A program made the translations under genes and the position numbers. A model generated the notes under the pieces. The model did not search any database. It had not been told where the DNA came from and saw only the letters and a list, made by a program, of their open reading frames with translations. From Paenibacillus ferrarius (GTDB lineage: Bacteria > Bacillota > Bacilli > Paenibacillales > NBRC-103111), in contig NZ_MBTG01000056.1 in the NCBI RefSeq assembly GCF_002027705.1, positions 186,001 through 250,000 of the forward strand: a DNA stretch of 64,000 bases, in the 5' to 3' direction. This document shows positions 1 through 64,000 of this stretch, one piece after another (the first letter of the stretch is position 1; the number at the start of each line of letters is the position of its first letter).

Positions 1-327
1 TAATTGAACAACTAACTTATAGGACTTACCGAAATAGTTACCTTCTAAATGCAAAATGTCCTCATTCTCGAAATATGAAAATGATACAGGATATCTATTG
101 CTTGAATTTGGATAATGTTCTTGGAATTCAGCAGGAATAACACCATCTTCGTCCCATACAAAGTAAATACGACTATAGTTAGTTTCTACACTTGCATACA
201 CTTGGTAATAATTGTTGATTGTTTCTTTACCATTAACTCTAGCAATCACATGAACCTTATCTCCTGAAAGTGGTTCGTCCCTGTAATTTATAACTACTTG
301 GCGAAGATCGTCTTTATAATCATTCAT
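1..327 (-). CDS. Hypothetical phage protein, C-terminus outside the window
   Basis: An open frame on the minus strand starts at base 327 (ATG) and runs off the left edge without a stop, giving at least 109 residues. A GAGGAG ribosome site sits seven bases before the start, so the start is well supported. The visible part is soluble, rich in Tyr, Asn and Asp, with no signal peptide or membrane segment and no motif I recognise. It is the most distal visible gene of the leftward cluster that includes the genes at 400-576 and 656-850. Function unknown. Confidence 0.6.
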   Translation of the reverse strand, partial: MNDYKDDLRQVVINYRDEPLSGDKVHVIARVNGKETINNYYQVYASVETNYSRIYFVWDEDGVIPAEFQEHYPNSSNRYPVSFSYFENEDILHLEGNYFGKSYKLVVQL

Positions 328-399
328 AGTAATTCTCCTCATTGTTGTAATATGGAAACTACGAATATATTAACATTTTTGTATTATCATTGCATACCA

Positions 400-576
400 T
401 TATTTAGGCTTAGAATTGATTACATTCAATACACTAAACACTATCGTCACACAAATAAGCGTGTATATGACTATCTTTATGTACATTGGTAGTTGATTGA
501 ATGTACCTGTGAATAGTGACGTTAGTGAACCCAGTATAAGTAGTATTGCGATTACAATCGCGTTGTTTTTAGTCAA
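400..576 (-). CDS. Small two-helix membrane protein, holin-like size
   Basis: I place the start at the TTG at base 576 because AAAGGAGG lies nine bases before it; the frame is open further upstream but without a ribosome site. The 58-residue product has a lysine-containing N-terminus, a hydrophobic helix at about residues 7-24, a short loop, a second helix at about 30-50 and a basic tail. Size and topology fit small phage holins or membrane accessory proteins, but the lysis-type holin of this prophage is at 41849-42061. It lies downstream of the 656-850 gene on the same strand and is probably co-transcribed. Exact role unknown. Confidence 0.55.
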   Translation of the reverse strand: MTKNNAIVIAILLILGSLTSLFTGTFNQLPMYIKIVIYTLICVTIVFSVLNVINSKPK

Positions 577-655
577 TGTGATATTCCTCCTTTTTCTTGG
601 ATATGATATAATAAAGGAACTAAAGGAAGGCTCCAACCTTCCCTTAGTTGCTTGT

Positions 656-850
656 CTAGCGTTTGCGGTGCTTTCTACTTCTTGGCGGGAGTGAAGCATC
701 GCTTTTTACTATGTCCTGCTTTCTTTCGTCTGCTTCGCGTTCATTTCGTCTATCTCGCCTATTTGCGAAGTAGAGGAAGATGGAAACCGATGCCCCGATT
801 AAAGCAGGTGCTAGGGCTTTAATGACGTCTAACCATATCATTGGCGTCAT
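656..850 (-). CDS. Small single-span membrane protein with highly charged tail
   Basis: This 64-residue protein has one hydrophobic segment (about residues 9-28) followed by a strongly charged Arg/Glu/Asp/Lys tail. The SD-like AGAAGGG touches the first ATG (850); the second in-frame ATG at 841 has better spacing, so 61 residues is likely. It is the first gene after a near-consensus leftward promoter at 888-916 flanked by TAAAAATAA boxes. A short pair of small proteins with a similar layout occurs on the minus strand near the right end (52890-53269). Function unknown; possibly lysogenic conversion or holin-related. Confidence 0.55.
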   Translation of the reverse strand: MTPMIWLDVIKALAPALIGASVSIFLYFANRRDRRNEREADERKQDIVKSDASLPPRSRKHRKR

Positions 851-887
851 TCCCTTCTATGTATTTGTGTTTCTTTGGTACTTCTTT

Positions 888-928
888 ATTATAAGTTATT
901 TTTAGTTTAAAGTCAAATGTTATTTTTA
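888..928 (-). promoter_or_regulatory. Leftward sigma-A-type promoter with two TAAAAATAA boxes
   Basis: On the minus strand TTGACT (916-911) and TATAAT (893-888) are separated by exactly 17 bases, a near-perfect vegetative promoter driving the 656-850 gene. TAAAAATAA occurs twice: at 928-920, with its first base 12 bases upstream of the -35, and at 904-896 inside the spacer. The upstream copy has the same geometry as in the promoters at 2238, 4292 and 46857. A second copy between -35 and -10 is where a repressor would block polymerase, so operator function is a reasonable inference. Confidence 0.7.
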
Positions 929-1873
929 TTTTATAGAATGAGGCTCGTAACGGCGTTTCAGGCGTATTATGTGCTAATGAAAGTGTAGGTGAGGTTATGT
1001 GGTGTAACGTTGTATTTAGGGCTTCCTGAGGCGTTAGGATGGATGATAGTGGGTTAGGGAAAGGTGAGTGAGTGAATAGTGGAATGGATCATGTTAGGTG
1101 AATAGTATAGTGAGAATGGTAGATGGCATGTTGATAGGTGATAGTTATTGGATGGATTATGGTGATAGGTAATGGCTATAACGTAGAGAGTGGATAATTA
1201 TATAGTTAACATGTAAGTTAATGTAATATGAGTGTGATGATATATTAACATCAAACTAATACCAATAGTTTATCAATTGAACTAAGTCGTTATTGTTATT
1301 AACAGAATGGGAACTGGGGCGTTTAGTGTCCCTATGCTAGTATTATACATATCCCTTTATACATAAACCTTTTTAATCGTCACATCCTTGTTAAACAAGC
1401 TATTATCAATGAGTATTCATGTAAGTTACTTACTATTATATATCCTGATAATATATAGATATCGGGATCTATCCTTTATATATAAGCCTTTTCATAGGTG
1501 GGGGGATGGTTCACACCTTACAAAAAGTAAGTGAGACAGTGAGGGGCTGCAACTGATTATCCCACAGCATCTTCCCAATTTTCCACTTTTACTTTCATCT
1601 TCAGCTCCTCAATTTAACTCCTAATCCATGCCCATATTCCATAAATTTTAATCATGTTCCCACTCATAAAACTATTATATTTTTCTTTATTTATATACTA
1701 TTTTCCATACCTACTTTTTCGGCTAAAATTTATTTTTTCAACATATTCCCCTACATTATCCCCCTCAAACCTTGATACATAAGGCTTTCTATGATTAAAC
1801 TCTCCTTTATCCCTAACATACGACACTATAAAACTCATTTTTTTGTTTTACATAGGCATAAAATGGATCTATT
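929..1873. other. Gene-free kilobase with G/C strand switch; candidate replication origin or control region
   Basis: No credible gene is present in 945 bases. Counted by hand, bases 1021-1200 hold about 65 G and 8 C on the top strand, while 1561-1740 hold about 6 G and 47 C, so strand composition inverts within the region. The left part carries loose repeats of the type GGTGATAG and TTAGGTGAATAG. The centre (about 1435-1490) is very AT-rich and contains the hairpin ATAGAT-N6-ATCTAT. The right part has CTTAC-AAAAA-GTAAG near 1525. Leftward genes lie on one side and rightward replication genes on the other. Origin function is inference. Confidence 0.4.
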
Positions 1874-2209
1874 GTGGCTATCATTAATTATACGGACATA
1901 CAAACTATATTAAATTGTCCGATAGAAAGAGAGGGTCATCATATGTTCATTAAATTATCCCAAAAGCACAAAGTAGGTAGAACCTTCGTTATCGTGTCGT
2001 TAAACTCATCCGATTTAGTAGATATAGGTTACGTTGCTAAGCTCCAGAAAGAGATGGAGAAGTACTTCGGCTTTCCAGTTTACTTCTACAACGTCGAGAA
2101 TAAACAGTGTCTTGGTGAGTCAGAAGATGTAATAAGCTGGATTCAAAGTAACGTAGAAACAGTAAGTTGGGAACACTGGGCAATCAAGGAGGAAGCAGCC
2201 GTAGTATAG
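1874..2209 (+). CDS. Hypothetical phage protein, about 88-111 residues
   Basis: The frame opens at a GTG (1874) with only a weak ribosome site. An in-frame ATG at 1943 is preceded by GAGAGGG at good spacing, so the real product is probably the 88-residue version. It is a soluble mixed alpha/beta protein rich in aromatic residues near its C-terminus, with no motif I recognise. It is the first rightward gene after the gene-free kilobase, and its stop codon lies in the loop of a terminator hairpin. Function unknown. Confidence 0.55.
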   Translation: MAIINYTDIQTILNCPIEREGHHMFIKLSQKHKVGRTFVIVSLNSSDLVDIGYVAKLQKEMEKYFGFPVYFYNVENKQCLGESEDVISWIQSNVETVSWEHWAIKEEAAVV

Positions 2210-2220
2210 GCTGTTTTTTC
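2194..2220 (+). terminator. Rho-independent terminator after the 1874-2209 gene
   Basis: AGCAGCC (2194-2200) pairs with GGCTGTT (2209-2215), followed by a T-run. The stop codon of the upstream gene is in the loop, so the hairpin ends that transcript and isolates the promoter at 2238-2277. Confidence 0.65.
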
Positions 2221-2237
2221 TTTTCTTTATTATAAAC

Positions 2238-2277
2238 TAAAAATAATATTTACATAATAAATTATATGTGTTACATT
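2238..2277 (+). promoter_or_regulatory. Box-linked promoter of the primase-like gene
   Basis: TAAAAATAA at 2238-2246 is followed by TTTACA (2249-2254), a 17-base spacer and TACATT (2272-2277), preceded by TGT as an extended -10. The same arrangement recurs at 4292-4332 and 46857-46897. Transcription should begin near 2283, so the GTG at 2268 that opens the long frame lies inside the promoter and is not a start codon. Confidence 0.65.
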
Positions 2278-2324
2278 TTTATTGGAGGGAGGAAATTGGA
2301 AGAATTTATAACTACATAAGGGAG

Positions 2325-4280
2325 ATGATTCGCTGTTTGAAATTATTATTAGATACATATCCGTTTAGCAAGAAGCCAACAGGAAGTGAAATACCTGTGC
2401 TATCCAATAGAATTAGCAAATATCCAGTAGATATTACGGCTGCAGAACTTGCACAAGAAATAGTTAAAGGGAAGACATTCGTTCCAGTAACGCTAACTGA
2501 AGTTGGAGAAAAAAAGAGAGCTCAATTAAATTGGAAGTCGCAAGAAATAATTTGTTTAGATTTTGACAATGAAAAGAGTATTCCTGATCCTGATAATCCC
2601 AAAAAGAAAATCAAAGTTAAAGATATCAAGATGACATTAGCGGCCGCGTTAGAGGAGTTTAAGGATACTGCAATGTTCATTTACACATCATTCAGCCACA
2701 AACCAGATCATCCAAAGTTTCGTGTTGTATTTGCATTAGAAAAAGTCTGTTATTCATCTAACGATATCATATCAACATACAATTATTTTGAATCGAAGTA
2801 TCCTTACATAGATACAAATTGCTCTGAGGTTGCACGAATGTTCTATGGTGGCAAAGAGCTTTTCGAATTAAATTACTCTAATCGAATACCCATTGTTATA
2901 GCCTCGTCCATCAATAAGAGTAAAAATAATGGTGGTGGTTTATGTGACTTTGATAGCATTAGGGTATTATCTAATGAATATAATAGTCACCAAAACCCCC
3001 CATCTAAAGTTATCATCAATAGTAATACTCAGCTCAATATCCAACAAGACAATATGCTGGAGTACATTAAGTCTAAGAATATAGATAGGCTACATACAAT
3101 ACTTAATCCTAATGCTGTAGACTTCTATACATATAGTGAAACAGTCGAACATATCAAAAGCCAAGACTTAAGACTATTCTTAGGAATCAATGCCCCAACC
3201 TTCAGATGTATATTTCATGACGACAATTCACCAAGCGCAAGCATATTCAAGAGCGATAAATCAAATGACATTCTATACTGCTGCAACAGTTCCAATTGTA
3301 AGTTTGGTACTGGAAATGTAATCAAATGTGTTGAGTGGCTGCTAAAATGCAATAGACTTCAAGCTTTACGTTTTCTCAGACAGGTCTATAAAATTGGATT
3401 TCATCAAACAGAATGGCAAAAGGAACAAATCGAGTTTTTAGATGAGAATATTCGCTATGTTCAAAGTGAAGAATTTTCGTATTCACAACCAATTCAATAC
3501 AAGTTGATCAAAAACTACATAGGTGATTTAGTAAATTTTTGGAGCATTGCAAAGGACTACCTCCCACCTGAACACTATTCTTCAGAGCAGTCAGAAGTAT
3601 TGTTTTATGCAAGCATAGGTCATTTTAACAAAGTCTACGGTAAGAACAAAAGTGTAAAGAGACTCGGAGATAGGTTATCGCTATTCACATATTTGAAGTA
3701 CATTAAAAAATTAAAGGAATCTGAGATCCCAGATAGAATGTTGAAGGAATCAAAAAAATACATAATCAAGAATAAAGCATTAAACAATCAGGACTCATAT
3801 AATTTAATTCAACATTATGTTGCATACCCACTTACTCAAGATGTATTAGTTGATGCTGAAGACAAAGCTCTAGAATATAGAAATAGTGAGTTCACAATGA
3901 AAGCATGGTCGTGGGAGACAATAGCAAGAACACTTAATGAAGAAGAAGCAAATCGAGTGTTTCCTCAGATGGGGGGAAAGAAAACTAAGATTAGAGAAAA
4001 AAGCCATAAGATGACTACAGAAATTGAGATAGTTGGTATGAAATTGATCAGTGAGAATGGCTGGACGACAGAGAAAGAGATTTTGGAGAATGTTGACTTG
4101 ACTATTATTACATCCAAGACAGGCAAAGAGAGACAGATGAAGAAGATTATCTTTGAGTTTATGCAAAAGTATGGGTTAATCAAATTTCAACTTAACAAGA
4201 AGCTATCCGCGGAACTAGGCATTCCACCAACAGTTACAGAAAATGGAGTAGGCTATCCAAGAATTATCTATAAAAAATGA
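2325..4280 (+). CDS. Primase-like protein with CHC2-type zinc finger
   Basis: The frame is open from 2268, but that part overlaps the promoter; ATG 2325 or TTG 2337 are the plausible starts. The N-terminal third has an acidic LDFDNE motif and an FRVVFAL strand pattern typical of the primase-polymerase (RepB/AEP-like) fold. Near DNA 3205-3320 is a zinc-finger segment: Cys in FRCIFHDD, then two Cys pairs ending in SNCKFG, resembling the CHC2 finger of DnaG-like primases. The C-terminal third is unassigned. A role in starting phage DNA replication is inferred. A seven-codon reading frame with a much stronger ribosome site (2296-2319) lies just before the start and may couple translation. Confidence 0.6.
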   Translation: MIRCLKLLLDTYPFSKKPTGSEIPVLSNRISKYPVDITAAELAQEIVKGKTFVPVTLTEVGEKKRAQLNWKSQEIICLDFDNEKSIPDPDNPKKKIKVKDIKMTLAAALEEFKDTAMFIYTSFSHKPDHPKFRVVFALEKVCYSSNDIISTYNYFESKYPYIDTNCSEVARMFYGGKELFELNYSNRIPIVIASSINKSKNNGGGLCDFDSIRVLSNEYNSHQNPPSKVIINSNTQLNIQQDNMLEYIKSKNIDRLHTILNPNAVDFYTYSETVEHIKSQDLRLFLGINAPTFRCIFHDDNSPSASIFKSDKSNDILYCCNSSNCKFGTGNVIKCVEWLLKCNRLQALRFLRQVYKIGFHQTEWQKEQIEFLDENIRYVQSEEFSYSQPIQYKLIKNYIGDLVNFWSIAKDYLPPEHYSSEQSEVLFYASIGHFNKVYGKNKSVKRLGDRLSLFTYLKYIKKLKESEIPDRMLKESKKYIIKNKALNNQDSYNLIQHYVAYPLTQDVLVDAEDKALEYRNSEFTMKAWSWETIARTLNEEEANRVFPQMGGKKTKIREKSHKMTTEIEIVGMKLISENGWTTEKEILENVDLTIITSKTGKERQMKKIIFEFMQKYGLIKFQLNKKLSAELGIPPTVTENGVGYPRIIYKK

Positions 4281-4291
4281 TTTATATAAAA

Positions 4292-4332
4292 TAAAAATAA
4301 CTGTTTACATAAAATAAAAGTCGTGTTACATT
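4292..4332 (+). promoter_or_regulatory. Box-linked promoter upstream of the ParB-like gene
   Basis: TAAAAATAA (4292-4300), TTTACA (4304-4309), 17-base spacer and TACATT with upstream TGT (4327-4332) match the 2238 promoter element for element. A strong GGGAGGTG ribosome site follows but leads only to ATG-GTT-TAA, a two-codon frame, before the next box at 4379. Confidence 0.65.
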
Positions 4333-4376
4333 GTTAATGGGAGGTGTTGAAAATGGTTTAAAGGCATTTAATTAAA

Positions 4377-4387
4377 AGTAAAAATAA
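4377..4387 (+). promoter_or_regulatory. AAGTAAAAATAA-type box before the ParB-like gene
   Basis: AGTAAAAATAA followed by TATTATA lies 36 bases before the start codon of the 4413 gene and just upstream of its AAAAGGAG ribosome site. The same string at nearly the same distance precedes genes at 10244, 20067, 42102 and 54300. It may be a second, compact promoter or operator; no standard -35 is visible. Confidence 0.45.
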
Positions 4388-4412
4388 TATTATAAATAAA
4401 AAAGGAGTAATT

Positions 4413-5588
4413 ATGGGAATGATTCAAATTGAAAAACTAAATCCACATCCAAAGAATGAATACTATTTTACTGATGTTGTCGGTGATAAGTATGAAGAAA
4501 TCAAACGCAGCATCAATACATATGGTATACGCGATCCTCTAAAGGTTACGACAGCTTATACAATTATCAGTGGTCACCAACGATATAGGATTGCACGAGA
4601 TTTAGGATTGTCAGAAGTCCCAGTTGAGATTGTTGATGTCGATGAGTGGAAAGCCGAGTACATGTTAATTGCTGAGAATACTGAACGCCGCGGAGAAGCC
4701 GAAGGAGATCCAATAAAAAAGGCTAGAATTATTCAGTTTTTAAAAGATTATTGGAACATAAAAAAGGGAAGTCGTAGTGACCTTGGACCAAAAGTCCGAA
4801 GTTCAAAAGAAATGGCAGATTATATTGGGGAAGACGAACGAACGACACGCAGACTTGCCAAATTAAATGAACTTATTCCACAACTTCAATCACTTGTATC
4901 GTCTGGAAAGTTTAGTGTGAGAGCAGCAGAGCAACTAGCATATCTAACAGAAGAAGAGCAAGAAGTTTTATTTGAAGAGAGAGGAGAAGCAATTAGTGAA
5001 ATGACACTTGACGAATCCAAAAAGCTTAGAAAGGAAAATGAACAATTAAAAAAACAACTTCTAAATAGTAAGGATACGGAAACTAAAATAGCGAATGCAC
5101 TTGAAGATAAAAGAACGCTAGAATTGGAGTTAATCAATTTAAAAAATGAAAAGACTAAGACTGAGTTTATCACTAACAATATAATGGTGGATAAGCCTGA
5201 AACTCTTGATAAAATTACTAGATTAGAAGAGCAAATTAAGGAAAAGGAGGGGTATGTTGAAAAGTATCGTAAATCACTAAAAGAATTAAATGAGAAAAAT
5301 GCAATCATTAATAAGTTCATGGGTGAAAACACTAATTTTCAACTCGTATCAAAAGCAAGCGAAGTAACTTTAAAAATGCTTGATTTTACCAAAGAAATGA
5401 GTAGATATGATTATCTTTCTGAGGTTTTTAATGAAATTCCCGATGCTACAAGAAAAGAATATGTGAGAAGTATTTATGGTGTATATAAATGGGCTAGGAA
5501 TATTCTTCAAGAAGTGAAACATGATGATGTAATTGGAGTTAATAAAAATATTATTGATGTTAAAAAAACAAACGTGGAGGTTATTTAA
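4413..5588 (+). CDS. ParB/Spo0J-like protein with coiled-coil tail
   Basis: 391 residues. Residues 1 to about 95 form a ParB N-terminal domain: N-terminal LNPHP, then SGHQRYRIA and the ENTERR arginine patch used for CTP/nuclease-type chemistry in the family. A helix-turn-helix (roughly 125-185, with EDERTTRRLAKL) follows, then a long charged coiled coil. ParB-type proteins bind DNA and act in partition or transcription; no ParA ATPase is visible nearby, so a regulatory or DNA-organising role is as likely as partition. It has a box-linked promoter at 4292 and a second box at 4377. The next gene begins three bases after its stop. Confidence 0.75.
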   Translation: MGMIQIEKLNPHPKNEYYFTDVVGDKYEEIKRSINTYGIRDPLKVTTAYTIISGHQRYRIARDLGLSEVPVEIVDVDEWKAEYMLIAENTERRGEAEGDPIKKARIIQFLKDYWNIKKGSRSDLGPKVRSSKEMADYIGEDERTTRRLAKLNELIPQLQSLVSSGKFSVRAAEQLAYLTEEEQEVLFEERGEAISEMTLDESKKLRKENEQLKKQLLNSKDTETKIANALEDKRTLELELINLKNEKTKTEFITNNIMVDKPETLDKITRLEEQIKEKEGYVEKYRKSLKELNEKNAIINKFMGENTNFQLVSKASEVTLKMLDFTKEMSRYDYLSEVFNEIPDATRKEYVRSIYGVYKWARNILQEVKHDDVIGVNKNIIDVKKTNVEVI

Positions 5589-5591
5589 TAT

Positions 5592-6200
5592 ATGACAAAT
5601 TCATTAGAAGTAAAAGTTAATAAAATGGAAAGAATTCTTGAAAAACTAGCTTTGGGGCAAAATAATACTTTCGAAATTATTAGTGAACTAACGAACACTG
5701 TCACTGATGAAATTAGAGAGCAAGTCAAACAAGTTGTAACAGCAAACTCGTTAGAATTAAATCAAACTGTTCAGACTGTTAAAACTGAAATCAAAACAGA
5801 TATTGAACGCATTGATGATAAAATTAGCAAAACACAGGAGATGGCTATCAGCACAGCTAGAGTTTCACAAACATCATCTAATTATGTCGATCAAGGTGAA
5901 TTTGGAGACATGTTTAGAGTATCAATTAGTTCCAATAGAATCGGTAGATTGTTTAAAGCTGTGGGGTTAGCAAAAGCAAGCAAAAGAAAAACAACACCAT
6001 ATGATAAGTTTAAACCTAAATATGCTAAGACAGTTATTTTTGAGGAAAAACAATCTTATCAATGGCACTATAAAAATTGCATGGATTATATCGAAGATTG
6101 GTTAGAGAAAAAAGGACTTCTTGAAGAATTCTATACAATTGAAGTACGGGATGATATGGAGGTATACATTGATCGACTGTATAATCAGCTTGACTCATAA
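5592..6200 (+). CDS. Coiled-coil phage protein of unknown function
   Basis: 202 residues, starting three bases after the ParB-like gene with a GGAGG ribosome site inside that gene's end, so the two are co-translated. Residues about 5-90 are helical and charged, predicted coiled coil. The C-terminal half is basic and aromatic (from about residue 115) and may be a small DNA- or protein-binding domain. No family recognised. Tight coupling suggests that it works with the ParB-like protein. Confidence 0.6.
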   Translation: MTNSLEVKVNKMERILEKLALGQNNTFEIISELTNTVTDEIREQVKQVVTANSLELNQTVQTVKTEIKTDIERIDDKISKTQEMAISTARVSQTSSNYVDQGEFGDMFRVSISSNRIGRLFKAVGLAKASKRKTTPYDKFKPKYAKTVIFEEKQSYQWHYKNCMDYIEDWLEKKGLLEEFYTIEVRDDMEVYIDRLYNQLDS

Positions 6201-6230
6201 TAACAATAAATAAATATAAAATAAAAATAA
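6190..6230 (+). promoter_or_regulatory. Promoter-like element immediately before a possibly leaderless gene
   Basis: TTGACT at 6190-6195 overlaps the end of the upstream gene; TATAAA at 6215-6220 could serve as -10 with a long 19-base spacer. AAATAAAAATAA (6219-6230) overlaps the expected start of transcription, three bases before the ATG at 6233. No ribosome site lies between. Confidence 0.4.
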
Positions 6231-6232
6231 TA

Positions 6233-6508
6233 ATGAAATACATAACGATAATAGGCGGCCAGAAAAAGTGGTATAAGGCAGTAACAGACGATTTAAATCT
6301 TGAGTTAATACATGATGGAGGAGAGCATCCAAAACGCATATTGGGCAAACTCAAGCGTTCTAAGGCTATATTCTTGGTTCTTACAGCTACTTCACACAAT
6401 GCGACTTATATGTGTGTGGAGTACGCCAAGGAGCTTGGTATTCCTTGCTTTAAATTAAAGGGATGTAAGTCACAATTGAGAGAGTTGATACTACAACTGG
6501 ATCATTAG
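6233..6508 (+). CDS. DUF2325 family small protein
   Basis: 91 residues with the DUF2325 pattern: N-terminal strand ending IIGGQ, a central HDGGEHP histidine motif, a hydrophobic LVLTATSHNATY stretch and a C-terminal GIPCFKLKG strand. The family is a short Rossmann-like domain of unknown biochemical role. There is no Shine-Dalgarno in the 20 bases before the ATG, which are nearly pure A/T, so a leaderless transcript or coupling to the gene ending at 6200 is possible. It precedes the RNA polymerase gene by 25 bases and is probably in the same operon. Confidence 0.65.
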   Translation: MKYITIIGGQKKWYKAVTDDLNLELIHDGGEHPKRILGKLKRSKAIFLVLTATSHNATYMCVEYAKELGIPCFKLKGCKSQLRELILQLDH

Positions 6509-6532
6509 TAAACGAATGGAGGAATTCTGAAT

Positions 6533-9280
6533 TTGAAGCAAGGTAAATCTTATACAATTTATAAAATCAACTCTGAAAGCATTAAGAAGACTAAGTGGAA
6601 CTTTGTCACAGACTTTGCTAAGTTGCGGAAGAGTGAGGAGGTGGTTGGACTATCAGAAAGCACACTTATTAGAATTCTTCGTCGTATTGAAGGTATCGAT
6701 GAACTAGAATTCAGAGATAATCTTACCACATTAGAAGCAGAAATTACTGATCTTAAAAGTTATGAGTCATCAAAAGCAAATTTAATAAAGCTAAAAGAGT
6801 TGAATCAGAAATTAAGAGACATGTTACATATTAAGGATTTAGTCATGATCACCATGAATAAGCCAGAGCACTTTGATAGATTGAATAGTAAAAAAGGCTT
6901 TACCATTGATGGAGTTAAATATAAGCGTCTATTTGGTACTGCAGGCGGGGTAAAGAATAAGACTTTATTCTATGCTTCAGATAATATATATGGTGAGTTA
7001 GTGAGAAGAATTGAAAATGGAAGAGACATGGAAATAAAAATACCCGCGGCTAAACTGGAAGCATATAAATCACTAGTTGCGTCATCTTCATTATCTGTGG
7101 GAAGTCTAGATCCAAAGAAAATTCTAGTGGTAAACGATTGTAAAACAATATTTAAAGAGGATGTTATCCGAATCTATGATGAAAAAGGAAAGAATTATCC
7201 AACTGTTGAGGAAGTAGAAGGATATACAATAGAAAACAATGCTTCTGATGGATTTGGACTAATATCTCCAAAATTAGCAGAGGAATGGGGTATCAATAGT
7301 GGCGGCTGCATGCGGAATGCATTTCTGAAAGGTATGATTTTCCCATTTGACTTCCACGAGTTTGCAAAAACTGAGGCAGAGGAAAAATACGAAGTATTTG
7401 ATGTATGGAGTAAAACTGCCAAAGACATCAGGGATGTTCAATTGATTTTGACCACATCTATGTTGAAGTTGTGGAAAGCCTATAAAAGTATTGAGGAATA
7501 CATAGGATGCTGTAATAAGAATGGTTTTACTTTCAGTATTACAAAAGTGACACCGAAATCACTAGAAAATCAGAGAGACTTGAATTATCAGTTCATTCAA
7601 TCTTTAGAGCTTTCAGATGCCGATATTGAAGAATTAGTAAGGCCAACAGTGGATACTATTAATGATATTATGAGTAGTGATTATCGAAAGACCATATTGT
7701 ACCTTAAAGGTGAAGATTTAAAAGAAAAAGGTTATAAAATAAAAGGAAATTTCGACTATACTAATGCACTGATGATTGAACCAAAATTAATTAATGACCC
7801 ATATGTTAAGAATAAGGTTAAAGATTTGATTAGTAAAAGAATAGTTGATGCAATGAAAGGAGACTTAGTTGTCCGAGGGAACTTTGCTATTGCATCTGGT
7901 GATCCGTATGCGCTGTGCCAAACAATATTCAATATGAAAGTAACTGGCCTTTTGAAAGCAGGAGAGCATTATTCAAGATATTGGAGTGATAATGGTGTAA
8001 ATAGGGTTGCTTGCTTTAGAGCTCCGATGTCTGTGGCAAACAATATTCGAATCTTGAATTTTAAAGATACAGATAAAATGAAGCTTTGGTACAAACACAT
8101 GAAAACAGTCAATATATTCAATGCTTTTGATACGACTCCTCACGCGCAAAACGGTGAAGATTATGATTCAGATTCCAATCTTACAACTAATAACTCAGTT
8201 TTATTACGAGTAATTAAGGAATTGAAACCTATTATATGTGAACAAGGTACGGCAAAGCCAATTGTCCCCAAAGAAGATGACTTGCAAATTGCTAACAAGT
8301 TATCATTCGGTGATGATATTGGCAAGGTAACAAACAGGGGAACTTCTCTCTACAATGTCTTGGCTAAATTCGAAAAGGGAACTGCTGAATATAATGAGAT
8401 ACAATATAGAATCAAGTGTGTCCAACATTATCAGCAAAATGCTATCGACAAAACAAAAGGAGCAGAGTGGAGCCCATTCCCCAAAGAATGGTATAGCGCG
8501 AATGCAAATCAGATTATTGAGTACGATACAGAAGAAGATATTCAAAGAAAGCTACTTAATATATCGATCCTAGCCGATAAACAGCCATACTTCTTTATTT
8601 ATAGATACCCTGAAACAAGCAAAAAATATAAGGAATACGTAAGAAAGCATGAAGATAACTGTATTTTTAACTATGGGATTAAACTACAGGATATGCTGAC
8701 CAAGCAAGACAGGGATAAGGCAGAAGAAAATTTTGTATTTAATTATTATAGCTATATCCCAGTATCCTTAGCACCTTCAACAATGAATCGAATTTGTTGG
8801 AAAGTAGAGGAAGAATTCAAAGGTATTAAAAAAGGCAGCAATAAAGAAAAATTTGATTATACAGTAATGAAATCAGGCATTCAATACAATCAGAAACATT
8901 ATAAACAATTGCAGAAGCTATATAATAAACACAATGCACTTATGCAATCTTATAAGAAAATAAGTAAACAGGATGATATCGATAAAGAAGAGTCAAATGA
9001 ACAAAGTCGTCAATTTGTTGATGAATTTAGAAATAGCTCTTTAGAAATATGTAGCAATATGATCGAACTAACAGATATGGTGTTAGATATTTGCTATTCA
9101 AAGTTAAATGAGAGTAAGTCTAAGCAGTTTGCATGGGATATTTGTGGAGAACAGATTATTCGTAACCTATGTCAAAGTAATGATTTCGTAATTAATATTC
9201 CAGTTCTAGATGAGAATGGAGATATTAATTTTAATGGCAAAAGATTTAGAATGACAAAATCTTTTATTAGGAGTGTGTAG
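6533..9280 (+). CDS. YonO-like single-subunit, two-barrel RNA polymerase
   Basis: 915 residues, TTG start with GGAGG at good spacing. Around residues 539-549 is the metal-binding signature NGEDYDSDSN (Asp543, Asp545, Asp547), the equivalent of the DxDGD loop that holds catalytic magnesium in double-psi beta-barrel RNA polymerases; the usual Gly is Ser here. A GTAGGVKNKT segment near residue 137 fits the first-barrel region. Length and setting, with an HU-like gene shortly downstream and the head genes after that, match SPbeta YonO, a monomeric DNA-dependent RNA polymerase that transcribes late phage genes. It would transcribe part of this prophage independently of the host enzyme. The assignment rests on motif, size and neighbourhood. 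Confidence 0.7.
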   Translation: MKQGKSYTIYKINSESIKKTKWNFVTDFAKLRKSEEVVGLSESTLIRILRRIEGIDELEFRDNLTTLEAEITDLKSYESSKANLIKLKELNQKLRDMLHIKDLVMITMNKPEHFDRLNSKKGFTIDGVKYKRLFGTAGGVKNKTLFYASDNIYGELVRRIENGRDMEIKIPAAKLEAYKSLVASSSLSVGSLDPKKILVVNDCKTIFKEDVIRIYDEKGKNYPTVEEVEGYTIENNASDGFGLISPKLAEEWGINSGGCMRNAFLKGMIFPFDFHEFAKTEAEEKYEVFDVWSKTAKDIRDVQLILTTSMLKLWKAYKSIEEYIGCCNKNGFTFSITKVTPKSLENQRDLNYQFIQSLELSDADIEELVRPTVDTINDIMSSDYRKTILYLKGEDLKEKGYKIKGNFDYTNALMIEPKLINDPYVKNKVKDLISKRIVDAMKGDLVVRGNFAIASGDPYALCQTIFNMKVTGLLKAGEHYSRYWSDNGVNRVACFRAPMSVANNIRILNFKDTDKMKLWYKHMKTVNIFNAFDTTPHAQNGEDYDSDSNLTTNNSVLLRVIKELKPIICEQGTAKPIVPKEDDLQIANKLSFGDDIGKVTNRGTSLYNVLAKFEKGTAEYNEIQYRIKCVQHYQQNAIDKTKGAEWSPFPKEWYSANANQIIEYDTEEDIQRKLLNISILADKQPYFFIYRYPETSKKYKEYVRKHEDNCIFNYGIKLQDMLTKQDRDKAEENFVFNYYSYIPVSLAPSTMNRICWKVEEEFKGIKKGSNKEKFDYTVMKSGIQYNQKHYKQLQKLYNKHNALMQSYKKISKQDDIDKEESNEQSRQFVDEFRNSSLEICSNMIELTDMVLDICYSKLNESKSKQFAWDICGEQIIRNLCQSNDFVINIPVLDENGDINFNGKRFRMTKSFIRSV

Positions 9281-10120
9281 ATGGAAAAAATACTAAATGA
9301 GAAGAAGTATCTGCATAAAATTATTTTCGAAAACTATATTGATCCTAATTTATTTAACCCTATAAGACTTCTTGTTAAGTATTATGTAGTTAACGGATTG
9401 GATAAAAGAAAAGTATATAACTGTGTTTTAAGATATGCGTGTAATATTTATAAAAAAGTCGATAAAATAAAAAATGATAAGGTTAATAAGAGATATGAAG
9501 AAGAAGAGCTTGAGGATATTGTCAAAAAAAATGTGAACTACTACTTTCAGAAGAAGAAGAAACTGATTAAAGAGAACAAAGAGTTAAGATTAACAGATAT
9601 TGATCAAATACATATAACTAAGAATGAACTCTATAAGATTTCGATGCTTAGTAATTTTGAATTAGAGAGACTTGCTTATGTAATGTTGGTTCTGAGCAAG
9701 ATTGGAAGAGCCAAGTCTGATAACTGTCAAGATAATGTGAACTATGGGGTATTCTGCAATCGAGAAGTATTTGAAGAGGCATTTCTTTCATATTCTTATA
9801 AAAATAAGCTGCTAATCAATGAATTGAAACAAACTGGTCATGTATCTCCAAATCAAGAAAATGGCAAATCCATTTTCGTCAAAGTTTTGTTTGCTGATAA
9901 AGATGAAGATTCAGAAGTAGCAATAACCATAACTGATTTTAGGAATTTTGCTTATACATATGACCAATTTAGAGGTAGCAAGGTTATAACCAAATGCAAG
10001 ATATGTGGAATTACCTTTCAGAAAAAATCAAAGGGGCATAAATATTGTGAGGATTGTCAAAAAGAAAAGCAACTAGAATTCAAAAGAAAAAGTATTAATA
10101 AGAAAAGAAAAGTTATGTAG
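9281..10120 (+). CDS. Hypothetical protein with C-terminal zinc ribbon, coupled to the polymerase gene
   Basis: 279 residues; its ATG directly follows the polymerase stop codon, so the two are translated together. The body is lysine-rich and helical. At the C-terminus two Cys pairs (KCKICGITF, about 12 residues, KYCEDCQ) form a likely zinc ribbon, followed by a very basic tail. This could be a DNA- or RNA-binding partner of the phage RNA polymerase, for example a promoter-recognition or elongation factor. That role is inferred from coupling and the zinc ribbon only; I do not recognise the family. Confidence 0.6.
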   Translation: MEKILNEKKYLHKIIFENYIDPNLFNPIRLLVKYYVVNGLDKRKVYNCVLRYACNIYKKVDKIKNDKVNKRYEEEELEDIVKKNVNYYFQKKKKLIKENKELRLTDIDQIHITKNELYKISMLSNFELERLAYVMLVLSKIGRAKSDNCQDNVNYGVFCNREVFEEAFLSYSYKNKLLINELKQTGHVSPNQENGKSIFVKVLFADKDEDSEVAITITDFRNFAYTYDQFRGSKVITKCKICGITFQKKSKGHKYCEDCQKEKQLEFKRKSINKKRKVM

Positions 10121-10199
10121 AGTTTATTGGATCACTAAAAAACTCTTTTAAATAAAGGCTATTTCAGCCAATTTTAAAAAGTGCTTATGTGGGTAATAA

Positions 10200-10210
10200 A
10201 GTAAAAATAA
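10200..10210 (+). promoter_or_regulatory. AAGTAAAAATAA-type box before the HU-like gene
   Basis: AGTAAAAATAA lies 44 bases before the HU-like start codon. TATTATACAT between box and ribosome site could be a -10-like element. It is the same string as at 4377, 20036, 42069, 52018 and 54266. Confidence 0.45.
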
Positions 10211-10243
10211 AAAATAATATTATACATTGGGAGATAATAATAT

Positions 10244-10573
10244 ATGAATAAGGCAGAACTCATAAATAAAGCAGCAGAAATATCAGGAGTATCTAAAAAA
10301 GAAACAGAGAAAGTCGCCAACGCTTTGTTTGACGTAATGTTTGGCACACTAGAAACAGGCGAAGAAGTCCAGATTATTAATTTTGGCACTTTCTTTAGGC
10401 GCATTCGGAAAGCTAGGGAAAATGGAATTAATCCATTACTTGCTGCTGAATATAAGAGCCAAGGATATAGCGAAGAAGAATATAAGAAAATGGCTAGTGT
10501 AAATGTTCCTGAAATGGGTGCTCCAGCGTTTAGAGGCTCGAACAAACTAAAGGCCGCATTGAAACACATTTAG
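10244..10573 (+). CDS. HU/IHF-family DNA-binding protein (YonN-like)
   Basis: 109 residues, starting MNKAELINKAAE as HU proteins do, with the helical dimerisation region (residues 1-40), the beta-arm region (about 41-75) and GSNKLKAALK near the C-terminus. It carries an insertion of about 18 residues in the arm region relative to the 90-residue host HU. HU-family proteins bend and compact DNA. SPbeta also has an HU homologue (YonN) next to its polymerase gene yonO, which supports both calls. It has its own box at 10200 and a GGGAG ribosome site. Confidence 0.8.
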   Translation: MNKAELINKAAEISGVSKKETEKVANALFDVMFGTLETGEEVQIINFGTFFRRIRKARENGINPLLAAEYKSQGYSEEEYKKMASVNVPEMGAPAFRGSNKLKAALKHI

Positions 10574-10651
10574 ATAATACATAACCAATTAGACCATTCA
10601 TTAATTTGGATGGTCTTTTCATATTTAATCAAAAGGGAGATTGATGAAATA

Positions 10652-10822
10652 ATGGCTATCGAAAAACTGAAAGAATTAAACAAAATTAAAGAGGATTTGT
10701 ATGCACTCTACCCTAACGCAGTAAAGATTCAGTTTACTTGCGAAGGGGACAAAGTGACGCTTGTTCCAACAGAGAAGTATGAGATTTCACCAGAAGCTTT
10801 AGTCTCAGAGGAAGAGGAATAA
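10652..10822 (+). CDS. Small acidic hypothetical protein
   Basis: 56 residues from the ATG at 10652, which follows AAAGGGAGA; the frame extends upstream to 10610 without a ribosome site. The N-terminal half is helical and charged, the C-terminus very acidic. It ends three bases before the ATG of the metallophosphoesterase gene and is probably its translational partner. Function unknown. Confidence 0.55.
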   Translation: MAIEKLKELNKIKEDLYALYPNAVKIQFTCEGDKVTLVPTEKYEISPEALVSEEEE

Positions 10823-10825
10823 TTG

Positions 10826-12109
10826 ATGAAAGATACTCTTCTTGCTTTAGGGATTAAAAAACGCAACAAGCAGATCAACATGAGTTGGCAGGAAATTGCT
10901 GACCAAAGTGATGGATTGTTTACTTCAGGTGAAAATTTCAGGTGTTGGGTTAAAGAGCAGCTTCGTAAAAAGGGTGAACTTAAATCCAAGGGTGTTGTAG
11001 TAGAGAAGGCAACATTGCCTAACTACAAAGAGACTGTCGAGATAAATAAGGATGGTTCACACACAAGCGATAAACTGCTTACAATGTCCGCTGAGCAGTG
11101 CAAGGACGTAGAATACCTACTTAAAGCTCATGGTTATGACACAAAAGCGTGGGAACTTGTCTCCGCGAGAAACAACATTTGGAATGTGTACAGTAAGGTT
11201 GACGGTGTTCAAACTCTTTATTCAAGTAAGATTTCAGTGAAACCACGAAAAGAAGTATTGAGTTTAGAATACATTCGTGAAGTATTTGATGAAATGAGTT
11301 CCAACTATAAGCTTCCTACGTTTAATCCAGTTAGATACAATGCAGATGGAAAAATGCTGGAAGTAAATATTTCAGATCTTCACTTAGGCAAGATTGCCGA
11401 TTTGAGCACGTCAAACGATACATATAATCATGAGATTGCGAGAAATAGATTCTTCCACGTTATTAATGATGTAATCACACGTACTTCACACTATAAATTC
11501 GAAAAGATATTATTCATCTATTCTCAAGACTTCTTCCATCATGAAGGATTATCCACTTCCACAACAAGTGGAACAAAAATGGAAACAGATTTGAGATGGA
11601 ACGAACTGTTTAAAATGGGTGTCCAAATGCTTGTTGAAGCTATTGATATCCTATCACAAGTTGCGCCAGTTGAGACAATCTATATTGAAAGTAATCATGA
11701 CCGTCAGATTAGCTACTATGCAATTGAGTATTTATATGCTTGGTTCAGGAACAATCCAAATGTAACAGTTGATAATAGTCCTTTGTCTAGGAAATATATC
11801 GAGTTTGGTAAAAATCTTATTGGATTCGCTCATGGACACAATGAGAAAAAGAGACTTGCTTTTCTTATGCCAACTGAAGCTAAAGAGGCATGGAGTCGTA
11901 CAGAATATCGAGAGTTTCACTTAGGACATTTACATAGTGAGCAATCGGTCACAGAGCAGAATGGAATCATTGTACGGCACATTAGTAGCGTAACAGGAAC
12001 TGATACTTGGCATCATTCGCAGGGCTTCGTTGGAAGTCAAAAGAAAGCCCAATCATTTGTCTATGACAGAGATTTGGGTTTATTGGATGTTTTACATATC
12101 AATGTTTAA
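10826..12109 (+). CDS. Calcineurin-like metallophosphoesterase with N-terminal helix-turn-helix
   Basis: 427 residues from ATG 10826 (a TTG one codon earlier is possible). The phosphoesterase motifs appear in order: SDLHLGK (first metal pair), then HNYK-type spacing, ESNHDRQ (the GNHD motif with Ser for Gly), FAHGHNE and GHLHSE. Residues 1-60 look like a DNA-binding wHTH, with SWQEIAD. Such SbcD- or Mre11-like enzymes cut DNA or dephosphorylate small substrates using Mn/Fe. A role in phage DNA processing is plausible. It sits between replication and packaging genes, as in several SPbeta-type phages. Confidence 0.75.
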   Translation: MKDTLLALGIKKRNKQINMSWQEIADQSDGLFTSGENFRCWVKEQLRKKGELKSKGVVVEKATLPNYKETVEINKDGSHTSDKLLTMSAEQCKDVEYLLKAHGYDTKAWELVSARNNIWNVYSKVDGVQTLYSSKISVKPRKEVLSLEYIREVFDEMSSNYKLPTFNPVRYNADGKMLEVNISDLHLGKIADLSTSNDTYNHEIARNRFFHVINDVITRTSHYKFEKILFIYSQDFFHHEGLSTSTTSGTKMETDLRWNELFKMGVQMLVEAIDILSQVAPVETIYIESNHDRQISYYAIEYLYAWFRNNPNVTVDNSPLSRKYIEFGKNLIGFAHGHNEKKRLAFLMPTEAKEAWSRTEYREFHLGHLHSEQSVTEQNGIIVRHISSVTGTDTWHHSQGFVGSQKKAQSFVYDRDLGLLDVLHINV

Positions 12110-12151
12110 TCAAATGGAAGGAATCTTTTATTAGAATGTTAGGTACATAAA

Positions 12152-12322
12152 ATGGGCAACGGGCACAAATGGACTATTAAAGATAACGCTGTAGAACTTT
12201 TAGAGAATAAATATGATGTTGATAATAAGTTGAAGTTTCAGGAGATTATGGAACTACTTATAAAAGAAGACTTTTATGAGAACAATGGAGCATCCTTAAA
12301 CCGATACGAAGGCGGTACTTAG
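12152..12322 (+). CDS. Short hypothetical protein or gene remnant
   Basis: A 56-residue frame lies in the gap between the metallophosphoesterase and the structural gene at 12428. The N-terminus (MGNGHKWTIKD) and central Leu/Lys/Glu helix look like real protein, but there is no good ribosome site and the end looks abrupt, so it may be the front of a deleted gene. The following 100 bases contain nothing recognisable. Confidence 0.35.
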   Translation: MGNGHKWTIKDNAVELLENKYDVDNKLKFQEIMELLIKEDFYENNGASLNRYEGGT

Positions 12323-12427
12323 TTCAAATGAATGCACAATTTCATAGGTTCGAAAGAATCATTTTTAGTTCAGAGATTGTAAAAGCGTTTCTTTACTAAG
12401 CAGGTAAAAGTAGAAAGGAGAGTTATA

Positions 12428-12763
12428 TTGAATCAATATACAACATTAACAGGAAAAATTGCTTTTCACGACCAAATTACTTCTACAGCAAGTACTACGT
12501 ATAATGTAGGCAACTATAGAACATTAATAATCGATATATTTGGAACAAGTTCGAGCAGAACTATCAACTTTAAATCAATCGGAGTAAGTGGTACTCCATA
12601 TCCACTTTCAGGAGTGAGATTATCTGATTTAACCGTAGCCTCTTCAACCTCTTCAACAGGCGAAACTTGGTCATTCGATGTGACTGGTCTTGATTCTGTG
12701 GGAATTGATGTATCTGCTATCAGCGGAGGAGATGTTTCAGTGAAAGGAAGGTTTGTTGCTTAA
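12428..12763 (+). CDS. Putative beta-rich phage structural or receptor-binding protein
   Basis: 111 residues from a TTG after GAAAGGAG. Composition is rich in Ser, Thr, Gly and Val with alternating hydrophobic residues, as in beta-sandwich tail or decoration proteins. Its stop overlaps the ATG of the deacetylase gene by one base, so the two are coupled. General style resembles the 109-residue protein at 38492. Likely a virion surface component that accompanies the deacetylase; no family recognised. Confidence 0.5.
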   Translation: MNQYTTLTGKIAFHDQITSTASTTYNVGNYRTLIIDIFGTSSSRTINFKSIGVSGTPYPLSGVRLSDLTVASSTSSTGETWSFDVTGLDSVGIDVSAISGGDVSVKGRFVA

Positions 12764-13998
12764 TGGCAGATTTAGTCGCAAGAGGTGTAGCAAATCAAGC
12801 AGTTCAGATAGTTTCTAACCTTCAACCTAAACCAAACCAAGATGACAGATCAAACAAGGATGGGGTAATCCTACTAACCAGCGGGATTGCAGCATCTTGG
12901 ACTAAGCCATATGGAGATGCCATAGGTATCGATTCTTTGCATACATACCTCTCGCCTACAGGCATGTATATTCAATCCACAAATGGTGTAGATACGGCTT
13001 TGAGACTTGCTGCATTGAGGGGGTTTAGACTCGATAAATACAAGAGTTTGAGGGTTTATGTGTACATCGAAAATGTAGCTAATCTTTTTGATCTTCAATT
13101 TTATTTTTCGGCAAACGGTGGATTTAGCATTCAGTCTTATTACACACTTATTGCTGATGATGCCCGTTTTGTCGAAGGGTGGAATGAAATCTTGATTGAT
13201 ACAACTAAGTTGATTGCCCAAGGTGGTGATGTACTTTCAACCAAACGAGTATCTTTCCAAATGCGTGCTAAGTCCATAGCAGGTGCAGGAAAAACAGTGA
13301 AGGTTACTTTTGATTCTATTGTTGCTGATTCTAATAGTAAGCCTAAAATTATATTCACTTTTGATGATGCATGGGACACACAGTACACGAAAGCATTCCC
13401 ACTTCTATTAGAGCGTGGATTTGTGGGTAACATTGGGGTTATACCGACAAAGGTTGGAACCACAGGTTATTGTACATTAGCACAGTTGCAAGAAATGTAC
13501 AGCTATGGATGGGATATGTTTAACCATACCTATACTCACCCAGACCTTTCAACGCTTTCTGCTTCTGAAGTAACAAACGAGATTGTCCAATGTAAGGATT
13601 GGCTAAATAGACAGGGGTTCACACGAGCATCTGACTTTCTAGCGTACCCATATGGAGGCCACAATCAGACCACAGTCGATACGATAAAGTCAGAAATTAG
13701 AGCTGCTAGATGTCTAACCGAGGGTATACAAGGTGAAAAATTAATTAATCCGCATAGAATTATGACTCGAAACATGATAAATGGTCGAGCGACTGCGAAC
13801 TTCACTGGCTTTGTCGATGAATTAATCAATACAGGTGGTACATTGGTCTTTACTAACCATAAAATTGAGCCAACAGGAACAGACCCTCTAATCTACGTTG
13901 ATGCCAGTTTTACTACAGTTTTAGATCATATCTATAGTAAGCGAAGTCAAGTTGAAGTTGTCACAGTGTCACAGTGGCTAGGCACAAGACGTGCTTAA
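12763..13998 (+). CDS. NodB-type polysaccharide deacetylase, phage-borne
   Basis: 411 residues. Residues about 40-190 form a beta-sandwich, carbohydrate-binding-like domain. A NodB domain follows: FTFDDAWD at about 197-203 (catalytic base and metal Asp), HTYTH at about 254-258 (metal His pair), and AYPYGGHN. These enzymes remove acetyl groups from peptidoglycan, chitin-like or surface polysaccharides. No signal peptide is present, so the protein probably acts as part of the virion, helping adsorption. It is unusual that it lies before the terminase genes rather than in the tail module. Translationally coupled to the 12428 gene. Confidence 0.75.
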   Translation: MADLVARGVANQAVQIVSNLQPKPNQDDRSNKDGVILLTSGIAASWTKPYGDAIGIDSLHTYLSPTGMYIQSTNGVDTALRLAALRGFRLDKYKSLRVYVYIENVANLFDLQFYFSANGGFSIQSYYTLIADDARFVEGWNEILIDTTKLIAQGGDVLSTKRVSFQMRAKSIAGAGKTVKVTFDSIVADSNSKPKIIFTFDDAWDTQYTKAFPLLLERGFVGNIGVIPTKVGTTGYCTLAQLQEMYSYGWDMFNHTYTHPDLSTLSASEVTNEIVQCKDWLNRQGFTRASDFLAYPYGGHNQTTVDTIKSEIRAARCLTEGIQGEKLINPHRIMTRNMINGRATANFTGFVDELINTGGTLVFTNHKIEPTGTDPLIYVDASFTTVLDHIYSKRSQVEVVTVSQWLGTRRA

Positions 13999-14060
13999 TA
14001 TGGGGATCGGTAGGAAAAGAAGAAAATATAAGTGTAGTTTATAGGAAAATGCAAAGACAG

Positions 14061-14097
14061 GAAGCCACTTAGAAATAAGTTAGGGCTTCTTATTTTT
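14061..14097 (+). terminator. Rho-independent terminator after the deacetylase gene
   Basis: GAAGCC (14061-14066) pairs with GGCTTC (14084-14089), with an inner CTTA/TAAG pairing, followed by TTATTTTT. It ends the early/replication transcript before the packaging genes. Confidence 0.75.
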
Positions 14098-14120
14098 GCA
14101 CAAATTTTATATAAAGACTC

Positions 14121-14262
14121 ACGCTTTAAGCACATCTCAACGGGTGAATTTAAAGCGTAAGTTTTCGTGTGTGTACGCAATCTAGGATTAATGTTCCTCT
14201 CCCTAACATTTAATCTTGCTTTCACACACGGAATTTTCATGGGAGTAAGGGGAGGGTTGAAA
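14121..14262 (+). ncRNA. Folded leader or packaging-site element before the small terminase gene
   Basis: Three helices can be traced. ACGCTTTAA (14121-14129) pairs with TTAAAGCGT (14150-14158). CGTGTGTG (14166-14173) pairs with CACACACG (14223-14230). Inside this, GCAA pairs with TTGC and GATTAATGTT (14186-14195) pairs with AACATTTAATC (14205-14215), closing a CCTCTCCCT loop. That loop is anti-Shine-Dalgarno-like and can pair with GGGAG (14241-14245) or the AAGGGGAGGG ribosome site of the next gene. Either translational control or a cos/pac site is possible; position directly before the terminase fits both. Confidence 0.4.
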
Positions 14263-14263
14263 G

Positions 14264-15283
14264 ATGACTGAAACAAAGCTAAAAGGCAGACCAAGGAAAG
14301 ATACTGATGTTTCACAACAAAAAGAAGTGGGACATGGTGGAAACATAGGAAAAAAGAAGAATTGTATTACATGTGTAAAGAGTAAAGATTTAAGTCAATT
14401 CTATTTGTCTTATAGCTCAAATCATGGTGATAAACGGACTCCTATTTGCAAACTCTGTGTTCGGAATGATGTTGATTTCACCGACTTAAAAAATGTAAGA
14501 GATAGGCTACTTTCAATAGATAAGCCATTTTTAATAGATAGGTGGAACATTGCTATTGAAGAACATAGAAAGACAAATAAACATCCAATTGGATGCTATG
14601 TAAAAAATATAATACTTTCAGACGCAACAAAGTACTTAACCTATAAAGATAGTGTTTTTGAGTCGTCTCACATGGAAACTATAGAAATATCTACTTCGAT
14701 TGAAGATAATGAGATCTTAGAGATTAAGAAATTAAATTACGATTTGAAGCAACTTAAAAGTAAGTATGGATATGGATATCCAGATGATGAGTATTATCTT
14801 TTCGAGGATAAATATCAACAATTAAAAACAAGTTTCCAATTACTCACTACTATGCATGAAGAGTATTTCAGAGAATTCTGTGTTAATAAAGTCAAAGAAA
14901 CTTTAGCTAAAGCAAAGGGACTCTTTAAAGAAGCCAAAGAATGGGCAGCAATGGTAAAGGATGTTGCTGAAGCTGGAAAGCTTAAGCCTTCTCAAATGAG
15001 CAAGGCCGATTTGTCGGGTGGTTTAGATACATTTGGGCAACTTGCTAGAATGGTCGAAGAAAATCATGAAATTATGCAGCTTCTCCCCCGCTTTACTGAG
15101 CAACCAAAAGATAAGGTCGACGTGACTTTATGGTGTTATATCAACTATGTTCGTGACTTAAAAGGACTGCCAGAGTGTGAGTATAAAGAAATTTATGCCT
15201 TTTACGACATGAAAAAGCAAGATTATGAAAGCCAAATGAGTGATGCCAGATATGGCGATGAAGAAGATGATGTAGGTGACTAG
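14264..15283 (+). CDS. Putative terminase small subunit
   Basis: 339 residues, beginning with a basic GRPRKD (AT-hook-like) stretch, then a Cys finger (CITC near residue 37, CKLC near 62). The rest is mostly helical with an acidic C-terminus ending in GDEEDDVGD. Its position directly before and overlapping the large terminase gene identifies it as the DNA-recognising small subunit or an equivalent; sequence alone would not. It carries the AAGGGGAGGG ribosome site discussed under the folded leader. Confidence 0.6.
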   Translation: MTETKLKGRPRKDTDVSQQKEVGHGGNIGKKKNCITCVKSKDLSQFYLSYSSNHGDKRTPICKLCVRNDVDFTDLKNVRDRLLSIDKPFLIDRWNIAIEEHRKTNKHPIGCYVKNIILSDATKYLTYKDSVFESSHMETIEISTSIEDNEILEIKKLNYDLKQLKSKYGYGYPDDEYYLFEDKYQQLKTSFQLLTTMHEEYFREFCVNKVKETLAKAKGLFKEAKEWAAMVKDVAEAGKLKPSQMSKADLSGGLDTFGQLARMVEENHEIMQLLPRFTEQPKDKVDVTLWCYINYVRDLKGLPECEYKEIYAFYDMKKQDYESQMSDARYGDEEDDVGD

Positions 15284-17015
15284 CCATAGTAATTTTCAAA
15301 GTGATAATTTCAAGCACACAAGAAAAAGCTCTCGTGTTGGAGATAATCCTGAATTCAATTCAAATGTAAAATTAGATGAGTCTAAAGGAAGTTCGTTTGA
15401 TCGTAATTTAGAAAAATGGATTCAGTTTATCCAATGGAGCAAATGGTTTCCCGATCTATTCTATGATCTTATTTCTCCAGAAAAAGGTGGAATGCGATTA
15501 GATTTAGATCAAAGAGTCTTTCTTCGCTCTATGAGCCGTTTTGTAAGCACCTATGGAGTATTTCCGAGGGGTTTTGGGAAGACAATGCTCGAATTAATGA
15601 GCATATATCATACCTGCATACATTTTCCCGATATAACTATGGCTATGAGTGCTCAGACTCGTGAGAATGCAAGTTCTATTAGCGAAGAGAAACATAATGA
15701 AATTATTAAATGGTTCCCGTTAATGAATAATGAAATTGTGAAATCAAGTTTCAGCAAAGATCAAGTTGAAGTTATATTTACATCTGGTGCAATCTATAGT
15801 GTCTTGGCAAATTCTCAACATTCAAAGGGACAAAGAAGACGCAGACTTAATGTTGAGGAATCAGCACTCCTAAATAATGCATTATTCAAAGATGCACTGG
15901 AACCTGTCGTAAATGTTCCTAGAAGGACGATAGGTAAACTATCAACCATTAATCCATATGAGTTAAACGGCATGATTAACTACTTAACTACTAGTGGCTA
16001 TCGCGGCAGTGATGAGTTTATTCGTTTGATAAACATGATTGACGATATGGCAGAACTGAAGGGGAAAATGGTTTTAGGTGCGAGTTGGGAATTACCTTGT
16101 CACTATGGACGTGGAGAAACTAGAAGTCAAATTCTAGCCAAGAGGGACGATCCCACTACAAGCTCGGTTTCCTTCAACCAAAACTATGGGTCGAAATGGT
16201 GCGGTGCGTCTGATGGAGCACTAGTTAGTATCAACAAACTATTAGAATTAAGAACAGTTCCTACCGCGAGTATTCAACCTCGTAAAAATCGAGAGTATTT
16301 TATTGGTGCGGATATTGCACGTTCACAATCAAACAATAATAACAAATCGGCATTTGTGGTTATTGAAGTTGAACGGGCATCCAATGGAAAAATTAAAACA
16401 GCAACAGTTTGTAATATTTTTGTTCCTCCAAATGGAACTAATTTTAATGATCAAGCAATGTTTCTCAAACGGCTGGACAAACATTATGGTGGTAATGTAA
16501 CAGTAGTGGATGCTAATGGAATTGGTCAAGGTGTTGTTGAAGAACTAATGAAACAAACTATTGATCCTTTACAAAATGACCCTTATGAAAGTTGGGATAC
16601 AATCAATACTGATGAAATCCCTCAAGATGATGTGTCCCCTAAGAAGATATTTAGTTTGAAGGCACAAGGAATTCAAACAGACATTGTAACTAATTTCATT
16701 GATTTTGTTGAAAGTGGTAGGCTGAAATTGCTTGTACCAAGTAAGTTGTTAGAGTCAAACGATAGAGTTAAAAGTAATAAAGATGATAATCAAATTAAAG
16801 CAGCTCACTTTCAAACAGATCAATTAATTGACCAAACTGCTAACTTAAAACTGGTTCAGAAACAAGGCGGGAAATTAAGCGTTGAGCAGGTAGCTAAAAA
16901 GACAGAAAAAGATATTTGGGCTGCTCTTGCTTATATTTTATACTACTTAAAACACTATGAGGATAACAAAAGAGAAGAAGAAGAAACCAATATTCTAGAT
17001 TATTTATGGGTATAA
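15276..17015 (+). CDS. Terminase large subunit
   Basis: 579 residues, GTG start overlapping the previous gene by eight bases. The ATPase half has the Walker A-like FPRGFGKT at about residues 94-101 and a Walker B/catalytic segment ending RRLNVEESALL. The nuclease half has IGADIARSQSNN followed by VVDANGIGQG, the RNase H-fold metal positions. The motor packages DNA into the procapsid and cuts concatemers, bound to the portal encoded next. The protein lacks a membrane or signal segment, as expected. Confidence 0.9.
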   Translation: MTSHSNFQSDNFKHTRKSSRVGDNPEFNSNVKLDESKGSSFDRNLEKWIQFIQWSKWFPDLFYDLISPEKGGMRLDLDQRVFLRSMSRFVSTYGVFPRGFGKTMLELMSIYHTCIHFPDITMAMSAQTRENASSISEEKHNEIIKWFPLMNNEIVKSSFSKDQVEVIFTSGAIYSVLANSQHSKGQRRRRLNVEESALLNNALFKDALEPVVNVPRRTIGKLSTINPYELNGMINYLTTSGYRGSDEFIRLINMIDDMAELKGKMVLGASWELPCHYGRGETRSQILAKRDDPTTSSVSFNQNYGSKWCGASDGALVSINKLLELRTVPTASIQPRKNREYFIGADIARSQSNNNNKSAFVVIEVERASNGKIKTATVCNIFVPPNGTNFNDQAMFLKRLDKHYGGNVTVVDANGIGQGVVEELMKQTIDPLQNDPYESWDTINTDEIPQDDVSPKKIFSLKAQGIQTDIVTNFIDFVESGRLKLLVPSKLLESNDRVKSNKDDNQIKAAHFQTDQLIDQTANLKLVQKQGGKLSVEQVAKKTEKDIWAALAYILYYLKHYEDNKREEEETNILDYLWV

Positions 17016-17043
17016 AATGTCCAAACAGGAAGAGGGTGATTAA

Positions 17044-18582
17044 TTGGACAACGGTAAAAACGCTGAGTCAGAAATTGAGCAAGCGGAATTATTAAATTAT
17101 GCAATTGAATATGCTAAATCTGTAAATAACGCTGGAAATAATTCGATATTCTACAATCCTATTTGGCAGAATGAATTACTTAAAAGTATCAACATGTCTC
17201 CAGTAAAATATGACCGTAAAAAAGTTGAAGAGTTGATAGCTAATCCTCGTTCAAATGAAAAAGCATTGCGTGACTTAGCACAGTATCTTCAGAATTACAT
17301 CATGCAATTTAATAAACTGGTGCAGCATTATGGTCGCATACTAACTTTTGATTATTTCCTTGAACCAACCAATGCAGATGCAGAGGATATGACAACGAAG
17401 AAATTCAAGAAAAGTTATGAGAAAGCCTGTGCATGGCTAGAAAGTTTAAATCCTAAAAAAATACTTCCTGAGATAACTACGATGTGTATTTTGGAAGATG
17501 CCAAGTTTTATTATGTGAGAGATTCAGGTGAAGATGTTGTGTTGCAGGAGATGCCTAGTGCTTATTGTAAAATTGTAAATAAGACAGAGTTAGGGTATCA
17601 GTATGCATTTAACATGGATTATTTTATGCAAGCAGGTGTTAACATTAATGATTATGCTCCTGAATTTGCTCAACATTACCTCGACTTTTTAAACGGCACA
17701 GATAAGAATAAAGGTTACATGCATTGGGTAACATTAGATCCGTCTAGCGCATTTGCCTTTAAATTTGACGAAAACAGAGCAGGTCAAACTCCTCCACTGA
17801 TGGGGTTATTTGTTGATTCTGTTGAGATTGCATCTTATAAGAATCTATTGAAGACAAAAACCCAACTTGATGTTTGGAAAATCATTTTAAATAAAATTCC
17901 ACTTCATAAAGAAGAAAAGAATGGAAATAAAAAAGATAACTTTGCCATAGCTGCTGATACCGCGGGTAAATTCTCAAGTTTGATGCAAGCCGCGATGCCA
18001 GAAGGTGTAAAAGTTGTTACTATGCCTCTAGATTCTGATGTAATAGATTTTTCTAATTCTCAAAATAAAAACGATATTGTAGGCATTGGACAACAGCATT
18101 TCTATGAATCGGCGGGCACATCTCCAATTCTATTTGGTGATAAAGGAACGAACGGTATTGGAATCAAAGCTTCAATTAAAACTGATGAAGCTTATGTAAT
18201 GCACATGTATAGGCAGTTTGAAAGATTCATCAATTATAAACTGAGAAAAGTAACTGGCTCATATAGATTCAAAATTACATTTCCAGATATAACTATTTTT
18301 AATCGTGAAGAAAAGATGGATATGTATTTAAAAGCAGCTAATTTTGGCTTCCCAAAACTACTTGTGGCCTGTGCTCTTGGAATTACTCCTCAACAACTTG
18401 TTAATCTATCGAATTTTGAGTCTAGCTTGGGACTTGAGAATATTATGAAACCATTAATATCATCTCACACTTTAAGTGGTGATAAAGAAGGTGGAGCAAG
18501 TAAAAAATCAGATAAAGATATTACTGATGAGGGACAGAAAAGCAGAGATAACGGAAGCAACGAATCAGACAACAGGGTTTAG
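17044..18582 (+). CDS. Portal protein
   Basis: 512 residues from a TTG following a GAAGAGGGTG ribosome site. Position directly after the large terminase, size and a helix-rich core with a disordered, Ser/Asp/Lys-rich C-terminal 40 residues fit SPP1/SPbeta-type portals. It would form the dodecameric ring at the capsid vertex. No catalytic motif is expected. Followed 16 bases later by the protease/scaffold gene. Confidence 0.8.
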   Translation: MDNGKNAESEIEQAELLNYAIEYAKSVNNAGNNSIFYNPIWQNELLKSINMSPVKYDRKKVEELIANPRSNEKALRDLAQYLQNYIMQFNKLVQHYGRILTFDYFLEPTNADAEDMTTKKFKKSYEKACAWLESLNPKKILPEITTMCILEDAKFYYVRDSGEDVVLQEMPSAYCKIVNKTELGYQYAFNMDYFMQAGVNINDYAPEFAQHYLDFLNGTDKNKGYMHWVTLDPSSAFAFKFDENRAGQTPPLMGLFVDSVEIASYKNLLKTKTQLDVWKIILNKIPLHKEEKNGNKKDNFAIAADTAGKFSSLMQAAMPEGVKVVTMPLDSDVIDFSNSQNKNDIVGIGQQHFYESAGTSPILFGDKGTNGIGIKASIKTDEAYVMHMYRQFERFINYKLRKVTGSYRFKITFPDITIFNREEKMDMYLKAANFGFPKLLVACALGITPQQLVNLSNFESSLGLENIMKPLISSHTLSGDKEGGASKKSDKDITDEGQKSRDNGSNESDNRV

Positions 18583-18598
18583 GAGGTGAGAAATAAAA

Positions 18599-20053
18599 TT
18601 GAAAGAACCTAAAAATAAATCTATACCTTTATTATTTCAGAAAATTAATCACTATGATTCAGTTGAAGATGATGTCCGTTTCCTCAAAGTAAAGATTTGG
18701 CTGATGCATTTAGGTGAAAATCTAAATGGTAGCTACTTTGCAAAAGAGGTAGTTGAAGCAGCAGTACCAACATTGAGTAACACGCCGATATTAGCATACA
18801 TTGAGGACAACTCTGAAGGAAATGAAGATTTTTCAGACCACCGTCAAGCCTTAATTAAAAAAGATGGCAAATATGCTGTTAAGTACTTAGGTTCGCCTAT
18901 TGGCGTAATACCAAGTGATAACAATGCTCAATTTGAAGATCGCTTATGTGATGACGGAATTACTAGGTCTTTTTTAACTGTTGAGGGTCTCGTTTGGCGC
19001 AAATTCGATGATCCAGTAGACATCCTTAATAGAGATTTAATTAAGGCAGAATCGATGGAGCTTGCTGATAATTATGAAGGTGAGTTTAAAGAAGATGGCT
19101 TATTCCATTTTACTAAATTCAGCTTTTTTGGTGCTTGCGGATTGGGTTCAGATGTTAAACCTGCAATGCAAAATGCAACTATTGAGGTTCAGTTTTCAGA
19201 AGTTGAATTTTCTAAGTTGGTCAATGAAAAGATTGAATTATTCAAAAGGATTTATTCTGCAAAAGGAGGTAAAGAATTAGTGAATAAAGAGTTTACATGG
19301 TCAAGCGAACAACTAGAAGATGAACTTCGTCGTATCGTTAGACAAAACAAAAAAACGGATTCGTGGGGATATGAGTACTGTGACGAATACCTCGTAGACT
19401 TTCTGCCAGAAGAAAAAGTTGTAATTGTATTTAATTACGAAAAATCAACTTATCTTGGCTACGAATACTCTGTAATAGGTGATGTAGTTTCCATTAATTA
19501 CGAAAGTCAGTCAAGATATAAAGACGAGTGGAAGAAGATGAGTCTGCCACAAGAAGGCGATACCGAGGAAACAATTGATTTTAATTTTGTTCCATCTGAA
19601 GTCATGGAGTATTCTCTGAAGGTAAAAGAAGCAGAACTTCGCAAAGAATTTGAAACTGCAAAAGAATGTGCTGTTTCAGAACTTCAAGAAAAACTTCTCG
19701 ATATGAATAATAAATATTCAGAACTTGAAAATAACTTTACTCAATTGAAAGAGTTTAAAGACCAGTACGAGAATCAAGAGAAGCAATCGAAAATCAAAGA
19801 AGCTTTCCGAAGATTTTCTAATGTTCTTGATAAAGATGAGCTGGATTTATTCAAAGAGAAATCAAACAATTGTGAAAATGTTGATGATTTTATCAAGGAT
19901 TTAAAATCTTTTGCTTGTGATAAACTTCTGGCCAAAACAAACGATAATAAAGGTGGACATATGTTTGTAGGTATTCATGTAGATGGAAATCCTTCTGATG
20001 AAATTGATAAAAGTAATGTTTGGTCTAGACTAAAAAGTAAAAATAATAATTAA
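18599..20053 (+). CDS. Putative prohead protease/scaffold fusion
   Basis: 484 residues, TTG start nine bases after GGAGGTGAG. The N-terminal 200 residues resemble phage maturation proteases: a HLGENLNGSYF strand, NTPILAYIE and a conserved DHR. The middle and C-terminus (about 340-430) are a Lys/Glu coiled coil typical of scaffolds. The protein would shape and then process the procapsid. Its last codons, SKNNN, are encoded by an AAGTAAAAATAATAAT string that matches the repeated intergenic box. Confidence 0.6.
   Translation: MKEPKNKSIPLLFQKINHYDSVEDDVRFLKVKIWLMHLGENLNGSYFAKEVVEAAVPTLSNTPILAYIEDNSEGNEDFSDHRQALIKKDGKYAVKYLGSPIGVIPSDNNAQFEDRLCDDGITRSFLTVEGLVWRKFDDPVDILNRDLIKAESMELADNYEGEFKEDGLFHFTKFSFFGACGLGSDVKPAMQNATIEVQFSEVEFSKLVNEKIELFKRIYSAKGGKELVNKEFTWSSEQLEDELRRIVRQNKKTDSWGYEYCDEYLVDFLPEEKVVIVFNYEKSTYLGYEYSVIGDVVSINYESQSRYKDEWKKMSLPQEGDTEETIDFNFVPSEVMEYSLKVKEAELRKEFETAKECAVSELQEKLLDMNNKYSELENNFTQLKEFKDQYENQEKQSKIKEAFRRFSNVLDKDELDLFKEKSNNCENVDDFIKDLKSFACDKLLAKTNDNKGGHMFVGIHVDGNPSDEIDKSNVWSRLKSKNNN
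20036..20046 (+). promoter_or_regulatory. AAGTAAAAATAA-type box before capsid genes
   Basis: The string lies inside the last codons of the upstream gene and 31 bases before the next start codon, matching the spacing seen at 42069 and 54266. Because it is also coding, chance is not excluded. Confidence 0.3.
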
Positions 20054-20066
20054 GGAGATGTTTTAG

Positions 20067-20573
20067 ATGTCAGCATGTGTGAATTTAAATGATATGTCAG
20101 GGTTTCAAATCGACACCCTAGTAAAAGCAGTTCAAAATACAGTCCCAATGGATAACGGTAGTTTGGTTACACTTGGAGGTATTGTAGCAGGGAATCCCGA
20201 TGTTCGTGTTGTTGCAGCTCCAGTGGATGTTTTAAAAGATGAAATTTTGTTAGTACACTCACCAGAAATTATTGAAATTAATGGACTTCGTGTACCATTA
20301 ACCGATGTAACACTATTCACTAATCCCGCAAATCGTCCTGCTCGTGCTTATCGTCTTCGAGTTGGCGATACATACACAACAACTGATGATGGCTTCACAG
20401 GTACTTCAGTATTGTTGCAATATGTAGTTCCAGTTAATGGCTCTATGAAACCTGCTGTTGCTGCTGATTTGACAGGTAACACTCGCCTAGCGTTGAGAGT
20501 TATTCAGAAACTAACTGTTTCGATTGGTTCTGCTCGTGTAGCAGCAACTCAACTAGAAGTTGTAAAAGCGTAA
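20067..20573 (+). CDS. Putative capsid decoration or head structural protein
   Basis: 168 residues, rich in Val, Thr, Ala and Asn with beta-strand periodicity and no membrane segment. It lies between the scaffold/protease and the major capsid gene, where head-decoration or stabilising proteins are usual. AAGGAGATG ribosome site. Family not recognised. Confidence 0.5.
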   Translation: MSACVNLNDMSGFQIDTLVKAVQNTVPMDNGSLVTLGGIVAGNPDVRVVAAPVDVLKDEILLVHSPEIIEINGLRVPLTDVTLFTNPANRPARAYRLRVGDTYTTTDDGFTGTSVLLQYVVPVNGSMKPAVAADLTGNTRLALRVIQKLTVSIGSARVAATQLEVVKA

Positions 20574-20603
20574 TTTAAACAAAAAAAAAGGAGTTGTATC
20601 TAA

Positions 20604-21719
20604 TTGTTACATAAACATTTTACTCAAAGATTCAATAATTTTTCAAAAGATCAAAAAGATATCGTTCAAGCAGGTGTTGAACTATTCTATCACTGGAAGT
20701 ATGAGAACGCTAAACCACATGAAAAAAGCAAGGACAAATATAGAAACTTTGCTGAAAAGGGTGGATCGTATCAGGATAAACAAAAACTCTTTTCTGATAA
20801 TCTGATTAAACAAGCAATGTCCGCTGCTTATTTACCTGATGGTCTAGAATTCAGTCAGTCTGTAATGATGCAACATCCTACTGTGAAGTTTGCTATGTTT
20901 GCAATTATCTCTGAGATCATTGATGTAGTTATTCCTGAAACAGTTTTGGATAATTTCTATCAATTTGCAGAAGTACGGAACGGCACTTGGGGAGATTCTT
21001 TTGTTTTTAATGTTCCTAATAATGATATGTTCGTAGTATCTAAATTCACTGATGGTATCCGCAAAGGTAATCGTCAACGTTTGGTTGGTACAGATGTGAT
21101 CCTGAATCCTGTTATGCGTGAAGTAACAATTGGCGAAGATCTCTATCGTGTAATTGCTGGTAAAGTAAACTGGGGCGATTGGGTTAATCGTGTTGCTAAA
21201 GCCATCGAAACTCAAATTACTATCGATATCTACAGTTCTATTTTTAGTTCTTATTCTTCTTTGGGTACTGCATATAAACAAAGTGGTGCATTTTCTCAAG
21301 GAAGCTTCAATAACCTTACTCAACTTGTAGAAGCAGCAAATCATGGCGCTTCAGCCGTTGCATTTGGTACAAAAATTGCACTTTCTAAAGTTGTTCCAGA
21401 TAATCAATATCTAACTTTTGGATTAGGACAAGAGTACAACACAGCAGGATATTTGGGTAATTTCCAAGGGACTGGTTTGTTTAAATTTGACCAACGTGTA
21501 ACTCCAAATACAGACACCCTTGCAATCTCTGATCAATACCTCTTAATCGTTGCTACAGCTGTGGAGAAACTAGTCAAAATCGCTTTCGAAGGTGAAACTA
21601 TGATTAGCCAAACTGATTCTAACTCTAGCGCAGACAACAGTATTGATTATACTGTCAAAAAGAAATGGGATACTAAAATCATTACATCTGCAAAATACGG
21701 GATGTATCAATTGGCTTAA
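20604..21719 (+). CDS. Major capsid protein
   Basis: 371 residues, TTG start after AAAAAGGAG. Placement after protease and decoration genes, an N-terminal helical arm followed by a mixed alpha/beta core, and a dedicated terminator right behind it all fit an HK97-fold major capsid protein. The segment NQYLTFGLGQEYN and the Gly-rich, beta-strand C-terminal third are typical. Assigned from context more than sequence identity. Confidence 0.7.
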   Translation: MLHKHFTQRFNNFSKDQKDIVQAGVELFYHWKYENAKPHEKSKDKYRNFAEKGGSYQDKQKLFSDNLIKQAMSAAYLPDGLEFSQSVMMQHPTVKFAMFAIISEIIDVVIPETVLDNFYQFAEVRNGTWGDSFVFNVPNNDMFVVSKFTDGIRKGNRQRLVGTDVILNPVMREVTIGEDLYRVIAGKVNWGDWVNRVAKAIETQITIDIYSSIFSSYSSLGTAYKQSGAFSQGSFNNLTQLVEAANHGASAVAFGTKIALSKVVPDNQYLTFGLGQEYNTAGYLGNFQGTGLFKFDQRVTPNTDTLAISDQYLLIVATAVEKLVKIAFEGETMISQTDSNSSADNSIDYTVKKKWDTKIITSAKYGMYQLA

Positions 21720-21736
21720 TATCACAATAAATAAGT

Positions 21737-21763
21737 GGAGAAAGTCAAAGTGCTTTCTCCTTT
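21737..21763 (+). terminator. Terminator behind the capsid gene
   Basis: GGAGAAAG (21737-21744) pairs with CTTTCTCC (21753-21760), then TTTAATA. It probably reduces read-through so that capsid message is in excess over connector genes. Confidence 0.65.
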
Positions 21764-21789
21764 AATACAATTTCAGGGAGGATTTATAA

Positions 21790-22455
21790 GTGAGAAATAG
21801 TAAAAACGATACGCATACTTCTGACAAAAGTGTCGAGGCTTTGGAAAGTGTAACTAAATCACAAGCAGAAATTGAAGTTGAGGAATTAAAAGTACAACTT
21901 GCTGAAATGCAAAAGTTAATTGAATCAATGGCAAGTAATCAAGATCAAAATACATCTAAAACCAAAGATACAGACGGTATTTTTGTTTCAGATATCCAAG
22001 ATCCGATTCCATCAAATAAGTTGATTCAGATTATTAGCATGGTTTCTGGTGGACTAAATCTTGAAGCTAACGGAAAGAAAATTAATATTCCTGATTTTGG
22101 GAACACAATACAAATCACATTCGAAGATTTAAGAGCAGCATATAATCATACTCCGAAAATTATTGATGATGGCTGGCTATTAATTCAGAGTGAAGAAGCT
22201 GTTAAGTACATGTATCTAGAAGAAAAATACAAGAAATTTGTTAGTAAGAAGTTTATTGAAAATATCATTAATCTTCCAAAGGATCAGATCGTCGAAACTC
22301 TAAAGGGACTCGGAACAGTCGCACAAAAGACTAGTATTGATTTAATCATTAAAGGTCTTGCTGATAAAGATGATAAATATTCTGATATGAACAAACTACA
22401 TGTAATTAGTGAATTTATTGGTCAAGACATCAATGAATTAGCAAAAAATCGCTAA
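21790..22455 (+). CDS. Hypothetical head-region protein
   Basis: 221 residues from a GTG after CAGGGAGGA. Residues 1-60 are charged coiled coil; the rest is a compact helical domain. Between capsid and connector genes, it may be a head-tail joining or minor head protein. No family recognised. Confidence 0.5.
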   Translation: MRNSKNDTHTSDKSVEALESVTKSQAEIEVEELKVQLAEMQKLIESMASNQDQNTSKTKDTDGIFVSDIQDPIPSNKLIQIISMVSGGLNLEANGKKINIPDFGNTIQITFEDLRAAYNHTPKIIDDGWLLIQSEEAVKYMYLEEKYKKFVSKKFIENIINLPKDQIVETLKGLGTVAQKTSIDLIIKGLADKDDKYSDMNKLHVISEFIGQDINELAKNR

Positions 22456-22482
22456 TAAGAAGAAAGGTATGAGTGGTGAGAA

Positions 22483-22914
22483 ATGACTCCGTACCAACAG
22501 GTATATCAAAGATTCGCAATTAAAGTTGAAGATTACACTTTGGACGCATTGTTTCGATCATCCATACCTAATTATGAATTGTATTTGCTTGGTTGGTTGA
22601 AAAGTGCAATTCCAAAGTTTACGAAATGCGTTAAAGACTTAACAGATAGGGATGATTCAGCTCAAATGTTTAATCAGACCTTATCTGAAAAAGAGGAAGA
22701 AATCCTTGCATTCTTGATGCAAATCGAATGGTCAGAGAAGGAAGTTAAAAATGTTAATGAAATGAGACTTGCATTGAGCACTTCTGATTTTAAACGATAT
22801 GCAGAATCAAATAACTTAAAAGTTAAAATTGATCTGCAAAATCAACTTATTGAACGTGCTGATGCAATGATTGTTGAGTACACATATGAAAATTTTGACT
22901 TCTCTAAGATTTGA
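22483..22914 (+). CDS. Putative head-tail connector protein
   Basis: 143 residues, helical, with Tyr-rich N-terminus. Its size and place directly after the capsid block fit the adaptor that sits under the portal (gp6/gp15 type). Inference from synteny. Confidence 0.45.
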   Translation: MTPYQQVYQRFAIKVEDYTLDALFRSSIPNYELYLLGWLKSAIPKFTKCVKDLTDRDDSAQMFNQTLSEKEEEILAFLMQIEWSEKEVKNVNEMRLALSTSDFKRYAESNNLKVKIDLQNQLIERADAMIVEYTYENFDFSKI

Positions 22915-22929
22915 GGTGTCATAGGATAA

Positions 22930-24384
22930 ATGAGTTTTTATGATGCTTATAATGCAAAATTAAGTGTAACTGATGCAGATCCAAGAACTTATAGCATCAA
23001 CAATACCAAGAGAGTTATTCAAGCAGGAATTAAGGATTCACCATCTTATATGGAAGTTACATTTAACAATTCTCTCCTAAGCGTAGGTGTTCAAATTGTA
23101 GATGATAGTAAAACTAAAGAGCTTAAGCTCTTATCAACACTAGACTCAAATTACACTTCTGGAAATTATGTTCACTGGAATAATGAGACATGGCTAACTC
23201 TAATTGTTGATGATATGGCAAGCATCTACAAGCGAGGAACCATTAAAAGATGTATTTCATCGTTAAAGTGGTGTGACTCATTAGGAGCAATTAAAGATGT
23301 ATATTTTACTGAAGCAGAATACATAAGTCATAATCTAGGCTTAAACGATGGCAGAGTGATTACTTTGTCTGATGAGCGTAGAAGTATTGTTGTCCAAAAA
23401 AACATTGATACTCTTCGTATTCATAAGCAGCAACGCTTTATATTCGAAGAGGGTAGATGTTGGAGGGTAACAGGGATTAATTCACTGACTGAAAATCTAA
23501 TAACATTTGAGCTTGAAGAAACATTACTAAACGAGAGTAAAGATAATGTTGCTTTGAGGATTGCAGACTATTTCATCCATGATTACTCAATTCATATTTC
23601 CAATGGAAACAACGTTAATCTAAAACCAAATGACACTTTGCAACTTGAATTGGTAATTAAGGATCATGGAACAATAACAAGCCTTCCTCTGACATACTTA
23701 TCTTCTGATGATTCAATTATAACCGTAAATGAGACTGGATTAATTACTGCAATCTCAAACGGTATTGCAAACATTCGAGTATCTCTGACAAATAGCCCAG
23801 ATGTTGTAGATACATTAGATGTAGTAGTAAGTGATGCTGTTCATTCTGGATGGACTCTAGATATTAGCGGTAGTGACTTCTGTAAAATCACTCAAGTTCA
23901 GAAGTTCATTGGAACAGTTAAAAACAATGGAGTAACCGACACTACTAAGTTAATCAGATGGACTCTCTACGATGACTCAGGAGTGCAACCAACTACATTA
24001 GGTGTGATTGTAAGCCAGTCGGGTCATGAAGTATCTATACGGGCTAATAAGAAGTATACAGGGTATGTGAAGATTAAAGGTGTCTGTTACGAAGGTACTA
24101 ATTTCACGGTTGAGGATTTAGCTACCTTTACAATTGAAGACCTTTCAGAGTTAACAGTTGATCAGTTACATGATGCTGGATTCATATCTGAAGAGGTTGC
24201 AGAGTATTCAGTTGAAGAACTGTCTGTACACACAATTGATGAGTTATTTTCATTAGGATTAACAACGGAACAATTGGCCTCGTTTACTGTTGAAGATTTA
24301 GCTATGTATACTGTGGGCGAATTGGCTAATGAGAGAGTGTTGGTGTCTGCTATGAAAAGAGTCCAAATTAAGAGTTTAATTTAA
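22930..24384 (+). CDS. Head-closure-type protein with Ig-like domain and C-terminal heptad-like repeats
   Basis: 484 residues. Residues 1-205 resemble head-completion or stopper proteins. About 225-305 is a bacterial Ig-like (Big2) domain: SSDDSIITVNETGLITAISNG-type spacing and VSLTNSPD. The C-terminal 95 residues (DNA 24106-24333) repeat a motif of the form FTVEDLA / FTIEDLS / LTVDQL / YSVEELS / HTIDEL about every 9-17 residues. The Ig-like domain could bind the cell surface or decorate the neck. The repeat tail is unusual and its function unknown. Confidence 0.5.
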   Translation: MSFYDAYNAKLSVTDADPRTYSINNTKRVIQAGIKDSPSYMEVTFNNSLLSVGVQIVDDSKTKELKLLSTLDSNYTSGNYVHWNNETWLTLIVDDMASIYKRGTIKRCISSLKWCDSLGAIKDVYFTEAEYISHNLGLNDGRVITLSDERRSIVVQKNIDTLRIHKQQRFIFEEGRCWRVTGINSLTENLITFELEETLLNESKDNVALRIADYFIHDYSIHISNGNNVNLKPNDTLQLELVIKDHGTITSLPLTYLSSDDSIITVNETGLITAISNGIANIRVSLTNSPDVVDTLDVVVSDAVHSGWTLDISGSDFCKITQVQKFIGTVKNNGVTDTTKLIRWTLYDDSGVQPTTLGVIVSQSGHEVSIRANKKYTGYVKIKGVCYEGTNFTVEDLATFTIEDLSELTVDQLHDAGFISEEVAEYSVEELSVHTIDELFSLGLTTEQLASFTVEDLAMYTVGELANERVLVSAMKRVQIKSLI

Positions 24385-24421
24385 GGGGAAAACACAAAAC
24401 TGATTTGAGGAGGGGATTAAG

Positions 24422-24895
24422 ATTAAGAATTTTATTAACTTGAGTGAACAAAAAGTAGAGATAATGACCAGACTTATCGAATCAGAAGAGCTAGTCAAGG
24501 CTGTAGGCTATAATGAATCAAACTTCTTAGAGCAGCCAATCATAACTGACCCCTCTTCTCTTATATATGAAAACATATATCCGTACAGATTTGTCCCCGA
24601 TCTTAACACGCACCAGAAAACGTTTATCACTCTCAGTTTCAGAGGATATAAGCCTGTTGATGGTTATTATAAATCAGGATTAGTTTACTTTAATGTAATC
24701 ACTCACAAAGACCTGATAAAGACAGATTATGGGGCCTTGCGATATGATTTTATTATTCAAAAAATTGATGAGCTGATGAATAATACTCGTGGACTAGGAA
24801 TTGGCAACACTCAATTTCATAGTATGGACGAATTGTACATTGATGAGAAGTATATGGGTATGTTCATTGCGTACAAACTTCTTGATTTTAGTTAG
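24422..24895 (+). CDS. Putative tail-terminator/minor structural protein, possible ATT start
   Basis: The TTG at 24440 is 25 bases from the only ribosome site, GGAGGGG (24408-24414). An in-frame ATT at 24422 is seven bases from it and gives a natural N-terminus (MKNFINLSEQK). I therefore prefer the rare ATT start, 157 residues. The protein is alpha/beta without membrane segments. Its place before the tail-tube gene matches tail completion proteins. Family not recognised. Confidence 0.5.
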   Translation: MKNFINLSEQKVEIMTRLIESEELVKAVGYNESNFLEQPIITDPSSLIYENIYPYRFVPDLNTHQKTFITLSFRGYKPVDGYYKSGLVYFNVITHKDLIKTDYGALRYDFIIQKIDELMNNTRGLGIGNTQFHSMDELYIDEKYMGMFIAYKLLDFS

Positions 24896-24906
24896 GTGAT
24901 TGAGCA

Positions 24907-25629
24907 ATGAGTGATATGGATCTAGAGTTGAAACTACTTGCGGGAATGCCAATTAATATTGAAGGTGTAGGCAAAATATTCTCACCCACAGTAAGAGAAA
25001 TTATTGAAATCGGTGAATCTAACTACAATCAATATTTATCAGCTCTCCTGTTTGACAAAAACAGTATTGAAACAGACATCAAAGAAGAACTATCTAATTT
25101 CGAAATGATGTTTGCATACGCTTATCATCATGAAGAGTTTAGAAAAATTTTGTTTGAATCAATCTCATTCTTTTTCAAAGATGAAGTACATTTAGACCAC
25201 GATGATCAAGATGTGTTTTTTCTATTTAAGAATGGAAAGATGGGGAAATCTGTATTCGAGAATGTACAAGATATTATTAAAACTGCAAATTGGGTCAGCG
25301 ATTCTTCAGAAGAAAGTGAACAATACAATCCCGCCGATGAAGAAACTGCAAAGGTTATCAGAGAAATGCTGGAGAGACGAAAGAAAAAAGCGAAGCCTAA
25401 ACCTGTAGTTAATCTTTACAGCATTATCTCAGCTATAGCTTGGAAGTCTCCTGATATGAATATAAGCAAGATTTTAGATTTGACAATCTTTCAACTCTAT
25501 GATGGCTTTAGAAGATTAGAAAAAATTGATTCTATACATTACACATTGAATGGAATTTATTCTGGCAATGTGGATGCTAAAAAAATAAATATGTCCGATT
25601 TAAATTGGGCAAAAATCATTGAAACATAA
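24907..25629 (+). CDS. Hypothetical tail-module protein
   Basis: 240 residues, acidic, helical, with a Lys-rich stretch RRKKKAKPKP near residue 160. Located between the tail-terminator candidate and the tail tube gene. It could be an assembly protein. It has a weak GTGATTGAG ribosome region and follows the previous stop by 11 bases, so coupling is likely. No motif recognised. Confidence 0.5.
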   Translation: MSDMDLELKLLAGMPINIEGVGKIFSPTVREIIEIGESNYNQYLSALLFDKNSIETDIKEELSNFEMMFAYAYHHEEFRKILFESISFFFKDEVHLDHDDQDVFFLFKNGKMGKSVFENVQDIIKTANWVSDSSEESEQYNPADEETAKVIREMLERRKKKAKPKPVVNLYSIISAIAWKSPDMNISKILDLTIFQLYDGFRRLEKIDSIHYTLNGIYSGNVDAKKINMSDLNWAKIIET

Positions 25630-25647
25630 TTTAGGAGGAATTTAATA

Positions 25648-26448
25648 ATGGCAGCAATTAATTCATGGGTAATTCGAGATGTTCCACTCGCTACGTTTGT
25701 TGAACCAGTCACTCGCAAGCCTTTCGCGTATTTATCTGATGTTAAAACAAGTGATTTGACGGTATCTTCTGATACGGTTTATGCAAAAGGTGGATCGGGT
25801 AATCCAAATATCATTGGGTTTAATAGTAACAAACAAGCAAAATTTAATATCTCTAACGCTGTGTTCGATAATACAGCGATTGCGCTTCAAACTGGTAATC
25901 CAATTATTAAAGGTGCTAAAGCAATTCAACAACGTGAGGTGCTTACAGTTGCCACAAACTCGGCAACATTGACATATACACCAGTAAGTACAACAGGAGC
26001 AATCGTTGGCGTATTTAAGAGAAATCCTGATGGGTCTCACGGTGCAGAAATAACTTTTACTGCCTCTACAGTTGCGACAACTCAGTACACTCATTCAAGT
26101 TCAAAAACACTAGGATTCTTTGCTGGAGATTTTGCTGCAGGTGAACAAGTCATTGTTTACTACATGACTAATACAGATGCTTTGGCACAAACTATTGTTG
26201 TTTCTACAAATAAATTCCCTTCTGCATTCGGGCTTGTCCTAGACACTGTTGCTAAGTCACCTTACGATGGGAAAGATTACAGAGTGCAATTTAACATCTA
26301 CTTGTGCAAGGCTGAAGACAATTGGACTATTTCAATGTCGGCTGACGGAGATCCGTCCGCGCATACTATGCCTATTGAGTGCCTAAAACAAGCAGGACAA
26401 ACTGACTATTTCACAATGACAGTATTCGATGGCACTACTTTAACTTAA
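25648..26448 (+). CDS. Major tail tube protein
   Basis: 266 residues, GGAGG ribosome site. Beta-rich, Thr/Ala/Gly-rich sequence, upstream of chaperone and tape-measure genes and followed by a strong terminator, as expected for the abundant tube subunit of a long non-contractile tail. Assignment from position, size and composition. Confidence 0.65.
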   Translation: MAAINSWVIRDVPLATFVEPVTRKPFAYLSDVKTSDLTVSSDTVYAKGGSGNPNIIGFNSNKQAKFNISNAVFDNTAIALQTGNPIIKGAKAIQQREVLTVATNSATLTYTPVSTTGAIVGVFKRNPDGSHGAEITFTASTVATTQYTHSSSKTLGFFAGDFAAGEQVIVYYMTNTDALAQTIVVSTNKFPSAFGLVLDTVAKSPYDGKDYRVQFNIYLCKAEDNWTISMSADGDPSAHTMPIECLKQAGQTDYFTMTVFDGTTLT

Positions 26449-26461
26449 TAAAATAGAATGA

Positions 26462-26517
26462 AAAACAAGGCTAGATTCGGATTATACATCTGCTTCGAAG
26501 CCTTGTTTTATTTTTTC
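26462..26517 (+). terminator. Strong terminator behind the tail tube gene
   Basis: AAAACAAGGCT (26462-26472) pairs perfectly with AGCCTTGTTTT (26499-26509), followed by a T-rich run. An 11-bp stem. Confidence 0.8.
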
Positions 26518-26616
26518 ACTACAATTTCATATGTATTAAAGACATTTTTCAACAGGGTTCAAACTTTGAATCTTGTTCAATTCTGTCTTGCTTGAAAACA
26601 AAAGGGAGGCTTCATA

Positions 26617-27150
26617 ATGTCAAATAAAACAAAGAAATTATCACTCACTGAATACAATAAACTTGAAAAACAATTTAATGAACGTAAACAAATTCGAATT
26701 ACGGTAATTCTACCTGAAGGTGAAACAAAAGAGTATGATCATTCAATTGCCACCACATTTAAACCAACTGATATTCAGAAACTTAGTATTGATTACCTCT
26801 CTCTTCTATATGAATTACAAAATAATCCAGATGTTACCTCAGAGACCTTTTATAATGCCAACTCTCTTCTTAATGCGTTAATTGTGAAGTATTTTTCAGA
26901 TGTTCCAGTAACTATTGATAATCTTGAATCCATCATCAAAGTTTCCGAGGTGTTATTCAATCTAGGTATTATGGAACAACTATTTGATGAGTCAAAGGGA
27001 TTTTCTAAATCAGAAATTGAAAAATTAAGTGCTACTCTAGAAAAAAACAGTAAAGTTTTTGGTCAGCAATTTGGTGAGCTTGTGATTAAGTCAGGGTTTA
27101 ATTTGACTGGAGATGAAACAGTTGGACGTAACGAATTGGAGTCAACTTGA
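26617..27150 (+). CDS. Putative tail assembly chaperone
   Basis: 177 residues, AAAGGGAGG ribosome site, mainly helical and acidic. Placed between tail tube and tape measure, where the gpG-type chaperone resides. An A-AAA-AAC heptamer near 27043 sits in frame, but a -1 shift there soon reaches a stop, so a gpG-T fusion is not visible. Confidence 0.5.
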   Translation: MSNKTKKLSLTEYNKLEKQFNERKQIRITVILPEGETKEYDHSIATTFKPTDIQKLSIDYLSLLYELQNNPDVTSETFYNANSLLNALIVKYFSDVPVTIDNLESIIKVSEVLFNLGIMEQLFDESKGFSKSEIEKLSATLEKNSKVFGQQFGELVIKSGFNLTGDETVGRNELEST

Positions 27151-27556
27151 GGATTATTTGAATAAGAAGATAGCTAGTGCTTTGAAAAATGAAGGTGCTG
27201 AAACAGCAAGAGATGAGATGCAGACGCATATCCAAGAGGATGTTTATGACGTGTATACTCCAATATCCTATGAAAGACGGATGTATGATGACGGACTCAT
27301 CGATCCTCGCAATATAGAGATTTTAATGCATAATGATAATACGATATCACTAGAAAACATTGCTTATGATGGTGAAAAGAATGTTCCTTTAATAGTGGAA
27401 ACAGGTAACGGCTATTTTAGAGGTGCTTCTGATGTACTAACAAGAGGTAGAAAATTTACTGAAGCGACTAAACAAAGCTTACGTAAAAGTAACAAATTAG
27501 AGTCGGCTTTAGCAAAAGGATTGAAACGTCAGGGTTTAGATATAAGTTCGATATAA
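27122..27556 (+). CDS. Hypothetical tail/neck protein overlapping the chaperone gene
   Basis: The frame begins with ATG 27113, but that codon touches the TGGAG ribosome site; TTG 27122 has proper nine-base spacing, so I start there (144 residues). The protein has a helical N-terminus, a central TYR-rich segment with YTPISYERR and a basic C-terminus. Resembles minor head-tail proteins of the HK97 gp10 type in general features. Overlap of 29 bases with the upstream gene implies coupling. Confidence 0.5.
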   Translation: MDVTNWSQLEDYLNKKIASALKNEGAETARDEMQTHIQEDVYDVYTPISYERRMYDDGLIDPRNIEILMHNDNTISLENIAYDGEKNVPLIVETGNGYFRGASDVLTRGRKFTEATKQSLRKSNKLESALAKGLKRQGLDISSI

Positions 27557-27607
27557 TAAAATAAATATTTCATTGTAAACACACTCTATAAACCATTTGA
27601 GACATAT

Positions 27608-27620
27608 GGTACAATATACC
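27608..27620 (+). promoter_or_regulatory. Palindromic -10 promoter GGTACAATATACC of the lipoprotein gene
   Basis: TGG plus TACAAT makes an extended -10; the surrounding GGTA-N5-TACC is symmetrical. Near-identical sequences precede two minus-strand cargo genes (48184-48196 and 53299-53311). It lets the lipoprotein be made independently of the late transcript. Confidence 0.55.
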
Positions 27621-27653
27621 AATACATCTAATGTGTGTAGGGAGTGAATTAAT

Positions 27654-28202
27654 GTGTATAAAGCATTATTATTTTTGTGTATATCTGTTTCAATATTGTC
27701 GGCCTGTTCAAGTAACACTGAAAAGAAACAAGTCATCACTGTGGGATCAGCACCAACTGTAGCTGTAAAAAGTGAGAATACTAAAGTAGATCCTGAAAAG
27801 GAAAGCCGTGATTTTGCGTTCGTTTTGATCAATTCTAGACAGCAATTTAAAGATATTGGAAGCATAGGTGTTAGTGCATACAAAGATTTTATTGAGAAGA
27901 AGTCAACTAAGGATGAGTTTATTCAGAAAATTGAAACTATGAATGTTCAATTACAATCTGCATATAAAAAACTCGAAGCAGCAAAACTAAATGATGATCC
28001 AAATTTAAAATCACTTTATGCTGATCTTAAAAGCTTTGTGTCATTGTATTATTTAGATTACTATTATCATGGACTTTTAGCAGATTCTGTTGGAGATGAT
28101 AAACTCTCTAAGAGTTTTAGTGAAAAAGCAAAACCATTAGAAAGCCAAAATCGTGATATAGATAAGAAACTAAATGATTTAAAATTGCAGTACAAACTAT
28201 AG
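27654..28202 (+). CDS. Lipoprotein moron, possible superinfection exclusion protein
   Basis: 182 residues from a GTG after GTAGGGAG. Signal peptide with lipobox LSAC (Cys at about residue 18) followed by a short linker and a helical, charged domain. It has its own promoter and own terminator in the middle of the tail operon, which marks it as a cargo (moron) gene expressed in the lysogen. It directly precedes the tape measure gene. Ltp-type prophage lipoproteins block DNA injection by acting on the tape measure of incoming phage, so the same role is attractive here, but it is inference. Confidence 0.7.
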   Translation: MYKALLFLCISVSILSACSSNTEKKQVITVGSAPTVAVKSENTKVDPEKESRDFAFVLINSRQQFKDIGSIGVSAYKDFIEKKSTKDEFIQKIETMNVQLQSAYKKLEAAKLNDDPNLKSLYADLKSFVSLYYLDYYYHGLLADSVGDDKLSKSFSEKAKPLESQNRDIDKKLNDLKLQYKL

Positions 28203-28210
28203 AAAAGCAT

Positions 28211-28241
28211 GAGTCAAGGTATTCCACTTGGCTCTTTTTTT
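28211..28241 (+). terminator. Terminator of the lipoprotein gene
   Basis: GAGTCAAGG (28211-28219) pairs with CCACTTGGCTC (28224-28234) with a small bulge and one G-U pair, followed by seven Ts. Confidence 0.75.
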
Positions 28242-28271
28242 ATATCTAAATTAAATATAACAATCATTAAA

Positions 28272-28298
28272 GGGGCGATGATTTCTTCGCTTCTTTTT
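28272..28298 (+). terminator. Second hairpin before the tape measure gene
   Basis: GGGGCGA (28272-28278) pairs with TCGCTTC (28287-28293) using two G-U pairs, then TTTTTG. Weaker than the preceding terminator; may attenuate tape-measure expression. Confidence 0.45.
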
Positions 28299-28324
28299 GT
28301 TTTCTAAAAAAGGAGTGAGGACAA

Positions 28325-31300
28325 TTGCCAGATACACTAAGGATATTAATTCAAGCATCATTAAATAAAGCGACATCAATTACTGAGATTAATAAAGCAA
28401 TTAAAGAATTATCAAATAACCCATCACTCCAAAAAATAAAAGTTAATGTTGAAATTGACTCTAAAATACTAGAAGTACTATCAAATTTCAATAAAAATAT
28501 AAACCAAATAACACAATCTACTCTTTCTCAAAGCAATGCAATGAAAGATACAATCAAGACAATAAGTCAAGAGACACAGGCAGTTAAAGACGCTACAGAA
28601 GCTCAAAAAAGATGGAATCTTGAAAGAAAGAAAACAGTTTCCGATGCTCAAAATAATGTCAAAAGAGTAACTGAAACTTTTGGTGATGGTGTAAATCAAC
28701 AAATAAAAGACACTAAGTTTGTAAGTGGTGGCGTTGTTCAAACCACAACAGATATTATAAATCAGAAAAAAATGCTTGAAGAAGAAAAGAAAATTGATGC
28801 TGAGCGTGTCAGAAATGCAAACGAAACAAATAAGATAAGAAAAGCATTAGCTGATAAAGCAACTCAAGATGAAAATAAGAGATATAACGATTTTGTGGCA
28901 ATAAAAAGGGCAGAATATGAAGCTCTAAAGAAAGCAAAAGCAGATGCCGCGGCATTACTAGCAGCACAAAATAAAGCAGAAGTTGATGTATTAAGTCTTA
29001 ATCGTAGATATGGCACTAATGGCTCTAATGTCGATAATGCGGCTTTAAACAATTATTTATCTCAAATTAAAGCATTAACTCCAGCCACATCTAACTTTAG
29101 GGAAGAAGCAGCAAGGTTAACAAACGAGATAAACAAAATAGGTGCCTCTGCGAAAGTTAGTTCTGGACATACCCTTGCGTTAGGTGAAGCCTTGAAATCA
29201 TCTCTAGTTAAGATGACTGCGTTCATTGTTGGCGGCAGCTTGATTTCTGCACCTTTTCAATTCATAAGAGAAGGCATCACCTATGTGAATGAATTAAACA
29301 AATCATTAACTGAGCTTTCCATTGTTTATTTGAAAAACCAAGGTGAAGTAGCTAAGTATGGTGAAGAGTTTCATAAAATGGGTATGGAAATGGGGGTTGC
29401 AACTCAAGAGTTAGCAAAAGGTGCTGTTGAGTTTGCTAGACAAGGTTTGTCTCCTGAAGAAACTGCGAAGAGAATGGCATCTGCTATTCAATATGCAAAG
29501 ATCAGCAGTATTGATTTTACCTCATCTGCAAAAATTTTAACGGCTACAGTTAATTCAATGGGTGTGGATATTAATAGGGCATCTGATGTATTTAGCGCAA
29601 TTGGTGATAGTGCAGCTACTTCTGCTTCTGAAGTTGGAGAAGCAATGCAGCGTGTTGGCGGTAGCGCGAATAGTATTGGATTAGAATTCGAGAAGGTCTC
29701 AAGTTGGATTGGACAGCTAAGTTCGTCTACGAGAGAGAGTTCATTCACAATAGGGAATAGTATTAAATCTATCATTGCAAGAGTTCAAAGCCTAAAAGAA
29801 AAAGGATTTGACGAAGAAGACGGTACTAAGATAAATCAAGTTTCTAAAGCACTTGCAGAAGTAGGAATTAGATTAGTTGATGAAAAAGGGAATTTCCGCA
29901 ACTTTGGGACTGTCATGGATGAACTTGGTGCCAAGTGGGGTACTTTAACAAGTAGACAAAAAGCTTATATTAGTACTACAACTGCAGGGTCGTTTCAGAG
30001 TAGTAGATTCATGAATCTTATGGAGGGATACAGTGATTCCGTAAAACTTTATGATATCGCTCTTACTTCTGCTGGTATTAGTCAAAAGAAATTCAACCTA
30101 TATCAAGATGGCACAGAAGCAAAATTAACGAAACTAAAAAATGCCTTTACAGGAATCTTTCAGTCTTCGTTTAAATCAGATGAAATAGGAAGTCTTATTC
30201 AGTCTCTAACTAGCCTAACACTTTGTATAGACAAAGTAGTTAAGACTGTTGGATTAATTCCACCTGTTATGTTTCTTGCCACTACAGCTTTCCTAGTCTT
30301 TAATACAGCAATGAGAGCATCTATTGCTACTTTTGCAGGTGGAAAATTATTTACAGCATTGGCAACAGCAGGAATGCAAATTCAAGCGCTAAGTATTTTT
30401 ACTACTGCATACACAGGTTCTGCGATTGCAGCAAGAGTAGCTACAATAGGATTACAGGTCGCTTTAACAGGAGGTATTGCACTTGCTGTAGCAGCCGTTA
30501 CAGTAGGAATCTCTAAATTAGTTGAGCGTCATCAACAATTAGCAGAGCAGCAAAAACAACTAGAAGACCAGCAAAAAAAAATTGCAACAAATTGGACTAA
30601 TCAAAAAGATAAAATTACAGAGTTGGTTGCAGAATACACCAAACTTGATAATGCTACTAATAATGGAAAAAGTTTTTCTGATACCGCCCAACAAGAAAAA
30701 TATTATGAAGTTAGTAAAAACTTGGCTGATTTGTTACCTAATCTTGTCCACCATATTGACGAAAAGGGTTTTGCACATTTAAGGTCTGCTGATGCAATCT
30801 CTAAAGAGTTAGTTAACACTGAAAAACTTACTAAGCTTCAAAATGCGAAAGACCTTGCTACTGCTAACGATGATTTCAAGAAAATATTAAATGATAGACG
30901 AGTACTTCAATCTCAACTAAATACTATTAACAGAGATATTGAAAGAGGTTATTCAACTGCGACTGCTGGAGGAAAGGATTACAAAGTAAAAACATACTCC
31001 GCGGCAGAAATTGCTACTTTAAGATTACAGGCAGAAGCTATAGGCTCTCAATTAGAATCTTCAACTGATTCAATACACGCTAAGTTCTCTGGTTTGGTCG
31101 GAGTTTTGGTGCAGATATCAGGTGTTAAATTCGGCGATGATGCAAAAAATCAATTGAGTAAGTTTGTCGAGAATATGGACATTTCTCAATTGTCATCAGA
31201 CGATCTTGTTAAAAAGTTAGTACAGATATCTAGTATTATGAATCGTATCAAGGAGATACAATCTACTGATGGGCTAGATAAAAATGATTCATTAAGCATG

Positions 31301-34300
31301 ATGAGTACTCAAACAGATCTACTTGCAACTTCTTTAAATGCAACCAGTTCACAGGCGAAAAAATTTGTAAATGTAATGAACGGTGTTAAGCCTTCAGTTG
31401 ATAAGTCGAATGAGTTATTTGAGAACTTAAATGACACTCAAAAAGCGTTACAACAACAATTTGAACAAACTGCTGAATCGGTAAAACCTTTAAATGATGC
31501 AATTGATACGCTAAATAAAGAGCATCAACTATCTTCAAGTTCTATTATGGAACTTATTAAAAAATATCCAGAGTTGTATGACAAAATTTCCACCGAGAAT
31601 GGACAATTAGTCATTACAAAAGAGGCTATTGAGTCAGTAAGAAACGCAAAACTTAATGAACTGGAAGTAAGTATTCAATCACAAAAGGCACAGGTCGATA
31701 CACAAGAACAAGCATTAGTATCCAAACTTGCAGCTTATGGAGTTGAAATCGATGCAATTTCAAATGTAGCAGAAGCAAAAAAATCTCTTGCAGAAGCTGA
31801 AAAAAACTTAAATGATAGTTTCAATCCTAACGGCAGTGAAATGGAACAAAAAGGTAAGTTGCAAGATTTAGGTACTCTCAGTAATCAAATTCTTCAAATT
31901 GCTAAAACTAAAGAAGCATTAAAAGCATTGCAAGATGCAGCTAAAACTGGTTTTAACTTTAAGAACTCAACCAACACAGAGAAACCAAAAAATGAAAAGG
32001 AAGACACGCAAGCCAATCTACATATTTTAACTGATTTTTCAAAAGAGGAAATTGACAATATCAACAATGTTATAAAAGCGCGCGATTTGAACATAAAATC
32101 TCTTGAAAAGCAAGTTGAAGTTGCCAAGAAGACTGGGAATATTAATGTAGAGTTGGAACTTAGCAATAAATTACTCATTGAACAAAAGGCTAAGCTAGAA
32201 GATATTGCTACAGCTAATAGTAATTTAAAAAAATCTGCTGATTCAGTTAGGGATACATATCAATCTTTAAGTGATCAATTTTCAAAGGGTGGAGTTGGAT
32301 TTGATGCATGGTTTAATGATGATGCTTCTGCTTCATCAAAGTATATTGAGGCAATCCACGCTATTGAAAAATCAATGCAAAATATCGAAGGTGACGGTAA
32401 AAATCTTTCTGATACTGACAAAAACAGAATTAAAGAATTAGAGAATCAAAGGGAACTTTATCAAAAGATATTCAACCAAATCCAAGGTATTAAACAATCT
32501 TGGAGTGGGAATTTAGATGAGATCCAGAAGGTTAAGGATTCAATCGAAGGTATAAGTGGAGATATATCTAACGTATTTAAATCTGAAATAGATAAAGTTA
32601 TGGACGCTGCTTCTAAGGCAATAGATGTGACAATTGATAAGCTAAAGAAAAAGCTTGAAGCTAATCCCAATGATAATGTAATTTTAAATACCAAAGATTT
32701 GACTATTTCTATTGATGAAATCTTAGCCAAACTTGATGAAGCTGATGGTCGATACCCGAATGGTTTTCAAGTCATTGACACTTCTAGTGACGCGCGCGCT
32801 AAGTTAGACAATTATAAAAATACATTGCTTGGATTGTCGAATGTAATTAGTGAAATGTCTAAAGAGTCCTCAAATAACGCTTCTCAAACAAAAGCAAACA
32901 TTGAGAAACAAATAGCATTTTCGCAGGATTTGAAGTCTCAAATTGCAAGCATGAAACAATACATTTCAAGTATGACGACAATGTATCAGCAGCAAGAGGC
33001 ATCTATTTCTAATCAGATAAAACTACACCAAAAGCAATATGATCTGATTATTGAGAATTTAAAGAAGCAGCTTGAGATTCAAGACACCTTTAACATGGAT
33101 GAGTTTTCGGATTCTATCGACTCAATCATTTCAGATTTGAATTCATTAGATGGAGTTTATGGAAAAGGGAATTTTATTGAATCAACACTAGGCACGAGAG
33201 AAGAACTCGATGCTTTTAAAGCTAAGATTCAAGATATTGCAAAAGCAGTATCGGATTATCAAAATGCTGCTGGAAACCCATCTCAGAATTCTATTCAAAA
33301 TGAAATTGCATTCGTAAATGGCTTGAAATTAAAAATTGATGGACTTAACAATACTCTTCGTGATACTGAGTTGCAGTATAAAAATGAGGAGAAAGCTCTT
33401 GAAAATCTTATCACTACTCAAACCAAATATTACGATGATCAAATCGCAGCCCAACAATTAGCTCTAAAAAACCTTGACGAACAAATTGAAAAAGAAGATC
33501 GCCTAAAGAAGCTTCAAGATATCAATGATGAGATTAGCAAAACAAAAGCAGATAAACGATTCTCTTATATTGGTGCAGACGGAAATGAAACCCTAACCTT
33601 TGATAAGGGTAAAGTTGGGGAATTAGAGAAGCAGCGGGACGAGTTGTTAAAACAGTATCAGCGTGATGATTTAAAGAAAGCTATTCAAGATAATATAGAC
33701 ACTCTTGAAAAAGCAAAACAAGAAACTATTAAGAAACTTCAGGATCAACTAGATAAGACTAAGCAGATTCATCAAATTGAGTTAGATGTTCAACGTTTGT
33801 ATATTCAAAACATGCAAAACCTGTATCAAATTGCTGTCAATGATGTAAATGGTAAAATTGACAAATTGAAATCCTCTTATGATAAGGAAATAACAAATGA
33901 GCAGGATAGGTTGACTCAGTTACAAGCAGTTCACCAACAGGAGTTAGCTAGTATGAATATGTACGTTGGGTATTTAAGTTCACTGGATGCTACGCTAGTC
34001 GCTAATACTCAGGCTAAGATTGATACTTTGAAGATCCAATTAGAAACTGAGCGCACTAATATGATTAATCATTGGATAGACTTGAATGACATCACGAAAA
34101 CTGGTTCAAAGAAATTTAATGAATTAGTTGACGAGTGGAATAAAAGTGCTATTTCTAAACTTGATTCAATGGTTTCTGGAGCAAATGCAAGACTTATTCA
34201 AATGCAGCAGATTATGGCAGCTATGTCTGCAATGTCAGGTGGAGGTGGTGGATCTTCTTCTTCAAGTTCTGGTAGCTCACCAACTATTAAATACCATACT

Positions 34301-34597
34301 GGCACTAATTCGGTTGGAAGTGCTCCCTTAGCAGAGAATGAAATGCCAGCTATTTTAAAACTAGGGGAAACCGTGTTGACTAAAATGCAGTCCTTAAAAC
34401 TACAGGATATCATGATCAAGCCGCTAGATTACCTAAGTGGGCTTATTAGCAGTGTAAAGTTACCATCTTTTAATCAATCATCAAAAAATACCTCAAATGC
34501 CACAACATATAGTTTGTCGGGAGTTACAATTATGGCCAACAACCCTTCAGAATTATTCGAAGGCATTCAAAATCTTGTGAAATCGCATCATACTTAA
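28325..34597 (+). CDS. Tail tape measure protein
   Basis: 2090 residues, TTG start after GGAGTGAGG. Long charged coiled coils at both ends, a TP901-type minor tail core at about residues 290-620 (EFARQGLSPEETAKRM, AIGDSAATSASEVGEA), hydrophobic helices near 640-730, and the usual C-terminus with YHTGTNSVGSAPLAENE and LGETVLTKMQ after a Ser/Gly linker. No peptidase or lytic domain seen. At about 0.15 nm per residue the length predicts a tail near 310 nm, in the SPbeta size class. Several amphipathic repeats occur from about residue 1400 to 1850. Confidence 0.9.
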   Translation: MPDTLRILIQASLNKATSITEINKAIKELSNNPSLQKIKVNVEIDSKILEVLSNFNKNINQITQSTLSQSNAMKDTIKTISQETQAVKDATEAQKRWNLERKKTVSDAQNNVKRVTETFGDGVNQQIKDTKFVSGGVVQTTTDIINQKKMLEEEKKIDAERVRNANETNKIRKALADKATQDENKRYNDFVAIKRAEYEALKKAKADAAALLAAQNKAEVDVLSLNRRYGTNGSNVDNAALNNYLSQIKALTPATSNFREEAARLTNEINKIGASAKVSSGHTLALGEALKSSLVKMTAFIVGGSLISAPFQFIREGITYVNELNKSLTELSIVYLKNQGEVAKYGEEFHKMGMEMGVATQELAKGAVEFARQGLSPEETAKRMASAIQYAKISSIDFTSSAKILTATVNSMGVDINRASDVFSAIGDSAATSASEVGEAMQRVGGSANSIGLEFEKVSSWIGQLSSSTRESSFTIGNSIKSIIARVQSLKEKGFDEEDGTKINQVSKALAEVGIRLVDEKGNFRNFGTVMDELGAKWGTLTSRQKAYISTTTAGSFQSSRFMNLMEGYSDSVKLYDIALTSAGISQKKFNLYQDGTEAKLTKLKNAFTGIFQSSFKSDEIGSLIQSLTSLTLCIDKVVKTVGLIPPVMFLATTAFLVFNTAMRASIATFAGGKLFTALATAGMQIQALSIFTTAYTGSAIAARVATIGLQVALTGGIALAVAAVTVGISKLVERHQQLAEQQKQLEDQQKKIATNWTNQKDKITELVAEYTKLDNATNNGKSFSDTAQQEKYYEVSKNLADLLPNLVHHIDEKGFAHLRSADAISKELVNTEKLTKLQNAKDLATANDDFKKILNDRRVLQSQLNTINRDIERGYSTATAGGKDYKVKTYSAAEIATLRLQAEAIGSQLESSTDSIHAKFSGLVGVLVQISGVKFGDDAKNQLSKFVENMDISQLSSDDLVKKLVQISSIMNRIKEIQSTDGLDKNDSLSMMSTQTDLLATSLNATSSQAKKFVNVMNGVKPSVDKSNELFENLNDTQKALQQQFEQTAESVKPLNDAIDTLNKEHQLSSSSIMELIKKYPELYDKISTENGQLVITKEAIESVRNAKLNELEVSIQSQKAQVDTQEQALVSKLAAYGVEIDAISNVAEAKKSLAEAEKNLNDSFNPNGSEMEQKGKLQDLGTLSNQILQIAKTKEALKALQDAAKTGFNFKNSTNTEKPKNEKEDTQANLHILTDFSKEEIDNINNVIKARDLNIKSLEKQVEVAKKTGNINVELELSNKLLIEQKAKLEDIATANSNLKKSADSVRDTYQSLSDQFSKGGVGFDAWFNDDASASSKYIEAIHAIEKSMQNIEGDGKNLSDTDKNRIKELENQRELYQKIFNQIQGIKQSWSGNLDEIQKVKDSIEGISGDISNVFKSEIDKVMDAASKAIDVTIDKLKKKLEANPNDNVILNTKDLTISIDEILAKLDEADGRYPNGFQVIDTSSDARAKLDNYKNTLLGLSNVISEMSKESSNNASQTKANIEKQIAFSQDLKSQIASMKQYISSMTTMYQQQEASISNQIKLHQKQYDLIIENLKKQLEIQDTFNMDEFSDSIDSIISDLNSLDGVYGKGNFIESTLGTREELDAFKAKIQDIAKAVSDYQNAAGNPSQNSIQNEIAFVNGLKLKIDGLNNTLRDTELQYKNEEKALENLITTQTKYYDDQIAAQQLALKNLDEQIEKEDRLKKLQDINDEISKTKADKRFSYIGADGNETLTFDKGKVGELEKQRDELLKQYQRDDLKKAIQDNIDTLEKAKQETIKKLQDQLDKTKQIHQIELDVQRLYIQNMQNLYQIAVNDVNGKIDKLKSSYDKEITNEQDRLTQLQAVHQQELASMNMYVGYLSSLDATLVANTQAKIDTLKIQLETERTNMINHWIDLNDITKTGSKKFNELVDEWNKSAISKLDSMVSGANARLIQMQQIMAAMSAMSGGGGGSSSSSSGSSPTIKYHTGTNSVGSAPLAENEMPAILKLGETVLTKMQSLKLQDIMIKPLDYLSGLISSVKLPSFNQSSKNTSNATTYSLSGVTIMANNPSELFEGIQNLVKSHHT

Positions 34598-34601
34598 ACA
34601 T

Positions 34602-34627
34602 GGAGAAGCTAACCCCTTCTCCTTTTT
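34602..34627 (+). terminator. Terminator behind the tape measure gene
   Basis: GGAGAAG (34602-34608) pairs with CTTCTCC (34616-34622), then five Ts. Confidence 0.65.
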
Positions 34628-34651
34628 CTATGGAAAGGAGGATTGCAATAA

Positions 34652-35506
34652 ATGACTATTATGGGCTTAAACTTCTATGGAACTGAATTTTTTAGGAGTC
34701 CGTCAAACTCAGTAAATAATATCTATTATGGTGAACTAAAGAATGGCATATATGATGAAATTGAAATTCGTGAACGAACAGATGTTGGTAAAACTAATAT
34801 CAAAGATGCATGGCAGATCGATCATAGAGCAATCTTTAAGTTCTTAAATGATCTTGAAGGTGGAAATATACAAAATAGCGGACTAGAGATTGTAAGTTTT
34901 GCTATCAAGCGAAGAAAAGCAAGTGAACTAAATTCTATTACATTACATCATCTCCCATTTGTAAATAATCAGCAAATCGTATATACAGATTACACTCAAC
35001 CGAATGAAGATTTAGTTTATAGCATTGTACCCATTGCAGAAAACAACTTAGAGGGTAAGAATGTTGATGTTTCAGTGACATCCGATTTTGTAGGATGGTG
35101 GCTAGTGGATAAAAAGTGCGACTCTATCCTAGGATTCGATAAAGCAATGGAAAGTGTTGGGAATGTTGAGGCTACATTAAACCAAGGAAGAGTTGTAATT
35201 GAAACGTTATCTAAGTACCCCCAAGTGTATTATTTTGATAAAGAGTATGAGTCTTTCTCACTGAGTACAGTAATTATTCCTAGTGAATTTGAACGTAGCG
35301 GAAAGAGCTATGAAAAAATATTGAACACCTTCATTAAAGATCATCGACCATTTTTAGTTAAAAGTGACACAGGGAGAGCTTTTGTCTGTGACGTAAGCAA
35401 CCCGCGATTAAGTAGTCCTTTGAACACATGGAAAAACTATGATTACGGTGTTCTAACTTTAGATTTTGTTGAGGTTCAATCCGTCGATGAATATATGGCA
35501 GAGTAG
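34652..35506 (+). CDS. Distal tail protein
   Basis: 284 residues, AAAGGAGG ribosome site. Directly after the tape measure, with an N-terminal FYGTEFF/ERTDVGKT region and a beta-rich body, matching Dit-type proteins that link tube and tip. Followed 10 bases later by the tip/hub gene. Confidence 0.65.
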   Translation: MTIMGLNFYGTEFFRSPSNSVNNIYYGELKNGIYDEIEIRERTDVGKTNIKDAWQIDHRAIFKFLNDLEGGNIQNSGLEIVSFAIKRRKASELNSITLHHLPFVNNQQIVYTDYTQPNEDLVYSIVPIAENNLEGKNVDVSVTSDFVGWWLVDKKCDSILGFDKAMESVGNVEATLNQGRVVIETLSKYPQVYYFDKEYESFSLSTVIIPSEFERSGKSYEKILNTFIKDHRPFLVKSDTGRAFVCDVSNPRLSSPLNTWKNYDYGVLTLDFVEVQSVDEYMAE

Positions 35507-35515
35507 AGGTGAGAT

Positions 35516-36694
35516 ATGCAATACTGCTCAGCAGATTTTCTGGCTGCAATGAAAAGCCCAATTAAGCAGATGTATTTGAAGTTCGAATTTTACGATTCTA
35601 ACATGAAATATATAAGCGAATACACTAAACAAGTTACAAATAAAGATAGTGGTTCAATATCTTTAGATGGATCTAGACCAATTAGAAGGAATTTTTCATT
35701 TAAGTTATTCAACAAAAAAAATGAGTTCAACTTTGGTGAAAATAATCTAATTTGGCTTGATAAACGCGTAAAGGTCTTTACTGGATTTAAAGTGAAAAGC
35801 GGAATTGTAGAGTATATACCTCAAGGTGTTTTTATATTAACAGAACCAGAGGATAGTCATACCACTGAGGGTAAAATCACTACATTAAACGGTCAAGATA
35901 AAATGTTTTTATGTACAGATCGCAGAGGGAAATTTCGTACTGAAACAAAAATAGATGTTGGTGCAAATATTGGTTCTGTAATAAAGTTACTCGCCCAAAA
36001 AGTAGGGGAAACTCTCTTTAACTTTGATAGTGTAGCTGAGACTGTTCCTTATACGCTTACATATCAAACTTCTGACAATATTTATAAAGCAATATCAGAA
36101 TTAGCAGCGCTTTGCAAATCAGAAATCTATTATGATGTGAATGGGTATTTGAGGCTTCGAAAAATTGACTTAAATGAGTTTACACAATATCCACCTGTTT
36201 GGAGTTACTCATATGCAGACCCAAGTGAAAGATTTTATGCGGGTAATGTACGCAAACTAGATGAATCAAATCTCGCAAATAGAATTATCGTTTTAGGAGG
36301 CTCATCACAAACAGCAGAATGTTCATTTGAAATTGTCGTTACAGAGTCCAATCCAATCTGGGCAGGTCATCCATACTCAATTGAAAAGATTGGTGAAGTC
36401 ACTTATGAACATAATTCAGGCAATCCAGACAGTTTACTATCAACTACAGATGATTGTAAATACAGGGCTAAATATGAACTGATGAACAGGCTTGGTTACA
36501 CTGAAGTAGTTTCATTACAAATAAGTCCTAATTTCTTACATGAAGCTAATGATGTTATATATCTGGAGGACTCCGAAAATTCAGTTACAGGAAAATACTT
36601 GCTTAGAAGTTTTTCGCTCCCGTTGACTCCACAGTTGATGTCATGTGAGTGTTTAAAATATCGAGAAGTGATATCAAATTGGAATTTCATTTAA
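35516..36694 (+). CDS. Tail hub/tip protein
   Basis: 392 residues. N-terminal region with FEFYDSNMKY and alternating strands, then a hub-like core and a basic-aromatic C-terminus ending in EVISNW. Order after Dit and before an OB-fold-like small protein fits a gp27-like tail hub (prophage tail protein family). No lytic motif found. Confidence 0.6.
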   Translation: MQYCSADFLAAMKSPIKQMYLKFEFYDSNMKYISEYTKQVTNKDSGSISLDGSRPIRRNFSFKLFNKKNEFNFGENNLIWLDKRVKVFTGFKVKSGIVEYIPQGVFILTEPEDSHTTEGKITTLNGQDKMFLCTDRRGKFRTETKIDVGANIGSVIKLLAQKVGETLFNFDSVAETVPYTLTYQTSDNIYKAISELAALCKSEIYYDVNGYLRLRKIDLNEFTQYPPVWSYSYADPSERFYAGNVRKLDESNLANRIIVLGGSSQTAECSFEIVVTESNPIWAGHPYSIEKIGEVTYEHNSGNPDSLLSTTDDCKYRAKYELMNRLGYTEVVSLQISPNFLHEANDVIYLEDSENSVTGKYLLRSFSLPLTPQLMSCECLKYREVISNWNFI

Positions 36695-36706
36695 GAAGGT
36701 TGATTT

Positions 36707-36976
36707 ATGGAGAATAAAGAATTTATTGCACTAATTGAAAATATTATTGATAACAAATTAAAAGAGTTGAACTTGCTTACAGGTCAATGGAATCTCGGAA
36801 CGGTAGTGCAGGTTAAAAATGCAAAGCTTCTCTCAGTATATGTAAATGGCTCACAGACTCCTCAAGATATACCATGTAACCCAGATGTGACGTTTTCAGT
36901 TGGATCTAAGGTATTCGTTTTGTTCATTAATGGGAGAAGTACTGATAAGTATGTACCATTTAAAAGAGGAGTATAG
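36707..36976 (+). CDS. Small OB-fold-like tail protein
   Basis: 89 residues. A helical N-terminus is followed by five strands with GTVVQVKNAKLLSVYVNG, PCNPDVTFSVGSKVFVLF and a terminal VPFKRGV, the layout of the OB domain found in baseplate spike or hub adaptors. Likely caps the hub encoded before it. Confidence 0.5.
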   Translation: MENKEFIALIENIIDNKLKELNLLTGQWNLGTVVQVKNAKLLSVYVNGSQTPQDIPCNPDVTFSVGSKVFVLFINGRSTDKYVPFKRGV

Positions 36977-36994
36977 CAGGAAGGAGAATGTAGT

Positions 36995-38002
36995 TTGGCT
37001 TTACAGAAACCATATAACATAAGTTTCAAAGGGTTAACTATTGCGGCAGGTGAAGTCAACAAACTGACTTGGCAAGTGTCAGGCGATTTAAGTGTTGCTT
37101 ATCAAGTACGCGTGTTTAAAAACTCTGACAATATTTTAATTTATAACAGCTCAAAGATTACATCATTCGCTAATTCTCATTCCATTCCAGCTAATTCCTT
37201 TTTGAATGGTCTAGAGTATAAGATTCAAGTTATAATTTGGAACGATGCAGGAGCAGGCATTTTCTCTGATTACGAGATATTTCAGACAAGTTCCAGACCA
37301 GTTGTAGGGGTTTCGCCCATAGGAACGGTTGGCTCTCAAACGTATAATTTTACTGCTACGTACTCCCAATTAGAGTCTGTCTCAATGCGCTCATGGATTT
37401 TTTACTTGTATGACGCAAATAAGCTGAAAATATTTCAGTCTGAAATTCAAACAAACACAAATATCCATTATTTAATTTCGGGTTTAAAATCAAATACCAA
37501 TTATTATGTTGAATTTCAAACGACAAGTAATAAAGGATTAGTTGGAACAAGTGGACTAGTATCATTCTCAGTTAGTTACTCTCAACCAAACATTAACACC
37601 AACCTTACTGCAGAAAATAACGAGAACGCAGGAATCAAATTAACTTGGAATACAATCCAAATTATAGGTTCAACATTGTCAGCTCCCATATTTATAAATG
37701 GGGAGAAGTTAAATGTTAGAAATGATGTCTTTTCCTTTAGTGAAGGCTTTCAGTTAACAAATAATTTCACATTAAAGCTATGGTTTGAAAATATTACTAG
37801 TAACGTAGATCTATTAGTCATTAAAGGGCAAAGCGGAACTATCAGTTTGCAGTATTGGAATGATCACAAGTTCCACTTATTCAAAGATGTGTATGGATAT
37901 AGATCACATAATGTAAGCTCTGAGCTAATTGGTTCAGGCTTTTTTGTATATATTCAACAAATAGACGGAGATATGAACATAGAAGGAGAGGTGGTTAAAT
38001 AG
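36995..38002 (+). CDS. Fibronectin III-like tail protein
   Basis: 335 residues, TTG start after AAGGAGAATG. Residues about 10-100 and 105-195 are FN3-like: KLTWQVSG, VRVFKNSD and SDYEIF, then NTNYYVEFQT. The C-terminal domain is beta-rich. Probably a tail-tip or side-fibre component that contacts the host wall. Its stop overlaps the following GTG. Confidence 0.55.
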   Translation: MALQKPYNISFKGLTIAAGEVNKLTWQVSGDLSVAYQVRVFKNSDNILIYNSSKITSFANSHSIPANSFLNGLEYKIQVIIWNDAGAGIFSDYEIFQTSSRPVVGVSPIGTVGSQTYNFTATYSQLESVSMRSWIFYLYDANKLKIFQSEIQTNTNIHYLISGLKSNTNYYVEFQTTSNKGLVGTSGLVSFSVSYSQPNINTNLTAENNENAGIKLTWNTIQIIGSTLSAPIFINGEKLNVRNDVFSFSEGFQLTNNFTLKLWFENITSNVDLLVIKGQSGTISLQYWNDHKFHLFKDVYGYRSHNVSSELIGSGFFVYIQQIDGDMNIEGEVVK

Positions 38003-38487
38003 TGGCAAACCTATCTAGTTTCCCTAATCAAATAGATGCATTTACTCTCAAGACTGAGATTCAAGCATCAGATGTGCCATTAATTCAGAGATTTCAAGAA
38101 TTAAAGCTAAAGTCAAGCAGAATACCATCTGAGGAAACCGAATTAGCCAACCTAACCAATCAGTTGCGTTCAAAACTAATTGCTGCTGATGAGTGGAATA
38201 AGTTTCAAGATGCGCTAGTTAATATGGAACAATTTCTCACTACAAATATTACAGGGTATGTAGCAACTAAACAAAATGAAATTAATGCAACTAAAGATGC
38301 TGCGCTTACACTAATTGAACAGAAAAAAAATAACATTATTGCCTATATGGATGGAACAACAGCAGGTGCAATTCGCAATGATATGGGTGATTTAACTACT
38401 CTAACAACCACAGATAAAACTTCTTTGGTCAATGCTATCAAAGAAGTCAAAGCAAATATAGAAATTCTCTACTGGATGGGGGTTTAA
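38002..38487 (+). CDS. Hypothetical tail protein
   Basis: 161 residues from GTG (overlaps the previous stop). Helical with TDKTSLVNAIKEV near the C-terminus, a phrase frequent in phage tail-fibre linker proteins. Could be a fibre-assembly or connector protein. Confidence 0.5.
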   Translation: MANLSSFPNQIDAFTLKTEIQASDVPLIQRFQELKLKSSRIPSEETELANLTNQLRSKLIAADEWNKFQDALVNMEQFLTTNITGYVATKQNEINATKDAALTLIEQKKNNIIAYMDGTTAGAIRNDMGDLTTLTTTDKTSLVNAIKEVKANIEILYWMGV

Positions 38488-38491
38488 AAAA

Positions 38492-38821
38492 ATGATAAAT
38501 ACACCAAAGAGGCTATATGTTGGTCAACCAACAACAGCAGCTACAACTTTATATACAGTTCCAGCAAATACAACCACTATAGTTAAGAATATTTTAATTA
38601 CAAATACGACTGCAACCTCATCAAACATCACTATCTACGCAGTCCCAAATAGTCAGACTGTAGGCAATCAACACAAGATTCTTGCTGCCTACACAGTAAA
38701 AGGAAACGATACTATCAGTATGGATGTATCACTCGTAGTATCATCAAATGATACTATTCAAGCTTTGCAAGGAACATCTGCTGCTATTTCTATCTATGTT
38801 TCAGGAGTTGAGATTGTATGA
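38492..38821 (+). CDS. Beta-rich tail structural protein
   Basis: 109 residues, Thr/Val/Ile rich with regular strands (TTLYTVPANTT, KNILITNTT). This pattern is common in phage fibre-head or tail-knob proteins. Overlaps the next gene by four bases. Similar in style to the protein at 12428. Confidence 0.5.
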   Translation: MINTPKRLYVGQPTTAATTLYTVPANTTTIVKNILITNTTATSSNITIYAVPNSQTVGNQHKILAAYTVKGNDTISMDVSLVVSSNDTIQALQGTSAAISIYVSGVEIV

Positions 38822-39861
38822 GTATTAAACGCCTAAGTGCTATGACTGTTAAACCAACAACAGCAACAGGAAATGCTACTGCAGGAGATGTAAGAGCGAC
38901 TAAAACTTTTTCATCAGACGCAGATGTTGATTTGATGGGGAGTGTACCAGATCGTGGAGCAGTAATAATCACACCAAGCGGAACAAATCAAATTGCAATT
39001 CCTGATGGAATTCATTCTGGAAGCGTGGTTTCACAAGTTTCTGTCCCTGCAAACAAAGTATTAACAGGTACTACGATAGCTGGTACTGCAGGGACAATGA
39101 CAAATAACGGAACACCCACGATTGTTCCAACAAGAAGCAATATAACTTTGGCAGAGGGCTATTACGGCCCAACAACGACAGTTCAAGGTGTCCCTGTAGA
39201 TGCTTCAAAAGTATTGAGCGGAACTACAATTGCAGGCACAGCAGGAACAATGCCAAATCAGCCAGTACTAAATGCTGCTACTGGTCACGCTACAGCACTT
39301 AACAGTTCAGCAGGCCAATACACAGCAGGCAATCCAAATGTTCGTTGCTATCTCATGCCTCCTGCTGGATACTATGATGGTGCTACGTGGGTTGCACAAG
39401 ATCAGCCTGCTATTATTCCTTCGAACATTGCAAGTGATGTTACAATTCTCGGTGTTACTGGAAACGTTCCGAAACCCGTCTATGTGTCTTTACCTACTCC
39501 CAGATATGTACAGAACTTCAATGGTACTTCCGAGATCTTGAAATCTGCCCAAATTAACGTAACTGGACAGATATCAATCTCTATGAACCTCGGTAGCACC
39601 TATAACAATGGGGTATATGCATATCTGTTTCTTTATAAAAACGGTTTACGAATTGGAAATCCCGATGGTTATTACTCGAATCAACCTTATCCCGGTCTTG
39701 CTGTAGGTTTATCGATAGCAGTAAATGCAGGAGACGTAATTGAGGTCTCGGCTAGAGCCGAGAGTTCCTCAGGGGGAGCTACGGTGGGTAACTTTCTTAT
39801 CACTAACACCTTATCATCCCCTACGAATGCCTCAAATCTTAAAGAGGGAGGTAGATCATGA
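38818..39861 (+). CDS. Tail fibre protein with duplicated GTTIAGTAGTM segment
   Basis: 347 residues. Two copies of KVL-x-GTTIAGTAGTM lie about 51 residues apart (DNA 39056-39100 and 39209-39253), followed by Pro/Gly-rich linkers and a beta-rich C-terminal domain (about 225-340) likely to form a receptor-binding knob. Overlaps both neighbours (ATGA junctions). A receptor-binding role is inferred from composition and place. Confidence 0.6.
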   Translation: MSIKRLSAMTVKPTTATGNATAGDVRATKTFSSDADVDLMGSVPDRGAVIITPSGTNQIAIPDGIHSGSVVSQVSVPANKVLTGTTIAGTAGTMTNNGTPTIVPTRSNITLAEGYYGPTTTVQGVPVDASKVLSGTTIAGTAGTMPNQPVLNAATGHATALNSSAGQYTAGNPNVRCYLMPPAGYYDGATWVAQDQPAIIPSNIASDVTILGVTGNVPKPVYVSLPTPRYVQNFNGTSEILKSAQINVTGQISISMNLGSTYNNGVYAYLFLYKNGLRIGNPDGYYSNQPYPGLAVGLSIAVNAGDVIEVSARAESSSGGATVGNFLITNTLSSPTNASNLKEGGRS

Positions 39862-40073
39862 TCCAGAATACACTAACAACAATTCCATTTAAAACTCAAG
39901 CAGAGTTTGACCAAATCATGATCGCGAATAAGAACAATATTCTGGTGGTATATAATGACCTGATGGAAGGTAAATCTCTAGTGTTCAGTGATGATGCTCA
40001 AGGGAAATATGTCAAGAAGCTGGAAGACCAACTACTTCTTTTATCAGACGAATTAAGCGGAGGTATCCTATGA
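39858..40073 (+). CDS. Small tail-region protein
   Basis: 71 residues; start overlaps the fibre stop by four bases with an AGGGAGG ribosome site. Soluble, mixed alpha/beta, no motif. Possibly a fibre chaperone, judging from coupling to the fibre gene. Confidence 0.5.
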   Translation: MIQNTLTTIPFKTQAEFDQIMIANKNNILVVYNDLMEGKSLVFSDDAQGKYVKKLEDQLLLLSDELSGGIL

Positions 40074-40323
40074 CAAATCCTTTAGTGGTTCAGGTAATAG
40101 CAGAGCGTATCATGAACAAAGGAATAAACCCAAAAACTGCTGGAGTCTATACTCTTGATGAGATCACTAACGAGGAATATAGGCAGGCAGTAGTTGATTA
40201 TCAAAACAGTCTAAGAGCAATCGTCCCGATTCCGAAGTAACAGCAGCCAAAGTAGAACTTGAACGACTCAACACTGAACTTGCTAAGTTTGAGGCAAAGA
40301 AAGCTGAATTGGAGAAGAAGTAG
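40070..40323 (+). pseudogene. XkdX-like small tail gene, apparently frameshifted
   Basis: The frame from ATG 40070 gives 56 residues to the stop at 40238-40240. The -1 frame then continues, in convincing coding sequence, as a Lys/Glu coiled coil (VELERLNTELAKFEAKK) ending at 40323. The join lies between about 40190 and 40235. Either a single-base loss broke an 84-residue gene or the two parts are joined by programmed frameshifting; no classic slippery heptamer is visible. The first half resembles small proteins that follow tail fibres in Bacillota prophages. Confidence 0.5.
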
Positions 40324-40343
40324 TAGTTAAAAATTATAGACTA

Positions 40344-40371
40344 AAGCTGCTCAAAATTGAGTGGCTTTTTT
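40344..40371 (+). terminator. Terminator ending the tail operon
   Basis: AAGCTGCTCA (40344-40353) pairs with TGAGTGGCTT (40358-40367), two G-U pairs, then a T-run. Confidence 0.75.
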
Positions 40372-40459
40372 ATTGTATGAAAACCATATCAAATATTGTA
40401 CTATTTTAGTAGACATTAATCTCATATTTCAGGACATGAAAAATCGTGGACATAGACAT

Positions 40460-40600
40460 AGGTAATTTGATATACTAAATTTAGTTGGTAAAAGTGCCCT
40501 TTTTATATACTCTTACTAGCTATAGATTCTAAAGAGATTCAGAACAGAATCTAGCATAGAATCAAAATTGAATCATAAACATAGTTCTAGGGTAACTTAC
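40460..40600 (+). promoter_or_regulatory. Operator region with a palindrome and five phased GAATC sites
   Basis: A perfect palindrome ACTAAATTTAGT is at 40474-40485. Then GATTC at 40525 and 40536 and GAATC at 40547, 40559 and 40570 recur at 11, 11, 12 and 11 bases, about one helical turn, with the first two in inverted orientation. The array ends 42 bases before the start of the small basic protein gene. Such phasing is typical of cooperative autoregulation, for example by a toxin-antitoxin complex. Confidence 0.5.
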
Positions 40601-40615
40601 CTTAGGAGGTGTTTT

Positions 40616-40792
40616 ATGAGTAAGAGGAGAGTGAAAAAAATGGCTACTCAAATTGCTGCAACACCAATTGTGACTGGAAAAAAAGCAAGAGAAATCATGA
40701 AATCTATTAAAAATCAACCAAGCGAGAAGTCAAAGAAGAACGGGCAAGCGCTAATTGATTTTTTTAAGAGTTTCGAAACAAAGGGGAAGTAA
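40616..40792 (+). CDS. Small basic protein, candidate antitoxin for the GNAT gene
   Basis: 58 residues from ATG 40616, after a strong TAGGAGGTG ribosome site; upstream in-frame codons lack one. Very basic N-terminus (SKRRVKK), then TPIVTGKKAREIM and a Lys-rich helix. It lies six bases before the GNAT acetyltransferase gene. Short proteins of this kind precede GNAT genes in many Bacillota; an antitoxin or DNA-binding partner role is inferred from pairing and from the operator array. Confidence 0.55.
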   Translation: MSKRRVKKMATQIAATPIVTGKKAREIMKSIKNQPSEKSKKNGQALIDFFKSFETKGK

Positions 40793-40798
40793 TGTGTT

Positions 40799-41398
40799 TT
40801 GAATCTTCCTGATAATTATACGTTGTCTAGATTAAGTATTGAAGATGAAAAAACATTGAGATCTTTCAATTGTTATAATGAAAAAGAATACTCTAAACTA
40901 GAACCTAGAACTAAAAAAAGACTTTCAAAAATTACTAAAGAAATGAATTCCTTTTTAGTAAAAGAAGCATATATAGAACAAGAATCAGCACTTAATACAA
41001 CTTTTTTATTATACCATAATAGAGATTTGGCAGGATACATATCTTTATGTGCGGATAGCATCAAATTACAGTTAAAGGAAAGAGATTCTGATAATATTCC
41101 GTATGAAACAATCCCCTCTCTGAAGGTTGCTCGACTTGCGATAAGCAAAGACTTTCAAAAAAAGGGATTAGGTAAACTTCTGCTCAAATACTCCATTTAT
41201 AAAGCCTTACTAATGAGAAAAGATTTCTGTGGTATCAAATTTCTTACTTTGGATTGTTTTCAACATCGATTATCATATTATGAAGCTTTAGGGTTTAAGA
41301 AAAATCTAAATCAAGATGTGCGAGATTTAGGTGTAAATTTCGCTCCAATAAGTCTTAGACTTCATATTGATAATTTTTTGGAAAGCCAAGATTTTTAA
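40799..41398 (+). CDS. GNAT-family acetyltransferase, candidate TacT-like toxin
   Basis: 199 residues, TTG start after AAGGGGAAG. The GNAT core is clear: KVARLAISKDFQKKGLGKLLL (motif A with Q-x-x-G-x-G acetyl-CoA loop) and SYYEALGFKKN (motif B). RLAI-(x)-GLGK and a Tyr near the end of the fold also characterise TacT toxins, which acetylate aminoacyl-tRNA. The N-terminal 70 residues are an extra basic helical region. With the small gene before it, its own regulatory region and a terminator on both sides it forms an independent cargo unit. Substrate unknown. Confidence 0.65.
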   Translation: MNLPDNYTLSRLSIEDEKTLRSFNCYNEKEYSKLEPRTKKRLSKITKEMNSFLVKEAYIEQESALNTTFLLYHNRDLAGYISLCADSIKLQLKERDSDNIPYETIPSLKVARLAISKDFQKKGLGKLLLKYSIYKALLMRKDFCGIKFLTLDCFQHRLSYYEALGFKKNLNQDVRDLGVNFAPISLRLHIDNFLESQDF

Positions 41399-41425
41399 GT
41401 CACTTCCTCATGGAGTGGCTTTTTT
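41397..41425 (+). terminator. Terminator of the GNAT unit
   Basis: AAGTCACT (41397-41404) pairs with AGTGGCTT (41414-41421), then a T-run. Confidence 0.75.
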
Positions 41426-41512
41426 GTATTCCCAATAAAAGAGGAGTTTTATCGTAAATAAACATGTTTGAGAACAGTAGTACTATGAGTGAGCAAAAAC
41501 GAGGTGAATATT

Positions 41513-41833
41513 TTGGGGAATGAGTTAACTGAAAGTGAACGCTTAGCAATTGTAGAAACACAATTAAAGAATGTATTAGAAGGAATGGCTTCACTCACAA
41601 AATCATTTACTCGTCTTGAGGAGAAATTAGATCGTCGTGAAGAAAATTTTGTAACAACAGTATTATTGGATGAAAAGTTCAGGTTGCGTGATGATAAAAT
41701 TGACGGATTACAAAAAGCCATCGTTGATATCAGATCCGAGAAACAATCAAATAAAAATAATTTGCCTGTTTGGTTAAGCATACTGCCATCACTAGCCGCT
41801 GTTGTTGTAGCCATCATTGCTATTTATAAATAA
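41513..41833 (+). CDS. XhlA-like lysis accessory protein
   Basis: 106 residues from TTG 41513, which is six bases after GAGGTG; the frame is open further upstream without a site. A coiled coil (residues 5-75, VETQLKNVLEGMASL) is followed by a single C-terminal membrane helix (about 83-103). This is the XhlA/hemolysin-type layout of proteins that work with holins. The holin gene starts 15 bases downstream. Confidence 0.75.
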   Translation: MGNELTESERLAIVETQLKNVLEGMASLTKSFTRLEEKLDRREENFVTTVLLDEKFRLRDDKIDGLQKAIVDIRSEKQSNKNNLPVWLSILPSLAAVVVAIIAIYK

Positions 41834-41848
41834 AAAGGAGAATGAAAA

Positions 41849-42061
41849 ATGAATATTGATAAAGTTAAAGTGCTACGTTACGTTTCACTTCTATTTATTA
41901 TTTTAGGAATTTTCAATAAAATTTCTGGACATTTTGGGTATGAGTTGCCTGAAGCTGAATTGGAATTTTGGGCAGATGTAGTTAGCGCTGTAGCGACCCT
42001 AATCTTCGGTATTACTCTAGATAGTAAAGTGATCCAATCATTATTTAAAGGTAAGGTTTAG
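41849..42061 (+). CDS. Holin
   Basis: 70 residues, AAAAGGAG ribosome site. Two membrane helices (about 10-26 and 43-58) separated by a short acidic loop and a basic C-terminus, matching phiLC3/BhlB-type holins. With XhlA upstream and the endolysin downstream it forms the lysis cassette, interrupted here by a fibre and an esterase gene. Confidence 0.7.
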   Translation: MNIDKVKVLRYVSLLFIILGIFNKISGHFGYELPEAELEFWADVVSAVATLIFGITLDSKVIQSLFKGKV

Positions 42062-42068
42062 AGAGTTA

Positions 42069-42079
42069 AGTAAAAATAA
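42069..42079 (+). promoter_or_regulatory. AAGTAAAAATAA-type box before the collagen-like fibre gene
   Basis: AGTAAAAATAATAATA lies 33 bases before the TTG start at 42102 and immediately upstream of its AAAGGAG. It fits the spacing class of 4377, 20036 and 54266. Confidence 0.45.
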
Positions 42080-42101
42080 TAATAGAAAGGAGTAATGTGA
42101 A

Positions 42102-44252
42102 TTGGAAATAACACCATTAGGCTTTAAAAAGCCTGTAAGTTCAGATAGTGCAGATTTGAGAGTATTTATTGGGACAAATATGGATTTACTAGATATTTTA
42201 ATATCAAGAAAGGAAAAAGAAATTCCTAAACAATCTACTCCTCCAACCTCACCTAAAACCTACGATTTATGGATTGACACAACATCTGAGCCATACTCAC
42301 TTAAAATGTTCAGTGGATCTTTATGGGTATTAGTAGGCGGTAGCGGTTCTGGTGGCGCATCTGGCAAAAGTGCATATCAAGTCTGGCTAGATTTAGGAAA
42401 TACAGGAACACCTCAACAATTTATTGATTCTTTAAAGGGAGCGCAAGGAATTCAGGGTGCTATAGGTTCACAAGGTATTCAGGGGCAAAAAGGCGACCAA
42501 GGTATCCAAGGACTTAAAGGAGATCAGGGAATTCAGGGTATTCAAGGATTAAAAGGCGATCAAGGCATTCAAGGAGCTGCAGGAAGTGGTGGGAGCAGTA
42601 CTGGCACAATTCAAGGATTTGATAAATTCGTAATAAAGGATTCATGGAATACATCTGGTGTACACTCAACTCCTTCAAACATGGATACATTTTACATTAT
42701 CAACACAGGAACAACTGACCTCACTTTTAACATTAATGGTATCACTCAAAATATAAAAGCAAACGAAGAGCTTCTTGATATTTTCGATCAATTCTCACAA
42801 GTTACAATTTCTGCAACTGGTACATTCGAAGCTAAAGTTGGAAGTGCCATTGTTTCGCCTACCAGCTCTGTTAAAGATGCTTTTTCTGGTTCAGCAAATG
42901 TAACTAGAACTATTTCTGGTTCCATCGTAGGGATAAGTAATGATGGCACAAGTCCATTAACTTTAGTGGTGAATGGAATATCAAATACTATAGTTGCAGG
43001 AGATGTTAAGGAGTTTTTGTTTGCTCCATTTACTCAGATTACAGTAAATAGTACAATTCCATTTCGCGCATACGTTAAAGGAGTGCCAGCAGCTATTGAT
43101 ACAACACCCCCAAATCCTATCACTGGGTTAATGGCTGGCACAGCAACAACGAGTACAATTCCAATTAGTTGGACTGTCTCTAATTCAGGAGATGTCGTCA
43201 ACCAAGAAGTTGCTTACTCCTTAAATGGGGGAACAAGTTATACTATCGTTAGTTCTGCGATTAACCCTAGTTCTAGCTCTTACATTGTTACAGGGCTATC
43301 AGCTAACCAGTCGTATACAATCCGTGTGATAGCAATAGATGGTGCTGGAAACCGTTCTACAGGTGTGACTGTAGATAAATCAACTTTGGCATCTACCGAC
43401 ACAACACCACCTGAAGTAGTGACAAATTTAGCGGTAGGTACGCCGACATCAACTTCGGTTCCGTTAACTTGGACAGCATCTATTGCTTCAGATATCGCAA
43501 ATTATGAAGTGGCATTTTCCACAGATGGAACCAACTATACAATCTCTAGTGCATCGGTTACTGGAACCTCATATACAGTTACTGGATTGACAGCAAGCAC
43601 TCTTTATACATTCAGAGTTGCATCAATTGACACATCAAATAACCGTTCGTCGGGAAATCCAACGGTTCAAGCAACAACAACCACTCCAGCTTCGGGTACT
43701 GTTCAAGTATTCGATGACTTTAATCGTTCAGATGGGACAGTTGGCAATGCGGTTACAGGACAAGTATGGAATGGTGGAGGGGGAAGCCTTGCACCTACCA
43801 TTATGAGTAATCAGATTGGTTTCACTGCTAATTCCACTAATTATCCTAACTTTAGCATTAGTCTATCTGATAATGTTGATATTGAAATGGACTTAATATT
43901 ACCTACTTTAACTACTGGGAATATTTCTGGCGTTTCTGCACGAGTGAATGCTGGTAATAATCAAGGTTTAATATTTGGAGCACTTTCAAACGGGACTAGG
44001 GCAGGATTTCTTTCAACTTTAACGGGTGCAGCTACTGTTCCTGCAACAGCAAGCTTTACATTTAATACAGGGCAAGCATATCGTTTGAAACTAGAAGTAA
44101 GAGGAAATGTCTATAAGGGATACATTGATGGTGTTTTGATTCAGAGTTATACAGATACTGCGAATATAGGCTTGTCAAATACAAAGTATGGATTTGTTTT
44201 CTATAATACCGCTGTACCAAGAGGAGACAATTTCAAAATAACATCTCATTAA
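42102..44252 (+). CDS. Collagen-like tail fibre with two FN3 domains and a lectin-like tip
   Basis: 716 residues. Residues 1-95 resemble a fibre attachment domain. About 108-163 is a collagen-like triple helix (repeats of the GIQGLKGDQ type). Two beta domains follow, then two FN3 domains (each beginning DTTPP, about residues 330-525), and a C-terminal concanavalin/laminin-G-like jelly roll (about 535-715). The structure is that of a host-binding side fibre. It is separated from the tail module and may be an exchangeable adsorption protein. The next gene, an SGNH hydrolase, follows in 18 bases. Confidence 0.75.
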   Translation: MEITPLGFKKPVSSDSADLRVFIGTNMDLLDILISRKEKEIPKQSTPPTSPKTYDLWIDTTSEPYSLKMFSGSLWVLVGGSGSGGASGKSAYQVWLDLGNTGTPQQFIDSLKGAQGIQGAIGSQGIQGQKGDQGIQGLKGDQGIQGIQGLKGDQGIQGAAGSGGSSTGTIQGFDKFVIKDSWNTSGVHSTPSNMDTFYIINTGTTDLTFNINGITQNIKANEELLDIFDQFSQVTISATGTFEAKVGSAIVSPTSSVKDAFSGSANVTRTISGSIVGISNDGTSPLTLVVNGISNTIVAGDVKEFLFAPFTQITVNSTIPFRAYVKGVPAAIDTTPPNPITGLMAGTATTSTIPISWTVSNSGDVVNQEVAYSLNGGTSYTIVSSAINPSSSSYIVTGLSANQSYTIRVIAIDGAGNRSTGVTVDKSTLASTDTTPPEVVTNLAVGTPTSTSVPLTWTASIASDIANYEVAFSTDGTNYTISSASVTGTSYTVTGLTASTLYTFRVASIDTSNNRSSGNPTVQATTTTPASGTVQVFDDFNRSDGTVGNAVTGQVWNGGGGSLAPTIMSNQIGFTANSTNYPNFSISLSDNVDIEMDLILPTLTTGNISGVSARVNAGNNQGLIFGALSNGTRAGFLSTLTGAATVPATASFTFNTGQAYRLKLEVRGNVYKGYIDGVLIQSYTDTANIGLSNTKYGFVFYNTAVPRGDNFKITSH

Positions 44253-44270
44253 GAAAGGGGGCGTATTGAA

Positions 44271-44945
44271 TTGACATTGAAGAAAACATCAACTCCAAGT
44301 AGCTCAGGTACGCCTGATACTACCTATTCAAAGTATATTGGTAAAAAACTATATTGTTTTGGGGACAGCATAACACAATCAGTGGGTGCAACAAACAACT
44401 ATCCTACATATGTAGCAACAAAATTAAATGTTACGATGACTAATTTTGGAAGCTCTGGCGCAGATAACAATCGATTACGATGTATTGTGTGTGGTGGAAC
44501 ATCAAGTGGAGGACTTACATTTACAGCACCAGACTTTTCAAATATTGATATTGTGACTTTGACCATTGGGCATAATGGTGGTGTTGGAAGTTCAACAATT
44601 AACGACATTTCAGGGATCACTGATTTCAATTTATATCCTGATACTTTTTATGGCAATGTGTGTCGAAGTATTGAGTACATACTGAACCAAAATCAAAATA
44701 TTAGAATATACTTGTTGACTCCAATTCAATCACTCAACTCAACATATATCACAAGCACAGCTGCCGCTACTACAGCTATAAAAGTAATAGGTTCTAAATA
44801 CGCTTTACCTGTAATTGATCTGCAAAACACTAGTGGACTACATTTTAGAAACATAAGTTTATTTACAAGTGATGGAACACATCCAAATCCATCGGGGGCA
44901 CAAAGAATTGCTGAAGTTGTTTATAGGCAAATGTTAAGCTACTGA
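44271..44945 (+). CDS. SGNH/GDSL hydrolase, tail-associated esterase
   Basis: 224 residues, TTG start after AAAGGGGG. Catalytic signature FGDSITQ at about residues 28-34 (nucleophile Ser), Gly in GSSGADNN, TIGHNGG (block III, His instead of Asn order) and DGTHPNPSG (Asp and His of the triad) near the C-terminus. Such enzymes deacetylate surface polysaccharides. No signal peptide, so probably released with or on virions; placement after the fibre gene supports joint action in adsorption. Confidence 0.8.
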   Translation: MTLKKTSTPSSSGTPDTTYSKYIGKKLYCFGDSITQSVGATNNYPTYVATKLNVTMTNFGSSGADNNRLRCIVCGGTSSGGLTFTAPDFSNIDIVTLTIGHNGGVGSSTINDISGITDFNLYPDTFYGNVCRSIEYILNQNQNIRIYLLTPIQSLNSTYITSTAAATTAIKVIGSKYALPVIDLQNTSGLHFRNISLFTSDGTHPNPSGAQRIAEVVYRQMLSY

Positions 44946-45187
44946 CGCTTTCCTGTAACTCGAAAACCAAAGAAGCTAATGCAATTACGAGGACATAGGT
45001 CTTCATTAAGTTCATAAGACCATCCACCTTCATCGAAGTTGTAGTGCCCTTCAGCTCGCCATAGAACATGACACTTTGGACATCTTAAAGTATCTACATT
45101 TGGATCACTCGATTGCACTATTGCTACATTGGATTTATTAGACGTAAAAAAGGTAGAAAAATTAGTGAGTAATTTCAGAGTAAACAC
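44939..45187 (-). CDS. Small zinc-ribbon protein, convergent with the esterase gene
   Basis: Up to 82 residues on the minus strand; ends seven bases inside the esterase gene. GTG 45187 is the outer start, but the AAGAAGGGG ribosome site practically touches it, so the true start is uncertain. Cys pairs in RCPKCHVLW and LCPRNC form a likely zinc site. No membrane part. Function unknown; orientation opposite to the late operon suggests cargo. Confidence 0.45.
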   Translation of the reverse strand: MFTLKLLTNFSTFFTSNKSNVAIVQSSDPNVDTLRCPKCHVLWRAEGHYNFDEGGWSYELNEDLCPRNCISFFGFRVTGKRQ

Positions 45188-45295
45188 CCCTTCTTAATAA
45201 CGAACGAAATTATAGGAATATATTACCATGGATTAAGCGGAAAAGAAATATGTTTTGATTTGATGGGAAATTAAATAAGAGGCTTAGATTAACAA

Positions 45296-45323
45296 GGCGA
45301 ATCCAATGGGTTCGTCTTTTTTT
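45296..45323 (+). terminator. Terminator or attenuator directly before the endolysin gene
   Basis: GGCGAATCC (45296-45304) pairs with GGGTTCGTC (45308-45316), two G-U pairs, then seven Ts. It lies 20 bases before the endolysin start codon and so could limit endolysin expression. Confidence 0.6.
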
Positions 45324-45342
45324 CGTTAGGAGGAAACGAATA

Positions 45343-46008
45343 ATGTTACTCTCACAATTACTAAATAAGAGTGAAGCAAGAATAAGTAAACTTCATCCCG
45401 TTGTAGCAACTAAGACTCGTCAACTTATTACCGCGGCGTTTAATGAAGGTATCAACATTGTTATAGTTCAAGGATTACGCACATTTGAAGAACAAGCAGC
45501 CTTATATGCTCAAGGTAGAACAACAGCAGGTGCAATTGTGACGAATGCTAGGGCTGGATATTCGATGCACAACTATGGGGTAGCTCTGGATTTCTGCCTT
45601 TTAGCTGATGATGGTATTAATGTAGTGTGGACTGTTAATGACAAGTGGCTTAGAGTCGGAGCAATTGGTAAAAGCCTTGGATTTGTCTGGGGTGGAGATT
45701 GGACTTATGAAAAAGAAGGAATTGTAGATTATCCACATTTTGAGATGAGTTTTGGTTTGAGTATTAATGACTTGAGAAATGGCGCAAAGTTGCCCGATTT
45801 AGTTGAAACTGTAAAGGATGAGGATGAGATGAAACTTGATTTAAATCAATGGAAAATGCTTGGTGATTCAATCGATGCTTGGTACAGAAAAGGCTGGATT
45901 ACAGATTATAAATGGGCAGAGAAAAGCTATAAACAAGAGTTAACTCTAAGTGATTTGGCATGGCTGCAATCAATTGTTTTCTCTCGTCAAAATGGAATTC
46001 AGGTTTAG
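45343..46008 (+). CDS. VanY/CwlK-type L,D-peptidase endolysin
   Basis: 221 residues. The M15 peptidase domain covers residues 1-140: QGLRTFEEQ, then SMHNYGVALDF with His76 and Asp83 (zinc ligands), GGDW and DYPHFE with His132. C-terminal residues 165-221 are a separate helical module, probably cell-wall binding. It should cut peptidoglycan stem peptides at lysis, after the holin opens the membrane. No signal peptide, consistent with holin-dependent release. Confidence 0.85.
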   Translation: MLLSQLLNKSEARISKLHPVVATKTRQLITAAFNEGINIVIVQGLRTFEEQAALYAQGRTTAGAIVTNARAGYSMHNYGVALDFCLLADDGINVVWTVNDKWLRVGAIGKSLGFVWGGDWTYEKEGIVDYPHFEMSFGLSINDLRNGAKLPDLVETVKDEDEMKLDLNQWKMLGDSIDAWYRKGWITDYKWAEKSYKQELTLSDLAWLQSIVFSRQNGIQV

Positions 46009-46009
46009 T

Positions 46010-46753
46010 ATGGAAAGACAATATCTACTCAAGCCAGATAGACCAGACCCTAAAGACTATAAGTATGCCAGCTATAGTTCTCAAGAAATTAAACCAATTG
46101 ATCTTCGTCCATACGATTTCCCTGAAATACTAGATCAAGGTTACTTAGGTTCATGTACCGCTTTCGCAATATCGGCTTTGAAACAGTTTAAAGAAAGAAA
46201 TGAAAGCCAAATTAATGCATACTTTTATCTTTCACAACTTTACCTATATTACAAAGAACGAGAAATTGAAGGAACAATTGACTTTGATTCTGGTGCGTCA
46301 ATACGTGATGGTCTGAAAGTACTACAGCAAGTTGGATGTTGTACAACTTCCTATTTTCCATACGTTGAATCTAACTATAAGAATAAACCTAGTATTGAAG
46401 CAGATGAAAATGCTAAAGAGCATAAGATTAATTCATATTCGCGCTTGTTTACTGCACTTCAATTGAAACAGGCACTATCTGAAAAGAATCCAGTTGTTAT
46501 GGGTGTAGAGATATTCCAAAGTTTTGAGAGTTTTGAAGTAGCAAGTACAGGCGTAGTACCATTTCCTGATAGAAACAAAGAGTATTCGTTAGGTTATCAC
46601 GCTGTTTTAGCAATGGGATGGAAGATAATCAATGGTGAGGAATATATCATCTGCCGTAACTCGTGGTCGAAACAGTGGGGGGACAAAGGTTACTTCTATC
46701 TTCCGATGAGTTATATTGGAAGATTAGTTTCAGATATGTGGGTTACGAATTAA
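46010..46753 (+). CDS. Papain-like (C1A) cysteine peptidase
   Basis: 247 residues from ATG 46010, two bases after the endolysin stop; the frame extends into the endolysin gene without relevance. The catalytic set is intact: Gln43 in DQG, Cys49 in GSCTAF, His197 in GYHAVL, and Asn217 in CRNSWSKQWG. No signal or propeptide-like stretch beyond about 30 residues is seen. Papain-family enzymes are rare beside phage endolysins; it could assist lysis, process virion proteins or attack a host protein. Its partner is unknown. Confidence 0.75.
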   Translation: MERQYLLKPDRPDPKDYKYASYSSQEIKPIDLRPYDFPEILDQGYLGSCTAFAISALKQFKERNESQINAYFYLSQLYLYYKEREIEGTIDFDSGASIRDGLKVLQQVGCCTTSYFPYVESNYKNKPSIEADENAKEHKINSYSRLFTALQLKQALSEKNPVVMGVEIFQSFESFEVASTGVVPFPDRNKEYSLGYHAVLAMGWKIINGEEYIICRNSWSKQWGDKGYFYLPMSYIGRLVSDMWVTN

Positions 46754-46784
46754 TTGAATATTGATTGAACTAAGAACAACCAAA

Positions 46785-46843
46785 AGGGATAATATGAACT
46801 AAGAATGGCCAAGTGCTATTGTAGTTTGTATTATCCCTGTTTT
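46785..46843 (+). terminator. Terminator ending the lysis operon
   Basis: AGGGATAATA (46785-46794) pairs with TATTATCCCT (46829-46838), followed by GTTTTCGCTTTT. The loop carries a partly repeated GAACTAAGAA. Confidence 0.65.
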
Positions 46844-46856
46844 CGCTTTTATAAAA

Positions 46857-46897
46857 TAAAAATAACAGTATACAATATATTTAATGTGTGTTATATT
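46857..46897 (+). promoter_or_regulatory. Box-linked promoter of the 46918 gene
   Basis: TAAAAATAA (46857-46865), TATACA (46869-46874), a 17-base spacer and TGT-TATATT (46892-46897). Same geometry as promoters at 2238 and 4292. Confidence 0.65.
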
Positions 46898-46917
46898 AAT
46901 TTTGCGGAGGAAAATAT

Positions 46918-47184
46918 TTGAAGAAAGGAGAGATGAAGATGATCAATATTCGCAAAGTGGAAGATGAAGTTTGGAATAGAATTAAGCAGAAGACGAATTG
47001 GACAGACGATCAAATTAAACTGAGCCAAAGTATGGTAAGCAATACAGTTAGTTTGTATGTAACAATGATGTTTCAAGTTTATAATGAACAACTCATTGAA
47101 TTAATCAGCGGTGACAATTTTATCAGGTTGCAGAACATTGACCAGACAGCACAAGACATCCTAAAAGTTAAAGAAGTTATGTAA
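46918..47184 (+). CDS. Small hypothetical phage protein under a box-linked promoter
   Basis: 88 residues from TTG 46918 after GCGGAGG; ATG 46933 with AAAGGAGAG is an equally good internal start (83 residues). Helical, charged, no motif. Sits just after the lysis operon and shares the regulatory element of the replication genes, so it is more likely an early or regulatory protein than a late one. Confidence 0.55.
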   Translation: MKKGEMKMINIRKVEDEVWNRIKQKTNWTDDQIKLSQSMVSNTVSLYVTMMFQVYNEQLIELISGDNFIRLQNIDQTAQDILKVKEVM

Positions 47185-47209
47185 AACAAAAATAAAATAT
47201 AATTTAAAT

Positions 47210-47231
47210 AAAAAAACTACCAGAAGGTAGT
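47210..47231 (-). terminator. Terminator of the minus-strand membrane protein gene
   Basis: On the minus strand ACTACC-TTCT-GGTAGT is followed by seven Ts. It lies 16 bases past the stop of the 47247-48155 gene. Confidence 0.75.
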
Positions 47232-47246
47232 GATGGAAGTTAAATG

Positions 47247-48155
47247 CTATTTGTAATGAGGTGGTAGCAAAATATTAGATGTGAAATGAGTAGGATAGAT
47301 TGTTACTTTGCCGAAGTTTGTTAAGATTGTTGTAAACTTAATTTCATCAATCTCAATTTTTTGTATCATCTGTTTACCTATTGATGAAGCTTTATTTTCA
47401 TCAGCAATTAATATGAAACCATCGATATCTCCATTAATAATATATTTATTATGATAAATAGTACCATTTTTCATCTTGATTGTTACTGTTAATTTTGAAT
47501 TTGAGATTAATCTGAACGTCTTGATAAGTGGTATTAAAGAAATAAAATATGCTATTGATAAAGCAAATACAGTGTAAATCAATTCCTTATAACCTGTTAG
47601 TGGCAGTTCCAATAACATTTTACTTGAAGATAAAGTAGTATTGTTATGAGATTCACCGATATTAAGAATAGTTATATTAATAAGAACCCCATACATCAGT
47701 GAAAGTAAAATAAAATATACTACCATCGAGATAACTATTAAAAGAAAAAGGAATAAGCCAGATCTCTTTTTATCCCTTATAGCAACTGTAAGTTTATTGA
47801 AATAATAGTTTCTAAATTTTTTAATAATTATGATTGTCATAAGAAATAGTAAAATAGCGAGGAAAATAATAGACGACCACCATTTAAATACAATATGTAA
47901 AGGTGTGTTAGAAGAACCCTCGGACTTGTCTAATACTGTAATTAATACAAAGTAAGCTGTTGCAAAGATAACAAAGAAAATATACAAGGTTATTTGTCTG
48001 AAGGTTTTTATTGAACTACTTAGAAACAACTCCTCTTCTTTCGGGGCAGTAATTATCGTAAATGGATTAAAAACTAGCTTAATTTTACTTTTACTACTGA
48101 ATAACGCTATTCCTAAGCCACTAAACACCCAAGTAATGATATTGTATAAATCCAT
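47247..48155 (-). CDS. Multi-span membrane protein, lysogeny cargo
   Basis: 302 residues with an N-terminal helix (about 4-20), helices near 52-72, 88-110, 132-158 and 195-220, and a C-terminal cytoplasmic beta-rich domain (about 225-300). No family recognised. Its promoter GGTAGAATATACC and terminator are its own, so it is an independent cargo gene, oriented against the late operon. Membrane cargo in prophages often blocks superinfection or alters the cell surface; both are speculation here. Confidence 0.6.
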   Translation of the reverse strand: MDLYNIITWVFSGLGIALFSSKSKIKLVFNPFTIITAPKEEELFLSSSIKTFRQITLYIFFVIFATAYFVLITVLDKSEGSSNTPLHIVFKWWSSIIFLAILLFLMTIIIIKKFRNYYFNKLTVAIRDKKRSGLFLFLLIVISMVVYFILLSLMYGVLINITILNIGESHNNTTLSSSKMLLELPLTGYKELIYTVFALSIAYFISLIPLIKTFRLISNSKLTVTIKMKNGTIYHNKYIINGDIDGFILIADENKASSIGKQMIQKIEIDEIKFTTILTNFGKVTIYPTHFTSNILLPPHYK

Positions 48156-48183
48156 TTTATTTCAGCCCCATTTGTATTTAATA

Positions 48184-48196
48184 GGTATATTCTACC
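48184..48196 (-). promoter_or_regulatory. Extended -10 promoter GGTAGAATATACC
   Basis: On the minus strand TGG-TAGAAT within GGTAGAATATACC, 29 bases before the start codon. Similar to the lipoprotein promoter at 27608 and the promoter at 53299; followed, as at 53299, by TATTA. Confidence 0.5.
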
Positions 48197-48291
48197 ACAT
48201 TTAATAACAAATTAGCGGGTTTGAATGTCATGTTTTTGAATAATTTGTCATAAATAATTGATCAAGAAGAAAGCCCAATGAAAGCATAATT

Positions 48292-48906
48292 TTATTCGGC
48301 AATATTTTGTGTCTTGTTCTTTTTGAAAAAATCAAACCCATTTGAAATTGCTTCAAAAATAGAAATGCCGATTACCAACACATTAATCAAGTTAGCCTTT
48401 AGAAGATCAAATTGTGAGAAACTTTTTTTACATTTTTGAAATAATTCATATGTGGCTTTTTCGTTGCAATCTATGCCTAAATCAAAAGGTCCAATGTTAA
48501 ACGCAATAGCGAACGTGAAAAAGGCAATCAAAATGTAAAACGCAAATTTAATTAAAATTGTTGCTTTCCTTGTCCTGAATAAAATATTAAGAAAAACAAT
48601 GTAGAGAACAAATACCGAAAATGTCAAAACAATAAATTTGTTAACATCGTGCTGCTGATATTTAATACTTATCTTACCTAAAATATAAAAGGAATAATGC
48701 AAGGTTACTAAAGAGAATACAAACTTAGTGCAAGTAAAAGAAAATCTGAACAGCGACCAGATCAATGTGCATACTGCAACTAACGGAATTACATTAAAAT
48801 ATACATTCGCATTCGATGCCAATTCAGCAGATAGTAGCAATAACATGATTCCAAATAGGTGATTAATTTCTTTGTTTACAAAAATTCTCTTTATACGATT
48901 AAGCAT
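48292..48906 (-). CDS. Multi-span membrane protein of unknown function
   Basis: 204 residues with about five hydrophobic helices (about 17-33, 35-52, 60-75, 88-108, 115-137) and a cytoplasmic Lys-rich C-terminus. Next to a second membrane protein gene in the same direction. TATAAT about 40 bases upstream of the start may be its -10. No family recognised; probable lysogeny cargo. Confidence 0.55.
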   Translation of the reverse strand: MLNRIKRIFVNKEINHLFGIMLLLLSAELASNANVYFNVIPLVAVCTLIWSLFRFSFTCTKFVFSLVTLHYSFYILGKISIKYQQHDVNKFIVLTFSVFVLYIVFLNILFRTRKATILIKFAFYILIAFFTFAIAFNIGPFDLGIDCNEKATYELFQKCKKSFSQFDLLKANLINVLVIGISIFEAISNGFDFFKKNKTQNIAE

Positions 48907-49028
48907 TATTTTCCAACTTTCTGTATCTATAATGAGACATTATAAGTTACCAAATATCACCATGTCTACATCTTTCGACAAAGAGTGGAAGCAAATAAAA
49001 TAAGGATTTCATAAGGAGGATTAATTCG

Positions 49029-49352
49029 TTGGATTTTAGCAAAATGTTTGATGATCGGTTTTTACATCGTAACAAATCAATAGGCTCATATTGTGTAGAA
49101 TGGTATTTAGACTGTGGAATAGTCATTGAGAATGAAATCTGGAAAAACGATCAGAAAAGAAGAGAATCTATTCTTCAATCTCTCTGGGAGGAATGTTTAG
49201 ATGATAGTCCATGGCTCAGTGATAAAAATCCAGACGATTACCGAAAAATAATCTATTATCGAGATGGAGAAGAACTGGAAACAGGAAGAAAAATAATTCT
49301 TGCTATCGAAAATATTACATGGGGTTCTCCAACACTATACATAAAGAAATAG
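49029..49352 (+). CDS. Hypothetical accessory protein
   Basis: 107 residues, TTG start after AAGGAGG. Rich in Trp, Asp, Glu and Arg with an ILQSLWEECL helix; acidic; no motif. TAAAAATAA (49364-49372) lies just after its stop. Function unknown. Confidence 0.5.
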   Translation: MDFSKMFDDRFLHRNKSIGSYCVEWYLDCGIVIENEIWKNDQKRRESILQSLWEECLDDSPWLSDKNPDDYRKIIYYRDGEELETGRKIILAIENITWGSPTLYIKK

Positions 49353-49374
49353 TTTATGAAAACTAAAAATAAAA

Positions 49375-49788
49375 TTAATTAAATAAATTACTAAACACAA
49401 ACAAATCTTGTTTACTCAACTCTGCCCGTTGTTCATCCCAATTGAATCCATCTACTTGGGCAGAGTACATATACAATCTATCGTTCTCACTTAATACATA
49501 AATGGTGAATCGTCTATCTTTAACAATTAGTTTGTAGTTTAGAATTCTTTCATCATTAAACTCATGTTTGAGTAAATCACGTATCGCGTATTCACTCTCA
49601 TAAAGATAGTAGATATTCAGCATGTCCCAGATGAATTCCATTTTGACTAGGTACGACTTAGATTCTCGGAGGCATGAAGGATGGAAGGGCACGAAGCCAT
49701 TTAGACATACTTTTTCTTCATCGTCTACTACACCACAGTAATAGCACATGGCTGCGTGTACGTCGCAGTATCTTAGTTTGAGAGACAT
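49375..49788 (-). CDS. Hypothetical protein with N-terminal Cys/His cluster
   Basis: 137 residues. Residues 8-40 hold CDVHAAMCYYCGVV and a later HPSC, a possible zinc-binding pair. The rest is alpha/beta, Tyr-rich. Faces the neighbouring plus-strand genes. No family recognised. Confidence 0.5.
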   Translation of the reverse strand: MSLKLRYCDVHAAMCYYCGVVDDEEKVCLNGFVPFHPSCLRESKSYLVKMEFIWDMLNIYYLYESEYAIRDLLKHEFNDERILNYKLIVKDRRFTIYVLSENDRLYMYSAQVDGFNWDEQRAELSKQDLFVFSNLFN

Positions 49789-49845
49789 TTGTTCACCCGT
49801 TGAAAGTTGTATTTTATAAGGAATTATAACATAGAGAGGAGATTT

Positions 49846-50061
49846 ATGATTAAAACAACAAGTTATTTAAATTATTGTCCAAGGTTCAAAGATTACTCGC
49901 CAGTTTTAGTAGTAAGCGATAATGAAAGTACCGAAAGTTTTGAAATGGGTGTTTATGGTGATTTGGCTGAAGCTGAAGAAGCAATTAGTAAAGCCGAGCT
50001 TCATGTGAGTAAATATAGGAATGTTACTGAATTAGTCGCGGCAATAGAAAATCAGGAATAG
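49846..50061 (+). CDS. Small acidic accessory protein
   Basis: 71 residues from ATG 49846 after GAGAGGAG. Compact alpha/beta with Glu/Ala-rich helix (DLAEAEEAISKAE). Followed 21 bases later by the Pth2-type gene, perhaps one operon. Function unknown. Confidence 0.55.
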   Translation: MIKTTSYLNYCPRFKDYSPVLVVSDNESTESFEMGVYGDLAEAEEAISKAELHVSKYRNVTELVAAIENQE

Positions 50062-50082
50062 GATGGCAACTGGAGGAATTGA

Positions 50083-50592
50083 ATGTATATCGAAATGAAG
50101 AATGATGAATATGAGAAGTTTGAAGAATATGTTGCCAAAACAGAAAAGTCGCAAGGAGCAGAGTGGGATAAGTTGAGGGAGATGGTTAATAATCATAAAG
50201 ATTCTAGAAAGTCAGATGATGACGAATTAGTCCAATACTTTATCGTTAACTCAGAACTCAATATGTCAGCAGGTAAGATTGCTGCTCAAGTGGCACATGT
50301 GGAAACATTGTGTACTATGTCTATCTTAAATGAGGGTAGAGTGCAATTCGATGAAGATGATGATATTAATCAAAGATATGAAATGTTTTACAAATGGTTA
50401 AATCACAATCAACCTAAAATCATCCTTCGCGGCAAACAAAAGGAACTAGAAAAGTTAATTGAACAAGGCTGGTATTATATCTGCGACAATGGACGAACAG
50501 AAATACCTGAAGGATCACTGACTGTAATTGGGTGCTCTCCTGAATGGAAATCGGTGATGAAGCCAATCGTGAAGAGGTTTCAGTTGTTATGA
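50083..50592 (+). CDS. Pth2-type peptidyl-tRNA hydrolase domain protein
   Basis: 169 residues. From residue 47 to the end the sequence follows the archaeal/eukaryotic Pth2 family: QYFIVNSELNMSAGKIAAQVAHVE, then KIILRGK and DNGRTEIPEGSLTVIG. The first 45 residues are an extra charged helix. Pth2 releases amino acids or peptides from peptidyl-tRNA. Host bacteria use the unrelated Pth1, so this is an acquired phage function, maybe supporting translation or countering tRNA-targeting defence. Its stop overlaps the next ATG. Confidence 0.7.
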   Translation: MYIEMKNDEYEKFEEYVAKTEKSQGAEWDKLREMVNNHKDSRKSDDDELVQYFIVNSELNMSAGKIAAQVAHVETLCTMSILNEGRVQFDEDDDINQRYEMFYKWLNHNQPKIILRGKQKELEKLIEQGWYYICDNGRTEIPEGSLTVIGCSPEWKSVMKPIVKRFQLL

Positions 50593-50771
50593 AAAGGAAA
50601 AGAGTGAATAGTGGAATTACTATAAACGGACTGATAAACAATGGCAATAGCGATACAAGAACACTAGATGAAAAAATTGAAAGCTTGCGTAAATTAGGTG
50701 TGAATGTATCGGCTGTAATAGAAGACAAGACATTGTGGTCTAGAATAAAACGATATTTTTTTTGGAATTGA
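50589..50771 (+). CDS. Small basic hypothetical protein
   Basis: 60 residues from ATG 50589, overlapping the Pth2 gene's stop and preceded by GAAGAGG. Basic N-terminus, a short helix LDEKIESLRKLG, and an aromatic-basic end (RIKRYFFWN). Likely co-translated with Pth2. No motif recognised. Confidence 0.5.
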   Translation: MKRKRVNSGITINGLINNGNSDTRTLDEKIESLRKLGVNVSAVIEDKTLWSRIKRYFFWN

Positions 50772-50811
50772 AGTATCTGATATTAATACAAAGGGAGAAT
50801 GTATTCTAGAA

Positions 50812-51105
50812 ATGAGGAATAATGAACTATGGAGTTTACTAGAAAAACAATTGAATTTTCCTGAAGAGGATAAGAAGAATCCTTTCTATCTAATCCATCT
50901 TAAAATTAATCCATCTCAAGATACAGATGCTTTCGTTTTAAATCCAAACTCTCCATCACACTTGGAATGGTGGTATGAAAACGAACATGAGAAATGGAAG
51001 ATCATTGAGGAACATGGATTTGAATTGTTGATGATTCTAGAATCTGAAAACATTACCCTAAAAGACGCGGCAGATAAATTAATTGAGTTTTATCAAAGTA
51101 AATAA
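50812..51105 (+). CDS. Hypothetical accessory protein
   Basis: 97 residues, acidic, with a Trp/Glu-rich centre (LEWWYENEHEKW) and helical ends. AAGGGAGAATG ribosome region. No family recognised. Last gene before the antirepressor cluster. Confidence 0.5.
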   Translation: MRNNELWSLLEKQLNFPEEDKKNPFYLIHLKINPSQDTDAFVLNPNSPSHLEWWYENEHEKWKIIEEHGFELLMILESENITLKDAADKLIEFYQSK

Positions 51106-51120
51106 GTCGTTTAGTTCATA

Positions 51121-51181
51121 AGGGAGGTAGGTGTTGCTTTTGATTGTGTGTTGAGTAGTATTGTAAATATAGTAAAAATAA
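51121..51181 (+). promoter_or_regulatory. Leader with short frame and TAGTAAAAATAA box before the decayed antirepressor
   Basis: AGGGAGG (51121-51127) is followed by an eight-codon frame GTG to TGA (51131-51154), possibly a leader peptide. TAGTAAAAATAA (51170-51181) lies 37 bases before the ATG at 51208, as in the other box-linked genes. Confidence 0.35.
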
Positions 51182-51207
51182 AAATATAAGGGAGTATGAT
51201 ATAAAAT

Positions 51208-52000
51208 ATGACAAATCAATTAACAGTATTTCAAGGGCAAGAGGTAATGATTCTCACAAAAGAGGACGTGAATGTTGATTTCAAAGGAGATTTCTTGATC
51301 CGAGCGAAAGACGTGGGTATCGTTCTTGAATATGAGACAAGTAATGCAACTAAAGAGGTGTTAAAGTTCTGCAAGAAGGATCAAATCCTCACTTTGAAAA
51401 ATTCCAACATTTCATTAAGTGTGAAAAGCACTTATCGAAAATTGAATAATACTGGTGAAGCATTCATTACTAATCTTGCCTTAAATCGCGTGTTTGGAAA
51501 GTCAGAGAACCATTCCAAGATTGGCTTTATGAGGAAGTTGTGCCATCTATTCAAAAGACAGGTGGATATGTCGGTAATGACGATTTGTTCATTAATACAT
51601 ACATTCCGCAAGCTGATGAAACTACAAAATTATTGTTCAAGCAAACTCTTGGCGCAATGAAAGAACAGATTGAAAAAATCGCTGCCTTAGAACCCAAAGC
51701 AACCAAGTATGATATGTACCTTAATGCTGACGGTTTGATCCAGTTAAACGAAGTTGCCAAATTGTTGAATATTGGATTGAAAACATTCTATGCGATTCTT
51801 AGAATTGAAAGCAAAAGAAGCCAGACATACATATTCCAACTCGTAAGTTTGAGACTAAAGGTTATTTCGTAGTCATTAGAGAGCAGCAAGCGAACAAGCA
51901 AGGTAAGTTAGTATGGCAGTCAATTGCATATGCGACACATCAAGGGTTTGATTTCTTAGATGAGTTTTTTAAGAAATACTTTGAAGATGAGATTGCTTGA
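51208..52000 (+). pseudogene. Decayed Bro-N/KilAC-type antirepressor
   Basis: Three successive frames make one antirepressor. Frame 1 from ATG 51208 has a Bro-N start. Near 51495-51505 coding passes to the -1 frame (REPFQDWLYEEVVPSI) and a KilAC-type HTH (EVAKLLNIGLKTFYAILR). Near 51800-51815 it passes to the third frame (KKPDIHIPTRKF and KGYFVVI) ending at TGA 51998-52000. Two single-base changes explain this. Either the gene is inactivated or the assembly has errors. The stop is followed directly by TAATACATAG of the next control element. Confidence 0.7.
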
Positions 52001-52056
52001 TAATACATAGCTTGTAAAGTAAAAATAACATAAATTAATATTACATAGTGTATTAT
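52001..52056 (+). promoter_or_regulatory. Repeated control element of the antirepressor cluster, copy 1
   Basis: TAATACATAG (52001-52010), TGTA and then AAGTAAAAATAA (52017-52028) form a 28-base unit also found at 53362 and 54249. TACA-N5-TGTA is an inverted repeat inside it. TATTAT at 52051-52056 may be a -10. The coding start lies 67 bases further on. Confidence 0.5.
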
Positions 52057-52122
52057 TCAAGTGTGACAGTGAGGACATAGTAAGGTGAGAGGCTTCCTAA
52101 ATAGGTATCGGAGAATTTATAA

Positions 52123-52836
52123 ATGAAATTAACTTTAGTAAAGCAAGTAAACTTTGGAACAATGTTAATGGATTTCTATATGGATATGAATGGCGAACCA
52201 TGGGCTACACGTGAACAGATCGGAACAGCATTGGGGTATGGAGATCCAATTAGGGCTATTTCTAAAGTCCACGAACGTCACGAAGAACGATTTAAAGATA
52301 AATCAGTAGTAGTCAAACTGACCACCACTGATGAAAAAGATTACAGTACTACGTTATACAATGCTAGAGGTATTACAGAGATTTGTCGTTGGGCTAGAAC
52401 TGAAAAATCAGATGAATTTTTTGATTGGGTGGCAGACATTATTGATGAACTACGAAGAAATGGTGTTGTTGTATCCGATACCGCGACACACGAACAAGTT
52501 AAATTCAACATCTCAACATTTATGGCTAATTTAGATGAGTACAATATCACAAAACTATATAATCTCGTCGAAGAGTTCTTAAGTTTTCATCGTGAGAAGA
52601 AGACACGCTTACCTTTTGAACGTTCAAATAAGAAGCGTCATGGAAATAAGAAATTGAAAAACCACATCGAGTCGATGGAGGAAATTAGAAAAGAGCTGGT
52701 TACATATTTAGATGTTAAGATTCAACTTTTCAATAATTCCAATCAAGCTGGCTTAGCACAAGAATATGTGCGTATTAAAGGCTTGGTCGAATGGAAAGTT
52801 GAAAATATGCGGTATCGATCTGCTGCATGTAAATGA
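52123..52836 (+). CDS. Bro-N domain antirepressor-type protein
   Basis: 237 residues. Residues 15-120 are a Bro-N domain: GEPWATREQIGTALGYG, then YNARGITEICRWA and DWVADIIDELRRNG. The C-terminus is a basic helical domain without a recognisable KilAC. Bro-N proteins bind DNA and often antagonise or modulate phage repressors. Preceded by one copy of the repeated control element. The middle of three antirepressor-type genes. Confidence 0.75.
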   Translation: MKLTLVKQVNFGTMLMDFYMDMNGEPWATREQIGTALGYGDPIRAISKVHERHEERFKDKSVVVKLTTTDEKDYSTTLYNARGITEICRWARTEKSDEFFDWVADIIDELRRNGVVVSDTATHEQVKFNISTFMANLDEYNITKLYNLVEEFLSFHREKKTRLPFERSNKKRHGNKKLKNHIESMEEIRKELVTYLDVKIQLFNNSNQAGLAQEYVRIKGLVEWKVENMRYRSAACK

Positions 52837-52889
52837 GGTAAAAAGCAATACATAAAAATGGAGAGTGTGATCAATCCACTCTCCTAATC

Positions 52890-53057
52890 CTATACATATT
52901 TACGAATCGCTTTAGCTACAAGTCCAGCGACAAATATTCCACCAAATAAATATAGAATATTAAAATTTGATAGGTTCAACATCCCTAAATAATCCAAATA
53001 CATAAGAGCAACAAGACCAAGGAAAACTACTGAGCCAAATACATATTTGGGCGTCAT
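52890..53057 (-). CDS. Small two-helix membrane protein
   Basis: 55 residues on the minus strand, its ATG overlapping the stop of the upstream 53054-53269 gene. Two hydrophobic helices (about 6-22 and 33-48) and a basic C-terminus (KAIRKYV). Too short to be caught by simple length filters, but start, stop and coupling are clear. Likely lysogeny cargo with its upstream partner. Confidence 0.6.
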   Translation of the reverse strand: MTPKYVFGSVVFLGLVALMYLDYLGMLNLSNFNILYLFGGIFVAGLVAKAIRKYV

Positions 53058-53269
53058 ATTAATTTTCTGTCAATTTGTTTAATTAACACTGACAACTTAT
53101 CATCAATGGATTGCAAGAGTGACAACACTTGATTTTTATAGTTACGGTCAAAGTCTTTCTCTTCTTGTTCAGCATTTTCTTGTTGAGCTGTAATTTCTAG
53201 AATAAGTTTTTGTTTTTCAGCAGGTGAAAGATTTGGATTGCTTATCAAACGTTTTAATTCTTCTGACAT
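53054..53269 (-). CDS. Small charged coiled-coil protein, coupled to a membrane protein
   Basis: 71 residues from ATG 53269 after AAGGAGTG. Helical and highly charged (SPAEKQKLILEITAQQENAE), C-terminus ending DRKLI. Promoter GGTATAATATACC is 30 bases upstream. The gene pair with 52890-53057 resembles toxin-antitoxin or holin-type pairs in size, but no family is recognised. Confidence 0.6.
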   Translation of the reverse strand: MSEELKRLISNPNLSPAEKQKLILEITAQQENAEQEEKDFDRNYKNQVLSLLQSIDDKLSVLIKQIDRKLI

Positions 53270-53298
53270 GGTGCCCACTCCTTATTTGTGTAGTAATA

Positions 53299-53311
53299 GG
53301 TATATTATACC
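53299..53311 (-). promoter_or_regulatory. Extended -10 promoter GGTATAATATACC
   Basis: A perfect palindrome with TGG-TATAAT on the minus strand, nearly the same as the promoters at 27608 and 48184, including flanking CATAT upstream and CTATTA downstream. Confidence 0.6.
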
Positions 53312-53361
53312 ATATGAGACTTAGATTCACTATATTTAGGAGATAGAAAGTAAAATCAAAC

Positions 53362-53389
53362 TAATACATAGTTTGTATAGTAAATATAA
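53362..53389 (+). promoter_or_regulatory. Repeated control element of the antirepressor cluster, copy 2
   Basis: TAATACATAG, TGTA and TAGTAAATATAA (one mismatch to the box), with ATACA-N5-TGTAT as an inverted repeat. It ends 28 bases before the ATG at 53418. Confidence 0.5.
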
Positions 53390-53417
53390 ATAATATAAAA
53401 ATTATAGGAGTGACTGA

Positions 53418-54251
53418 ATGGTAATTATTAAACTTGAGAACGGCAATACAGTAAAATTGTTTGAAAAGAATGATGTAATTGAAAAGTTAGGAAGAACAAT
53501 CGATGAGTGGAAATTGGTTGACCGATACCAAACGAAATTCCCTATCTTGAGTATTGTTGAGAGTAAAGACAAGCTTCCTATTGATAGCGAAGAATTGTGT
53601 GAGGCAATGGGAGTGGATGACCCATTCACATCATGGCTCTTAGCAGATAGGGCAAAAGTAAAGGGGAAATTAATTAAGTATAGATTTGTTCGAGGAGAAG
53701 ACTTTATCGAGATTTCTCGAAAAAGTACTGGTGGTCGCCCAAAAACAGAAATCAAGCTCTCTATCAATTGTGCGAAGAAAATTGCTATGAGACAAAATAA
53801 CGATGCAGGTAATCTAGTTGCAGATTATTTCATCCTAATGGAGCTATTAGCAAAAGATATGGATAAATGGATCAGCGTAAGAGAGCCAGAAAAAGATGGA
53901 TGGACAAGAGTAAAAAAAGCATTATACGATAACTACATTTTAACTCACGATGGTAAGAAGCCAGATCATACTTGGTTCGAGGTCAAAGAAGCTGATTTAA
54001 TTGACTTGAATCTGTTCGGATATAAGGCAGGAGATTTGCGAGAACTTCTTAAAATGGATGATAATGTTACTCGGAATCATTTAACAATTGAATGCAATCA
54101 AGCTTTATATGAAGTTCAAATCCTAGTAGAGAGTTTGATTTTAAGTGGAGTCGTATACAAAGATAGATTTGAATACGTAAAGAATTATTGCCAGAGTAAA
54201 TTTAAGCATATTCCATCAGTTATCGAGGAATTAAAGAAAATAAAAGGATAA
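53418..54251 (+). CDS. AntA/AntB-type antirepressor
   Basis: 277 residues. Residues about 70-145 match the AntA domain: DDPFTSWLLADR, RGEDFIEISRK, GGRPKTEIKLS and a final YFILMELLAK. The N-terminus and C-terminal half are lineage-specific; the latter may be a DNA-binding or protein-interaction module. AntA proteins titrate a phage repressor and so favour induction. Preceded by copy 2 of the repeated element and followed directly by copy 3. Confidence 0.7.
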   Translation: MVIIKLENGNTVKLFEKNDVIEKLGRTIDEWKLVDRYQTKFPILSIVESKDKLPIDSEELCEAMGVDDPFTSWLLADRAKVKGKLIKYRFVRGEDFIEISRKSTGGRPKTEIKLSINCAKKIAMRQNNDAGNLVADYFILMELLAKDMDKWISVREPEKDGWTRVKKALYDNYILTHDGKKPDHTWFEVKEADLIDLNLFGYKAGDLRELLKMDDNVTRNHLTIECNQALYEVQILVESLILSGVVYKDRFEYVKNYCQSKFKHIPSVIEELKKIKG

Positions 54252-54276
54252 TACATAGTATATAAAGTAAAAATAA
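54249..54276 (+). promoter_or_regulatory. Repeated control element of the antirepressor cluster, copy 3
   Basis: TAATACATAG begins in the stop codon of the previous gene; AAGTAAAAATAA is at 54265-54276, followed by TAATATATC and AAAGGAG. It lies 23 bases before the ATG at 54300. Confidence 0.5.
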
Positions 54277-54299
54277 TAATATATCATGAAAGGAGAAAG

Positions 54300-54494
54300 A
54301 TGGAAAGTAAACAAATTGTCATAGGTGATGATACATATGAATGGACAGTTGAGAACGGACAAGATGTATTAAGACAATACGATGAAGAGTTCAAAATGTG
54401 GGTTAAATTAAAATTTTCAACAAAAAGCACTGATATTAATTCAATTATTACCAATATATTAACATCCGAATTTATTTCAAAGACTGCTCACTAG
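54300..54494 (+). CDS. Small hypothetical protein before the recombinase
   Basis: 64 residues, GAAAGGAG ribosome site. N-terminal strands with GDDTYEWTVENGQ, then a helix. No family recognised. Its place beside the recombinase recalls SprB-type excision factors, which are small proteins too, but no motif supports that. Confidence 0.5.
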   Translation: MESKQIVIGDDTYEWTVENGQDVLRQYDEEFKMWVKLKFSTKSTDINSIITNILTSEFISKTAH

Positions 54495-54507
54495 CGGTCT
54501 TCTTTTT
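54480..54507 (+). terminator. Terminator before the recombinase gene
   Basis: AAGACTGCT (54480-54488) pairs with AGCGGTCTT (54493-54501), followed by CTTTTT. The stop codon of the small gene lies in the loop, isolating the recombinase promoter. Confidence 0.75.
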
Positions 54508-54562
54508 CGTTAATTGCTATGTTAAACTAGATATAATGATATAGGTCAAGGGGTGCAGTAAA

Positions 54563-56212
54563 ATGGAAATGGTGAGGGAATTTACCGCGATTAAAAGAGT
54601 AGCCACTTTGTACCGTGTTTCAACCAAAGGACAAATGGATGGCGACGATATTCCAATGCAAGAAAGAGCATGTAGAAACTTAATTGATCTAAAACCAGAA
54701 TGGAAATTGGTTAAAGAGTACACAGAGAAAGGAGTATCAGGATTCAAGGTTTCTGCCGCAAACAGAGATATTATCCAACAAGCAAAAGAAGACGCTGAGA
54801 ATGGCTTGTATGATGTCTTATTGGTCTTCATGTTTGACAGGCTGGGAAGGAAAGATGATGAGACTCCGTTCGTCCTAGAATGGTTTGTTAGCAAAGGAAT
54901 CGAGATGTGGTCGGTAAATGAAGGTCAGCAAAAAATCGAACAGCATACGGATAGACTAGTTAACTATCTAAGGTTTTGGCAATCGAGTGGAGAGAGCAGA
55001 AAAACTTCAGAGCGTGTAACCGAAAAACATAAACAGATGGTAGAGGATGGCATCTTTAGGGGTGGTGGAATTCCTTATGGTTATATTGGAGTCGATTCAG
55101 GAGTTACGAATAAAAAAGGCAAACCATTGCTCAAGATGGCTCTTCACGAAGAAGAGAGCAAAATAGTTAAAAAAATATATGAATTGGCTCTTTATGAGGG
55201 TTATGGTCAACTCAGAATTGCAAAGTATTTAAACGAGCTTGATGTTCCAGCAAGAAAAGCTAAGAGTTGGGGATCGCCCACGGTAAATGTAATTCTAAAA
55301 AATCCTATTTATAAAGGAGTAATGAGATATCGCACCGAAAAAGGTGAGACACTTTCACAAGAAAATCCCGAAATCGTAATAGTTTCAGAACAAGAGTGGA
55401 ATCAGGTTCAATTAATTCGTGAAAGTAAGAATCCAAAGAATTACGGCGAAGAAGAAAACAATACTCCTATGAGTACTAAAGGAAAGCTGCTGTTTATTGG
55501 TATGGCTAGGTGTGGATGTTGTCATTCAAGATTTACCTCTACTTACTTTACTAATAAGTATCGTGGCAAGAATGCTGAAAAAGCTAAGATCTATAGCAAA
55601 ACAATGAGCTATAGATGTTCGGGAAAGCTTCAAGGGAAAACGGGTTGTGATGGACAATCTACATTTGCACAGACAAAAGTAGAAGGTGTTGTTATGAAAA
55701 AGATATATGGTTATTTAGATCAGCTGAACACAGTCGACTTAACTACTCAGATTCAAAATTTTAAGAAAAAGAATTCCAATGATGACGACAAGCATTTAAA
55801 AAAACTTCAAAGTTCGATAGAAGAATTCTACGAAGAATTATCCGCATTAAATGCTGAAGTACCAAGAGCAATTATGGGCAAGAGTTCGTTTAAGCCCGAA
55901 CTATTAAATAATCTAATCGAATCAAAAAATAATGAAATTGCTGGCCTACGGATCGAGATAGAGTTGTTGGAGAAAAAGATAAGTTCTAAAAAGTTTGAGG
56001 AAAATGAGATGGAGGAATTAAAAAAAATAACACCCATTTGGAAGGATGTCTTTGAAAAGGCAAGTATTGAAAAAAAGAAAATGATGCTTGCCACTATAAT
56101 TGATACGATTTATGTGAGCAAAGAAGGGATTGAAATCAATTTAAGACTTCATATCAACGATTTTATTAACCAAATTTACTGTGATACTACTACACGGTGC
56201 TCTCCCAGCTGA
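54563..56212 (+). CDS. Large serine recombinase (SprA-like integrase)
   Basis: 549 residues. N-terminal resolvase domain with catalytic Ser20 in LYRVSTKGQ and FMFDRLGR further on. Recombinase domain with GIFRGGGIPYGY and a zinc-ribbon with CGCCHSRF and RCSGK. C-terminal coiled coil. It is the size of SPbeta SprA and should catalyse integration and excision. The last codons (TTTRCSPS and stop) lie in sequence shared with a tRNA gene, so the C-terminus was probably changed by integration. A -10-like TATAAT lies at about 54533-54538, after the terminator. Confidence 0.85.
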   Translation: MEMVREFTAIKRVATLYRVSTKGQMDGDDIPMQERACRNLIDLKPEWKLVKEYTEKGVSGFKVSAANRDIIQQAKEDAENGLYDVLLVFMFDRLGRKDDETPFVLEWFVSKGIEMWSVNEGQQKIEQHTDRLVNYLRFWQSSGESRKTSERVTEKHKQMVEDGIFRGGGIPYGYIGVDSGVTNKKGKPLLKMALHEEESKIVKKIYELALYEGYGQLRIAKYLNELDVPARKAKSWGSPTVNVILKNPIYKGVMRYRTEKGETLSQENPEIVIVSEQEWNQVQLIRESKNPKNYGEEENNTPMSTKGKLLFIGMARCGCCHSRFTSTYFTNKYRGKNAEKAKIYSKTMSYRCSGKLQGKTGCDGQSTFAQTKVEGVVMKKIYGYLDQLNTVDLTTQIQNFKKKNSNDDDKHLKKLQSSIEEFYEELSALNAEVPRAIMGKSSFKPELLNNLIESKNNEIAGLRIEIELLEKKISSKKFEENEMEELKKITPIWKDVFEKASIEKKKMMLATIIDTIYVSKEGIEINLRLHINDFINQIYCDTTTRCSPS

Positions 56213-56223
56213 GCTAACAAGTC
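56196..56223 (-). other. Right attachment site carrying a tRNA-gene 5' fragment
   Basis: Read on the minus strand, 56223-56196 begins GACTTGTTAGCTC and continues with AGCTGGGAGAGCACC: a complete seven-base acceptor strand, TA, and a perfect D-arm (GCTC loop GAGC). After this the sequence departs from tRNA. It looks like the first 28 bases of a tRNA gene (tRNA-Lys-like). The rest should lie at the left prophage junction, outside the window. It overlaps the recombinase stop codon. Confidence 0.65.
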
Positions 56224-56287
56224 GTTTTTTGAAGACAATTAGTAATATACCAAGGATTTAGCTGATTGTCAACAGTTGAGCTTTGAT

Positions 56288-56452
56288 TTAGCGATACAAA
56301 AATGGGAATATTTTCTGTATAAGGTGATTCGTCTTGCGTTTCTTTTTAGATCTAGGTAGATATGGGGAGTTTAGATGCTTAGTGTAGAGGGTTTCATCAT
56401 TTTTGCCATGCAGGATGTTTATTTCTTCTTCGGATAGGCCTTGTGAGGTCAT
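56288..56452 (-). CDS. Short hypothetical host ORF, possibly a remnant
   Basis: 54 residues, SQGLSEEEIN helix then a basic C-terminus (PRSKKKRKT). Ribosome site AAGAAAGG is weak. Coding look is moderate; upstream sequence in other frames suggests a truncated gene. It lies next to the prophage junction. Confidence 0.35.
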   Translation of the reverse strand: MTSQGLSEEEINILHGKNDETLYTKHLNSPYLPRSKKKRKTNHLIQKIFPFLYR

Positions 56453-56583
56453 GTCGATGACAACCTTTCTTGACGTTCATGTCCTTAATGTACCATAGAT
56501 GGGTACTTGTTTAATAGTAGGGCTTTCATCTTGGCGAGATTTATGGTAACTTGTTGTCATTAGGGCTTGGGAGGAACAAGGAA

Positions 56584-56778
56584 ATGACGAAACAACAGCA
56601 TCGATGGAATTTACGTTTGAAAAGCAGTAATGTTTATTTGGGAACGGTCTATTTAGGCGATCCGCTGCCGGAAGTGGAAGATGTTATTATGATAGGCGAT
56701 AAGAAATATACGATTCTTGAATTGGGAAGCAATCGTGACGCAAGTGACGTATTTGTAGAAGAAGTGAAAAAGAAATAA
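56584..56778 (+). CDS. Small hypothetical host protein
   Basis: 64 residues from ATG 56584 after GGGAGGA. Strand-rich, with YLGDPLPEVEDVIMIGDKKY and TILELGS pattern, ending basic. A terminator follows directly. No family recognised. Confidence 0.55.
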   Translation: MTKQQHRWNLRLKSSNVYLGTVYLGDPLPEVEDVIMIGDKKYTILELGSNRDASDVFVEEVKKK

Positions 56779-56788
56779 GGCTTAAACG

Positions 56789-56836
56789 AAAGAGCTAATC
56801 CGGAGGGTCAAAACCCATCGAGACTAGCTCTTTTTT
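56789..56836 (+). terminator. Terminator of the 56584 gene
   Basis: AAAGAGCTA (56789-56797) pairs with TAGCTCTTT (56825-56833), then a T-run. Confidence 0.7.
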
Positions 56837-56930
56837 GTTTGCCATTACACTCTTTTATTGTTTGCCATTACACTCTTTTTTTATTTGTCATCACACTCTT
56901 TGTTCCCATCACACTTCATTAACTTGTTAA

Positions 56931-57221
56931 TTAGTTGATTTGGTATAGCGAAGCAAGGCAATCGACGAACATTTTATTGTATTCCTCACGGGAATAGTCT
57001 TGGTTGCAGGCGATGTCTCTTCCAAGGAATTGGAACCAGGTGATTTCGGTGGGAACTTTTTTGTAAACAAATTTTTCGTTTTGGATGAGGAAGGTATCGT
57101 TCTCGTAATACGGTACGTTGTCAAATTGGAGGGCTTGTTCACCTTTTTGTTCGCTTACTAATGTAGCCAATAGGATGAGCATTCGGTATGGATCACGGAA
57201 TATTTCATATTGTTCAGTCAT
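56931..57221 (-). CDS. Hypothetical host protein
   Basis: 96 residues from ATG 57221 after AAGGAGTG. Acidic, helical, Tyr/Phe-rich; contains LGRDIACNQDY and a final CLASLYQIN. No family recognised. Short direct repeats of the type GCCATTACACTCTTT lie past its 3' end (56840-56900). Confidence 0.55.
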   Translation of the reverse strand: MTEQYEIFRDPYRMLILLATLVSEQKGEQALQFDNVPYYENDTFLIQNEKFVYKKVPTEITWFQFLGRDIACNQDYSREEYNKMFVDCLASLYQIN

Positions 57222-57348
57222 GGTTAACACTCCTTTAGCTGATAGCGGTCAAAGACATCATACTAAAGCTTCAAGCTGAAAAGAATACGCCCATGCAAAC
57301 TGGTGAGGAATTTGAAGGAAGATAGGATAATATTGAAGGTTATAAAAG

Positions 57349-57397
57349 AAAAAGACTGATAAACACTCTAAGGAGGATCGAGTGAATCAGTCTTTTT
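57349..57397 (-). terminator. Bidirectional terminator downstream of the SASP gene
   Basis: AAAAAGACTGAT (57349-57360) pairs with ATCAGTCTTTTT (57386-57397), giving T-runs in both directions. It lies 24 bases past the SASP stop. Confidence 0.75.
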
Positions 57398-57420
57398 GAG
57401 CTTGCTCCTACATCAAAGGA

Positions 57421-57630
57421 TTAGCGTTTGAAGCTGGAAAGTTGTTGCTCAGCTATTTGCACTAACCGTTTCGTAATGTTGCCGCCAATTGCGCCAGCAT
57501 CACGTGTTGCCAAATTGCCGTTGTAGCCATTAGGGGAGAGAGGGACACCAATTTCCTGAGCGACTTCGTACTTCAGTTGATCCAATGCTGCCTTTGCTTG
57601 TTGCACGACTAAAGTGTTGTTTCTAGCCAT
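57421..57630 (-). CDS. Alpha/beta-type small acid-soluble spore protein
   Basis: 69 residues with the family pattern: NNTLVVQQAKAALDQLKYEVAQEIG with the GPR protease site region (YEVAQEIGV), GYNGNLATRDAGAIGG and NITKRLVQIAEQQL. These proteins coat spore DNA and protect it from UV and heat. AAAAGGAG ribosome site. Expression in the forespore under sigma-G is expected. It shows the host forms endospores. Confidence 0.95.
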   Translation of the reverse strand: MARNNTLVVQQAKAALDQLKYEVAQEIGVPLSPNGYNGNLATRDAGAIGGNITKRLVQIAEQQLSSFKR

Positions 57631-57757
57631 TCAAATCATCTCCTTTTTTTTGGTACACCAGTATTATTTGAATGTTCAGATTATTTATTCGTGTTTTACC
57701 AAAAAAAATTAATTTATTTTTCTTATGGCTGAATGATGACCCCGGAAATGCAATAAA

Positions 57758-57782
57758 CCCCCATCCTGTTAAGGGTGGGGGG
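57758..57782 (-). terminator. Terminator of the acidic protein gene
   Basis: On the minus strand a GC-rich stem, CCCCCACCC with GGATGGGGG, is followed by TTTATT; weak T-run but strong stem. Confidence 0.5.
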
Positions 57783-57806
57783 AATTTATATTTGAAAATA
57801 AAAGGA

Positions 57807-57962
57807 TTATTCCTCTTCGGATTCTTCGCTTTCTTCTGCAGCAGCAACTTCTTCAAGCGCTTCTGCCACTTCTTCAGTCGCTTCTTCGCTCACCACTTCT
57901 TCGGCGGACTCTTCGGCGATTTCTTCTTCGTTCTGGGATACTACTTCTTCCTCTTGGCTCAT
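57807..57962 (-). CDS. Very acidic, glutamate-rich 51-residue protein
   Basis: ATG 57962 is preceded by AGGAGGTGA, a near-ideal ribosome site, so translation is likely. About half of its residues are Glu, arranged in repeats of the SAEEVV / TEEVAEALEEV type, without aromatic or basic residues. The gene lies beside the SASP gene in the same direction and has its own terminator. It could be a spore or envelope protein or a basic-protein chaperone; unknown. Confidence 0.6.
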   Translation of the reverse strand: MSQEEEVVSQNEEEIAEESAEEVVSEEATEEVAEALEEVAAAEESEESEEE

Positions 57963-58234
57963 GTATTGTCACCTCCTCTGATACGTATAGTAACATTTTA
58001 ACACGTCTATTGGCCTATACAAGTAGGTAGAAAGCTATCTTGGTAGATTTAATTAAATCTTAATCTGTTTGTCATTCTATGAAAGATAAGAGTAGCATTT
58101 GTTGTCATTCCATGCGGTAATAACGTATATTTTCGCCAGCTTTTTGTAGGAAGCATGTTTTATTTTTCGGATGAATATATATGAGGCGAAGCAGCAAAAG
58201 GTTTTCATTTGCTAAGCTGATTGGAGGATTCCGA

Positions 58235-58561
58235 ATGAACCGGTCGGATGTGATTTTGGAGCTGCAGCTTGTACCCGAATTGCTTAGGCAAGCGGAAGCT
58301 ATTTATGTGGATGCGGTGTCTGAGTTGTCCTGGGCAAAGCATCAGCTTTTGGCCAAGGAATGTGAAGTGATTGGGGATGGATTGGTCACAGGAAAGAATG
58401 AGCTTCAACGCCAAGCGGAAATGTGGCCACACACGAAAGAGCTGCAGGAACAGGTACTGCGGATGGAAGATGCTGTTGAGCATACGAAGGTTGAGTTCCA
58501 TTTCTACAAGCGAAAGCTGGAGAATTTGCAAACGATTGCCAAGCTCATGACAATTTTATAG
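58235..58561 (+). CDS. Hypothetical coiled-coil host protein
   Basis: 108 residues from ATG 58235 after TTGGAGGA. Helical throughout, charged, predicted coiled coil (ELQEQVLRMEDAVEHTKVE). No family recognised. Confidence 0.55.
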   Translation: MNRSDVILELQLVPELLRQAEAIYVDAVSELSWAKHQLLAKECEVIGDGLVTGKNELQRQAEMWPHTKELQEQVLRMEDAVEHTKVEFHFYKRKLENLQTIAKLMTIL

Positions 58562-58723
58562 GTAGCATGAATCTGGAGGTCTGCAATCATTGGATTGCAG
58601 GCTTTTTAATATGGAAGCAAGCAAATGAAAAATTTGTTTGTGATATACGGTTACAGTCTAAGGCAGTTGTGCATCCTAAGGGTAGAATATGTCAAATGCC
58701 AAGTTTCGGGAGGATTTTACTAC

Positions 58724-59275
58724 ATGAAATCAATGAAGATGTTGATGACGATTAGTTTAGGATTAATAGTGCTTACAGGTTGTCAAAGTGTTAGAAGTGC
58801 TTCGACGAAAGAAGCGGTTCCACCACCCAAAGATGTGGAAGTTACGATGATTGGAACGAATGGCCAGTCAGTGGGAATGGCGAAGTTAAGCGCTGTTCCG
58901 GAGGGAGTGCTTGTTAACCTTCAGGTTAGCGGTTTAACTCCTGGTGCTCATGGTTTTCATATTCACGAGAAAGCCATTTGTGAGGCACCAAGTTTTGATT
59001 CAGCAGGAGCTCACTTCAATCCGACGAAGAAAGAGCATGGTTTTCTGAATCCCAAAGGGTTTCATGCTGGGGATCTTCCTAATTTGATTGTTGATGAGAA
59101 GGGAATTGGAACCATCTCTGCTATTACTAAAACGGTTGTTCTTCAACCGGACAAACCTAACTCTTTATTCAAGCCCGGAGGCACCAGTATCGTCATTCAC
59201 GAACAGGCTGATGATCTGAAGACAGATCCATCCGGCAATTCTGGTAAACGGATTGCTTGCGGTGCTGTGAAATAA
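58724..59275 (+). CDS. sodC: Lipoprotein Cu/Zn superoxide dismutase
   Basis: 183 residues from ATG 58724 after GGGAGGA; signal peptide with lipobox LTGC (Cys20). All metal ligands are visible in order: HGFHIHE, GAHFNP, EHG, HAGD and VIHE, plus the active-site Arg in GKRIACG. The enzyme removes superoxide outside the membrane. Some Bacillus homologues (YojM type) lack copper ligands; this one appears complete. Confidence 0.85.
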   Translation: MKSMKMLMTISLGLIVLTGCQSVRSASTKEAVPPPKDVEVTMIGTNGQSVGMAKLSAVPEGVLVNLQVSGLTPGAHGFHIHEKAICEAPSFDSAGAHFNPTKKEHGFLNPKGFHAGDLPNLIVDEKGIGTISAITKTVVLQPDKPNSLFKPGGTSIVIHEQADDLKTDPSGNSGKRIACGAVK

Positions 59276-59297
59276 GGGAAGGAGCGATTTTGACAAC

Positions 59298-59972
59298 ATG
59301 ATCAAAACACAAGATCTCAAGCTGCAAATGGACGAGTTAACAAAGCAAAACGATATGGTGCTCATAGAGCTCGAACAAGTGAAGAAGATGTTGATCAATG
59401 GCGCTCAAAGCTCACAAGGCACCCAAGAGCAGCAGCAATCGTCTGGCGATGATCAACAGCAACAAGCTCAAGGACAGCAGGATCAAAGTCAAGGTCAAGC
59501 CCAGAACTCGCATCAATTTCAAGATCCAAGCCAAGGCAATCAAGGCGGGCAAGGAACTCAAAGCAGCCAAGGTGGTCAAAGCGGTCAAGGCAGCCAAGGA
59601 ACTCAAAGCAGTCAAAGCAGTCAAAGCAGTCAAAGCAGCCAAGGTGGTCCAAACAGTCAAAGCAATCAAGGCGGTCCAAGCAGTCAGAGCAACCAACAAA
59701 ACAACCAAAACAACCAAAACAGCCAAAGCGCCCAAGGCGGCAATGGATCAAACTCACAGCAAGTGACGGACTTGGCTAATGAATTATTGAAGATTAAAGA
59801 TTTAGTTGAGAAATTGGAACAAAAAACGTCGCAATATGTCAGCAGCCAATCAAACGGAACGTTGACAGAGAAGGATGCGGTTAATCTTATTTTGACTTTA
59901 ATGAATGGAATGGTGGATTGGGCGAGTGAGTTCGTCTCCTCCAAAGCATCCTCAAATGGACAGTTACAATAA
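59298..59972 (+). CDS. Gln/Ser/Gly-rich low-complexity host protein
   Basis: 224 residues, AAGGGAAGGAG ribosome site. N-terminal helix (1-35), then about 120 residues of Gln-Ser-Gly-Asn repeats with tandem AGTCAAAGC units at 59609-59640, and a helical C-terminus (about 155-215). A flexible spacer with helical ends suggests a scaffold or spore-coat protein. No family recognised. Open frames in the repeats on other frames are shadows. Confidence 0.6.
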   Translation: MIKTQDLKLQMDELTKQNDMVLIELEQVKKMLINGAQSSQGTQEQQQSSGDDQQQQAQGQQDQSQGQAQNSHQFQDPSQGNQGGQGTQSSQGGQSGQGSQGTQSSQSSQSSQSSQGGPNSQSNQGGPSSQSNQQNNQNNQNSQSAQGGNGSNSQQVTDLANELLKIKDLVEKLEQKTSQYVSSQSNGTLTEKDAVNLILTLMNGMVDWASEFVSSKASSNGQLQ

Positions 59973-59989
59973 TGCAGTTATAATAGTGA

Positions 59990-60025
59990 CAAAAGAGCCG
60001 CCGACAGCAGCTCTTTTGTCTTTTT
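59990..60025 (+). terminator. Terminator of the low-complexity protein gene
   Basis: CAAAAGAGC (59990-59998) pairs with GCTCTTTTG (60010-60018), then seven Ts. Confidence 0.75.
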
Positions 60026-60185
60026 TTGTCGAAAGCAATTTGCTTAAATTAACTATTCTTTATATTTAATTAATTTATTTTTTAGCCGATTCGACAATAT
60101 GTACATATTTACAGATGATAGATTGACCGATAAAGTAAGAGTAGATGATCAGAAAGTGATTAAACATGGACGAGGTGCAGGAATC

Positions 60186-60335
60186 ATGAGAGAAATCGAT
60201 ATTATTGAAGTGCTGCGTCAATTAGGCATTGAGCCAGCTCAATTACATAAATGGCTTTCCACGCAAGTGGAGAATAATGAACTGCAAAGCTCCGCCTTGG
60301 AAGGCCCTGGTAGCTCTGTGGCTGCTGAGAGTTGA
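60186..60335 (+). CDS. Small hypothetical host protein
   Basis: 49 residues from ATG 60186 after GAGGTGCAGG; the frame extends to 60099 without a ribosome site. Helical (IIEVLRQLGIEPAQLHKWL), acidic end. Its stop lies 15 bases from the converging gerAC-type stop. Function unknown. Confidence 0.45.
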   Translation: MREIDIIEVLRQLGIEPAQLHKWLSTQVENNELQSSALEGPGSSVAAES

Positions 60336-60350
60336 TCCCAAGTACATCGC

Positions 60351-61439
60351 TTATTTGATAACTCCGATTCCTTCAAGCTTCATCTGGATATTCACATGAA
60401 ATTCTAACTCTGGATAGAGGGCTTGCCACGTATGCCATTCCTCCTCAACCTTGCCAAAATGATGCGCTCGATAATTCAATCCAAACCCCATGGGATCCAG
60501 ATTCTCTTTTTGGAGTTTCTCTAATAGTTTTGACATAGCCTCTGATTGTGTTTTTTCGACGGCTTTCTCGTAAGCCGCTAATTGATTAGCATCTAGATGA
60601 GTAAAGGTTTCTTCGATGACACCGCGCATTCGAATATCTATTTTTGCATAAGGTCGCTGATTAGCCGGAGCATATACGCGGAATTTGGAACGCAGATTAT
60701 CCACAGATATGAAAAATTTGGAATCATTATAAGGCGTCGCAATCTCCACTTTATTGAGGTTTCCTTTCATAATATTAAACAACCTTGTCTCATGCATGTT
60801 CAATGCTAATTTAGACCGCTCTTTATCGAAGACGAGAGATGTATTAATGGTGTAGTGTTTATCAGAAGCTTGGATAATCGGAATGATAGGGTCTAGGCCC
60901 AGTTCTTTTTTTTTGCGGTAAAAGTCGAATAGGTATTCAGAAATGATGTAGCCAGATTCCACCCCTGTTTTGCCGAAACTAAGGAGAAGGGCGTTGCCTG
61001 GGAGTCGTTCATGGGCGATCTCTGTCCCTAATACGGCTTCTGCGGAAGGACTTCCGGCAGCCAGCCAGGATACAAGCTGGATGTCTCTGCGGCGATTTAA
61101 CCAATCCGTCGTTTCGCGTATAGTTTCCTTTAAAAGAGACTGCCCGAAGATTACAATTTTGGCATGTCCAAAATCCAATTCCTTGTCTACTTTGGATTTG
61201 AGAATTCGTACACAATCGGTAATGGAATTTCCGTCTTGTGTAATTAACTCGAATTTAGCGGTACCCATATCGATGTTATTCCCTGGGACAGCTAGTTTGA
61301 GGGTTAATCGATATTTGGCGTCTTTTTTCTCGGATTTATCGATTCCGATCGCAACTACGAAGAAACGTCTGTCAATATCTTTAAATCCACACGCACTGCA
61401 AAGGCAAATGAGAATCAGAATGACAACGAATTTCTTCAT
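60351..61439 (-). CDS. Ger(x)C family spore germination lipoprotein
   Basis: 362 residues with a signal peptide and lipobox CSAC (Cys17) and the GerAC start pattern FKDIDRRFFVVAIGID. C-terminal domain ends with LEFHVNIQMKLEGIGVIK. It is the lipoprotein subunit of a nutrient germinant receptor in the spore inner membrane. Its ATG overlaps the stop of the permease gene. Third gene of the leftward operon. Confidence 0.9.
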   Translation of the reverse strand: MKKFVVILILICLCSACGFKDIDRRFFVVAIGIDKSEKKDAKYRLTLKLAVPGNNIDMGTAKFELITQDGNSITDCVRILKSKVDKELDFGHAKIVIFGQSLLKETIRETTDWLNRRRDIQLVSWLAAGSPSAEAVLGTEIAHERLPGNALLLSFGKTGVESGYIISEYLFDFYRKKKELGLDPIIPIIQASDKHYTINTSLVFDKERSKLALNMHETRLFNIMKGNLNKVEIATPYNDSKFFISVDNLRSKFRVYAPANQRPYAKIDIRMRGVIEETFTHLDANQLAAYEKAVEKTQSEAMSKLLEKLQKENLDPMGFGLNYRAHHFGKVEEEWHTWQALYPELEFHVNIQMKLEGIGVIK

Positions 61440-62524
61440 TGCTTTTTCCTCCTGGCCAGCATAAACATAGTAATAACTAAGGCTATTTCAGAGGCAAATC
61501 GTATATTTAAAAAGTACACGCCGGTTTGATATAAGGTTTGATCATTAAATAGATAGCTGAACAAATAAGTTGTTAACCCCATGACGCCAATAACAATCCA
61601 AGAAAAATAGGATTTGTCTTTTTTACGCGGCATTAGCTCTTTAATGAATTCTAAACATACATGCCAATGGATAAAAGAACCTGCCAAGCTGATGTTAGTA
61701 TACAGGTACATAAAGATAAATAAGACCCTCTCGACTAAGCCAAATTCCACTCGCATGGAATCGGAAGTTGAAATCCAGGGATAAATATAAGCATTAACAT
61801 TCATAGTCCCATGGAATCCTACAGGTATAAGAAAGCTGGTTGCGAGCACGCACGTGCCGACTATCGGAATTGTCCAGAGGAATGGCATTTTCTTGGCGGT
61901 CCCCATTAAACGATTGAATATAACTAAGTTTGTGTAGCCAGTGAAAATATAGGTTCCCGCAGCAAATGTGTCCCAAGTAGGCACATTCCAGACATGGGAT
62001 ACGATCTCCATACAGGCATCGTAATTCATTGAATTGTTCGTTACTGCTTTGTAAAGCACCCAAAGAACGAAAGGGACATTCATGATAATCAGTATTTCCA
62101 TGCTATAAAGAATGGTATCAGAGCGCAGACGAGCGATTAGCCCGATAATACATATGAATGCGAACGCGATAACCATTGATGAGATATCCGGATTGATATA
62201 TTTCTTTGTAATTTCGCTAAAGGAGATAACGGTAATCATCCCAGCAACAAACCAGATGCTCAGGAAATAAATGATAAAGGGAATTCGAATCCAGTTTGGC
62301 ATATGATTTTTTAGAATCTCAGGCAATCCTAGTCCTGGAAACTTCCGAATCGAATTCACGAATACAATTAAGAGCGTGGAGCCAATCGGTATCGAAAGAA
62401 GCATAGCCATAGTGCTTCCTTCAAATCTGTGTGAAATCAGAACCCGAGGAGCGAAGAGTATAATATTGGCAAGCATATTCAAAAAAACCAAATAGTAAAA
62501 ATAACGATACATTGGTGCATTCAC
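61436..62524 (-). CDS. GerAB-type spore germination permease
   Basis: 362 residues with about ten membrane helices and the Spore_permease signature (LPEILKNHMPNWIRI, AGMITVISFSE, YIFTGYTNLVIFNR). It binds or senses germinants as part of the receptor. It starts 22 bases after the GerAA-type stop. Confidence 0.9.
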   Translation of the reverse strand: MNAPMYRYFYYLVFLNMLANIILFAPRVLISHRFEGSTMAMLLSIPIGSTLLIVFVNSIRKFPGLGLPEILKNHMPNWIRIPFIIYFLSIWFVAGMITVISFSEITKKYINPDISSMVIAFAFICIIGLIARLRSDTILYSMEILIIMNVPFVLWVLYKAVTNNSMNYDACMEIVSHVWNVPTWDTFAAGTYIFTGYTNLVIFNRLMGTAKKMPFLWTIPIVGTCVLATSFLIPVGFHGTMNVNAYIYPWISTSDSMRVEFGLVERVLFIFMYLYTNISLAGSFIHWHVCLEFIKELMPRKKDKSYFSWIVIGVMGLTTYLFSYLFNDQTLYQTGVYFLNIRFASEIALVITMFMLARRKKQ

Positions 62525-62545
62525 CCCACTTAGGCTCAGCTCGCT

Positions 62546-63865
62546 TTATTTCCTATAGAAAAAAACACGCAAATATGGCACGCCGAAGCTCCTTAGATTT
62601 GTCATATAGGTAATCATCCCGATAAGTCCAAGAACTAGGCCGGTAATGCCGAGCATGGAGGCGAGCAGCACAAGCGGATATTTCATAATTCTCATCGCGA
62701 AGCTCATAGAATTGATAGGAACTACAAAGTTGGAAATGGCTACAGTCGATACAATAATGATCATGATATTGCTGATTAGCCCTGCCGAAGTTGCTGCCTG
62801 TCCCAGAATCAATCCGCCAACGGTTGTCGCTGTAGATCCGACGGATTTGGGAAGGCGTATGCTCGCCTCTAACAGCAGTTCCATAAGCCCTAGCATCAGC
62901 AGCACTTCCACATAGGCTGGATAGGGTACTGACGCTCTACTACCGGCAATGGAGAGCGCTAATTGAACACGGAAAATCTCAGGATTATATGCGGTTAGAG
63001 CGACGTAGGCGGCCGGTAAGACAAGGCTGAGAAATAAGGCGATATACCGAAGGAATTGCAAAAAATAGCCAACAAGGGAAAGTTGATAGTTATCATCCAT
63101 GGCAGAATAGAAGTCAAAGAAAACAGCAGGCAGGATCAGGACAAAAGGGGTTCCTTCAAGCATGACAATGACTTTGCCTTGCGACAGATTAAGAATGGCT
63201 CTGTCAGGGCGCTCCGTATTGATAAATGTAGGGAAAATGGTGTATTTCTGCTTCGTTAACAACTGGTGCAATTCAGTCACTGATTGCAAGTTATCTACCT
63301 TGATTTCATCTAATTTCTTCTTAAGCTGATCCAGAACCTCGTGATCAACGTTCATGTCATCATACAGAAGGCAGAGTCTGGATTTGGACAAGCGGCCAAG
63401 TTCGCGCGACTCTACACGCAATGAACTATTTTTGTAGCGGAATCTAATCAAGTTGATATTCGTATCGATATGTTCACTGAAGGCTGTTTGCGGGCCTTGG
63501 ATCGTAGCTTCTACTTGGGCATCGCTTAAAGCGGCGGCTTTAATCTGCGCGGCTTGAAAGAGGAGGAAATGATCTTTGAACACGATGGCCACATAACCGG
63601 ACATGATCTTATTCAGGGAATCAACATTAGAAGCAGGTCTGTCGCAGCCAGGAAAGGAGAGTAAATAATCTTCCAGCTCATCTTCATTGTTCATTTGGAA
63701 AAAAGGTTGGATAATTTCTTCTCGGATCACTGCGCTGTCACAGATGTTCGTAATAAAAAGGAGTTCAACATACATGCGTGTTGATTTCATCGTGCGATGC
63801 TCCAAATCATCCGATGGGCCCAATTTGTCAAGAAGCCACTGCTTGTTTTGGCTTGTTTGATCCAA
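62546..63865 (-). CDS. GerAA-type spore germination protein
   Basis: 439 residues, TTG start after GGAGAGGAAGGA. N-terminal soluble domain (1-240) with SRLCLLYDDM and LSQGKVIVMLEGTPF, then membrane helices with SVGSTATTVGGLILGQAATSAGLIS, the GerA signature. Shorter than typical GerAA at its N-terminus. First gene of the operon; its upstream region (63866-64000) holds no further gene that I can see, and a sigma-G promoter there could not be identified with confidence. Confidence 0.9.
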   Translation of the reverse strand: MDQTSQNKQWLLDKLGPSDDLEHRTMKSTRMYVELLFITNICDSAVIREEIIQPFFQMNNEDELEDYLLSFPGCDRPASNVDSLNKIMSGYVAIVFKDHFLLFQAAQIKAAALSDAQVEATIQGPQTAFSEHIDTNINLIRFRYKNSSLRVESRELGRLSKSRLCLLYDDMNVDHEVLDQLKKKLDEIKVDNLQSVTELHQLLTKQKYTIFPTFINTERPDRAILNLSQGKVIVMLEGTPFVLILPAVFFDFYSAMDDNYQLSLVGYFLQFLRYIALFLSLVLPAAYVALTAYNPEIFRVQLALSIAGSRASVPYPAYVEVLLMLGLMELLLEASIRLPKSVGSTATTVGGLILGQAATSAGLISNIMIIIVSTVAISNFVVPINSMSFAMRIMKYPLVLLASMLGITGLVLGLIGMITYMTNLRSFGVPYLRVFFYRK

Positions 63866-64000
63866 GGATATCCTTCCTCTCCAAGCAAAGTTTTCCTCTT
63901 AGTCTGCCTTGTTGCTTCCTGATCTATCCATTTGAACAACGTTTTATTTCCATGATGCGGAGGTTGGCTGAGGCTTGAATGAGCACTTCAAACAAAAGAA

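What the first reader, a model, noticed from the sequence alone, without database searches (positions are those of the whole stretch)
929..1873. Gene-free region with abrupt G-to-C strand inversion
By hand count the top strand goes from about 65 G/8 C per 180 bases to about 6 G/47 C per 180 bases within one kilobase. The middle is AT-rich with hairpins, and the left part has degenerate GGTGATAG-type repeats. Genes diverge on both sides and a primase-like gene follows. This is a strong candidate for the phage replication origin or an unusual transcribed control region. The skew direction is opposite to a normal bidirectional origin, which makes it more curious.
Basis: partly seen in the sequence, partly recalled or inferred. 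Interest (0 to 1): 0.65.

Follow-up and report, generated by a model that had tools for sequence, protein, structure and literature searches.

The report
Strand-skewed DNA packaging site of phages
This gene-free stretch is most likely the place where a large SPbeta-type bacterial virus cuts its DNA to begin filling virus particles, and it matters because that site was only roughly mapped in the model phage and its mirror-image G-rich and C-rich arms look like an undescribed way of marking the ends of a viral genome.

Summary
In detail: G 95/C 12 at 961-1240 flips to G 14/C 79 at 1561-1860, the strongest flip on 216 kb of its contig. The window lies in an SPbeta-like prophage. Several low-GC relatives carry the same flip around a conserved core: G-run, TTTACATC, then CCCATAGC^ACTTCC at fixed spacing. 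Ends of phage records fall in this element. Perkons's annotated terminal repeat ends, and BUCT083's record boundary sits, exactly 53 nt after the start of the G-run. BUCT082's record start and the other end of Perkons's repeat share a second block. PMBT24's record was started at its PhageTerm-called pac site, inside the element. A review says restriction mapping put SPbeta's pac 'between or around yonR and yonP', which is this region. I read it as the DNA-packaging terminus, not an RNA and probably not (only) the replication origin. The window's own core is degenerate (best of 127,808 positions by matrix, covariance-model E only 0.14), so transfer to this prophage is inferred. The skewed arms remain unexplained. 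New: the nucleotide-level site, its spread, the arms, and the same core in non-skewed loci, two of them in 10-12-kb islands that may be satellites.

The parts
929..1240 (+). G-rich, C-poor arm; would be the inside of the right end of the packaged linear genome
   Evidence: 961-1240 G 95, C 12; no ORF of 60 aa or more
1241..1499 (+). AT-rich middle between arm and core (GC 0.30 in the last 240 nt); by analogy with Perkons and BUCT082 it would hold the left cut about 200-230 nt before the G-run (roughly 1270-1300). The left-cut block was not found in the window
   Evidence: inference; the regex for the left block found nothing in the window
1500..1580 (+). degenerate packaging core: G-run 1500-1505, ATGGTTCACACC, then two candidate cut sites: GGGGCTGC^AACTGATT after 1550 (by spacing, 45 nt after the G-run as in the second prophage of this genome, counted by hand) or CCCACAGC^ATCTTCC after 1568 (by letters, but about 16 nt too far)
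   Evidence: best of 127,808 positions with a matrix built without the window (8.9 bits, next 2.2); covariance model R1 only E 0.14 and no hit with filters on; the regex picked the second site; letters
1561..1860 (+). C-rich, G-poor arm; would be the inside of the left end of the packaged linear genome
   Evidence: G 14, C 79; the downstream arm is C-skewed in 30 of 30 elements tabulated
2268..4280 (+). primase-like protein, phrog_25531 (670 aa)
   Evidence: a homologue carries a Pfam DnaG zinc ribbon
6533..9280 (+). YonO-type single-chain RNA polymerase homologue (915 aa), marker of the SPbeta-like phage
   Evidence: tblastn to SPbeta yonO (25.8% over 45% of the query) and to fuller-length relatives
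15276..17015 (+). terminase large subunit, the enzyme expected to cut at the core
   Evidence: phrog_2 E 1.3e-13; no Pfam match
54563..56212 (+). large serine recombinase (549 aa), presumably the integrase near the right end of the prophage
   Evidence: Pfam Resolvase/Recombinase; the prophage end itself was not mapped

Best explanation
The region is the DNA-packaging terminus (pac / terminal-repeat site) of an SPbeta-like prophage. Seen in relatives: deposited or mapped phage-DNA ends lie in a homologous element made of a G-rich arm, an AT-rich middle, a conserved core and a C-rich arm. In two records an end or boundary falls at the same nucleotide of the core, and in two at a second block 198-211 nt upstream of the G-run. 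Inferred: the phage terminase recognises the core on concatemers, cuts 48 nt after the G-run (the value in Perkons and BUCT083; perhaps 45 in this genome), and in some phages also about 250 nt upstream, leaving short direct terminal repeats. The two skewed arms then become the last few hundred bases of the linear genome, with the 3'-ended strand G-rich and C-poor at both ends. Speculative: these C-poor 3' strands help end pairing or recombination (circularisation after entry, concatemer formation).
For: [quoted passage not shown] that intergenic region holds SPbeta's strongest G-to-C flip (1.14, next 0.94). Perkons's annotated 264-bp direct terminal repeat ends at CCCTAAGC|TCATC, 53 nt from the G-run start; BUCT083's record boundary is CCCATAGC|ACTTCC, also position 53. 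BUCT082's linear record starts at |CTTCGATT, 198 nt before the G-run, a block identical in 8 of 8 aligned Bacillus elements; Perkons's repeat starts at |CTTACGCTATT, 211 nt before. PMBT24's authors set the record start at the pac site called by PhageTerm; it lies 251 nt before the G-run inside a delta 2.0 flip. The core pattern hit 13 IMG/VR contigs, 12 of 13 with a flip of 0.98-1.70 (two of the 13, L092 and L098, repeat loci already in hand). Core spacing is nearly gap-free in 22 aligned elements. The window's core is the top matrix match of its 64 kb.
Against: No packaging data exist for the window's own phage; its core is weak (E 0.14; no hit at E up to 1 with filters on), two cut positions compete, and its left block was not found. 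A regex for the left block finds it at -197 to -227 in 13 of 30 elements, ten of them Bacillus SPbeta relatives; 16 have none and L015 only one at -111. BUCT083's record is marked circular, so its boundary may be a chosen start. I found no account of how the Perkons repeat or the BUCT ends were set; the passages of PMC8951557 on Perkons say nothing on termini. PMBT24's start does not coincide exactly with the left block and its authors call headful pac; the review also favours headful pac from unpublished read distributions of Goe11-13. A Hybphi3Ts record end falls in the element at neither cut. The core also sits in non-skewed loci beside serine recombinases. The terminase gene is about 9 kb away in SPbeta and 14 kb in the window. 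Packaging does not explain the arms; T7 and lambda termini lack such a flip.
Confidence: 0.7

Rival explanations
1. The element is the phage's replication origin, with the AT-rich middle as unwinding region and TTTACGATA-like repeats in the C-rich arm as initiator sites. It may also coexist with the packaging site.
For: In SPbeta genes diverge from the element and the cumulative GC-skew minimum (about 63.5-64.3 kb) abuts it at 64.11-65.06 kb. Two circular plasmid records (122 and 124.5 kb) carry the element beside a TubZ-like gene. A primase-like gene (window, L004, L013, L015, L094) or RecD-like helicase gene (L004, L013, L052, L099) lies near it in several relatives. Conserved ATCGTA/TACGAT repeats in the Bacillus alignment; TATCGTAA is the 8-mer shared by most elements, 17 copies in 9 of 16.
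Against: Two record ends coincide with the core to the nucleotide. The window's contig has no skew minimum there. The local skew direction is opposite to a bidirectional origin. EM motif search scored above its 4 shuffles but gave only low-complexity consensus.
Confidence: 0.2
2. The core is a site-specific recombination (res or att) site acted on by a serine recombinase.
For: Five of the 11 non-flip loci among the 20 best profile hits have a serine recombinase or resolvase gene near the core (L136, L140, L145, L148, L149), and L155, which covers L141, has a partial one. Many profile hits come in pairs about 90-230 nt apart.
Against: SPbeta's attachment sites are annotated at its record ends, tens of kb from the element, and its flanking genes are yonP and yonR. 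Perkons's terminal repeat is annotated as a genome end, not a crossover.
Confidence: 0.06
3. A non-coding RNA or transcription control region (for example a late promoter, or C-rich/G-poor Rho loading sequence on outward transcripts).
For: MrpR binds the promoter region of yonP in SPbeta (PMC10516654 passages). Transcripts leaving the centre outward would be C-rich and G-poor. A good sigma-70-like match (11 of 12) points left at 916-888, just outside the element, and terminator-like sites in the first 4.5 kb exceed shuffles (5 against 2.0).
Against: No Rfam match; folding not better than shuffles; no consensus structure in 21 aligned cores. The mapped YonO start lies upstream of yonK, not here (PMC5467207 passages). 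Promoter-like sites in the first 4.5 kb are at the chance number (22 against 21.4).
Confidence: 0.03

Closest known systems
SPbeta pac region, yonR-yonP (review PMC8270828, citing restriction mapping of 1982)
   Same: Same place: the intergenic region holding SPbeta's strongest flip and the conserved core.
   Different: The passages I read give only a rough location and no sequence similarity to the SPP1 pac; they describe no core, cut position or arms. The 1982 paper was not read.
Short direct terminal repeat of Psychrobacillus phage Perkons (MT325768)
   Same: Same core; the repeat's end is at core position 53 and the repeat spans middle plus core.
   Different: Annotated only as a terminal repeat; its G-rich arm is weak (G 68/C 34).
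pac site of Enterocloster phage PMBT24 (PMC11035940)
   Same: Record start called by PhageTerm lies inside the flip element, 251 nt before a G-run core.
   Different: Called headful pac from a peak on one strand; the start is not exactly at the left block; strongest arms of all (delta 2.0).
SPP1-type headful pac (recalled)
   Same: A conserved recognition and cleavage region starting packaging.
   Different: As recalled it lies by the small terminase gene; here the element lies 9-14 kb from the large terminase gene, has skewed arms, and some records suggest two cut sites about 250 nt apart.
T7 terminal repeats / lambda cos
   Same: Genome ends made by terminase at a fixed sequence (recalled).
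   Different: No comparable flip: best delta 0.81 within 1.5 kb for T7 and 0.31 for lambda, against 1.69 here. Only these two controls were run.

Membership tests
terminase packaging terminus (pac / DTR) | Phage-DNA ends map inside the element | tested here: met
   Met for relatives only, from annotation and literature: Perkons and BUCT083 at core +53, BUCT082 at -198, PMBT24 pac call at -251, SPbeta map. BUCT083 is marked circular; the Hybphi3Ts end matches neither cut.
terminase packaging terminus (pac / DTR) | Packaging ends measured for the window's own phage at 1500-1580 | not testable with these tools
   No virion reads available.
terminase packaging terminus (pac / DTR) | Conserved recognition/cleavage sequence present in the window | tested here: inconclusive
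   Top matrix hit of 127,808 positions but covariance model E 0.14, second in 12 kb, none with filters on.
terminase packaging terminus (pac / DTR) | Bound and cut by the phage terminase | not testable with these tools
   Needs purified terminase or in vivo cleavage mapping.
short direct terminal repeats (as against headful pac) | Second conserved cut block about 200-230 nt upstream | tested here: inconclusive
   Found by regex in 13 of 30 elements; not in the window; PMBT24 and the review favour headful pac.
bidirectional replication origin | Global cumulative GC-skew minimum at the element | tested here: inconclusive
   Present beside it in SPbeta, absent on the window's contig C56.
bidirectional replication origin | Initiator iterons or DnaA boxes | tested here: inconclusive
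   TACGAT-type repeats in Bacillus elements; EM scored above 4 shuffles but with low-complexity consensus. DnaA boxes were not counted against chance.
bidirectional replication origin | Copy-number peak during replication | not testable with these tools
   No sequencing data.
structured non-coding RNA | Rfam match or conserved secondary structure | tested here: not met
SPBRE (MrpR operator) | The 15-bp SPBRE motif | not tested
   Motif letters were not shown in the passages read.

The most novel reading that the evidence does not exclude
A widespread packaging terminus of SPbeta-type phages in which both genome ends carry strand-asymmetric arms with telomere-like polarity (3'-ended strand G-rich and C-poor at both ends), the arms serving as unstructured single-strand zones for end pairing. 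The same core without the arms is carried by 10-12-kb satellite islands that borrow it to be packaged.
Probability: 0.2. Interest if true: 0.78.

Novelty: new variant of a known kind. Interest (0 to 1): 0.6.

Why it matters
SPbeta is the model large temperate phage of Bacillus subtilis, yet a 2021 review says its replication has not been investigated and its packaging mechanism remains to be elucidated (PMC8270828, passages and section 6 part 1). A candidate cut site placed to the nucleotide and shared across genera makes packaging, the headful versus terminal-repeat question and possible satellite piracy directly testable. The G-to-C flip also gives an annotation-free hint to genome ends in such prophages, and the end polarity raises a new question about how phage ends recombine.

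Tried and rejected
The packaging literature and the record ends changed that. RNA ideas: Rfam on the window and on ten loci gave nothing; whole-region folds were not better than shuffles; RNAalifold on 21 cores found no pair. YonO promoter: dropped because the mapped YonO start is upstream of yonK. DNA-level search with window 600-2300 found no phage or plasmid match; window 900-1880 against 104 family genomes found only itself plus a 26-nt match. EM motif discovery gave only low-complexity motifs. The pattern GGGGGNTANTTTAACATC (7 contigs, one with a strong flip) is mostly chance. A class-wide exact pattern search hit 1 of 398 genomes, missing genomes that the profile finds; the profile search hit 59 of 392 order genomes. 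CB457P1 has the RNA polymerase but no flip at its record junction. Seventeen of 20 regions (20 kb each, whole prophages not examined) around polymerase homologues had no flip of 0.8 or more. Unfoldable arms: the 3' strand of the C-arm folds less than symmetrised versions (z above 2, RNA energies) in 9 of 10, but the G-arm in only 2 of 10, and in SPbeta it folds more (z -3.5). The SPP1 control was not possible.

Full report
OBSERVATION. The composition flip is exactly as counted by hand (65 G/8 C and 6 G/47 C per 180 nt). 961-1240 has G 95/C 12 and 1561-1860 has G 14/C 79; the most G-skewed and the most C-skewed 280-nt windows of the 64 kb lie here. On 216 kb of contig C56 the flip score is 1.69, the next 1.05. 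The stretch holds no ORF of 60 aa or more. The claimed repeats and hairpins are not beyond chance.

SETTING. The window is part of a prophage with a YonO-type RNA polymerase (6533-9280), a primase-like and a ParB-like protein, terminase (15276-17015) and a large serine recombinase (54563-56212). A 98.9-kb IMG/VR contig encodes two of its proteins at 100% identity.

CONSERVATION. The same flip was found in relatives: L004 1.75, L052 1.68, L070 1.38, L013 (second prophage of this genome) 1.29, L062 1.22, phi3T 1.53, BUCT082 1.44 and PMBT24 2.0 across record junctions. In SPbeta it is the strongest flip of the genome, 1.14 against 0.94, between yonP and yonR. Seventeen of 20 regions of 20 kb around polymerase homologues, with GC 0.41-0.49, had none of 0.8 or more; the three that had one have GC 0.32-0.35. 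Whole prophages were not scanned there. Inside the elements, at the start of the C-rich arm, lies a core: G5-G7, TA, TTTACATC, a variable spacer, then CCCATAGCACTTCC. Twenty-two cores align almost without gaps, without conserved structure (21 cores). The pattern recovered 13 IMG/VR contigs, 12 of 13 with a flip of 0.98-1.70; the 13th locus ends 135 nt beyond the core, and two (L092, L098) repeat loci already in hand. In a table of 30 elements, many of them close relatives, the downstream arm is C-skewed in 30 of 30; the upstream arm is G-skewed in 27 of 29 with data (near zero in SPbeta and L095, negative in L089 and L015). SPbeta's element aligns to 24 phage records, all Bacillus; in phi3T and BUCT082 only the non-coding part aligns.

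WHAT IT IS. [quoted passage not shown] the 1982 paper was not read). Perkons carries an annotated 264-bp direct terminal repeat whose end in core orientation is CCCTAAGC|TCATC, 53 nt from the start of the G-run; BUCT083's record boundary is CCCATAGC|ACTTCC, again position 53, though that record is marked circular. BUCT082's linear record begins at CTTCGATT, 198 nt before the G-run, a block identical in the eight aligned Bacillus elements; Perkons's repeat begins at CTTACGCTATT, 211 nt before; L062 and L093 have similar letters at -206 and -227. A regex for this left block finds it at -197 to -227 in 13 of 30 elements and nothing there in the rest, the window included. PMBT24's authors ran PhageTerm, found a peak on the reverse strand only, called it pac and set the record start there (PMC11035940 passages); that start is 251 nt before its G-run. 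A Hybphi3Ts record end falls in the element but at neither cut. I conclude that the element is a packaging terminus. Whether SPbeta-like phages make short terminal repeats or use headful packaging is open, since Perkons and PMBT24 are annotated differently.

THE WINDOW'S COPY. Its core (1500-1580) is degenerate. With a matrix from 22 other elements it is the best of 127,808 positions (8.9 bits; next 2.2). The covariance model built without it gives E 0.14, second in the first 12 kb, and misses it with filters on, while finding the core of this genome's other prophage, itself in the model, at 2.8e-12. Two cut positions compete: after 1550 by spacing, as in that other prophage (hand count on the letters), or after 1568 by letters (the regex). 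Both are predictions.

ARMS. In the packaged molecule the 3'-ended strand would be G-rich and C-poor at both ends. T7 and lambda ends, the only controls run, show no such flip. The idea of unstructured pairing zones is supported only for the C-arm (9 of 10 with z above 2; G-arm 2 of 10, and SPbeta's G-arm folds more, z -3.5; RNA energies). I treat it as speculation.

ORIGIN RIVAL. SPbeta's skew minimum abuts the element, but the window's contig has none. Two of three plasmid records with the element have a TubZ-like gene beside it (the third not examined). An origin in the same neighbourhood remains possible.

SPREAD. The core profile matched 59 of 392 genomes of the order. Of the 20 loci returned, 9 have a flip of 0.98 or more and 11 do not. 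Five of the 9 (L131, L133, L134, L143, L144) carry core letters that were in the model, so four (L132, L135, L137, L138) are new. Of the 11, five lie near serine recombinase or resolvase genes and a sixth (L141, within L155) near a partial one. Two whose GC I profiled (L155, L159) sit in low-GC islands of about 10-12 kb. Eleven of about 18 island ORFs of 110 aa or more were scanned, not all against both libraries; none matched terminase or capsid families, apart from one marginal structural-protein match at 8.5e-4. Satellites borrowing the packaging site are one reading; a recombinase site or decayed prophages are others.

LITERATURE. Ten searches listed no title or abstract that names this core or the arms. 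Most listed papers were not opened, and only open-licence PMC text is held.

Noticed in passing
L155 about 4500-16500 and L159 about 5000-15500; other non-flip core loci L136, L139-L142, L145-L150: The same core occurs without skewed arms, often in pairs about 90-230 nt apart and near serine recombinase genes; in two profiled cases inside low-GC islands of 10-12 kb, possibly phage satellites.
   Followed up: partly
L082 9153-10833 (SPbeta yonK-yonN): A 1.68-kb gene-free region in SPbeta; [quoted passage not shown]
   Followed up: no
L052 9401, L070 (reversed) 10931, L004 7162, L013 10623, L099 5745, L094 1666, L089 4355: A second G-run half-site, in the same orientation as the core, lies near the outer end of the C-rich arm in several relatives; the same pattern found no second copy in SPbeta.
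   Followed up: no
window 896-936 and 2226-2251: Long AT-rich inverted arms (86-90% complementary) flank the element; a 26-nt part (window 916-941) matches G000:C1:83223 in the other prophage's contig at 96%, perhaps a shared operator or promoter.
   Followed up: no
L114 2434-3830 and L115 2413-3821: Circular 122-kb and 124.5-kb Bacillus plasmid records with the element next to a TubZ-like gene and a small gene before it: apparent SPbeta-type phage-plasmids.
   Followed up: partly
G000:C56:144835-147546: A second YonO-type polymerase (44% identical) lies about 48 kb upstream on the same contig.
   Followed up: no
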